A model generated the notes under the pieces. The model was given only the letters and a program-made list of their open reading frames with translations, had not been told where the DNA came from and did not search any database. From Bacteroidota bacterium (GTDB taxonomy: Bacteria > Bacteroidota > Bacteroidia > UKL13-3): a DNA stretch of 36,906 bases. The stretch spans positions 1 through 36,906 of the forward strand of contig JAIYAT010000029.1 of NCBI GenBank assembly GCA_027488905.1. The letters are read 5' to 3'. Within the stretch, counting starts at the first letter, position 1. Every line of letters begins with the position of its first letter. The translations under genes and the position numbers were made by a program. This document shows positions 1 through 36,906 of the stretch, one piece after another.

Positions 1-594
1 TACAAAGTTTGCTTAAAAGTAACCAAGAAAGATTCTACTTGTGTTCAAACCATTTGCGATAGCATCCAGGTTGGTTCAAACACAACTTGCAATGCCAATT
101 GGACCAAGCAAAATGACCCTACAAACAGCAAGAAAATCTATTTTACAGCTACCTTAAATGATACCAACTTCAGGTACTTATGGACCTTTGGCGATGGAAC
201 TTCTTCTGATAACAGACAAACCTTCAGAACCTATTTAAACAATGGTAAATACAAAGTTTGCTTAAAAGTAACTAAGAAAGATTCTACTTGTGTTCAAACC
301 ATATGCGACAGTATCCAGGTTGGTTCAAACACAACTTGCAATGCCAATTGGACCAAGCAAAACGACCCTACAAACAGCAAGAAAGTTTATTTTACAGCCA
401 CTTTAAATGATACCAATTATAGGTACTTATGGACTTTTGGCGATGGAACTTCTTCTGATAACAGACTAACCTTCAGAACCTATTTAAACAATGGTAAATA
501 CAAGGTTTGCTTAAAAGTAACTAAGAAAGATTCTACTTGTGTTCAAACCATTTGCGATAGCATCTTGGTAGGTTCAAACACAGCCTGCAACGCA
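1..594 (+). repeat. 249-bp tandem repeat encoding near-identical PKD modules
   Basis: The phase TAC-AAA/AAG-GTT-TGC recurs at 1, 250 and 499, giving a period of exactly 249 bp (83 codons). Units 1 and 2 are almost identical at the DNA level, with a few mostly silent differences such as AAC-TTC versus AAT-TAT. The third unit diverges after about 585. The repeat extends left beyond the window, so the copy number is unknown. Such identity points to recent unit duplication, so copy number may vary between strains. Confidence 0.9.
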
Positions 595-1632
595 AATTTC
601 AATATCATTAAAAGTGATAGCGTTGGCGCAAATCCACATTATGTGAGGTTTACCAATTCTTCTACTGGCACCCACACCCGTTGTGTTTACAATTTTGGTG
701 ATGGAACCTCTTCAGACAATTGCAATCCACTGAAAAATTTTGCTACACTTGGTTCAAAAACTGTTTGCTTAACCATTTATAATATTAGCCCCGGTAATGA
801 TACGCTATGCAAAAGCACAACTTGCAAAACTTTCAACACCGGAAATAGCAATCCAATTGCTTGCGTGGCCTCTTTTGATTATGAAAGAATTGGCAATACC
901 AGCAGTTATCGTTTTATAAATCGCTCTGCTGGAAGCCCATTGCAATACCGCTGGGTATTTAATGGTGGTGCACCCATTACCACTACCAATGTTGAACATA
1001 ATTTTATGAGTCCGGGTTGGCACACAGCCTGTTTGTATGTTGTAAATATGCTTGATACCAATTGTAAAAGCTCTTATTGCGTTAGCGTGTTATTCCCTGG
1101 AAACGCCACCCAACAGCAATGTGCAGCAGATTTTTCTTTTACACCAGATAATTCTACACCCGGTAAATTTGAATTTAGCAGTATTTCTGGAACAAGCGTA
1201 GTTTCTAACTGGAATTTTGGCGATGGAACCTTTAGCCAAGATGCTAGTGGTCAACATGCTTTCACACAAAATGGTACTTATAGTGTTTGTTTAAATGTAT
1301 TAAACAGCAGCGATTCTTGCTCTGACATGCATTGTGAAGATGTTGTAGTAAGCAATATCACCACAGGTTTAGGTTTGAACCAAATGACGATAAATTCAAT
1401 ATATCCGAATCCGGTTGAAAAAGTATTGCAAGTAGAACTTAATGTTAAACGTGCCCAAGATGCTACTGTTCGTTTAATCGACCTATCGGGTAGAGTTGTC
1501 CTAGAAAATAGCTCAAGCTTGCACATGGGCCTTAACACCCTTCAACTAGACATGAGTCAATATAATTCTGGCTTATACCTTTTACATATTCAAAGTGGCG
1601 ATGAGCTGATTGTTAGAAAGATTATGAAGTAA
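1..1632 (+). CDS. Secreted PKD-repeat protein with type IX sorting domain (5' end missing)
   Basis: The frame is open from the first base of the window, so this is the 3' part (543 codons) of a larger gene; the TTG at 565 is not a real start. The visible part is a chain of PKD-like beta-sandwich domains of about 80 to 90 residues, each with a W/F-x-FGDGT signature followed by a Y-x-V-C-L strand. Many paired cysteines suggest disulfide-stabilised extracellular domains. The last 75 or so residues form a Por-type sorting domain: SIYPNPV, then DLSGRVV, then a GLYLL strand and a basic end (IVRKIMK). This domain directs export through the type IX system and removal or anchoring at the cell surface. 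Likely a surface adhesin or matrix protein. The neighbouring genes are convergent, so it is its own transcription unit. Confidence 0.9.
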   Translation, partial: YKVCLKVTKKDSTCVQTICDSIQVGSNTTCNANWTKQNDPTNSKKIYFTATLNDTNFRYLWTFGDGTSSDNRQTFRTYLNNGKYKVCLKVTKKDSTCVQTICDSIQVGSNTTCNANWTKQNDPTNSKKVYFTATLNDTNYRYLWTFGDGTSSDNRLTFRTYLNNGKYKVCLKVTKKDSTCVQTICDSILVGSNTACNANFNIIKSDSVGANPHYVRFTNSSTGTHTRCVYNFGDGTSSDNCNPLKNFATLGSKTVCLTIYNISPGNDTLCKSTTCKTFNTGNSNPIACVASFDYERIGNTSSYRFINRSAGSPLQYRWVFNGGAPITTTNVEHNFMSPGWHTACLYVVNMLDTNCKSSYCVSVLFPGNATQQQCAADFSFTPDNSTPGKFEFSSISGTSVVSNWNFGDGTFSQDASGQHAFTQNGTYSVCLNVLNSSDSCSDMHCEDVVVSNITTGLGLNQMTINSIYPNPVEKVLQVELNVKRAQDATVRLIDLSGRVVLENSSSLHMGLNTLQLDMSQYNSGLYLLHIQSGDELIVRKIMK

Positions 1633-1698
1633 ACTTCTCTAAAGAATTACTTTTCAATCAACCGAATTGTGGTGGATAATTTTTAGTAACAAGTTTGT

Positions 1699-3147
1699 TT
1701 AAACTTTCTTTTTAACAAAATACATATCCACTTCACCTTTGTTTTTTTTTTTTTTTTTTCCTCGGTATTCGCAAGTAAATTCTGCACTTCGACTCCCCTC
1801 AGTGCCCGTTAAGAGTTCGTAAGTGGCTTGACTGATGTTTATTTTTCCTGGTTCGCTATTGGCTTCCATGCGATTTGCCATGTTTACAGTATCGCCCCAA
1901 ATATCATAGGCAAACTTTTTTACACCTACTATTCCTGCTACTACCTGACCAGAATGTATGCCTATTCTTACTTGAAATTTACCACCATTTGTGAGCATGA
2001 AGGCCTGAATTTCTAAAGCTGCTTTTGTTATACGTTGTGCATGATCAGGTATTTCATTGGGCAAACCACAAACCGCTAAATAGGCATCGCCAATGGTCTT
2101 TATCTTTTCAACTCCATGTTTTTCCATGATGGCGTCGAAAGCAGTAAAATTCTTGTGTATTTCTTGAACCAATTCTGTAGGACTCATTTGTTCGCTAATG
2201 CCTGTAAAGTTTACAAAATCGGTGAACAAAACGCTTACATTGCCATACAATTTGGCTTCCGACTTTCCTGTCTGTTTTAGCTCTGTGGCCACATCTGATG
2301 GCAAAATATTTAGCAAAAGAGATTCTGATTTAAGTCGTTCACTGTCTAACGCTTCAAATAAATTAGAATTGTCAATAGCCACTGCAATATAAGAGGCTAT
2401 AGAGCGCACAAAATCTAATTGATATGGATCAAACGCACCTTCCTTTTTGCTCAAGATGGCAATGCTACCAGTTTGTTTTGTATTAAACCCAAAAGGAATA
2501 CTTAACACAGAACCAGCTTCTCTATTATCGAACAAGGTTATTGGATTAAAAACATATTGCTCATAATTAGCCTTTGCGTCGCTTAAGAAAAGCTCCTTGT
2601 GGTTTACAAAAGTCCAATTCAATACATTGTCAGGGTTATTTATCCATTCTGCATGAGTAACCAATTGAACGTTCTTATCTCTAATAACATAATAATATCG
2701 ATTTTCATTTTTTTCAACCAACAAGTGAACTTCATCAATTGTCATGCTTGAATAGATATACTTAAATACTTTGCTCAAAATTTGGTTCAAACCTAAGCTA
2801 GAGGTAATATCTTTTCCAATGTCTGTAATCAATGATATTTGCGAAAATGAGGTTTCAATATTTTGCATTTTACCGCTAAGCTCGCTGTGTTCTTTGTGCA
2901 TATTGGCATACTCACCCAATTGACTAAGTTGGCCAGTATAACGCGATCCTAATGAATTAAAGTTATCGGCAATTTTACCAAGATCGTTTTCTATCGTATA
3001 CTCAATCTTGATTAATGTATCAGATTGTAAAGCGAAATCTGTTTTGGCGCGTAGCTCAGATACTTGCTTATTTAAAATAAAAAATTTCCAAAATATAAAC
3101 ATCGCTGCTATAATGGAAATGCCCATTAATAATGATGTTAAGATCAT
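1699..3147 (-). CDS. Class III adenylate cyclase with N-terminal membrane anchor and GAF domain
   Basis: 482 residues. One transmembrane helix (about 3-25) is followed by a linker (30-105), a GAF-like sensor domain (about 110-262) and a class III nucleotide cyclase catalytic domain (about 300-478). Catalytic residues are visible: metal-binding D310 (LFTDFVNFTG) and D354 (KTIGDAYLA), and transition-state N422 and R426 in DTVNMANRM. The base-selecting positions are K350 and D415, the adenylate pair rather than the guanylate E/C pair, so cAMP is the expected product. Last gene of the minus-strand run, 44 bp after the STAND gene. The C-terminus is unusual: five lysines encoded by an 18-base A tract, where the paralog at 13706-14956 has a normal mixed sequence. 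The product is confident; its input signal is not known. Confidence 0.9.
   Translation of the reverse strand: MILTSLLMGISIIAAMFIFWKFFILNKQVSELRAKTDFALQSDTLIKIEYTIENDLGKIADNFNSLGSRYTGQLSQLGEYANMHKEHSELSGKMQNIETSFSQISLITDIGKDITSSLGLNQILSKVFKYIYSSMTIDEVHLLVEKNENRYYYVIRDKNVQLVTHAEWINNPDNVLNWTFVNHKELFLSDAKANYEQYVFNPITLFDNREAGSVLSIPFGFNTKQTGSIAILSKKEGAFDPYQLDFVRSIASYIAVAIDNSNLFEALDSERLKSESLLLNILPSDVATELKQTGKSEAKLYGNVSVLFTDFVNFTGISEQMSPTELVQEIHKNFTAFDAIMEKHGVEKIKTIGDAYLAVCGLPNEIPDHAQRITKAALEIQAFMLTNGGKFQVRIGIHSGQVVAGIVGVKKFAYDIWGDTVNMANRMEANSEPGKINISQATYELLTGTEGSRSAEFTCEYRGKKKKKNKGEVDMYFVKKKV
1742..1759. repeat. 18-base homopolymer (T on plus strand, A in the coding strand)
   Basis: An uninterrupted run of 18 T lies inside the cyclase gene, 15 codons or fewer from its stop. 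It encodes GKKKKKN. A change of one or two bases would replace the last dozen or so residues. It could be a slippage or phase-variation tract, or a site of sequencing error. Confidence 0.9.
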
Positions 3148-3191
3148 AAAGATATAGCTTGTTTAAATGTGGTTAATGAGTGATTCATTTT

Positions 3192-6170
3192 CTAAAATTT
3201 AGCAATCGTTTTTTGATAAGGGATATCTTCTCCTATATATTGATTCCATTCCGATACCGTTAAATTACGTTTACAAGTTTGCATTATTTCTTCTACCAAA
3301 TCCTCCTCCTTGTTAACATATAAAATCACTTTTTTATCTTTGCCTCCAGAGCAAAAACGATCTTCCTTTTTATTAAATGCAACACTCCAAACCCAAGAAC
3401 TATGGTCCTTGAAAGGTATAGCTATTGCCTCCTTTTGGCTAAACTGCCATTTATAAACTATACCATCTAAACTACCAGAAATCAAGTTTTTTCCGTTTTC
3501 TGAAAATGCCAAACTAGTGACGGTAGATATATGTCTGTTTAGGTTGCCACCAATTACTGATTGATTTGTTTTTAAATCAATTAATTCTATTTTTCCGCTA
3601 TAAGTGCCCAATGCTAATTTTTCTAGAGCGCAATCAATGGCAGTGATTTTTTCTTTTAGTTGGACAATTGTTGAAATTGAATTGCTTTCTAGATTTACCT
3701 TACTTACCAATCCATTTTCATGACCAACAAATGCAAAACGCTTATCAGAGGAAATTACCAAACAGGTTGGTTTAGCTGTTAAAGGTATACTTGCCTGAAA
3801 TTTTTGGGTGATAGAATGGGTAATTTTAAGTGTATTGTCATTTGAAATGGTAATGATGTGCTCGCCACCCCAAGCTATTCCAGTCAATTTATCGGTATGA
3901 ATAATTGGCATTTTAACACCTTCATTTTGGTTATTGGAATTAAAAATAATTACGCTAACTCCATCCGCCAAGCAAGCAATTTTATCGCCAAGAGCATTGT
4001 AAGCTATATTATCCAAAATGGCATTTTGCCTGGGATATTGTTTTAGAATTTTATTGATTTTGACCCCATCATGAATAAGCAATAATCCGTCTGATCCAAC
4101 GCTTGCTAATTCGTTTTTTTGGGGATTAAAGGCCACTGATCTAACCATATCTATGTGACTTAAATTTTGAAAATCATCTTCAGAACGACTTTCTTTATAA
4201 GCGGAATATAGGGCTGTATAGATATCTACATCAGTAGTTTTACCTTGGTATTCTCTGTTAAATTTATAGGCTTGCAAAGCCAATAGCTTTTTAACTTCAT
4301 CCTCATTCGACCCAACTTTAAGTGCTGTAGATTTTATGGCCAAAGCTTGAGCAATAGAGAGAATGCTTAGGCGATAGGCATTTTTCTCTGACAAAATAGC
4401 TACTTTTCTTAAGCTATCTGCTTTGGTGCGTTCTTCAATTGCAGTTTGTTTCTCCAACTCAGCTAGTTTTCTGGCCTTGTTGGCTAGTAAAGATGATTGC
4501 TCAGCATTTTGCTTTTGCAACTTGGCTTCCGATTCGTTTTTTATGGCCAATTGCTTTTGAACCTCAGCATTTTTTTTCTCTTTTTCTGCCTTGCTTGCAT
4601 TCGCTTCAGCTACTAACTTTTGCTCTTGCGCTAGTATTTCTTGTTGTTGTGCTTTCTTCTTTTCGTTAACAGCAAGCTCTTCATTTTTACCAGACTTATT
4701 TCGCTCAGTAAATGCCCAAATACTCAAGGCACTTAAAGCAATGAGCACTGCAATGGTAAGCATGTTGGTTAGTTTTCTCTTGCGCCTCTGATCCGCTAGT
4801 AAAAACATCTTTTGCTGATGACTGGCATCAATAAATCGTTTCGACAACTCAAAAAAACCATTGTATTGTTCAGTCCATTTTTTGTTTACATTATACTTTG
4901 TATTCCAATCTATTGCAATTTGCAAATCGGGGTCGCGCCAAAGGCCAGATAAACCTTTTTCATACAACAAAGCACTAGCGGTAATGCGTTGGTATATTTG
5001 AGCCGAATCATATTCTTCCTCTACCCAATTTGATAATCGTTCCCATACACGCATTAAACTTTCATGCGATATATCAATCATGGTTTTTTCATTGATACTT
5101 GTTGGAAAAGATGGTGTTAGAAATCCCTTATCTTCTTTTCTAAATACGTTTATAATAGGAATCAAATTTTCAACAGATGTATTCGCTATTTCGGCAATTT
5201 TTTGAACAGAAGTTGGCCTTCTAACACCTCTGTTATCAGCTTCTTTGAGGGTTAAGGTTTTAAATAAAATGGCAGTAATTTGTTTTTTATCCTGTGTATC
5301 TATTTCATCCATTGCCTCCTCCGCATGATTAGACAAGGCTTTTTCAATACCCCCTGTAGCTTCGTAATGAACCAAATCAATTTGACTATCAATATCATTT
5401 GCATTTTTCCATACTTCCCATGTGCGCATTAATGCATGCTGAAGTACTGGTAATTGATCAGGATTTGTACCCACTGCGTTTAATAGTTGCTGAACCAATC
5501 TTGGCGAAATTCGATTTCCAACGTATTCAATAGGACCAGTAATACTTCTTTCCAATTCATCCTTTTTCATTCTTGGAATCAAAAATTGTCCATTATTTAT
5601 GGCTTCAGGTAAGCCAATAAATTGCTCGCAATCACCTATAAAATCACTCCTAAGTGTAATAATAATATGAATGGGTATATCCCTTTGACCGATGGCCTTT
5701 AAAAGCAAATTAACAAACTGTATGGCAATGTCCTCTTGGGTTTTTTGAAAGCGAAATAGTTCTTCAAATTGATCTACTACTAATAAAAGCCGCTTCCCAG
5801 CTGGAAGACTATTTCTTACTATTTGAACCAAACCTAGCTCATTATTTTGCAAAATAGATAACTGCTGTTCTGCATTTGTATTAAACTGTAGCGCTGAATT
5901 GCTATTCAAAATTTGATAAAGTTCTTCTACAGGATGTTTTCCCGGGCGCATGGTTAACACAATCCAATCATTACTTTTGATAAGTTTAGGTATCACTCCA
6001 GCCCTTAATAAGGATGATTTTCCACTTCCCGAATTTCCTACTATTGAAACAAAATGATGTAAATTTAATTTTTCAATAATGGTATCAATGTAGCGCTCTC
6101 TTCCAAAAAAAAGGTGAGCTTCATGCGCTTGGAATGGGCGTAAACCAGGAAATGGATTCTTTGTATTCAT
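3192..6170 (-). CDS. Membrane-spanning nSTAND1-type NTPase with coiled coil and WD40 repeats
   Basis: 992 residues. The N-terminus (NPFPGLRPF...FFGRE) is the hallmark start of nSTAND1 ATPases. The P-loop is GNSGSGKSS (45-53), Walker B is LLLVVDQFEELF with D133, and a sensor-like ITLRSDF lies near 171. A winged-helix region and a helical arm follow to about 450. A single transmembrane helix (about 467-488) comes next, then a highly charged coiled coil rich in K/E/A/Q (490-605), then at least three clear WD40 blades between about 670 and 960 (for example VRSVAFNP, VTSLAFSENGKNLISGS, VWSVAFNKKEDRF). Such proteins are ligand-triggered oligomerising switches; the propeller usually senses. The helix between ATPase and sensor suggests sensing across the inner membrane. 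It lies 106 bp after an outer-membrane protein gene and just before a cyclase gene. No caspase, TIR or nuclease effector is fused, so its output is unknown. Confidence 0.88.
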   Translation of the reverse strand: MNTKNPFPGLRPFQAHEAHLFFGRERYIDTIIEKLNLHHFVSIVGNSGSGKSSLLRAGVIPKLIKSNDWIVLTMRPGKHPVEELYQILNSNSALQFNTNAEQQLSILQNNELGLVQIVRNSLPAGKRLLLVVDQFEELFRFQKTQEDIAIQFVNLLLKAIGQRDIPIHIIITLRSDFIGDCEQFIGLPEAINNGQFLIPRMKKDELERSITGPIEYVGNRISPRLVQQLLNAVGTNPDQLPVLQHALMRTWEVWKNANDIDSQIDLVHYEATGGIEKALSNHAEEAMDEIDTQDKKQITAILFKTLTLKEADNRGVRRPTSVQKIAEIANTSVENLIPIINVFRKEDKGFLTPSFPTSINEKTMIDISHESLMRVWERLSNWVEEEYDSAQIYQRITASALLYEKGLSGLWRDPDLQIAIDWNTKYNVNKKWTEQYNGFFELSKRFIDASHQQKMFLLADQRRKRKLTNMLTIAVLIALSALSIWAFTERNKSGKNEELAVNEKKKAQQQEILAQEQKLVAEANASKAEKEKKNAEVQKQLAIKNESEAKLQKQNAEQSSLLANKARKLAELEKQTAIEERTKADSLRKVAILSEKNAYRLSILSIAQALAIKSTALKVGSNEDEVKKLLALQAYKFNREYQGKTTDVDIYTALYSAYKESRSEDDFQNLSHIDMVRSVAFNPQKNELASVGSDGLLLIHDGVKINKILKQYPRQNAILDNIAYNALGDKIACLADGVSVIIFNSNNQNEGVKMPIIHTDKLTGIAWGGEHIITISNDNTLKITHSITQKFQASIPLTAKPTCLVISSDKRFAFVGHENGLVSKVNLESNSISTIVQLKEKITAIDCALEKLALGTYSGKIELIDLKTNQSVIGGNLNRHISTVTSLAFSENGKNLISGSLDGIVYKWQFSQKEAIAIPFKDHSSWVWSVAFNKKEDRFCSGGKDKKVILYVNKEEDLVEEIMQTCKRNLTVSEWNQYIGEDIPYQKTIAKF

Positions 6171-6276
6171 GGAGCTATTTATTACGATACTGTTCTCAAT
6201 TTTTTATAATATTTCCTTCATTATCTAAAACAAAAGAATAGATTTCATTTTCATATAATCTACTAATATTCCATAG

Positions 6277-7302
6277 TTATTGCGCTAATTTTGCTTTATA
6301 AAACTGAGGTATTGGAAATTGGTAACCAAATGAAATATACAAAGGATTAAAGGCAATATCACTGTCGATATATTGATTGGTAAAGCTAAATTCGGGGTTA
6401 TCGTTACGCTTTTCTGCATTTACCACATTGCTAAATCCATAAGCATACCTTATATCCATAAACACATTACCTCCTCCTAACTTTTTGTATACTGCTATCC
6501 CTCCCAAACCGTATAAAAGCGTATTTGTTCTCTGGCTTTTTTGCTCGGCAGTTTTTTGTATGATTTCATTGGTTTTTTGGTTTTTAAACTCTATGGTAGA
6601 ATTTGTTTGAGATATTAGCTGTGCTTGAAAACCGAATTCGGCCGACATCCTAAATCCTTTTTGGTTCAAAAAGTAATATTTACCAGTTACAGGTATAGAG
6701 AAATACCTTAAGTTTTCAGTAAATTCTTGTGTCCATTCAAAAGGTTCTACTGTTGTTTTAGAATAATTGAGTCCTTCATAACATAAGTCGAGCCCAACAG
6801 AGATATTCTTTTTAAAAAAATACTCTCCTAAAATACCCACTTGAAATCCAAGTTCTGGATTATACACCCCCCCTAATCCAGTTATAGAATAATTTTCTAT
6901 TACCCGAATTGAATTGATGTTAACACCTGTTTTTAAGCCTAGTTCTAGTTGCGACCAAACAGTGTACTTTGCAGCAAGTTTTGTAAACTCAAGTGGATCA
7001 AAATAAGGATAATCTCTGTAATCAGGTTTATGTTCCAATAACTGAACCATGCTTTCATTTGCCTTTTGATCTTCATTTGTAACCATATAGCACAAAGCCA
7101 AAAGTCGGTAAGCCTCATAGCGATCTTGTTTGGCTAATGAGCTCATGCAATTGTTTAGCTTCTCTATACAATTTGAGAACCTACCAGCCTCATAATCTTT
7201 ATCAGCGGCAATAAGCACGTTGCTACAATCTGTTTGAGTGGATTGTGCGTTTGCGCAAAAGCAAACTAAAAGAAGGAGCGAAAAAAATATACTTGTTTTC
7301 AT
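6277..7302 (-). CDS. Outer-membrane beta-barrel protein with TPR-like N-terminal domain (copy 2)
   Basis: 341 residues with a clear signal peptide (hydrophobic to about 17, then CANAQS). The first 110 or so mature residues are helical with a TPR-like pattern (YEAGRFSNCIEKL, then EAYRLLALCYMVTNEDQKA). The rest alternates aromatic and polar residues in the manner of the PorT / Bacteroidota outer-membrane barrel families, ending YISFGYQFPIPQF. It is a diverged paralog of the next gene upstream (7332-8360): same layout, same length and the shared AYRLLA-CY motif. The 29-bp gap suggests one operon. The role is probably structural or sensing at the outer membrane; no specific ligand can be read from the sequence. 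After its stop codon the frame stays open for 26 more codons (see findings). Confidence 0.8.
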   Translation of the reverse strand: MKTSIFFSLLLLVCFCANAQSTQTDCSNVLIAADKDYEAGRFSNCIEKLNNCMSSLAKQDRYEAYRLLALCYMVTNEDQKANESMVQLLEHKPDYRDYPYFDPLEFTKLAAKYTVWSQLELGLKTGVNINSIRVIENYSITGLGGVYNPELGFQVGILGEYFFKKNISVGLDLCYEGLNYSKTTVEPFEWTQEFTENLRYFSIPVTGKYYFLNQKGFRMSAEFGFQAQLISQTNSTIEFKNQKTNEIIQKTAEQKSQRTNTLLYGLGGIAVYKKLGGGNVFMDIRYAYGFSNVVNAEKRNDNPEFSFTNQYIDSDIAFNPLYISFGYQFPIPQFYKAKLAQ

Positions 7303-7331
7303 ACGATGGTTTATTACGGTATAACTGAACG

Positions 7332-8360
7332 TTATTTACTTTTTAAAACTTGGTAATTGAGATTATAAAACAAGCTGAGGGAGATGGTTAAATTGCTTAA
7401 TTGAATATCATCATCAATAAAATAATAATTATATAACAAAGATTGATTGTTGTACCTATCATCTTCATTGGTAATATTGGCATACGACTTATAATATTTT
7501 ACATCTATTGCTATATCTACCTGCTTAATTTTATACATCACACCGCCACCGTATAATAAACCATATTCATTTTTATTTCTGCGAGACATTGAATTTAGGT
7601 TGTTTTCTTGCTGTACTTCGCCTGAAGTGGCATTCAATGTTGCAGAAAAATCGCTTCTTGAGCTCAATAAAAGTCCACCATAACAACCTCCTTCTACAAA
7701 TAACCTGAACTTTTTATAGGGCTTAGATGAAAACCTGGCGCAGAGTGGTATATCTAAATAAGCCAAATTTTCTTTAATATCATAATTATCTCCACCAACA
7801 GAATAATTAATCTCATATTTTTTGGAGATGGCAAGAAGCCCTGTATGAAAACTAAGCCATTCGTTGAGGTGATAGCCTGCATTTAAACCAAACTGCCAGC
7901 TTCCAGAAGAAGAGTACTCCTTTGTATAATCGGAGGCTTTATATGAGTTTAAAACGCCTACCTGCGTTAAATTACCGCCTGCTGTAGCAGCAATGCCTAA
8001 TGAAAATTTAGGAATAACCTTTACTTCATTGAGTAACTTGGTCAACTCCATAGGGTCTTTAGCCTTACTCGGTATGTATTTGGGATTTAACTCCAACATA
8101 TTTTCTGCTGCAATTCTTGCTTCCATTTGTTGTCCGTTACCTAAATAACACATGGCTAATAACCTATAAGCCTGCCATTTTTCACTTGTATTTTTAGCCG
8201 TTTTGGAGCATTCTTGGGCAGTATTGATGGCATCATCTAGCTTCCCCTTCTCATATAGCTTATTTGCCATATATAATTTTTCTGTGCAGCTCTCTTGAGC
8301 TAACATCTCTTGTGTAAAAAGAAGCAGAAGGATAATTAATATCGATTTTACTGTTTTCAT
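7332..8360 (-). CDS. Outer-membrane beta-barrel protein with TPR-like N-terminal domain (copy 1)
   Basis: 342 residues. Signal peptide (TVKSILIILLLLF...MLAQES) with a likely cut after AQ. A helical TPR-like segment follows (YEKGKLDDAINTAQEC, WQAYRLLAMCYLGNGQ), then a conserved PMELTKLL linker that the paralog has as PLEFTKLA. The C-terminal two thirds is a predicted barrel of short amphipathic strands with aromatic ends (GLLYGGGVMYK, AIDVKYYKSYA). It starts 6 bp after the stop of the lipoprotein gene 8367-9590, so the two are probably translated from one message. The arrangement of lipoproteins followed by barrel proteins suggests an envelope complex. Confidence 0.8.
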   Translation of the reverse strand: MKTVKSILIILLLLFTQEMLAQESCTEKLYMANKLYEKGKLDDAINTAQECSKTAKNTSEKWQAYRLLAMCYLGNGQQMEARIAAENMLELNPKYIPSKAKDPMELTKLLNEVKVIPKFSLGIAATAGGNLTQVGVLNSYKASDYTKEYSSSGSWQFGLNAGYHLNEWLSFHTGLLAISKKYEINYSVGGDNYDIKENLAYLDIPLCARFSSKPYKKFRLFVEGGCYGGLLLSSRSDFSATLNATSGEVQQENNLNSMSRRNKNEYGLLYGGGVMYKIKQVDIAIDVKYYKSYANITNEDDRYNNQSLLYNYYFIDDDIQLSNLTISLSLFYNLNYQVLKSK

Positions 8361-8366
8361 TTTAAT

Positions 8367-9590
8367 TTATTTAAAATTACCATTTTGATCCATTCTATAA
8401 AAAAAGAAACCTTTGTAATTTAAACCGCCTACATAAATATAATCATCGTTTGCTTTTACACCCACATTTACTATATCTTTTGGAATATTGTTGAAAATTG
8501 GTTTAACAAATTCTACTTCGAATGATTGATTCAATTTAATAAGTTTTAAGCTTGATCCTGATTTTTTAGAATAGTATGGTATGGGTAAATAAATAAAGCC
8601 ATTATGAATGGTGGGTTTCAATATCATTTCATAAGCGTCAATGAGTTTAGGAGTATTTAATGAAAAATCCCAATCCGAAAAAATATCATCAAAAGGAATT
8701 GCTTTTTCCTTAATTGGATTTAAACTGGCATCCATACTTAAAAAACAAAGCTCAAAGTGATGACTTTCTTTACTGTATTTAACCCCAATTAACATAAAGC
8801 CATCCTGATGCGGCAATACATGGCTAAAGTAATGCGTATTTTCATATCCCTCCATAAAATTTGATTGGATGAGGTTCCCCGAAAAATCATACCTTCTAAC
8901 AACATTGGATAGATCAACACCACGTATCTCATTTTGTAATATAAGGATGGTGTTATTGGAAGCCGCTATACCAGTAATAGAGTTAGGATCAGGCGAATAG
9001 GCAATTGGAGTTGTCCATTCTTGTTTACCCTCTGTATTGATACAGGTCAAAAAATGTGTATTACCAATAGACATATATTCATGAAATAGGATTTTATTAT
9101 CAGGTAGAATAGCATTATTCACTATAGCATGAGAACTATCCCTCCCTGTAATCAATATTTTATTTTTACGTTGCTCATCAGTTAAATAAAGTTGTGTATT
9201 ATATTGTGATTGTGCGGATTCTAATAATTGAGACAAAAGAAAACGATTTTTATCTAATTGAGTTAAACTTTGATTGTTTATTTTAAACCATTGATTGTGT
9301 TTCCATATGGGTGGTAAAGTATCTATGAAATCTTGATAGATGCTGTTGGTATTGTAATTTATCGCAATTCTGGATACTTTAGCCCAATTGGTTACTAAAG
9401 GTAGAACCCCAAATTCATTATTCACTAAATACCAAGATTTCTGATGATACGTTGGATAGAGATAACTGTCCGCAGGATGAAAATATTGAGCACTAACGTG
9501 CAATTCTTCTTCCGGCCTTTTGCAGGTAATAAATAATAAAGTCCATAAAAATATGAGCAATAAAGTCGTATAAGTGGTATGTTTTTTCAT
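8367..9590 (-). CDS. Lipoprotein of unknown function, module copy B second gene
   Basis: 407 residues. The N-terminus is a lipoprotein signal with the lipobox ending at C23 (LLFITC). The mature protein has repeated strands such as LTCINTEGKQEWTTPIAYS and RRYDFSGNLIQSN, which suggest a beta-propeller-like fold. It ends YKGFFFYRMDQNGNFK. It is a clear paralog of 11031-12284, sharing the KLIKLNQSFEVEFV / KLIKFNQALEVELV region and the same ending. It starts 5 bp after the stop of 9596-10936. Expected to be anchored in the inner leaflet or surface of the outer membrane. No catalytic motif was seen and no function is assigned. Confidence 0.75.
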   Translation of the reverse strand: MKKHTTYTTLLLIFLWTLLFITCKRPEEELHVSAQYFHPADSYLYPTYHQKSWYLVNNEFGVLPLVTNWAKVSRIAINYNTNSIYQDFIDTLPPIWKHNQWFKINNQSLTQLDKNRFLLSQLLESAQSQYNTQLYLTDEQRKNKILITGRDSSHAIVNNAILPDNKILFHEYMSIGNTHFLTCINTEGKQEWTTPIAYSPDPNSITGIAASNNTILILQNEIRGVDLSNVVRRYDFSGNLIQSNFMEGYENTHYFSHVLPHQDGFMLIGVKYSKESHHFELCFLSMDASLNPIKEKAIPFDDIFSDWDFSLNTPKLIDAYEMILKPTIHNGFIYLPIPYYSKKSGSSLKLIKLNQSFEVEFVKPIFNNIPKDIVNVGVKANDDYIYVGGLNYKGFFFYRMDQNGNFK

Positions 9591-9595
9591 TTTCG

Positions 9596-10936
9596 TTATG
9601 GGGTTGAAATTTCACCAAGTGCATTAAATTTGATGCATCCAATATCGGTATCTAATTTGCTATTTGTTGATGCACAAAAAATCAACAATGATTTGTCCTC
9701 TTGGGGGTAAATACCAGAAACAAATTTTGAGGAAAACAAGGATTCAATATTACGGGTCCACTCTAATTGTCCATTTTGATTCATTTTAGAGAAACTATTG
9801 GGAGAAAGTAAAAAAACAGAACCATCAATAGATTCTAAATCAGTAGTAAAATTTTTTAGTAAGGGGGTAGTTTCAATTAAATTTTTTATCAGTTGTCCAT
9901 CTTTATTGAAAATGGAGTAGTTCACTCCTATGCCTGTATAGGTGTAATAACTAATCATGTATTGCTCAAAGGGAGCATTCACTGTTTTAAATTGTACAGG
10001 ACAAAAATAAGTATCTTCCTGTTGAAAAGAATTTCCATAAAGCTTCACATCAACAACAGTTGTTTTCCATATGTAATTGTTATACCCAAAATGAATGCTT
10101 GGATTAATTTTGAAAAGTGTCGACCCACCTGCATGGAACATATTAACACCATCTATTGTAGGAAAACCTAATTGTCCATCATTAAAGTAGCAAGTTACAT
10201 CTCGGACAACAAGTAAGAGAATACTTCCATCTTGGGTTAGTGTGGCACTTATTCCTTTTGCGTGAAAATAGCATAGACCATTATCTCGATCATCTAATAA
10301 AACATCATAACTAGCCGATCCTATAGTATCTCCTTGATTATTGATAGTAAGAATAAACGCGCGATAAACATTTTGGACTTTATTTATAAACAATATCTCT
10401 GATTTATAATTGAGGGTACTCCCTATTAGTGCAAAATTGCCATTGGGTAGGTAAAGTATTTTATTGGCTACGGTTGAAAGATTGGGCTTATCAGATGGGG
10501 CGGTATAGTACTTTTCCCAAATAACATCCCCGTTTCCATTTAAATATACGGTATACATGCTTTGAAATTCACCTATACGGTCAGCATCATCAAAACTAAG
10601 AGACATTCCCGTAGCCATAATATTCCCATCTTTATCATAACAAGCCGAACGAATTTCATCATTTCTATTTCCGCCAACCATTTTATACCATACTAAATTC
10701 TGATTCGCATCTAGTTTCATCAAAAAACCATTAGGGCTCTTTGTTGTATTATCGTCAGTACTTCCCCATAATAAATATCCACCATCAGGTGCTTTTGTTG
10801 AGCCCAATAATACTTGGTTACCGTCTATTGGATATGTTTGTGCAAATAGGGGATTAGGCGCTTGCTTGGGTACTTCTTTTTTACACCCACCCAACAAGAG
10901 CACAAAACCAATTAAAATTAATAAATAGTATTTCAT
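9596..10936 (-). CDS. Beta-propeller-like lipoprotein, module copy B first gene
   Basis: 446 residues with a lipobox Cys at position 18 (LLLGGC). The mature part has repeated blocks of the type DGGYLLWGST...GFLMKLDANQNLVWYKMVGGN and DKDGNIMATG, which is the pattern of six- or seven-bladed delta-60 / SBBP-like propellers common in Bacteroidota surface proteins. It is closely related to 12294-13637 over its whole length, and strongly so in the first 200 residues. First gene of the second module copy, preceded by a 94-bp gap that contains an inverted repeat. Function unknown; a scaffold or glycan- or protein-binding role is only a guess. Confidence 0.78.
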   Translation of the reverse strand: MKYYLLILIGFVLLLGGCKKEVPKQAPNPLFAQTYPIDGNQVLLGSTKAPDGGYLLWGSTDDNTTKSPNGFLMKLDANQNLVWYKMVGGNRNDEIRSACYDKDGNIMATGMSLSFDDADRIGEFQSMYTVYLNGNGDVIWEKYYTAPSDKPNLSTVANKILYLPNGNFALIGSTLNYKSEILFINKVQNVYRAFILTINNQGDTIGSASYDVLLDDRDNGLCYFHAKGISATLTQDGSILLLVVRDVTCYFNDGQLGFPTIDGVNMFHAGGSTLFKINPSIHFGYNNYIWKTTVVDVKLYGNSFQQEDTYFCPVQFKTVNAPFEQYMISYYTYTGIGVNYSIFNKDGQLIKNLIETTPLLKNFTTDLESIDGSVFLLSPNSFSKMNQNGQLEWTRNIESLFSSKFVSGIYPQEDKSLLIFCASTNSKLDTDIGCIKFNALGEISTP

Positions 10937-10984
10937 ACATTATTTAATTTGAAATAAACTTAAATTATTTTTTCTTTATTAATA

Positions 10985-11000
10985 TCCCCAATTAGGGGGA
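10985..11000. promoter_or_regulatory. Inverted repeat upstream of lipoprotein module copy B
   Basis: TCCCCAATTAGGGGGA forms a 5-bp GC-rich inverted repeat with a 6-base centre, followed on the plus strand by TTTTT. It lies about 50 bp upstream of the start at 10936, in the only wide gap between the two lipoprotein modules. It could be an operator or processing hairpin for the minus-strand genes. Its T tract is on the plus-strand side, so it does not read as a terminator for them. It resembles the TACCC-N6-GGGTA palindromes at 19183 and 35617. Confidence 0.4.
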
Positions 11001-11030
11001 TTTTTAAATAACAAGTAAACAACAAATAAC

Positions 11031-12284
11031 TTATTTAAAGTCTCCATTTTGATCCAATCTATAAAAAAAACATCCTTTGTAATTAGTACCTCCAAAATAA
11101 AGATAATCACTATTTGCTTTAACAGCAACATTTGATATATTTTGTTCAATATTGGTAATTATTGGCATTACCAACTCAACTTCTAGTGCTTGGTTAAACT
11201 TAATTAGCTTTAAGCTAGAACCGCTTCTATCCGTATAATAGGGTACTGGCATCCAAAGGTTATTATTAACAATAATTGGCTTAGGAATCAAATCAGAAAA
11301 TCCATACCTAAAATCATTCATAAAAAATTCCCAATCTGGTAATATAGAAACAATTGGAATGATTTTTTCGTTAATCGGATTCAAATTTTCATCAAGACTT
11401 AACAAACAAAAATCCTGGCGATGGCTAACATCATTGTATTTCATTCCTGCAAGTACCAGCCCATTATTCGAAGCTAACAGGTATCCAAAATTAAAGGAGG
11501 CTGCATAAGCCGGCATTTTATTCAATTTAATCAGATTACCTGAAAAATCGAAACGAAACAATAAATTCTGCTTACTTGAGTACCAATCTCTTTGTTGTAA
11601 AATATAAATTGAGTTATTATGAATAACGATATCTTTGTTCTGGTGATATAAATCAAATGCCAAATTACTACTCAAAATTTTACTCCATTCTGATTTATAA
11701 TTATGATTATAACACGTCAATTTTGGGTATAATGGTAATCTAATAGATTTTTCCAAAATAAGGATTTTTCCATCTGGGAGTATCCCTGCTTGCTCCACAA
11801 TAAAAGAGCTGTCTCTGTCAGAAATAAGTATTTTCTTTTTAAGATGAGAATCTGTCAAATAAACCAAGGAATAATCATTTTCTGAAGATAAATCTCCATG
11901 TATTTTATTTACCATAAGAAAACGGCTTTCATCCAATTGAAAAAATTTTGAAGTTTTTACCTTTATAAGATTTCCATTATGCAAAAAAGGCGCAAAGGTA
12001 TCGAACAAATTCTGTGAAAACTGATTAGTAGAAAAATTGAAGGCAACCCTATTCAAATGAGTTTGATATAAGGTAAATCCTGAAATTATATTGGCCTTAG
12101 GGTTTATAACAGCCAATTCATTTTGTGTTAAAAACCAATCGGACCCACTAAAACCATAATAATCCAGCGGGTAAATGTTTTGGGCAGGTGTTCGCAATTC
12201 CTCAATAGGTTTGGTGCATGAATAAAACAAACCTAGCAATATAAATAGGCAGTTTAAATTTGATTGAGTCAAATAATTTTTCAT
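11031..12284 (-). CDS. Lipoprotein of unknown function, module copy A second gene
   Basis: 417 residues. The signal sequence ends at lipobox C23 (LGLFYSC). It matches 8367-9590 along most of its length: the early LRTPAQNIYPLDYY / LHVSAQYFHPADSY segment, ILISDRDSS / ILITGRDSS, LPDGKILILEKS / LPDNKILFHEYM, and a common ending YRLDQNGDFK / YRMDQNGNFK. Starts 9 bp after the end of 12294-13637. The duplicated pair order (propeller lipoprotein, then this type) shows that the pair, not the single gene, was duplicated. No enzymatic motif is visible. Confidence 0.75.
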   Translation of the reverse strand: MKNYLTQSNLNCLFILLGLFYSCTKPIEELRTPAQNIYPLDYYGFSGSDWFLTQNELAVINPKANIISGFTLYQTHLNRVAFNFSTNQFSQNLFDTFAPFLHNGNLIKVKTSKFFQLDESRFLMVNKIHGDLSSENDYSLVYLTDSHLKKKILISDRDSSFIVEQAGILPDGKILILEKSIRLPLYPKLTCYNHNYKSEWSKILSSNLAFDLYHQNKDIVIHNNSIYILQQRDWYSSKQNLLFRFDFSGNLIKLNKMPAYAASFNFGYLLASNNGLVLAGMKYNDVSHRQDFCLLSLDENLNPINEKIIPIVSILPDWEFFMNDFRYGFSDLIPKPIIVNNNLWMPVPYYTDRSGSSLKLIKFNQALEVELVMPIITNIEQNISNVAVKANSDYLYFGGTNYKGCFFYRLDQNGDFK

Positions 12285-12293
12285 ATATTAATA

Positions 12294-13637
12294 TTATTTT
12301 GTTAGCACTTCGCCTAAATCATTAAATTTTATGCATCCAATATCTAAATCTGATTTGCTATTCAGCGAAGAGCAGAATATTAAAACCGACTTATCTTCCT
12401 GAAGATAAATTCCAGAAATTGTTCTTGTTTTAAAAGTGGATTGAATATTATTAGTCCATTCTATTTTTCCATTCATGTTTAATTTAGAAAAACTAACGGA
12501 TGATAGTAGAAAAATTGATCCATCATTATATTCTACGTCACATGGATATGGTTGTAGTTCTGTGGAAGGAATCGCATTACTAATTAAATCACCATCTTTA
12601 TTAAATATTGCGTAATCTAAATACCTATCATTCATAGCTGGAAAGCCAATAAAAAATTGTTCTTCTGGAGTATCCATTAATTTAAATGGCATTTGATAGA
12701 AAAAAGCATTATAATCTATGACAAAACCATTATTATCAAAAAACTCTAAATAAACTTTCATGTTTGGAATGGTTCGTTTCCAAGTATAGTTATTGTAACC
12801 AGTATGGATGGTTGGATTTATTTTGATAAGAGTAACTCCACTTTCAAAATTTCCTAAACTACGTGCCAAAGTTTTGCTTGCGGAATCTGCATAATAGTTT
12901 TGTCTAACAACGAATAATAGGATATTCCCATCTTTTGCAAGTAAGGCATTAATACCAATTGCATTAAAATAAGACCTACCAATAGCCCTATCCTCTAATA
13001 AAACATCATAGCTAGAAGTCCCAATTGTATCTCCTTTGTTGTTGATTGTTAGAATAAATGGTCGCGATACTTCATTAATCGCGTTAATATACAATAATTT
13101 GGATTTATAATTGTTTGTTGTGCCCACCAACGCAAAATTCCCATTGGGCAAATAGAGAATTTTATTGGCTACTGTTGAAAGATTAGGTGCTGTTGAAGGT
13201 GCGGTATAATATTTTTCCCAAATAACATCACCATTTCCACTCAAATAAACGGTTAGCATACTGTGAAACTCACCTTTTCGATTGGCGTTATCAAAACTAA
13301 CAGACATACCTGTGGCCATTATATTACCCGCATTATCATAACAGGCCGATCGAATTTCATCCCTTCTATTTCCACCTACCATTTTATGCCATACCAAATT
13401 TTGATTGGCATCTAGTTTCATTAAAAAACCATTTGGATCTTTGGTTGCAATATCCACACTTGAACCCCAAAGTAAATAGCCTCCATCGGGAGCTTTTGTT
13501 GAGCCCATTACCCTTTGGTTACCCTCCAAAGTATATATTTTTGCGAAGCTGGCATTGGGTATTGCATTGGGTACTTCTCTTTTACAGCCTGATAGTATAG
13601 GAATACCAACGATGATAAAAAAGACCCATTTTTTCAT
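12294..13637 (-). CDS. Beta-propeller-like lipoprotein, module copy A first gene
   Basis: 447 residues from the ATG at 13637. An in-frame ATG at 13658 would add 7 residues. The later start is preferred because it places the lipobox Cys at position 18 (GIPILSGC), exactly as in the paralog 9596-10936. The first 200 residues are nearly the same as the paralog (GSTKAPDGGYLLWGS, NGFLMKLDANQNLVW, KMVGGNRRDEIRSACYD); the second half has diverged much more, with differences in length. Propeller-like repeats are predicted. It follows the membrane cyclase gene by 68 bp. Confidence 0.78.
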   Translation of the reverse strand: MKKWVFFIIVGIPILSGCKREVPNAIPNASFAKIYTLEGNQRVMGSTKAPDGGYLLWGSSVDIATKDPNGFLMKLDANQNLVWHKMVGGNRRDEIRSACYDNAGNIMATGMSVSFDNANRKGEFHSMLTVYLSGNGDVIWEKYYTAPSTAPNLSTVANKILYLPNGNFALVGTTNNYKSKLLYINAINEVSRPFILTINNKGDTIGTSSYDVLLEDRAIGRSYFNAIGINALLAKDGNILLFVVRQNYYADSASKTLARSLGNFESGVTLIKINPTIHTGYNNYTWKRTIPNMKVYLEFFDNNGFVIDYNAFFYQMPFKLMDTPEEQFFIGFPAMNDRYLDYAIFNKDGDLISNAIPSTELQPYPCDVEYNDGSIFLLSSVSFSKLNMNGKIEWTNNIQSTFKTRTISGIYLQEDKSVLIFCSSLNSKSDLDIGCIKFNDLGEVLTK

Positions 13638-13705
13638 TTTAAGTTTAATTTTATTCATTTTAATTTAGATCATAAAATTAAAAAATAATATAATTACATA
13701 TCATC

Positions 13706-14956
13706 TCACATAATTTCTACATTTTCCACAAACCACATATCTACTTCTCCTTTATTCTTGGCATTTATTTTACCTCGGTATTCAAACTCAAATTCTGCAC
13801 TTCCACTCCGCTCAGTGCCCGTTAAGAGTTCGTAAGTGGCTTGACTGATGTTTATTTTTCCTGCTTCGCTATTAGATTCCATGCGGTTTGCCATGTTTAC
13901 GGTATCACCCCAAATATCGTAGGCAAACTTTTTTACACCTACTATTCCTGCTACTACCTGACCAGAATGTATGCCTATTCTTACTTGAAATTTACCACTA
14001 TTTGTGAGCATGAATGCTTGAATTTCTAAAGCTGCTTTGGTTATGCGCTGTGCATGATCAGCTACTTCAATGGGTAAGCCACAAACTGCTAAATACGCAT
14101 CTCCAATGGTTTTTATTTTCTCTATGCCATGCTTTTCCATGATGGCATCAAAGGCGGTAAAGTTTTTATGGATTTCTTCCACTAATTCTCCTGGTGTTAA
14201 GGTTTCGCTAATGCCCGTAAAATTCACAAAATCTGTAAACATTACAGTTACATTGGTATATAACCTTGCGCGCGATTCACCATTTTGTTTTAATTCCTCT
14301 ATAACCTCCTCAGGTAAAATATTGGAAAGTAAATCCTCACTTCGTTTCTTCTCCATATCAAGCAAGGTGTTTTTGTCTGCTAAATTTTTTAAGGCTGTAT
14401 TGGTTGTGTTTTCAAAGACTAAGGCAATTAAAAAAATGAGCACCCCTAAGCCATTTAAATTAGCCGTATTAAATAAAGGCAAAAAAGAAACTTGTGCTTC
14501 ATCATTAAACTTAAAGCCAAAGATAGAAAGTAATCCTACCAAAGTAATTGCTAGGTAACTTAAAATGGTCCACACCCATCCACTTCGCTTATCTATTAGC
14601 ATCAAAGAAGTAATGGGTAAAACGGCTAACCACGGTAATATAGAGGAGATTAATCCGCCTGTATTAAACACCGTAATTAAAACACCAATCCCTCCAATGG
14701 AAATGTAACAATTAGCTAAAAATTTTAGTGATAACCAATCCTTTCTTAAGACAAATGGAAGCAAAACAAAACCCACTGCATTAAATGCCATAGCCCATTG
14801 TACTTTTGGCATTCCTACTAAACTAGATGATACAAAATAAAAAGTTGAAAACAAGCTTGTAATGAAACATATGTTTACAAACAACTTTGCTTTCCTAAAA
14901 TTTTGATCTTCATGTGAATAGTGTTCAGGAATAAATTGAAGAAGGAACTTTTTCAT
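13706..14956 (-). CDS. Class III adenylate cyclase with multi-pass membrane domain
   Basis: 416 residues. The N-terminal 185 residues hold about six hydrophobic segments (for example near 25-47, 54-70, 79-97, 103-120, 127-147, 168-182), a membrane sensor region of MASE-like layout. A short coiled linker (185-212) leads into a class III cyclase domain. Metal ligands are D242 (FTDFVNFTG) and D286 (KTIGDAYLA); K282 and the D of FAYDIWGDT are the adenylate-selecting residues; DTVNMANRM supplies the catalytic N and R. The catalytic domain is nearly the same as that of the cyclase at 1699-3147, even at the DNA level, while the sensor halves are unrelated. The 9-bp spacing from the upstream oxidoreductase gene argues for co-transcription. 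Confidence 0.9.
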   Translation of the reverse strand: MKKFLLQFIPEHYSHEDQNFRKAKLFVNICFITSLFSTFYFVSSSLVGMPKVQWAMAFNAVGFVLLPFVLRKDWLSLKFLANCYISIGGIGVLITVFNTGGLISSILPWLAVLPITSLMLIDKRSGWVWTILSYLAITLVGLLSIFGFKFNDEAQVSFLPLFNTANLNGLGVLIFLIALVFENTTNTALKNLADKNTLLDMEKKRSEDLLSNILPEEVIEELKQNGESRARLYTNVTVMFTDFVNFTGISETLTPGELVEEIHKNFTAFDAIMEKHGIEKIKTIGDAYLAVCGLPIEVADHAQRITKAALEIQAFMLTNSGKFQVRIGIHSGQVVAGIVGVKKFAYDIWGDTVNMANRMESNSEAGKINISQATYELLTGTERSGSAEFEFEYRGKINAKNKGEVDMWFVENVEIM

Positions 14957-14965
14957 ATAATAATA

Positions 14966-17377
14966 TTATCCAAAAACTTTAAACGCAATAATGCAAGCGC
15001 CCCACATTACTAAACCTTGAAGAAACCCTAATAAAGTTATTAGCTTGAGTGATGCCGTTTCGCACCTATCAAATAACTGGGGTATAGACAGCATTAATAA
15101 GCCTTCTGCCACAAAAATATAAACTGGAACTACTCCAATCATAGGGGTTCCTGTATAGCTCCACCAGCCAGCAGTGATGGCTAAATATTCATAAAAAGGA
15201 ATGATGCAACAACCTAAAATTCCCACTGCAATAGAGGTAACTAAGGTTGAGTATTTTTTATGAATCAAAAAACCAATATACCCAATTTGTGTGAGCACAA
15301 CAATCCAGCTAAAAGGCATATAACTTGGCGAGGAAAGTAGCTTGGGTTCAAAAGGATATATTAATGTTTTGGTACTAAGCACCAACCAATTGTCGGCCAA
15401 CAGCTCAGTAAAACCAGCTACTGCTGTAAAAACTAAAAAACGCAGCATCACTTTATCGTTAAAGATAATGGCATACAATAGATACAGAGCAGAGAAACCA
15501 AAACCCCAAAATGCTGCGCTGTGCCAACCATGAAACTTAAGTGCAGCCAGCACTAAAGCGCCAATTGCCAAAACCATACTACCAAGGATAAAATAAGTTC
15601 TTCTCCTTTCTGCATTAAGGTCAGCGTTCTCTGGAAATATTTTTGAGATAATCGTTTTAAACAGGCCTTCAATCACACAAAAAACACCCCAAAACATCAT
15701 TGTAATCTTTAACCACCAAGGTATTTGTTTTGTCCAAGGCAATCCCTTCTTCCAGCGCGTTTTGTCGTACCACTTTAAAGGATTAAAAATCATGGGTTCC
15801 TCAAGTTCCCATATTTCACAAGAGTCAGCATTGCTTTCAGATTTATCTAAAATACAATTAACAGCCCGTCTTGCAGCTTCGTTTGCGCCCTCCATCGTGG
15901 CCAAGTCGGTATTGGTTCGTACATAATCGCTTGCAAAAAATAAGTTAGGAATATAGCAATCTGCCGTTGGCCTTAAGTCCCAAGTGTTAATTGAATTTAC
16001 CAATAAGGGTTCAATATCTTCTAACTCTTCTTGGTTAAGCTCAGAAGTAGGTTTTTCTCGTATATCCCTGTCTAAGTAAAAGTCAATAATCATGTCATCC
16101 CTAAATATTTCTTTTTCAAAGTTTAAGCTAGCTTTAAGCTGAGCCCTTACTTCTTTTTCTACTTCCTCTCGGGTACATTCATTGGCTGGTTTTTTTGTGG
16201 TATATGTGCCAGGGGTAAACCAATCACTGATATCTACACTCAAAACGCCTTTTACCTTATTATTTCCTTTGGTGGTGATGTCGTAGCCTTCCCAAAACTG
16301 AACCTGACTAATACAAGTTAATGCCCATTCTGAATCACTGCAAATTACATGGCCCTTATTGATTACCACATCCTCTGTAAGGTAATATTGCAACCCATTC
16401 ATCCAACTTACACTGATGGAAAGTTTTGGAATATATTGTAAAGTGGGGTCAGCCTTAATCATTTCCTCAGATATTAATTCTGCTGCTCTTTCCACTGGCA
16501 TGGCCATGATATAATAATCTCCCGAAACTTCTTTTGTTTCGCCATTGGCATGGGTAATGTTTACCGATTTAACCGTATTGTCTTTGTTTAGGTTAACAAG
16601 GGAAGCAGCTGCACCTTGATGAATGACTACATTTTTCGAAATCAAATATTCTTTCCAAGCATTTAGGAATTTTTCATTTGTTGGTCCGTTTAAAACACGG
16701 TCTGTATTTACACTCGGGTCGGTTGAACAATAAAAGAGTTGTAAGAAAATATCTCCACCTGTTTTTGTACTAGCTATTTCTGCCTTGGCAGCCACCAAGG
16801 TTCTTGTTAGGCCTTCTACCAACAAATGCTGGTAGTTTACAGAAAACCTGTCTGCCTGCAAAAATTCCCACCAACCCAGTCTTTCATAATCATTTTCTCT
16901 TCTTATTTTAGAGCTTGTCATGAGTTGCCAAACCCTTTCAGCAAAAAAATGCAACTCTTCACTCGTTAAGCCGCTATCCACACCATGAAAATCTTTTAAA
17001 ATAAGTTCAATATCCGACAAATTTTTTGGAAAGGAGGCAGGTGTAACAATAGGAGCCTTGCCTTGCCTAGCCAACATGATTCTAGAGGTAGCAGTAAGGT
17101 TATTAAACACAGTTTGGGTTTTACCATTGATACTAAACGGAATCCGTTTCATGGTATCAGTGATGTGCTTATAAAACCCTGGGAAAAACCTAAATCCATG
17201 TTCGCCCGGCAATGGGTTTAGGTATTCATGGTTATGGTTATAATCAATGCTTCTGGCCTTTCCACCCATGTAAATTGGGTTTCTCTCATATATTTCAACC
17301 GCAAAGCCTCTTTCAATAAGCTCATGCGCAGCACTCATGCCCGCAATTCCGCCACCTAGAATAATTACTTTTTCCAT
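14966..17377 (-). CDS. Phytoene desaturase / hydroxysqualene dehydroxylase-like FAD oxidoreductase fused to a membrane domain
   Basis: 803 residues. The N-terminus is a Rossmann FAD-binding site (VIILGGGIAGMSAAHEL, then an acidic residue in IYERN). The carotenoid-desaturase-type C-terminal FAD motif is IPNLFFASDYVRTNTDLATMEG, ending near 505, so residues 1-510 form an amine-oxidase-fold flavoenzyme of the phytoene/zeta-carotene desaturase group. Residues from about 553 to the end contain about eight membrane helices, with conserved-looking polar motifs: YPFEPKLLSSPSY, EYLAITAGWWSYTGTPM, VPVYIFVAEGLL. I do not recognise this membrane domain with confidence; carotenoid-cyclase-like or carotenoid-biosynthesis membrane domains are possible. 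Likely substrates are isoprenoids in the membrane. First gene of the run of minus-strand genes that includes the cyclase. Confidence 0.8.
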   Translation of the reverse strand: MEKVIILGGGIAGMSAAHELIERGFAVEIYERNPIYMGGKARSIDYNHNHEYLNPLPGEHGFRFFPGFYKHITDTMKRIPFSINGKTQTVFNNLTATSRIMLARQGKAPIVTPASFPKNLSDIELILKDFHGVDSGLTSEELHFFAERVWQLMTSSKIRRENDYERLGWWEFLQADRFSVNYQHLLVEGLTRTLVAAKAEIASTKTGGDIFLQLFYCSTDPSVNTDRVLNGPTNEKFLNAWKEYLISKNVVIHQGAAASLVNLNKDNTVKSVNITHANGETKEVSGDYYIMAMPVERAAELISEEMIKADPTLQYIPKLSISVSWMNGLQYYLTEDVVINKGHVICSDSEWALTCISQVQFWEGYDITTKGNNKVKGVLSVDISDWFTPGTYTTKKPANECTREEVEKEVRAQLKASLNFEKEIFRDDMIIDFYLDRDIREKPTSELNQEELEDIEPLLVNSINTWDLRPTADCYIPNLFFASDYVRTNTDLATMEGANEAARRAVNCILDKSESNADSCEIWELEEPMIFNPLKWYDKTRWKKGLPWTKQIPWWLKITMMFWGVFCVIEGLFKTIISKIFPENADLNAERRRTYFILGSMVLAIGALVLAALKFHGWHSAAFWGFGFSALYLLYAIIFNDKVMLRFLVFTAVAGFTELLADNWLVLSTKTLIYPFEPKLLSSPSYMPFSWIVVLTQIGYIGFLIHKKYSTLVTSIAVGILGCCIIPFYEYLAITAGWWSYTGTPMIGVVPVYIFVAEGLLMLSIPQLFDRCETASLKLITLLGFLQGLVMWGACIIAFKVFG

Positions 17378-17394
17378 GTAGTTTAAATTTACAT

Positions 17395-17424
17395 GAAATA
17401 TATAATAATTTAATTTAGATGCAA
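17395..17424 (-). promoter_or_regulatory. Putative Bacteroidota-type promoter for the oxidoreductase-cyclase gene run
   Basis: Reading the minus strand, TTG (17424-17422) and TATATTTC (17402-17395) are separated by 19 bases. This fits the phylum pattern TTG-N17..23-TAnnTTTG with one mismatch (final C for G). The predicted transcript would start very close to the ATG at 17377, with a short leader. By pattern only. Confidence 0.35.
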
Positions 17425-17739
17425 TTATTTCTATTTTGGCATTCCGCCTTGGCGATGTTGTATATACAATTGAGTTTTAGGGATTCTACAAAATAAGCTA
17501 TCTCCTGTTCTTTTAGCTTTTGGGCGCTTGGTGTGGTGGCTGGGTGGTGGTTTGTTTTATTTTTAAAAGGACTTTAACGACCGGTGCGGCTTGTAACGGC
17601 ATTTTTGATAAGTTGCATAGCTGGGCCATGTAATATTGAAATTATATCCTAGAAATGCGATTAGCTGAAGCGCTAAATATGTTTGAACCAAAACTGTTTC
17701 ATCCAACAGATTTAAAGGCAGTTAGGGTTGAACCGAGGT
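17425..17739. other. Intergenic region without a recognisable gene
   Basis: No convincing reading frame in either strand. It contains GGCATTCCGCCTTGGCGATGTTGT (about 17437-17460) and a GT/GG-rich stretch near 17525-17555 that look like dispersed intergenic sequence. A TTAGGGTTGAACC motif at about 17722 recurs at about 19102 on the other side of the next gene. Confidence 0.4.
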
Positions 17740-17959
17740 GAGGTGCTAAGCTACTCCATAAAGGGTGCGAAGCTACTTCATAAGAGGTGCTAAGCTACTC
17801 CATAAGAGGTGCTAAGCTACTCCATAAGAGGTGCTAAGCTACTCTATAAGAGGTGCGAAGCTACTCTATAAGAGGTGCGAAGCTACTCCATAAGAGGTGC
17901 GAAGCTACTCTATAAGAGGTGCGAAGCTACTCTATATGAGGTGTGAAGCTACTCCATAA
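17740..17959. repeat. Ten tandem copies of a 22-bp repeat
   Basis: Consensus GAGGTGCKAAGCTACTCYATAA; ten head-to-tail copies without spacers occupy exactly 220 bp. The variation is limited to a few positions (T/G at 8, C/T at 18, and single changes in copies 2, 9 and 10). The period is not a multiple of three and no frame runs through it, so it is a non-coding minisatellite. It lies between two convergently unrelated minus-strand genes, upstream of the oxidoreductase gene and downstream of the terminator of 18063-18800. Confidence 0.95.
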
Positions 17960-18007
17960 AAGTATAGAGGAAGAGTGAAGAGAAAGAGTGAATGTGAGCG
18001 TGTTAGC

Positions 18008-18045
18008 AAAAAAAAAGTCATCTCCGAAACCGGAGATGACTTTTT
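18008..18045 (-). terminator. Rho-independent terminator after 18063-18800
   Basis: Perfect 10-bp stem (GTCATCTCCG / CGGAGATGAC, 18017-18040) with a 4-base loop. On the minus strand it is followed by nine T, and on the plus strand by five T, so it can act in both directions. It sits 18 bp beyond the stop codon at 18063. Confidence 0.9.
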
Positions 18046-18062
18046 AATAGAAGAAAAATATG

Positions 18063-18800
18063 CTACTTTATAAAGCTGGCTCTATTGATAAATTTAAATG
18101 GCGTAACCTGAAGATTTTGTGAACTGGTTCTTCCAAAAGCGCCTCGGATATTTGCTTTCACCTGACTGCCTAATACCATGATTCCGTTTTCCTCATTAAA
18201 AAATAGCAAATCGCGTTTGTGGCGCTCATGGGTTAAGGTATTTTCAAAAGCCACTACCTCATCATTTATCTGCTCCATATCTATCTGATAGGTTTTTAGG
18301 CTTGCAATTTCAAGTTCGCTGTTATTGGGTTTGTAATCTGGTATCATCTCAAGAAGCTCAATAAACTGCAAGAAATCTTCTGTTCTTTTTTCTAAGGTAA
18401 GATAGGCTCCTTGGTGTTTGTTTGGGGTAGACTCCCCAGTTTCTGCAGGTGCCGACTGCTTTTTGTTATAGCCCTTGATTTGTTTCACCACCTGGTATAG
18501 GTCTTGGTAAAGGTTTTTGTCTACCCCCTGCGATTTAAGCAAGGCTAGTATGCGACTGAGCGTCTGGTTTTGATCCTTAAATAGGTTCACCCTGCGGGTA
18601 GCAGCATTTAAATAATCTGCTTCTGCATCAATTACCTTTTTAATGGCCAAGCGACCCTCTGTTAGGACGTTTTCCAGATTGGCTAAGGCTAGGTTGGGGT
18701 TAGATGGGTTGTAAGTTGCTCCGAATTTCTTGACTACATCAATCAAACCAGAGAAATTGTTGATTTTAGCTGAAAAGCTAGATAATTTGTTCTTGTTCAT
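18063..18800 (-). CDS. Conserved-looking helical protein of unknown function
   Basis: 245 residues from the ATG at 18800 (MNKNKLSSFSAK). An ATG 105 bp further upstream would add a cysteine- and hydrophobic-rich stretch with no likeness to the rest and is judged less likely. The protein is soluble, mostly helical and charged, with a proline/glycine-rich break near the middle (APAETGESTPNK). The C-terminus has a beta-rich part (GIMVLGSQVKANIRGAFGRTS). No signal peptide, membrane helix or catalytic motif was seen. It stands alone: a strong terminator follows and a 483-bp non-coding region precedes it. Function not recognised. Confidence 0.7.
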   Translation of the reverse strand: MNKNKLSSFSAKINNFSGLIDVVKKFGATYNPSNPNLALANLENVLTEGRLAIKKVIDAEADYLNAATRRVNLFKDQNQTLSRILALLKSQGVDKNLYQDLYQVVKQIKGYNKKQSAPAETGESTPNKHQGAYLTLEKRTEDFLQFIELLEMIPDYKPNNSELEIASLKTYQIDMEQINDEVVAFENTLTHERHKRDLLFFNEENGIMVLGSQVKANIRGAFGRTSSQNLQVTPFKFINRASFIK

Positions 18801-19182
18801 ATTTTTATGTTTTAATAATGACACTGCAAGTATTGACATAAAAGGCTGAACAGTAAAGGCTAAATAGTTGGATATAACGCATATGCAAGCCATGTTCTTG
18901 TGCATAATGCAACTGCAAGGTATAAATGCTAGTCACACACCCTTTCATTTGCATATTTCACAAATAACACCACCCCTTCATTTGCATTAAACCCAAATGG
19001 AAAGCAATGATTTGCACCAAATGCGATTTTTATTTTGGGGAAAATGGGGGTTTAAAGGGTATGTTCGGGGAATTTGAACCTAAAATATGCCAATTCAAAA
19101 GGTTTAGGGTTGAACCAAGATGAAATGAAAGCATAAGTCTCTAACCGTTCCTAACTAATTTATCTAGGTTAATTTTAAAAGA
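18801..19182. other. Intergenic region with two TTCATTTGCAT direct repeats
   Basis: No gene is supported here. TTCATTTGCAT occurs at 18944-18954 and 18977-18987, each preceded by a C-rich stretch, 33 bp apart (about three helical turns). That is a plausible arrangement for a dimeric regulator upstream of 18063-18800. A T-rich, G-tract segment follows (19030-19060), then TTTAGGGTTGAACC at about 19101, a near copy of the motif at 17722. Confidence 0.4.
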
Positions 19183-19225
19183 TACCCATTTATGGGTATT
19201 TTTGGTAGGAGGGAATTGGGTGGTT
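19183..19225 (+). promoter_or_regulatory. 16-bp palindrome with promoter-like overlap and conserved tail
   Basis: TACCCATTTATGGGTA (19183-19198) is a perfect 7-2-7 inverted repeat of the geometry used by NarL/LuxR-type regulators. TATTTTTG (19197-19204) overlaps its right arm and matches the -7 consensus TAnnTTTG exactly, though no TTG was found at the usual -33 distance. GAATTGGGTGGTT follows at 19213-19225. The same palindrome and tail with the same spacing recur at 35617-35659. It lies 59 bp upstream of the nuclease gene at 19284. Confidence 0.5.
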
Positions 19226-19283
19226 TGTTGGGGAAGAATAAAAGCATCTCAAATAAATTATTTTGAATCATCCCGAATAAAAT

Positions 19284-20180
19284 ATGAGTTTAACATCAAT
19301 AATAAAAGACATAAATAATCAGGAGTTAAGGGATAAATTCAAAATTGATTTTCCGATACCTGAAATCAATTTGAATTTTGACTTACTTGCACCTCCTCTT
19401 ACCAATAATTATGGAATTATTGGGACTGCATTTGACTATTTAATGCGATTTTATTTGCAGTTCCATAATAATAGTATTATTAATCAAAAATCTGAATGGG
19501 TAGCTGATTCTGCTTATGGTTCCTTAATCAGTTTACTTGGACAGTCGACAAAAAAAGAAATAAAAACAGGATTCCGAAAGGACAAGATATTTAATACAAA
19601 AAACCTTCTTAATCTATTAATTGAACAATACAGTCAAGCGAAAATCAATTACGATAATTACATTTTGAATGGAATGATAACTGAAGAATTAGTTTCTAGT
19701 ACATTATTTCTGGCTAAATTGGATTTATATTATAGAAATGGAGTTATTGATAACTCATTTGATTACAATGACCCTGAAGACATTAAAGATATTACCTCAT
19801 TAATTTGCTTAGTAGATCATAAAAAATTTACGGCAAAAGAGAAATGTTATCTTAATCCAACTTTTGGAAAAGGGTCAATATTAGTGGGTGGTGCAGATGC
19901 CGACCTAATTATTGATAACACTCTTATTGATATTAAAGCTACCAAACATTTAAAAGTTGAAAGAGTGTATTTTAACCAAGTTTTAGGCTATTACATTTTA
20001 TCACTGATAGGAGGTGTTAATAATGATAAACTAAACAAGCCAATTGAAAATTTAGGGTTTTACTTCGCCAGACACGGTTTATTATGGACAATTCCTATTT
20101 CTGAGTTGGGTGATAATCACAAATTCGAGAATTTTAAAGATTGGTTTGTTTCTTATGTTTCTGAGAAAAAACTTACTTGA
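19284..20180 (+). CDS. RecB-like PD-(D/E)XK nuclease family protein
   Basis: 298 residues. The core motif is GGADADLIIDNTLIDIKATK: D205/D207 and then D216-I-K218, the PD-(D/E)XK metal and catalytic triad. It is followed by NQVLGYYIL, giving Q232-x3-Y236, the QxxxY motif of RecB/Cas4-type nucleases. An N-terminal GTAFDYLMRF (47-56) adds a conserved-looking helix that in this superfamily often supplies an acidic metal ligand. No helicase domain is fused. It is the only plus-strand gene in the defence island and converges on hsdR. Its own upstream region has a palindrome and a promoter-like box. A DNA-degrading role in defence is inferred from fold and place; the family name is not certain. Confidence 0.75.
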   Translation: MSLTSIIKDINNQELRDKFKIDFPIPEINLNFDLLAPPLTNNYGIIGTAFDYLMRFYLQFHNNSIINQKSEWVADSAYGSLISLLGQSTKKEIKTGFRKDKIFNTKNLLNLLIEQYSQAKINYDNYILNGMITEELVSSTLFLAKLDLYYRNGVIDNSFDYNDPEDIKDITSLICLVDHKKFTAKEKCYLNPTFGKGSILVGGADADLIIDNTLIDIKATKHLKVERVYFNQVLGYYILSLIGGVNNDKLNKPIENLGFYFARHGLLWTIPISELGDNHKFENFKDWFVSYVSEKKLT

Positions 20181-20181
20181 T

Positions 20182-20259
20182 ATGAGTAAAAAAGAAATTA
20201 ACATAGAGAAAGTCATGCAGCTACTAGAGTTTAAGCCTTTCACAAATCATCTACATTGA
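20182..20259 (+). pseudogene. Truncated start of a gene (25 codons)
   Basis: An ATG one base after the nuclease stop codon opens a frame reading MSKKEINIEKVMQLLEFKPF and ending TNHLH-stop. The spacing is typical of operon neighbours and the sequence is protein-like, but it stops after 25 codons. It may be the surviving 5' end of a gene cut by insertion or deletion at the junction with the convergent hsdR gene, or a real small protein. Confidence 0.35.
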
Positions 20260-20356
20260 TTTAAGATTGGTATTAATGCATCGCCTGCATTTGACGGAAT
20301 GCTTCATCAAGATTAGTTGGAAAATTTTCGCTATTGGGTTTGAAAAAGTTTGGGAT

Positions 20357-23300
20357 TTAAGGTCTCAACATTCTTTTAATAGTATCCTGCATCGCAATTT
20401 TAAATCCTTCATCTTGGGAAACTAACCTATAAAGGTCAAGTTCAATCTTTCGTTGTTTTCCCATTACGTCATCAAAGATTTTACTGAAAGCAATTTCTCT
20501 ATTTTGTATATCGGAATTGTCTGCATACTTTTCTTTGAAGTCGCTATGCTCTTTCATTTTCTGAGCTAGATTCACAAATTTTGCTCGTTGTTCATCGGGT
20601 GTGGCTTCCCATCCTTGAAACCAACGTTCATTAAAGCTTTTGATAATTAAATCTAGCTCATCTTTTTCGGATTCTCCACCATGTGCACCTCTTGGATTTG
20701 GATTCTGAGGATCAACTTCTGTTTCGTTGGCATCGAGGGCAATACTTGTATTCAGTTTCACTCTTTCTAGTCCATAGGTTGAAAGGTCAACCGAATTTAA
20801 TAAGCCATCTAAAGCATCTTTTTCATTATCTATGATGATTAATTTTGGAATTAAGAATTTCAAAAACCAAAACAACTTCTCCCAAGCAGCCACTTCATAA
20901 GGCATGATGGAAGCCATTTGCCCATATATTTTTACAAAGTGTTTTGCTTTAATTTTATAGTCTGCCTTTGCTTTGTCTTCTAATGCTAAAGTTAAATTAA
21001 ATCGTTCAGCAGCAATATCAATAATTGGACTTAATTCTTGGGCATTTACACCTTTGAAATATTTATCCACGAAATCTTCCACTTCGCTCCATTCATAAAC
21101 ACCAGCATCATTCAAATTGGATTTTAAGTCATGAAGCACATTAATGTCGGTAGCTTTGCTTAATGAGGTTGCAGTATAAAATGGGTCGAATGATTTTTTT
21201 ATGTCTTCAGTAGTGTTGTAAAAATCAAGAATGAATAAATCTTCGGTTTTCTTTCCGAGTTTGTCAGATGAACGATTTAATCTTGATAGGGCCTGAACCG
21301 CAATTACACCTTGTAGTTTTTTATCTACATACATAGCAGTTAATTTTGGTTGGTCATAACCTGTCAGATATTTATTTGCTACTACTAAAATACGGTATTC
21401 GTCCATATCAACGTAACGGGCAATTTTGTCGCTTATATAGCCTGAATCTAATGGTTTTGCTGTATCTAAATTTGAAGGAAAATCATTAAGGCTGTCTTCT
21501 GTATATTCAATACCTTTTATTTTTTTTGAACCCGAAAATGCAATGGCTATTCTAAATGGATTGCCTCTTTCTTGTAATAATGTTTTTAATGCGAAATAGT
21601 AATTGATGGCAGATTCTATGCTTTGTGATGCCACTATTGCTTTTGCTTTTCCTTTTAACTTTTTAGTATTTACCAATTTTGTTACAAAGTGTTCAAGCAT
21701 GATGTCAGCCTTGGTGGCAATGGTTTGTTTGTTTTGCTCAACGTAGGTCCTTAATTTCTTTTGTGCTTTTACGGTATCAAACAAAGGATTTTCTTGAATT
21801 GACTTTTCAATTTCGTAATAACTTTTATAAGTTGTGTAATTCGCAAGTACATCTAATATGAAACCTTCCTCAATGGCTTGTTTCATAGAATATAAATGGA
21901 AAGGTTTAAACGTCCCGTCTGCTTGTTGTACGCCAAATCGTTCCAGTGTATTGTTCTTAGGTGTAGCTGTAAACGCCAAATACGATGCGTTGCCCCGCAT
22001 TTTGCGTGAGCGCATGGCTTCCAATATTTTGTCTTGTGGGTCTTCCTCTTCTTCTGATTCTTCCAAAGAATTTCCCATGGCCTGATTCATTTTACCAGCG
22101 GCAGTTCCACTTTGACTACTATGAGCTTCGTCTATAATTACAGCGAATCTTTTATCGCTTAAATCTGCAATGCCATCCACAATAAATGGAAATTTTTGGA
22201 TGGTGGTAATGATTATTTTTTTACCTGTCTCCAAAGCTAGCTTTAAGTCAGAAGATGAAAGGGCAGGGGCAACAATATTTTTAACCTCTGAAAATTCCTT
22301 GATATTTTCACGAAGTTGTTTGTCTAACAATCTTCTATCAGTTACAACAATCACAGAATCAAACAATGGGTTAGAAATGCCCTTACTACCCGGAATGGTA
22401 TCATTTTCAGGATAGGTTTCTATTAGCTGATAGGCTGCCCATGTAATAGAATTAGACTTTCCAGAACCGGCTGAATGTTGGATTAGATAAGTTTGACCAA
22501 CACCTTTTTTACTCGCATCTGCGATGATTTTTCTTACTACATCTAGTTGGTGGTAGCGTGGAAAATACAATGTTTTTTTATTTAATGGGTCTGTGTCTTT
22601 GCCATCAAAGCGAACGAAATGTTGGATAATATTTGCAATGCTTTTTCTTTTAAAGATATCTTCCCATAAATAAGCTGTTTTATGTCCAAAGGGGTTGGGG
22701 GGATTTCCTTTGCCAAATAAGGGTTCGCGCTGACCTAAATTAAAAGGTAAAAAGTAAGTATCCTTCCCATCCAATTTGGTTGTCATGTACACTTCATCAG
22801 TATCAACGGCGAAATGAACAATACAACGCCCAAAGTTTAATAATGGCTGAGTAATATCTCTTTTGAATTTGTATTGATTTTGACCATGCACTTTTGCGTT
22901 CTGACCTGTCCAATGATTTTTTAATTCCATAGTGGCAAATGGCAAACCATTCACAAAAAGTACCATGTCTATTTCTTCGCCAATATTGGTTAAGGAATAA
23001 CGTAGTTGGCGGGTAGAGCTAAATTGATTGCTTTCAAAATTTGCCTTCACTGTTTCGCTGCTGCTTGCCAATGGCAATGGATACAACAAAGTGAAATGGG
23101 CATCATCTACATCTAAACCTTTACGAAACAAACGCAGGATGCCATATTTTTTAATCATTCGATCCAAACGTTCCAGAATCTTTAACTTCCAATCACTTTG
23201 TTTCTGCAGCTTCGCTAATTCATCCTTCTGAGTGCTTTGTAAAAAATCCCAAAAGTAAAATTCATCTATAGCATATTTGGCATTGAAGTTTTGAGGAATA

Positions 23301-23452
23301 CCCATATAATATCCTTTACCCGCTCGATAAGGCTCTACTCTATCGGCGGCTAATAATTCTTCACTTTTTGTTTCTAATTCTTCTCTACTAAAACCAGTTA
23401 GGCTTTTCTCTATGGCTGCTTCGAGAGCGGCTTCGTTAGTTTGTGATTGCAT
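20357..23452 (-). CDS. hsdR: Type I restriction enzyme, motor/nuclease subunit HsdR
   Basis: 1031 residues, the usual size. The N-terminal nuclease domain has D162 (EEIDMVLFVNG) and E176-L-K178 (ATMELKNHW), then QNQY, the PD-(D/E)XK site. The SF2 motor follows: Walker A SAGSGKS (327-333), DEAH box (441-444), FTATP (near 496), and the late motifs YLTGYDQPKL and VQALSRLNRS. The C-terminal helical region binds the methylase core. It is last in the minus-strand hsd operon, 17 bp after the PDDEXK_4-type gene. Cuts unmodified DNA after ATP-driven translocation when joined to HsdM2S. The frame continues for 27 codons after the TAA stop (see findings). Confidence 0.96.
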   Translation of the reverse strand: MQSQTNEAALEAAIEKSLTGFSREELETKSEELLAADRVEPYRAGKGYYMGIPQNFNAKYAIDEFYFWDFLQSTQKDELAKLQKQSDWKLKILERLDRMIKKYGILRLFRKGLDVDDAHFTLLYPLPLASSSETVKANFESNQFSSTRQLRYSLTNIGEEIDMVLFVNGLPFATMELKNHWTGQNAKVHGQNQYKFKRDITQPLLNFGRCIVHFAVDTDEVYMTTKLDGKDTYFLPFNLGQREPLFGKGNPPNPFGHKTAYLWEDIFKRKSIANIIQHFVRFDGKDTDPLNKKTLYFPRYHQLDVVRKIIADASKKGVGQTYLIQHSAGSGKSNSITWAAYQLIETYPENDTIPGSKGISNPLFDSVIVVTDRRLLDKQLRENIKEFSEVKNIVAPALSSSDLKLALETGKKIIITTIQKFPFIVDGIADLSDKRFAVIIDEAHSSQSGTAAGKMNQAMGNSLEESEEEEDPQDKILEAMRSRKMRGNASYLAFTATPKNNTLERFGVQQADGTFKPFHLYSMKQAIEEGFILDVLANYTTYKSYYEIEKSIQENPLFDTVKAQKKLRTYVEQNKQTIATKADIMLEHFVTKLVNTKKLKGKAKAIVASQSIESAINYYFALKTLLQERGNPFRIAIAFSGSKKIKGIEYTEDSLNDFPSNLDTAKPLDSGYISDKIARYVDMDEYRILVVANKYLTGYDQPKLTAMYVDKKLQGVIAVQALSRLNRSSDKLGKKTEDLFILDFYNTTEDIKKSFDPFYTATSLSKATDINVLHDLKSNLNDAGVYEWSEVEDFVDKYFKGVNAQELSPIIDIAAERFNLTLALEDKAKADYKIKAKHFVKIYGQMASIMPYEVAAWEKLFWFLKFLIPKLIIIDNEKDALDGLLNSVDLSTYGLERVKLNTSIALDANETEVDPQNPNPRGAHGGESEKDELDLIIKSFNERWFQGWEATPDEQRAKFVNLAQKMKEHSDFKEKYADNSDIQNREIAFSKIFDDVMGKQRKIELDLYRLVSQDEGFKIAMQDTIKRMLRP

Positions 23453-23469
23453 TTCAATTAGTTTTAAAA

Positions 23470-24564
23470 CTAGTTATGCTCCTTTTTGAATTCTAAATCT
23501 AATATATCAATTATTTGGATGAGTTGTCTTTCAATTTCAAGAGCTATATTTTGATCCGACTCAAAATACTCAAAAATAAGTTTCTCAATCCCGTTTTGAA
23601 GCAATACGTTACCATACTGCTGATGTAATGCACTATCAAACCAATATTGGGTTTGTAGTTTATAATCTTTTATTCCTATTTGGTAAAAAAAGGAAATGTC
23701 TCCTAAGATAATATTGTATTTTATAAGTTGAGACCCTTCATAGGTAAATCTTCCAGTTTCTGTATTAGGTTTATATCCCAATATTGAAGATGAAAGAATT
23801 TGTTTTGCCAATGCTTCCCTTATTTTTTGTCGATTAAAAAGCTTATCAATATTATTTAGCTTTATTACAAACTCTGAGCTGAACTTGTTATGATATTCAA
23901 GCACCTTATTTACCTTTTCTACATTATTTTGTAAAAAGGTTATTAATTCTAGGTTTTCATCCATATTAGATGCGTTTATATTATTTTCAATATTTTTTAA
24001 AAAATCTAAGAAAAAAATTAGATACTTACTATCTGCATAGTCAGTGTAGGATCCGATATTTTCTTTTATTTTCTTAATTAGATCTGTGTACACTAAATTT
24101 ATAAAACCATTTGAAGTTTCATTTTTGTGTTTTGAAAGTACAATTTTATAGGTTGGTAGTTTTTGGATTTTGGCAATAGCTTCAATTGTTGCCGCATAAT
24201 CCTCTAAATCATTATAAAGAGCAGCGCCAACTTTGTTTTCAATTCCCAAAATGAAATTTTCTGCCTTTATAACAATATCTATCCTATTTCCTTTATGAGT
24301 ATAATATTCTGTTTGTACCTTTATTCCTGTTAAACTTGTAAGTGCAATAGGGGTGTTTGTAGTTTCAAAAATTGATTTCAACAATAAATCAGACAAGTGA
24401 TGCTCTCTGTTTGGGTCAATGAAAAATGCAAGAATATTGCTCCAAACATTCTCCAAATGTGGAGCACGAGCTATTTCGAGGAAGGTGGCTCCGTTGCGTT
24501 CCTTAATCCGTAATTCGTTAAAATTACTAACAAGTTGTTCTATTGCTTTTAAGTCTTCTGTCAT
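23470..24564 (-). CDS. PDDEXK_4-type (PF14281-like) nuclease family protein
   Basis: 364 residues from the ATG at 24564. A start at 24594 would overlap the upstream gene by 23 bp and add a basic stretch outside the family pattern. The N-terminus shows the family signature ARAPHLENVWSNILAFFIDPNREH. The nuclease core follows: GNRIDIVIKA with D96, then GIENK with E109 and K111, then LEDYAA. The C-terminal half is helical plus a beta domain (LGDISFFYQIGI) of unknown role. Members are often found in defence loci. Located between the GIY-YIG gene and hsdR within a type I operon, it is likely an accessory nuclease or nuclease-fold regulator of the restriction complex. Activity is inferred only from the motif. 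Confidence 0.8.
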   Translation of the reverse strand: MTEDLKAIEQLVSNFNELRIKERNGATFLEIARAPHLENVWSNILAFFIDPNREHHLSDLLLKSIFETTNTPIALTSLTGIKVQTEYYTHKGNRIDIVIKAENFILGIENKVGAALYNDLEDYAATIEAIAKIQKLPTYKIVLSKHKNETSNGFINLVYTDLIKKIKENIGSYTDYADSKYLIFFLDFLKNIENNINASNMDENLELITFLQNNVEKVNKVLEYHNKFSSEFVIKLNNIDKLFNRQKIREALAKQILSSSILGYKPNTETGRFTYEGSQLIKYNIILGDISFFYQIGIKDYKLQTQYWFDSALHQQYGNVLLQNGIEKLIFEYFESDQNIALEIERQLIQIIDILDLEFKKEHN

Positions 24565-24571
24565 AAACCGT

Positions 24572-25186
24572 TTAAAAGTAAGCTTTATTTTCAATTACAT
24601 TTTTCTTTGCTTCATCTTTGCACTCTTGACGCAATTGAGTTAATAACTCAGCACAAACATTGAATCCCTTAGTTCTTTTATCTAGGTCCAAGGTTGGTTT
24701 TAGATGTATGATTAACTGTTCCTCAATTTCTCGTAGAGGCTTATTTTCTTTTGAAGTATCATATTCCCAATACCCAATTAGTAAGTTATCTTTCATCCAA
24801 ATAGAAAGTTGTTTCTCAGCCTTGGAATCAAATTTATAATTGTCAATATTGGGGCTATTTAGTGTTCCATTTCTGCTAAATGCGACTGCTTTAAGTTCAT
24901 TTTTTAATACAGCACCAATTGAGCGCCTCAAAGTTGATTGCCCAGTTCTTCCATCCTTAAAGTGTGTATTTAGGTCACGTTGCCTTAAACTATCTTCTGC
25001 TTTACCCACATAAATAATTTGATTGACGCTTCCAAAACTTTTAAGATTAGAATTTGGGGCCAATACAAAAGCATAAAGTCCTGGCTTATTTGAATAGGTC
25101 TCATGCTTATTTACAGTTTTTGTTGTTGCATTTATTGCTTTGATTATTGTTTCTATTGATGTCATACAATTAAAATTATTACTCAT
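24572..25186 (-). CDS. GIY-YIG nuclease family protein
   Basis: 204 residues. GLY (36-38) and YVG (59-61) are the two strands of the GIY-YIG core. Arg in LRQRDLNTHF (68-72) and Glu in REIEEQL (about 156) fit the catalytic Arg and metal-binding Glu. The rest is a short helical tail. The start ATG overlaps the previous stop codon as TAATG, indicating translational coupling; an internal ATG (residue 8) is a less likely start. Stand-alone GIY-YIG proteins cut or nick DNA. Here it is inserted in the hsd operon between a DUF6998-like gene and a PD-(D/E)XK gene. Confidence 0.8.
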   Translation of the reverse strand: MSNNFNCMTSIETIIKAINATTKTVNKHETYSNKPGLYAFVLAPNSNLKSFGSVNQIIYVGKAEDSLRQRDLNTHFKDGRTGQSTLRRSIGAVLKNELKAVAFSRNGTLNSPNIDNYKFDSKAEKQLSIWMKDNLLIGYWEYDTSKENKPLREIEEQLIIHLKPTLDLDKRTKGFNVCAELLTQLRQECKDEAKKNVIENKAYF

Positions 25187-25668
25187 TATTCAAAATCATC
25201 TTTTATCAAAATGCGCTCATTATCATTAATCCGGGAAGAAATTTCCTCCAATTTTTTTATTGGGAATAACAAAAGCTGCTCTCCAATTCCCTTTCTGTGT
25301 TGATAATTTTGGTAAATGTATTTTCCTGGGCCATTATAAATTACTTTAAAACTTCCATCTTCAAAAAGTTTAATTCCAATATAATAATCAGGCTCATGGT
25401 TATAAGTCAAGCTTTCTTTAAAAGTGGCTTTAATTTGAATCTTTAGGTTTGGTTCATAGGTTGTTTCTGCATCATAATACTTTACTACTTTTTCGTATAG
25501 TTTAATTTGAAATAGTTCTTGAGCTACTATTTCTCCAATATCTCCAACCAATCTACCATCAAGTGTAAAACCACTTTTCTTTATAGGGAAATGCTCCTTA
25601 AGCTTTAAAACAGAATTTTGTAAACTTTTAATTTCTGTTTTTAGTTTATCTAACATGTTTTCTTTCAT
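25186..25668 (-). CDS. DUF6998-like PD-(D/E)XK-fold protein
   Basis: 160 residues from the ATG at 25668, 2 bp after the hsdS stop; a TTG at 25677 is possible but less likely. An N-terminal coiled helix (1-27) is followed by a compact domain: VGDIGEIVAQELF with E46, then D66 (YYDAETT), and QIKAT with Q78-I-K80. This gives a PD-(D/E/Q)XK arrangement like the DUF6998 group and restriction-endonuclease-like folds. Gln at the acidic position may mean altered or absent cleavage. It overlaps the GIY-YIG gene by one base, so the two are coupled. Probable nuclease or DNA-end-binding accessory of the type I system. Confidence 0.65.
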   Translation of the reverse strand: MKENMLDKLKTEIKSLQNSVLKLKEHFPIKKSGFTLDGRLVGDIGEIVAQELFQIKLYEKVVKYYDAETTYEPNLKIQIKATFKESLTYNHEPDYYIGIKLFEDGSFKVIYNGPGKYIYQNYQHRKGIGEQLLLFPIKKLEEISSRINDNERILIKDDFE

Positions 25669-25670
25669 AC

Positions 25671-26987
25671 CTAACAAACTTTTATTTTACCCGTTACCGC
25701 ACTGTTAATCAATGTAGCTTTGTATTCTTTTAGCTTTTCTATTTCTTGCTCTTTCAGGGAAATTGCGGTATCTACTTTCAAATTTAAATTCTCTACATAA
25801 CTTCTTACTTCATCCATTTCATTAATTGGAGGTATTGGAACTTCAATTGAATTCAAATTTCCGATAGTAAGTTGATTAATTGTTGAAGTCAAAAACATAC
25901 CCGACAGGGCTTTGAATATTGATGAATTTAAAATACAAAAAATGTAAGGATTGATATCAGATCTAAAAACTGTTGTAAATGCCCCAAATGAATGACCTGT
26001 ATCAACCTTAGTAGCTAAAGCACATTTGCCTATTAAGTCACGGCTCCCGTTTCTAGAGCATATTAAAATATCATTTTCTCTGATTAATAATTTTTGAGGA
26101 ATTCTTGATTTTACATAAGCATTTTCTTTTTCTCCGTACTTAAACTTTCCATCGAATAAATTAGAAGATCTTAATACTAAAGTACCTTCCTCCATTCCAC
26201 ACAAATCATTTGGATTATAGGTAAGCCCAATGATTGAATTCCCTAAATGCTTCAACCGTTTAACTTCCCAACCCTCTGGTATCTCACCAATCCATTCCAC
26301 ACCGCTATCCTTCATTTTAACATTGGGGTTTAGCCCACGGGTAACGGCTTTGTGTATGAGTATTTGCCTGCGTTCTTTGAGCAGTTCTATTTGTTTTTGT
26401 TTAATGTCAATGGCTTGGTCTATCAAGGTTGTTTTGCGATTTAAAAAAATAACAATTAATGTTTGTTCTTTATAATCTGGGAAAGGAATTAGTATATCGC
26501 CAAACTTGTCAAAATACAATCTTAAACGCATGTCCATTATTCCACGAGAATGCCTTCTTAATTCCGAAATACAAGCTTCGTTTCGAAATAAATAATGAAA
26601 AAAATTACTTTCAATTTTTACTTTGGCTCTGAGAATATCATATGCAGGACTTGTCACTCCATCATAATTGGAAACACCAATAGCTCCCATCCAAGCTAAA
26701 AGTTTATTAACAACAATATCTCCTTTTTTGACAAACCAATAGCCGTCAGTAGTTGAAGCTTTATTCCCTCTTTCTTCTAATTCTCGTCTCGGTTTAACTC
26801 CAATATCAGTATAAACTGAAAGTAATTCAAAATCGTTGTTTTTAGGTGCTGGTTCAATAACTAACCGGAAAACATTTTTTACTTTTTTCAATTCCCATTG
26901 TTTAGGAATCATTCCCAACCAATTTTCGCCCGAATCTTTACATTCCGAATATTTCTCCAATTTCATTTTATTCTTTACTTTTTCCAT
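25671..26987 (-). CDS. hsdS: Type I restriction specificity subunit HsdS
   Basis: 438 residues, two half-repeats. Each begins with the pattern KDSG-x-x-W-hydrophobic-G-x-IP-x-x-W-E (KDSGENWLGMIPKQWE near 19 and KDSGVEWIGEIPEGWE near 227), continues through a target recognition domain, and ends in a conserved coiled spacer (AIDIKQKQIELLKERRQILIHKAVT, and AISLKEQEIEKLKEYKATLINSAVT). The two recognition domains differ, so a bipartite asymmetric DNA target is expected; the sequence read cannot be predicted here. The start ATG overlaps the hsdM stop as TAATG. A duplicated KDSG/IP motif of this kind could allow domain exchange by recombination. Confidence 0.95.
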   Translation of the reverse strand: MEKVKNKMKLEKYSECKDSGENWLGMIPKQWELKKVKNVFRLVIEPAPKNNDFELLSVYTDIGVKPRRELEERGNKASTTDGYWFVKKGDIVVNKLLAWMGAIGVSNYDGVTSPAYDILRAKVKIESNFFHYLFRNEACISELRRHSRGIMDMRLRLYFDKFGDILIPFPDYKEQTLIVIFLNRKTTLIDQAIDIKQKQIELLKERRQILIHKAVTRGLNPNVKMKDSGVEWIGEIPEGWEVKRLKHLGNSIIGLTYNPNDLCGMEEGTLVLRSSNLFDGKFKYGEKENAYVKSRIPQKLLIRENDILICSRNGSRDLIGKCALATKVDTGHSFGAFTTVFRSDINPYIFCILNSSIFKALSGMFLTSTINQLTIGNLNSIEVPIPPINEMDEVRSYVENLNLKVDTAISLKEQEIEKLKEYKATLINSAVTGKIKVC

Positions 26988-29353
26988 TAAGCCAAATTTA
27001 AAATTTCACGAATTAAACCATCGCTCAATTCTTCTAGTTTCAAAATATCGTTGCTTACTTCTTCAATGGCACGTAAAGGTTTATGGCGGTAGAAATATTT
27101 ATTGAAACTTATCTCGTAACCAATTTTGGTGGCATCTAAGTTTATCCAGGCTTCGGCTACATGGGGTTTTACTTCTCGCAAAAAGTAGGTGTAAACATTT
27201 TCTTTGAGTGGCACATTTTCGGTATCACGCAAATCGCTTTCGGTTTCGTATTCAAGATATTCGCCTTTTTTGTTAGTAGCAAAATAACCGTAGTCAGCCA
27301 GTTCGGTTTCTTTACAATCCAAATGCTCCAGTAAATGCTCCAATTTATCGCCTGTTATTTTGGTAGTACCCTTTACTACTTTTTCGGCAGTAGCATCATA
27401 CCAACTTACTGCATTTAAAATGGCATTTTTTTCAGAAGCAGAAATTTTTGATTTTTTTGCTTTTAATACTACATCCACTTTTTCTTTGAATACATTAAAG
27501 TCGTTGTATTCATCTGTGCCAATAGCTTCCATCAATTCGGAAGCAGTGTTGAGCAACTCCAATTGTTTAGTCCAAAGGGCTTCGCTTACCAATGTTTTGC
27601 TTTGCTTCGCATTGAGGTTCAACTCATTTTTTTCGCACCATTCCGTAATTTCTTTTTCGTGTTTAGCAATGTCCGTGTAAACCTTTTCTCCAAAAGTTTC
27701 ATACGCCCAAGCCATTGGTTCACGTAAAGATTTATCAAAACGTAATTCAGCTATACGTTCAGATGTAAATTGAGCTTTCAATCGTTTTGGTCGTTCAATG
27801 GTAACTTTGTAATAACCAAAATCAGTATTGTCAAAAAGTTTTGAAGCGATTCCTTGTTCCTCTGTAGTTTCGGTATTAATAACTCGGTTAACAGCTTGCG
27901 TATTTTCATACACCGAAACTATTTCACGAATATGTTCAGGTGCAAATTCACAGTTTTTGTTGCCTAAGTTCTTACGCAGTTTACGGAACAATAAACCTGC
28001 ATCTATTAATTGCACTTTGCCTTTGCGGTTTGCTGCTTTGTTGTTGCTCAATATCCAGATATAGGTAGTAATGCCCGTATTGTAAAACAAATTGTTGGGC
28101 ATTTGCACAATGGCTTCTAGCCAATCGTTTTCAATAATATACCTGCGAATATTGCTTTCGCCACCTCCAGCATCACCAGTAAACAAACTACTACCATTGT
28201 GCACCGAAGCAATGCGAGAACCCAAAGGACTTTGGGTTAATGGTTTCATTTTATTCACCATTTCCATCAGGAACAGCAATTGGCCATCAGATGAACGAGG
28301 CGTTGCATCCGCATCTTCCTCAATACCCCAATAGTTTTTCAGTTTAATTTGAAAACGAGGGTCAATAATATCTTTGCCATCTTTAATAAACTTTTGCTCA
28401 CTTGCCCACGATTTACCATAAGGCGGATTGGAAAGCATAAAGTCAAAAGTTGTTCCTGCAAACTCATCGGTAGAAAGTGTTGAGCCAACCTTGATATTTT
28501 CTGGGTTATTACCCTTAATCATCATATCTGATTTGCAAATAGCATAGGTTTCATCATTGATTTCTTTACCATACAAATACACATCGCCTTTTGCTTTTAT
28601 TTCGCCTTCTTCATCCTTCACAAAATTTTGAGATTCGGTGAGCATACCACCACTGCCACATGCAGGGTCGTAAATGGTCATTACAGGAGGAAGTTTACTT
28701 TTAACTGGCTCAAAAATAATGTGGGTCATTAACTCAATAACTTCACGTGGTGTAAAGTGCTCTCCAGCTTCTTCATTATTATCCTCGTTAAATTTTCTAA
28801 TCAATTCCTCAAACACATAGCCCATTCCCAAATTTGTCAAAGGTGGTAGCTTACGCCCATCAGGGTCGTTTTTTTCAAATGGTGTAAGATTGATATAGGG
28901 CGAAGTGAATTTCTCTAGTACATTCAACAAAACATCTTTCGATGCCATGTGTCTAACCTGACTTTTGAGTTTAAACTTTTCAATAATCTCTTTTACGTTT
29001 CCGCTGAAGCCGTTCAAGTAATCTTCAAAATTTGCCTGAAGTATTTGTTGGTTATTGGTAGCAGTGTCGTGTAAGCGTTGTAAGGTCCACTCGCTAGTAT
29101 TGTAAAACACATAACCACTGGCTTGTCTTAAACCGTTTTCGTCCAACAAGGTAAACTTGGCCTCCTCGCGTTGAAAAACCAATTCTTCCAATACGGCTGC
29201 CTTTGTAGGTTCAAGCAAAGCATCCAACCTGCGAAGCACCACCATAGGTAAAATTACATCACGGTATTTTCCTCTCACATAAACATCACGCAAACAATCG
29301 TCTGCTATTGACCAAATGAAGGATATTGATTTATTGTGTACTGCTTGATTCAT
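26987..29353 (-). CDS. hsdM: Type I restriction-modification methylase subunit HsdM
   Basis: 788 residues, longer than the usual 500 or so. The N-terminal helical HsdM domain (1-160) is followed by the Rossmann methylase. Motif I for S-adenosylmethionine is DPACGSGGML (229-238), the FTPREV segment sits at 200-205, and the catalytic motif IV is NPPY (309-312), for adenine N6 methylation. After about 500 there is an additional 280-residue C-terminal extension, mostly helical, with a part similar to LREPMAWAYETFGEK...HVAEAWIN that long HsdM proteins carry. It lies 12 bp downstream of the receiver-domain gene. With HsdS it forms the modification enzyme and, with HsdR, the restriction complex. Confidence 0.95.
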   Translation of the reverse strand: MNQAVHNKSISFIWSIADDCLRDVYVRGKYRDVILPMVVLRRLDALLEPTKAAVLEELVFQREEAKFTLLDENGLRQASGYVFYNTSEWTLQRLHDTATNNQQILQANFEDYLNGFSGNVKEIIEKFKLKSQVRHMASKDVLLNVLEKFTSPYINLTPFEKNDPDGRKLPPLTNLGMGYVFEELIRKFNEDNNEEAGEHFTPREVIELMTHIIFEPVKSKLPPVMTIYDPACGSGGMLTESQNFVKDEEGEIKAKGDVYLYGKEINDETYAICKSDMMIKGNNPENIKVGSTLSTDEFAGTTFDFMLSNPPYGKSWASEQKFIKDGKDIIDPRFQIKLKNYWGIEEDADATPRSSDGQLLFLMEMVNKMKPLTQSPLGSRIASVHNGSSLFTGDAGGGESNIRRYIIENDWLEAIVQMPNNLFYNTGITTYIWILSNNKAANRKGKVQLIDAGLLFRKLRKNLGNKNCEFAPEHIREIVSVYENTQAVNRVINTETTEEQGIASKLFDNTDFGYYKVTIERPKRLKAQFTSERIAELRFDKSLREPMAWAYETFGEKVYTDIAKHEKEITEWCEKNELNLNAKQSKTLVSEALWTKQLELLNTASELMEAIGTDEYNDFNVFKEKVDVVLKAKKSKISASEKNAILNAVSWYDATAEKVVKGTTKITGDKLEHLLEHLDCKETELADYGYFATNKKGEYLEYETESDLRDTENVPLKENVYTYFLREVKPHVAEAWINLDATKIGYEISFNKYFYRHKPLRAIEEVSNDILKLEELSDGLIREILNLA

Positions 29354-29365
29354 AATATTATCTAA

Positions 29366-30523
29366 TTAAATTTTCTCTGTTTGCACTGCACTTTTGGGAT
29401 ATTGATGCATTGTTTTTTCGTTGGTATTATTAGCAACTTTTAAAATTCTTATAGTGTCACCTATTTTAAATCCGTTTTTATTAAATTGTGTGTAATTAAT
29501 TATTATTTCGCCACAGTGATAATTTTTACTTCTATCTTGTTCGATAGTTCCTGTAATTGCAATTGAAGAACTACTTGTGTCTACAAGCATATATTTAGTC
29601 TTATTGAATACTATATCGGTATTGGCATCTATAAAGTCTTTAAACCAAAGCAATACATCCAATAATTGGTAGGTTACACTCATTAAAAGGTAAGGAGTAT
29701 TTACTTGAGATATAAAGCTATCTAATTCGGAGCGGTGTGAAGCAGGTTGACAAACTGCCAATATACAGCGAACATGATCGGAAACAACTTTTGGAAAAAC
29801 AGGAGTATCTAATTTATATCCTTTCTCAACAATACCTGAAAGAAACTTGCTTGATTCATTTAATGCAACTGATGGTTTTACAAACACATCGGGCATTAAT
29901 CCGTATTTATTACTTGCCATAAACAAATCATCCATTATTTTTCTTAATGGATTGAAATAAAGATTAGGATCTGTAAAGGCTTTTTCGGAATTTTCTTTTT
30001 TTAATATTGAGAGTAAATCGTGGTAGGCATGTTCACCAATATACTTTTCTGTGCAGACTTCAAAAACTCGATGGTACTTATGGCGAATTTGCGTATCTGG
30101 CTGTTGGTCGGCTTCCTTTTTAATATCCATCCATAACTGTTCAATATCTGCATCAAAGTTCTTATTATAAACTTTGTTTCCTTTGTATTCAGCCGCAATA
30201 GGGTTTGATGAGTTTAGGAAATCTGGCTGACCAGAAAAAATAAACCAGGGGATTTTCTTGATACCTTCTCTTTTGTCCAGAAATCTTGCCACGTTAAATA
30301 ATGCAGCATCATTCACAGCATCACCGGTTGCGCTGGCATTTTTATAGAACTTACCATCCACTATTACGGCATCATAAGAAATTAGGTTTGATTCCAGTTC
30401 TGCAATACCCTCTTCTGCATTGGTATAACCTATTAGTTTTATTCCTTTCTGATTCGCATCGTCCTTGAGAGATTCAAAAGATTCATGCTCATCGTCAAAC
30501 CAAAGTACCTTATATTCATTCAT
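29366..30523 (-). CDS. Receiver-domain (CheY-like) protein with unknown C-terminal domain
   Basis: 385 residues from the ATG at 30523; an ATG at 30532 adds three residues. Residues 1-135 form a receiver domain with the full site: D10-D11-E12 (LWFDDE), phospho-acceptor D56 (AVIVDGKF), switch S97 (WFIFSG) and K121 (VYNKNF). The insert around 57-70 is longer than in CheY. Residues from about 140 are not a recognised DNA-binding output domain. They are helical with SDHVRCILAVCQPASHR and a C-terminal beta part (GTIEQDRSKNYHCGEIIINY). The gene overlaps the stop of the methylase-kinase gene (ATGAATGA), so the two are translationally coupled, and it precedes hsdM by 12 bp. It is the natural phosphorylation partner of the kinase domain next door. 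What the C-terminal domain does is unknown. Confidence 0.8.
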   Translation of the reverse strand: MNEYKVLWFDDEHESFESLKDDANQKGIKLIGYTNAEEGIAELESNLISYDAVIVDGKFYKNASATGDAVNDAALFNVARFLDKREGIKKIPWFIFSGQPDFLNSSNPIAAEYKGNKVYNKNFDADIEQLWMDIKKEADQQPDTQIRHKYHRVFEVCTEKYIGEHAYHDLLSILKKENSEKAFTDPNLYFNPLRKIMDDLFMASNKYGLMPDVFVKPSVALNESSKFLSGIVEKGYKLDTPVFPKVVSDHVRCILAVCQPASHRSELDSFISQVNTPYLLMSVTYQLLDVLLWFKDFIDANTDIVFNKTKYMLVDTSSSSIAITGTIEQDRSKNYHCGEIIINYTQFNKNGFKIGDTIRILKVANNTNEKTMHQYPKSAVQTEKI

Positions 30524-33152
30524 ACTTTTCATAGTTTAATACTGGCAAATTGATTTCAAAACTAGTTGACCAAATTCCTCCGATTCCTTGTGGACCTTGT
30601 TCATCATCAATCTCAAGGGTGCCATTATGTTTATGAATAATCTGATTAATTAACCAACCACCGTAGCCATTACCAGCTTTAGGTCCAGCCTTACTACCTT
30701 TTCGAACGAACATTTCTTGTGTAAAATCTTCAGGAAGTCTTTTACCATTATTAGAAATGCTGAAGATAAACCTTGGTTCATCCATATTGTTTCCAAAGCA
30801 ATCTATACTAATTAAGTTGTTTTCTCTAAAGTCAGATTCAAAGGCATGTTCAATGGCATTCTCGATAATATTATTAAACATATCCTTTAATAGATTTTTG
30901 TTACCATTAATATATACTCTAACCTCATTACCTTCTGCATCTACAAAGTCATTCTTGGCAGGCGTAAAGGTAATTTCAAAATTACGATTTGGGTTGCTAA
31001 TGATTTCATTTACCAATTCTGAAATGAATGGAATAATCTCAATGGATTCCATGATAGCGCTTTGTATATATGAATCACCTAAGGTGTTTCTTTGCGTGTC
31101 TAAAGAGACTTTTTCAATATCTCGTTCCATTGAGTGCAATAAATTTGCGAGTGTCAATTGAGATCTATTGTTCTCTTTCATATCAAGTATTTCAGGATGA
31201 GTTAGTTTTATCTGACTTTCAAAAATGTGTTTCAATTTTTTAAAAGAACCTCTTAGATTGGCCAGGTTACCTGCAATGGAATGACGTAAGAAGTTATTTT
31301 GTTCAGTAACGTCATTAAAAACTATCTGGTTCTCTTCCTTTACCTTGCTTTCACTTAATCTTATATCAGTGTATACTTCATTAATTCCGGCAATTTTTGC
31401 CCTTTGTTCATTCATGGAAGGTAATTTTATAAGAACCTTCATCAAATCATGCTTTCGTATAAAAGGAATTACAGATCCACTTATACGAATAGAATTAAGT
31501 TGTTCAATTACATAATCAGCATGCAGTTCATTGATTAAATAAGCGATTTCAACTCGAGATTCATCTACCTTGAAAGATACAACATCTTGATTTCTATAGA
31601 TTTTTTCACCTTTGAAATTGAAAAACGTAGGTTTTAAGGTTTGCCAGCGAAGAGTTAGCAACAAACAAGATTCGGTTACCTGAAATGCGACTGGTCTTTT
31701 AAGTTCTGATTCCTCAAGTCTGGAGGATTCAAGTATGTAATCAACTTTATCGTTCTTTAAATCTCGTATCTGAACAAATTTACCTCTTGTATCTATGTTA
31801 TCCTTTTTTACTTCAATTAACTTGATAATATCACCAAGCTTTACCAGCTTTTCATTTTCCAAAAAATCAATTGGTTTCTGGAAATACTTAGGAACATGGA
31901 TATCATAATTTGATTCCTTTAATTCCTTTAATTCTACAGTTCGTTCAATATCCTCTTTCTTTAGTTTTTTATAAGAAGAATGATATTCAGCAGCTGGCTC
32001 AGATACAATGTTAGGGTCTGAATCAACAAAAATCTCCTTTTCATGTTGATGGACCAGGGCAGATAACTTTAGGTCATTTAAAACTTTTCTTTTCGAACCA
32101 TCAGATTCAACAAAGGAATCGGCTTTAATAAAGCGTACCAAGCCGGGCCTTTCTTTTTTTTTATTGAGGAAAAGCACAATGATTGGAATTCCTGTATGAG
32201 GAAGAATACCTCCGGGTAATGAAATAATAGTATCAATTAAATCCTGATCTACTAAAGATTTTCGCAAATTATGCTCTTGATACATTTGGCTATTCAAGAA
32301 GCTTGTTGGCAGCAGCGTTACTAGTTTTCCGGATTGATTTAGTGATTGCAGGCCTTTTGATATAATAAACTGCTCAACGGTTTTAAACTGGGAGTTAGGT
32401 ATTCCTGATAGATTTCCTATCCTCATTCTAAAAGGAGGATTAGATACAATGAAGTCGAACTTTTCAGCCTCTTTTGGCCAATTCACCAATGAATCATCAC
32501 AAACATAATTTACACTGTCCTTTTTTCCATAAGCCAATAATCTTAAGGCGCCAATAACCCAAGTTTTTGGATGAATCTCCTGCCCAAAATATACCTGCTG
32601 TGAATCCAAAGAAATGCCAAAAGAAGCCAATCCGGCAAAGGGATTAAATATGGTTGCATCCTTTTTCAGATTTGGCAAAGCAAGCATCAATCTGGTTAAT
32701 TCAATGGGTTGAATAAATTCTCCAAATGGCCTTTTATACGCTTTTAAGTATTGATATAATATTTTATCAAAGACAATGGCAAAATTTTGCGTTAAGATTT
32801 CTTTATCAATTACATTTAACCCAAACAGTTTAAATGAAATCTGCTGCAGGAGGCTATTTTCAAGTTTAAAAATTTTATCCTCTAAAACGGAGAAAATTTT
32901 TGGGTAAGTAAGTGGAATACTATCCAGCTTACTATTATCCATTATTTTTTTGCAAAAAGCATCAAAAGTTTCTCTGTCTTTAAGATCATTTTGTTTTAGT
33001 AATCCATCTTTTTGCAGTGATAGTAATAACATACCTACAGATAAAAGATCTTCAGTAGAACTAATCTCTTCAGAACTTCTAAAAACATCTAAATAACTGT
33101 AAATGTTAAATACTAAAAAATCTATCTGATTGTGATAATTAACCTCTCTCAT
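30516..33152 (-). CDS. DNA adenine methyltransferase fused to a specificity-type domain and a histidine kinase
   Basis: 878 residues with three parts. (1) An N6-adenine methylase: helical N-terminus, motif I IFNPFAGLASFG (168-179), acidic YFGQE (188-192), catalytic NPPF (238-241). (2) A single type I S-like target recognition half (about 432-600), ending with the typical SGSVIPFIRKHDLMKVLIKLPSMNEQRAKI pattern (557-587). (3) A histidine-kinase module: a possible phospho-His H624 in FLRHSIAGNLANLRG, N box FNNIIENAIEHAF (759-771), a weak G1 box (SNNGKRLP, 800-807), and G2 GNGYGGWLINQIIHKHNG (827-844). No nuclease domain. The layout recalls a type IIG methylase-specificity chain in which a kinase has replaced the nuclease. 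Its gene overlaps the receiver gene downstream and follows the WYL regulator by 58 bp. The domain calls are firm; kinase activity is inferred, because G1 is degenerate. Confidence 0.88.
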   Translation of the reverse strand: MREVNYHNQIDFLVFNIYSYLDVFRSSEEISSTEDLLSVGMLLLSLQKDGLLKQNDLKDRETFDAFCKKIMDNSKLDSIPLTYPKIFSVLEDKIFKLENSLLQQISFKLFGLNVIDKEILTQNFAIVFDKILYQYLKAYKRPFGEFIQPIELTRLMLALPNLKKDATIFNPFAGLASFGISLDSQQVYFGQEIHPKTWVIGALRLLAYGKKDSVNYVCDDSLVNWPKEAEKFDFIVSNPPFRMRIGNLSGIPNSQFKTVEQFIISKGLQSLNQSGKLVTLLPTSFLNSQMYQEHNLRKSLVDQDLIDTIISLPGGILPHTGIPIIVLFLNKKKERPGLVRFIKADSFVESDGSKRKVLNDLKLSALVHQHEKEIFVDSDPNIVSEPAAEYHSSYKKLKKEDIERTVELKELKESNYDIHVPKYFQKPIDFLENEKLVKLGDIIKLIEVKKDNIDTRGKFVQIRDLKNDKVDYILESSRLEESELKRPVAFQVTESCLLLTLRWQTLKPTFFNFKGEKIYRNQDVVSFKVDESRVEIAYLINELHADYVIEQLNSIRISGSVIPFIRKHDLMKVLIKLPSMNEQRAKIAGINEVYTDIRLSESKVKEENQIVFNDVTEQNNFLRHSIAGNLANLRGSFKKLKHIFESQIKLTHPEILDMKENNRSQLTLANLLHSMERDIEKVSLDTQRNTLGDSYIQSAIMESIEIIPFISELVNEIISNPNRNFEITFTPAKNDFVDAEGNEVRVYINGNKNLLKDMFNNIIENAIEHAFESDFRENNLISIDCFGNNMDEPRFIFSISNNGKRLPEDFTQEMFVRKGSKAGPKAGNGYGGWLINQIIHKHNGTLEIDDEQGPQGIGGIWSTSFEINLPVLNYEKYE

Positions 33153-33210
33153 AGCATATCATTTAATGTTCAACAAAGGTTATATCTTATTGTGCAGTGT
33201 AAGTGCATAG

Positions 33211-34239
33211 TTAAAAATACTTTTTATATATGGAATTAGAAATATGTTTAATCGATTGTCTAAGCGAGTCGGGCTCCACTAATTCAAGTTGATCCATATA
33301 GGAAAACAACAATGCTAGCAGTTCATGATTAACCTGCATATTGAGTTCAATAATAACTTCTGTTTCTGTTTTATTTTTTACTTTTTGGGAACCATGTAAT
33401 GGTTTACTCTCGATATATGGCCAAATTTCTTTATTTACTTTTATTAAAAGCGTTTCTATTTGAGCATCTTTCTTAACAGTTACACCTACTACATCCTCAA
33501 AATATTCATCGAAGTTTATCGCCTCATTTTTATAAAACTTCACTTTTGAATCCTCAAACTCAATTATTCTGTCAAGTGCAAAGTTTGTGATAGTTTTAAA
33601 TTCATTATTAAGTCCGAATAGAAACCACCTATTATTATATTGTTTTAAGTACCAAGGATGTAAAACAACTTGTGAAGGCTTACTTTGCTTAAATCCCTGA
33701 TAACGAATTTGAAGAGCTACTTCATTTTGAATCGCGTTAAACAACCCAGTGAAGTGGCTTAATCCTTTTAGGTAAGGGTTCTGTTCAAACCCAACTGTCG
33801 ATTGGACATTCCCTTTTAACTTAAATGTATCTTCAAGCCTTACTTGCATTTCTTCTATCCATTCAAATTGAGGCATTCCTTTGAATCGAGTTAAAATATT
33901 CAAGGTCTCTTTTAGTTGTTCCGCCTCAGCTTGATTTATTCCTTGGCTTTTGATTGAAAATGATTTATCAGAATATCTATAATAAACTCTCTTTCCATCC
34001 TTTATACGTTCAAGTGGAATAGACCAACCTTGTTCACTTTCCATAAAGGTTATATCGTCAAAAATTTGTCTACGTTTAACACCGTCCTTTATTCCACCAA
34101 ATTCATAGATGGCTTCGTTGCAAGCCTCAATTAAGTCTTCGATATAACATTTCCTCTGATAGTTACTAAAGCATCTGTCAAGAGCATGGTATCGTATGGT
34201 AGCGTGTTTGTTGGTAGCCACTTTAGTTCTTTTTTTCAA
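33211..34239 (-). CDS. WYL-domain transcriptional regulator
   Basis: 342 residues. The N-terminal third is a winged-helix region (IRYHALDRCFSNYQRKCYIEDLIEACNEA, then KRRQIFDDITFMES). The WYL domain contains the literal W196-Y197-L198 (LHPWYLKQYNNRWFLFGLN) and the conserved LDRI at 222-225. A WCX-like C-terminal domain follows (IWPYIESKPLHGSQKV ... LALLFSYMDQLELVEP). WYL proteins bind ligands, probably nucleic acid or nucleotides, and often repress defence operons. As a leading gene of this operon it probably controls the downstream cassette. The 58-bp gap to the methylase-kinase gene could contain an internal promoter, but no clear match was found. Confidence 0.9.
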   Translation of the reverse strand: MKKRTKVATNKHATIRYHALDRCFSNYQRKCYIEDLIEACNEAIYEFGGIKDGVKRRQIFDDITFMESEQGWSIPLERIKDGKRVYYRYSDKSFSIKSQGINQAEAEQLKETLNILTRFKGMPQFEWIEEMQVRLEDTFKLKGNVQSTVGFEQNPYLKGLSHFTGLFNAIQNEVALQIRYQGFKQSKPSQVVLHPWYLKQYNNRWFLFGLNNEFKTITNFALDRIIEFEDSKVKFYKNEAINFDEYFEDVVGVTVKKDAQIETLLIKVNKEIWPYIESKPLHGSQKVKNKTETEVIIELNMQVNHELLALLFSYMDQLELVEPDSLRQSIKHISNSIYKKYF

Positions 34240-34290
34240 TTAAACATGAAAATAGGATAAGTCATAAGGTTGAATTTTAAAACCATGGTA

Positions 34291-34449
34291 TCATTCTCCT
34301 ATTTCTTTCTGCAATACTTCCAGTTGATTTAAAAGTTCTATTTCCTTATCTCGCAGACTGGAGGCAAGTTCATACGATTGTGCGGTAACGGCTTTCTGCT
34401 TCTTTTCTTGAATGAGTTTGAGCTGCTCGCTTAATGTTTCTTTATTCAT
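34291..34449 (-). CDS. Small UVR-motif protein (52 residues)
   Basis: An ATG at 34449 opens a 52-codon frame ending in TGA at 34291-34293. The product (start MNKETLSEQLKLIQEKKQKA) is a helical hairpin with KKQKAVTAQSYELASSLRDKE (17-37). This fits the UVR motif of UvrB, UvrC and ClpC: basic start, A-x3-x-(Y/F)-E-x-A-x-x-L-R-D-x-E. Such motifs are protein-protein contact helices. It stands 51 bp upstream of the WYL gene on the same strand and may be the first gene of the defence operon. A weak AAGG precedes the start. Role unknown; partner binding is likely. Confidence 0.7.
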   Translation of the reverse strand: MNKETLSEQLKLIQEKKQKAVTAQSYELASSLRDKEIELLNQLEVLQKEIGE

Positions 34450-34913
34450 GGCCTTAAATATTAGTGGTCTTTGTAATTACTTCACTTTAGAATTCGTTTG
34501 GTTCAAACCAAAACCATTTTGAGGGTAGTAACAAAAGCTTGAAAGAGTAGGGTGGAAGAGCTGGGAAATGAAAAAGTTCATAGTTCCTGCAAGTAAGAAA
34601 AAAATGGGAAATGTTTATTCAATTTTTTCTCACAAATGGTATGAATTATTAATGAAGCGGTTTGGTTGTCGATTTGCAGCTGCTAGAAGCTATTTTCTTT
34701 CTCGAAAGCTTAACAATTTTCGTTACGTTTTGAAACCTTGCGATTGTTGCCGATTGGGTAGCAGAAACTGTTAATTAAGATAGTTTATTTTGCGTACATA
34801 AAAGCTTCATTTTAACTCGTCACCGGCAATTGTGCAGGACGTGTGTTTGCAGATCTGAAACCAATAAATTATGTCATTATTCACATTTGTGTGTTACGCG
34901 GTCGACAGCTTGC
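34450..34913. other. Intergenic region upstream of the defence operon
   Basis: No well-supported gene. It contains the palindrome at 34497-34512. A plus-strand frame at 34568-34774 (68 codons) has an unlikely composition with a cysteine-rich end and is not called. No perfect TTG / TAnnTTTG promoter was found facing the operon. Confidence 0.4.
34497..34512. promoter_or_regulatory. Perfect 16-bp palindrome upstream of the defence operon
   Basis: TTTGGTTCAAACCAAA is a perfect inverted repeat with 7-bp arms and a 2-base centre, 48 bp upstream of the UVR gene start. A one-mismatch copy (TTTGGTTCAAACCGAA) lies at 36637-36652. Candidate operator for the WYL regulator or another dimeric protein. Confidence 0.45.
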
Positions 34914-35507
34914 TTAGAAAAAGGCACCAAGTGTAATTCCTGCTCTTAACCGTATTCCGTTATAGGGATTTTGTCCAACTTCAGTGATGGTTTTTGATAT
35001 TACTGTCCTTGGGTCACTTTGAGGATCAAAGCCATCTGCAAATGGTTTGCTGTAGTATGGGCCCCCAAAGATTTCAAACGATAGGTTTTTTTTTGAAATC
35101 CATTGCTTTCCATATACGATTCCAATAGTATATATCCTAACATTACCTTTTTCGTTGACTTCCCATAAATTGTTGTAGCGTGCAAAAGGTTCAATAAATC
35201 CGCTCCTTCTAATATTGGCGTTATGGTAGTGGCGAAATGCGACGCTCACCCCATTAATTCTAGTGAAAGAACGAGAGAATGGATAGATAGGTGCAAAACC
35301 TGTCCAATACTGTGCGTTGAATTGGAGAGAATTCTTCTGTGTTATAAATATTTCTGTCGACACGGATGCTGCACCCAGCAAGGCACTGATTGGATTTATT
35401 TTAAGGCCAAAGTGCAATTTTTTTTTTACTTGCAGATCTTGTCCATAAATATTGTTGGACAGATAAAACATACACATAAATAGAAATACCAATATTTTTA
35501 CTTTCAT
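34914..35507 (-). CDS. DUF3575-like outer-membrane protein
   Basis: 197 residues. Signal peptide (KVKILVFLFMCMFYLSNNIYGQ) with a likely cut after YGQ. The mature protein has KLHFGLKINPISALLGAASVSTE, a typical opening of DUF3575 proteins of Bacteroidota, followed by alternating amphipathic strands (YWTGFAPIYPF, FIEPFARYNN, YTIGIVYGKQW) and an aromatic end (GITLGAFF). Predicted small outer-membrane barrel. Single gene; a palindrome lies about 110 bp upstream. No specific function is known for the family. Confidence 0.75.
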   Translation of the reverse strand: MKVKILVFLFMCMFYLSNNIYGQDLQVKKKLHFGLKINPISALLGAASVSTEIFITQKNSLQFNAQYWTGFAPIYPFSRSFTRINGVSVAFRHYHNANIRRSGFIEPFARYNNLWEVNEKGNVRIYTIGIVYGKQWISKKNLSFEIFGGPYYSKPFADGFDPQSDPRTVISKTITEVGQNPYNGIRLRAGITLGAFF

Positions 35508-35616
35508 GATGTTTATTGTTTACGAATTGCCTTGTACATAGCTGCAAATTATTCAATACCCGAAACCTTTTATCTATTGTTAAATCAAACATAACCAATC
35601 CCCCTCATTTAAAAAA

Positions 35617-35659
35617 TACCCATAAGTGGGTATATTTTGCAAAAGAGAATTGGGTGGTT
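35617..35659. promoter_or_regulatory. Second copy of the TACCC palindrome with conserved tail
   Basis: TACCCATAAGTGGGTA (35617-35632, 15 or so of 16 positions as in 19183-19198), then GAATTGGGTGGTT at 35647-35659 at the same 30-bp offset. On the minus strand it reads TACCCACTTATGGGTATTTTTT followed by GAGGGGGATTGG, also like the first copy, so the element is nearly symmetric. It lies 110 bp upstream of 34914-35507 and 58 bp past the stop of 35717-36481. Confidence 0.5.
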
Positions 35660-35716
35660 AAATTATTAAGGTTTGGTTTTCGGCCTCCGCGAAAGGGGCT
35701 GTTAGGCACCGCATAT

Positions 35717-36481
35717 TTATTCACATTCTTTTTTTTCGATATAAGGATATACCCTGTGCAACTTGGATTTTAGTTTCCTTTTCACCTCGCCATTTTTTTT
35801 GTATATGGTTTCCTCAAGGAGTTGTCCATTATCAAATAACTTATCTTTATATAACTTTCCGTCATATTTATCCCATTCAAAATGTACTATGAAAGTTGAT
35901 TCACCCAATAAACCATACCATGCGTGATACCCATGTTCTAAGCCATTTAGATATTCTTGGTGAAAATGGATGGTTTTAATATTTCTATTACTATAATCAT
36001 ACTTTTCAACTACCCTCAAGTCATTATTTTCAAATACATATTTCTCTTTAACTTCACCTGCTTCAATATAAAAGGAGGTATCGGCTAACATGCCATCCAC
36101 AAAATTAAGTAACCAATATTTAGTAGTGTCAGCTTTTATAATGAAGTTTCTAAATATGATCAATTTACCCGTTCCATTCTCAAGCAAACATTTTGAAAAA
36201 TCCATATTGGTATTCTTATTAATGAATCTCGCACTGTTTAATTTTTTCTTTTTTTGAATAAATATGATCATTTCATTTTTGTAATCAAAAATTAATGTAT
36301 CTTTTCGTAACATCTGAGGTCGGTAGTTGAGACCTAAAAAGTTTAGGTAGGTATGGCAAGGCTTTCTTTCAATTTCTCCAATATTAAGTGTTGATCCTAA
36401 ATTAGGTTGTCCATTTAATATTATTGATAACATCAACCCAAATACAATAAGTATATACCTTTCAATAAATTTAATTTTCAT
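35717..36481 (-). CDS. Secreted protein with MORN-like repeats
   Basis: 254 residues. Signal peptide (YILIVFGLMLSIILNGQ). The C-terminal half contains the MORN-like / YwqK-type pattern of short strands, YDGKLYKDKLFDNGQLLEETIYKKNGEVKRK, preceded by LNGLEHGYHAWYGLLGES. Such repeats are often annotated as toxin-antitoxin YwqK-like but mostly occur in exported Bacteroidota proteins of unknown role. The N-terminal 120 residues are not recognised. Stands alone on the minus strand. Function unknown. Confidence 0.65.
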   Translation of the reverse strand: MKIKFIERYILIVFGLMLSIILNGQPNLGSTLNIGEIERKPCHTYLNFLGLNYRPQMLRKDTLIFDYKNEMIIFIQKKKKLNSARFINKNTNMDFSKCLLENGTGKLIIFRNFIIKADTTKYWLLNFVDGMLADTSFYIEAGEVKEKYVFENNDLRVVEKYDYSNRNIKTIHFHQEYLNGLEHGYHAWYGLLGESTFIVHFEWDKYDGKLYKDKLFDNGQLLEETIYKKNGEVKRKLKSKLHRVYPYIEKKECE

Positions 36482-36806
36482 GTGTTTGTATGGTTCTAAA
36501 GTTGCGCAAAACCACTTTTCCTTTATTGGCTTTCAAGTTAAACTGATACTCGTCTTTGGCTCTTTGAGTAATTACAAATTTTCTTATGAGTATTGTTTTT
36601 ATAAAGGTCATGAAAAAAATAGACTAAAAAAAGTGCTTTGGTTCAAACCGAACATAAGGCCTATATCAATTTAATTTAATAATGGATAAGGGGTGTTTTA
36701 TCTTTCATAATTATATAGGTTTTATGGTTAGTTCGGAAAAAATAAAAAAATATTTAGATTTCCAATGTTTAAAATGCTAATTCATTAGCTTACCTCTTTT
36801 GCTCTT
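36482..36806. other. Intergenic region at the right edge
   Basis: No supported gene. It holds the near-palindrome TTTGGTTCAAACCGAA (36637-36652), related to that at 34497, in AT-rich sequence. Confidence 0.4.
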
Positions 36807-36836
36807 GTTACTTTTTTGCTTGGCCAAAAAAGTAAC
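36807..36836. repeat. Inverted repeat of a dispersed-repeat type
   Basis: GTTACTTTTTT and AAAAAAGTAAC form a perfect 11-bp stem around GCTTGGCC. The sequence continues CAAAAAAGGCCCCCAACGG to the window edge. Similar stretches (TTTTTTGC...GCAAAAAA followed by AAAAAGGC) are dispersed through many Bacteroidota genomes, from memory. Not called as a gene or terminator because the adjacent unit is not visible. Confidence 0.5.
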
Positions 36837-36906
36837 CAAAAAAGGCCCCCAACGGAACCAACTTAAAAGATTCCTTGTCGCACAGCCCAACGCCGCTCAT
36901 GCCAGA

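Follow-up and report, generated by a model that had tools for sequence, protein, structure and literature searches.

The gene described here lies on a 36,906-bp stretch of DNA (the window), which is the whole of one contig (C15; JAIYAT010000029.1) of a 3.55-Mb Bacteroidota genome (GCA_027488905.1). Its open reading frame starts with ATG, occupies exactly positions 19284 to 20180 of the plus strand, and encodes a 298-amino-acid protein (hereafter, the nuclease) predicted from its homologs and a structure model to be a stand-alone PD-(D/E)XK nuclease resembling RecB, Cas4, and MGME1. It was taken as a real gene and not a chance ORF because full-length relatives occur across phyla and because it is under purifying selection (dN/dS, 0.23 to 0.27 against the copy in a congeneric genome, G399). 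Thirty-five ORFs of at least 80 amino acids were listed in the window, of which 20 were scanned with Pfam and 10 with PADLOC.

Convergent with the nuclease, across 176 bp, is hsdR (20357 to 23452, minus strand), encoding the motor/nuclease subunit of a type I restriction system (PF18766, PF22679, PF04313; PADLOC REase_I; phylogenetic tree). It is the last gene of a minus-strand operon which begins, behind a WYL-domain protein and probable regulator (33211 to 34239), with an 878-amino-acid fusion of an N6-methylase, a type I specificity domain, and HATPase_c (30516 to 33152; Pfam) and a 388-amino-acid protein without a Pfam match over the cutoff (29366 to 30532), and continues with hsdM (methyltransferase subunit; 26987 to 29353; Pfam, PADLOC), hsdS (specificity subunit; 25671 to 26987; Pfam, PADLOC), and genes for a DUF6998 protein (25186 to 25677; Pfam), a GIY_YIG_2 protein (24572 to 25186; Pfam), and a PDDEXK_4 protein (23470 to 24594; Pfam, and PADLOC PDC-S26). 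The fusion protein is unusual and, with the 388-amino-acid protein, may be a system of its own. To the left of the nuclease is a 280-amino-acid ORF without a family match, and other genes on that side recur beside the island in G399. An nSTAND1 NTPase with WD40 repeats (3192 to 6170, minus strand) shares its stretch with adenylate/guanylate-cyclase genes (1699 to 3147 and 13706 to 14956).

A preliminary description had placed the nuclease convergent with hsdR, facing a type I operon, with neither helicase nor cas neighbors. The orientation is as described, and no cas family was found among the window ORFs scanned with Pfam or PADLOC, bar a weak Cmr6 line inside HsdR (E value, 5e-4). The lack of a helicase holds for a dedicated partner only, since HsdR itself carries an SF2 motor domain. 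No Cas4 match was found in the window's genome, which also encodes an AddB/RecB-type PDDEXK_1 protein.

Upstream of the gene is a hairpin (19178 to 19203; 11-pair stem, UUUA loop; fold z, −2.9) that corresponds to the palindrome (19182 to 19199) previously read as the gene's own promoter-like element. The stem (ATACCC-N6-GGGTAT, followed by T5) has at least seven copies in the genome, among them 19182 to 19203 (plus) and 35612 to 35633 (minus), against none for the reversed control; these dispersed copies refute a gene-specific element, and the reading as a promoter or operator was rejected. A stricter hairpin pattern was matched in 1 of 19 genomes of the genus, the window's own not being matched. 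By eye, some copies share a trailing GGGATTGGGTxxGTTTG-like stretch, and related intergenic repeats occur in G399. A similar hairpin precedes the nuclease of G399 (sequence compared by eye); one of its stem pairs reads G-U (by eye, not folded), which favors a hairpin RNA or repeat over a DNA operator. A terminator scan did not report the hairpin (0 found), and a sigma-70-type scan of the region, which is weak here since Bacteroidota promoters differ, found 7 candidates against 8.3 expected from shuffled sequence.

No Pfam or NCBIfam family covers the nuclease (one Pfam line with an E value of 0.16 was far below the cutoff), a sequence search of solved structures gave two chance matches only, and the PHROGs match was to a family without an assigned function (phrog_34041; E value, 1e-20). 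The best curated profile was PADLOC PDC-S61 (E value, 6.6e-10; 37 bits; residues 45 to 277 against positions 45 to 237 of 253), which was matched by 12 of 14 members of an alignment of relatives (A1; best E value, 1.8e-16). PADLOC's PDC sets were reportedly found as genes embedded in known systems. In whole-genome searches, PDC-S61 gave 31 to 54 bits in 5 of 60 genomes of relatives and 28 to 49 bits in 7 of 15 genomes holding a member of the nuclease family; PADLOC models carry no stated cutoff. Such weak scores suggest that the nuclease may be a remote member of PDC-S61 or a sister family. PDC-S61 appears in print as a table row (PMC11514479), and a search of the literature (titles and the starts of abstracts) gave nothing on the nuclease family. 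A second PADLOC profile, RTasPDDEXK, matched residues 155 to 275 (E value, 7.4e-7) and 13 of the 14 A1 members.

The catalytic residues named in the preliminary description (D205, D207, D216, K218, Q232, and Y236) were numbered correctly and are conserved in relatives from Bacteroidota to a metagenome-assembled genome (MAG) labeled Lokiarchaeota. Within A1, whose 14 rows (from plasmid, phage, and genome relatives) were not gathered by motif, D205, K218, and Q232 are present in all, and 90% or more of the rows have D207 and Y236. A larger alignment (A3, 46 rows) keeps D205, D207, K218, Q232, and Y236 in every row, with D (41 rows) or E (5 rows) at position 216, as well as G47, D51, Y52, and R55 throughout; the loss of catalytic residues that would have spoken against the earlier reading was thus not seen. 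By a loose pattern, the D...(D/E)-x-K core was found in 103 of 105 loci, and Q-x3-Y as well in 101; the four misses are two loci cut by contig ends (L034 and L045) and two short or interrupted ORFs (L092 and L106). Since loci L017 to L106 were gathered with patterns covering G203 to D211, including G-A-D-(A/G)-D (for viral contigs, also the stretch from G47), conservation there is partly a product of how these loci were chosen. Likewise, A3 start codons were placed at the MSL motif, which makes M1-S2-L3 partly a matter of choice; several deposited annotations begin there too.

The catalytic D205-A-D207...D216-x-K218 motif (19896 to 19937, plus strand) lies on a beta hairpin (model strands 208 to 210 and 213 to 218) and Q232-x3-Y236 (19977 to 19991) in the next helix (227 to 243), as in RecB-like nucleases; the motif-I His of those enzymes is absent. 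The motif I helix (G47-TAFDYLM-R55; 19422 to 19448) instead reads G47-x3-D51, with Asp in 46/46 A3 rows versus the invariant G40/H44 of 14 PDDEXK_1 domains with which A3 was compared; the equation of Asp51 with this His comes from spacing and helix rather than from any significant alignment. With hhalign, probabilities were 7% against Cas4, 0.4% against PDDEXK_1, and 0.05% against an unrelated control alignment; the alignment with Cas4 puts D205, D216-x-K218, and Q232 in register with its D, E-x-K, and Q. With this 7% and no Pfam match, the nuclease does not join the Cas4 profile (PF01930). A search for the Fe-S cluster set found no Cys in any column of A1 or A3 that is invariant or close to it, while a comparison alignment of Cas4 proteins keeps C11, C149, C152, and C158. 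Some Bacteroidota copies have a zinc-ribbon-like C-terminal stretch with four Cys, below the Pfam cutoff where tested (L049).

An AlphaFold model built on A3 (pLDDT, 95.9; pTM, 0.92) comprises one compact nuclease fold without a sensor domain. Its top match in VIA-align was MGME1 (Z, 9.6; 148 aligned residues; root mean square deviation, 3.9), followed by AdnAB (8.8), AddAB, ACE1, and RecBCD (8.7 each), and Dna2 (8.7 to 8.8), and with Cas4 at 7.2. The 24 best rows were all PD-(D/E)XK nucleases of the exonuclease kind (Z, 4.9 to 9.6), and the first unrelated protein came at Z 4.3. No type II restriction enzyme stood above Z 5 among the best 50 rows, which says nothing on membership. Foldseek alone gave nothing below an E value of 0.01 (best, Dna2 at 0.012), and the best matches in a viral structure library were giant-virus proteins named helicase (E value, 1.3e-6). 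Motif order and fold thus bear out the RecB/Cas4-like label given earlier; sequence profiles, which join the nuclease to neither Cas4 nor PDDEXK_1, do not, and because of this the model and alignments support kinship at the superfamily level.

The distribution of the nuclease is sporadic. It was found in 2 of 395 genomes of the phylum (its own included), by profile in 2 of 296 (its own and a partial match in G053), in 3 of 19 genomes of the genus (its own included), and in 4 of 60 relatives, one copy being interrupted. That copy (G415:C3:156626-157509) is split between reading frames into two overlapping pieces, one of which contains a stop, and adjoins a PDC-S02 gene. Matches were also found in 46 of 72,556 plasmid records (25 covering at least 80%; many are near-identical and Acinetobacter-type, and those from Streptomyces mostly cover only a third), 1 of 50,697 phage records, 10 loci on viral contigs, and at least 80 genome loci (a sample). 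The genome loci span Bacteroidota, Cyanobacteria, Planctomycetes, Acidobacteria, Bacillota, Actinobacteria, and Halobacteria, with MAG loci labeled Lokiarchaeota, Thaumarchaeota, and others, labels to be taken with caution (one contig carries two names, as L023 and L024). The nuclease is an accessory gene moving between lineages. The 105 loci compared below hold near-duplicates (L023/L024, L058/L059, L069/L097, the SPbeta set, and window/G399).

Homologs of hsdR were found within 8.5 kb of the nuclease in 8 of the 105 loci: the window, G399, G344, Halobacterium (L041), a Crocinitomix MAG (L046), a Bacillales MAG (L062), Nocardioides (L077), and a Lachnospiraceae MAG (L091; fragment). In six of the eight, hsdR is the immediate neighbor and points its 3' end at the nuclease; the two genes are convergent in the window, G399, and Nocardioides and lie on the same strand in G344 (6 bp apart), L062, and L091. 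Flanks exceed 6 kb on both sides in 46 loci (five with hsdR), and many loci are short. The background rate, from 221 HSDR_N matches in 148 genomes (0.43 per Mb; mean size, 3.50 Mb over the 125 genomes listed), predicts hsdR in 0.7 to 0.9% of 17- to 20-kb stretches; the observed rate was about nine to ten times higher, and 0 of 40 control stretches, all from four genomes of the window's class, held hsdR. The probability of at least 8 of 105 is 1e-6 to 4e-6 and that of at least 7 of 88 is 4e-6 to 1.1e-5 (17- and 20-kb stretches), values that ignore relatedness and apply a one-phylum background to loci of many phyla.

PADLOC reported 331 families among 122 immediate neighbors versus 26 among 117 control genes, a contrast that gives a direction and not a rate, because systems with many models inflate family counts. 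The neighbor set (A2) comprised 122 of 164 position-1 neighbors from 89 loci, with the window and 15 duplicate or SPbeta-type loci left out and 42 neighbors dropped by hand (mostly short ones and most of L084 to L105, but also Cas9 of L082 and UmuC of L015); the control set (A4), from the same four genomes as the control stretches, comprised 117 of 120 genes, three long ones being dropped. The best 25 of the 331 neighbor families included type I R and M subunits, Cas3, DruA, SoFic, and PDC-S02, -S05, and -S11; among the best 25 of the 26 control families, 18 were GajB models with one member each. Models of mad2 were matched by 3/117 control genes versus 2/122 neighbors.

Individual copies adjoin Cas3 of a type I-B locus, Cas9 (L082), a type IIG-like methylase accompanied by an SNF2-type helicase (G397), and an OLD-type ATPase/TOPRIM gene, which lies 3 bp upstream of the nuclease copy on plasmid pDrdII. 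In the Bacillales MAG, a 1,038-amino-acid protein directly after hsdM-S-R (L062:7839-10955) fuses the nuclease domain to an SNF2 helicase (PF00176 and PF00271); this fusion and the zinc-ribbon-like stretch would point to DNA as the substrate. Many other neighbors are metabolic or without a family (e.g., His_biosynth and KARI_N, two proteins each). A defence-island location applies to part of the loci only, and no partner genes were found to recur in the 105 loci other than hsd genes and the backbone common to the SPbeta set. In only 8 of these loci is hsdR near, too few for type I restriction to be the general partner. The defence setting proposed in the preliminary description nonetheless stood up to the search for homologs and islands that it had called for: defence genes are commoner among neighbors than among controls, hsdR exceeds both background and control stretches, relatives adjoin restriction-modification (RM), Cas3, Cas9, OLD, SNF2-plus-methylase, and PADLOC-candidate genes, and a mainly metabolic or conserved chromosomal context, which would have told against it, does not apply. 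The reading as a defence-associated nuclease is supported.

The congeneric genome G399 carries the same island (identities: WYL, 89%; fusion methylase, 97%; 388-amino-acid protein, 98%; HsdM, 87 to 94%; HsdS, 36%; DUF6998, 98%; GIY-YIG, 95%; HsdR, 95%; nuclease, 89%), with DNA homology on the nuclease side beginning at 19172, immediately ahead of the hairpin. Between GIY-YIG and hsdR is a slot whose content has been exchanged, holding PDC-S26 in the window and NsnA/NsnB/NsnC-like genes in G399 (L107, 3020 to 6295). Thus, while neighbors were exchanged, hsdR and the nuclease stayed together, the latter under purifying selection. The G397 copy (62%) is kept without hsdR nearby.

A different setting was found in phage BUCT082 and related prophages and plasmids, where two boxes, AGAACAAACGTTCT and AGAACAAAAGTTCG or a near variant, lie between the nuclease and yolD-uvrX, which it faces. 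These boxes were reported as LexA bound for yolC/yolD in SPbeta (PMC8270828), and yolC was placed opposite yolB (PMC8880864). SPBc2 and phi3T have a 336-bp yolC at that place and SPR a 138-bp ORF, while in L012, L013, L016, L098 to L101, and L103 the place is taken by the nuclease. That the nuclease is YolC itself was rejected: yolC of SPBc2 has 336 bp, and the BUCT082 protein (tblastn) matched BUCT082 alone in 50,697 phage records, SPBc2 included. The Bacillus-type box (GAAC-N4-GTTC) lies upstream in 9 of 105 loci (eight of the SPbeta set and L009) and within no gene start (0/105); five loci have less than 250 bp upstream. Y-family polymerases are near the nuclease in 14 of 105 loci, nine of them of the SPbeta set, and on an Acinetobacter plasmid it stands beside umuDC. 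We infer SOS-linked expression for the SPbeta-like copies. For Bacteroidota, the SOS motifs CTAA-N5-TTAG and GGA-N5-TCC have been described (PMC8565304); the latter lies upstream in 7 of 105 loci and in the gene start in 4, the former in none. The 250 bp upstream of the window nuclease hold neither of these motifs nor the Bacillus-type box, and SOS control of the window copy was rejected.

Type I enzymes break DNA and leave linear fragments, which they do not destroy; housekeeping RecBCD/AddAB degrades such fragments, and many phages inhibit RecBCD/AddAB. The nuclease is most likely an Mg- or Mn-dependent DNase, as predicted from fold and motifs, and as a PD-(D/E)XK enzyme of the RecB/Dna2/MGME1/Cas4 fold it would act on DNA ends or single-stranded DNA (ssDNA) of invading elements. 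Being without a helicase of its own, it would serve as an accessory to whichever machine of its island exposes DNA ends. In the window this would be HsdRMS, an enzyme that translocates, breaks unmodified DNA far from its site, and leaves linear fragments for degradation. Beyond the gene, its motifs, predicted fold, selection, sporadic distribution, and defence-gene neighbors, we infer the nuclease activity, the substrate (ends or ssDNA), the target (invading DNA), and the help to HsdR, and give this accessory reading somewhat better than an even chance. A further end-degrading enzyme may be redundant here, given the AddB/RecB-type PDDEXK_1 protein already encoded in the genome.

The want of a constant partner would equally suit a self-sufficient defence gene that senses infection, degrades phage or host DNA (as a single-gene or abortive system), and is parked by hsdR since defence genes cluster. 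Copies are often separated from their neighbors by a gap or lie on the opposite strand, some plasmid and prophage copies have no RM genes in the flanking sequence inspected, and the weak similarity to PDC-S61 agrees with this; however, the single compact fold of the model offers no sensor domain, and the G344 copy 6 bp behind hsdR and the pDrdII copy 3 bp behind the OLD-type gene are placed as expected of an accessory. We consider such autonomy unlikely. The nuclease may form the separate small module suggested in the preliminary description or be a generic accessory nuclease, the want of a fixed partner fitting both.

Plasmids and prophages could also be the prime home of the nuclease, its work being repair, recombination, or anti-defence on damaged or incoming DNA under SOS control. 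The SPbeta-like copies in the yolC place, behind two LexA boxes and facing yolD-uvrX, suit DNA repair or prophage biology no less than defence, and the umuDC neighbor on the Acinetobacter plasmid is in keeping with this; but 96 of 105 loci, the window included, have no Bacillus-type box, the published Bacteroidota motifs are absent before the window gene, and nearby Y-family polymerases are largely those of the SPbeta set, which makes this a rather improbable account of the family. Physical cooperation with one type I restriction subtype, as the dedicated partner of one HsdR clade, was weighed on a tree of nuclease-adjacent HsdRs and 20 background HsdRs, six of the latter chosen for resembling the clade. 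A fully supported branch groups five of the six full-length HsdRs that adjoin a nuclease, the hsdR 3' end is the immediate neighbor in 6/8 loci, and synteny is kept between two species. Against this, L041 lies elsewhere on the tree, 7 of the 20 background HsdRs (the six chosen for resemblance bearing on this count) are within the clade and their genomes gave no nuclease match, and the nuclease label requires at least three changes, which is mild clustering (25 of 500 shuffles were as low), with the window and G399 counting as one event. The association with the clade is suggestive only, and a dedicated HsdR partner is the most improbable of these accounts.

Returning to the accessory reading, the family is widespread yet undescribed (bacteria, archaea, plasmids, and prophages) and often stands beside antivirus genes, which makes it a promising candidate accessory nuclease in defence. 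A wider proposal, which we hold as doubtful, is that this cross-domain family of helicase-free RecB-like nucleases without a name, whose members begin with a conserved MSL and have Asp where motif I would carry His, would be a general DNA end-processor common to type I RM, Cas3/Cas9 loci, OLD, and SNF2-methylase systems, and in prophages an SOS-controlled inducible cargo. A small mobile nuclease recurring at the hsdR 3' end, without a Pfam or NCBIfam name, would be a candidate dedicated backup to RecBCD/AddAB, and the SPbeta-like copies may offer a tractable SOS-linked model in Bacillus subtilis.

Among known systems, the best structural match, the mitochondrial exonuclease MGME1, is also small and helicase free; at 18% identity and being eukaryotic, it resembles the nuclease in fold only. 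PDC-S61 is the best curated profile match, with its approximately 28 to 54 bits in whole-genome searches, and RTasPDDEXK, the DRT-associated nuclease, matches by profile, but no reverse transcriptase was found among the 20 window ORFs scanned with Pfam. RecB, AddB, AddA, and AdnAB (PDDEXK_1) have in common with the nuclease the fold and the order G-x3-(H/D), D, (D/E)-x-K, Q-x3-Y; unlike them, the window copy has no attached helicase, Fe-S Cys set, or significant profile match, and has Asp for the motif-I His. Cas4, solo-Cas4, and ACE1 (the Argonaute-associated Cas4 family) are alike in fold, with D, (D/E)-x-K, and Q in register by hhalign, whereas the nuclease lacks their four-Cys cluster, has about 300 amino acids compared with mostly 170 to 240 for Cas4, and is not encoded by a cas gene here. 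For Cas4-like proteins beside RM and WYL genes, there is precedent (PMC5704561).
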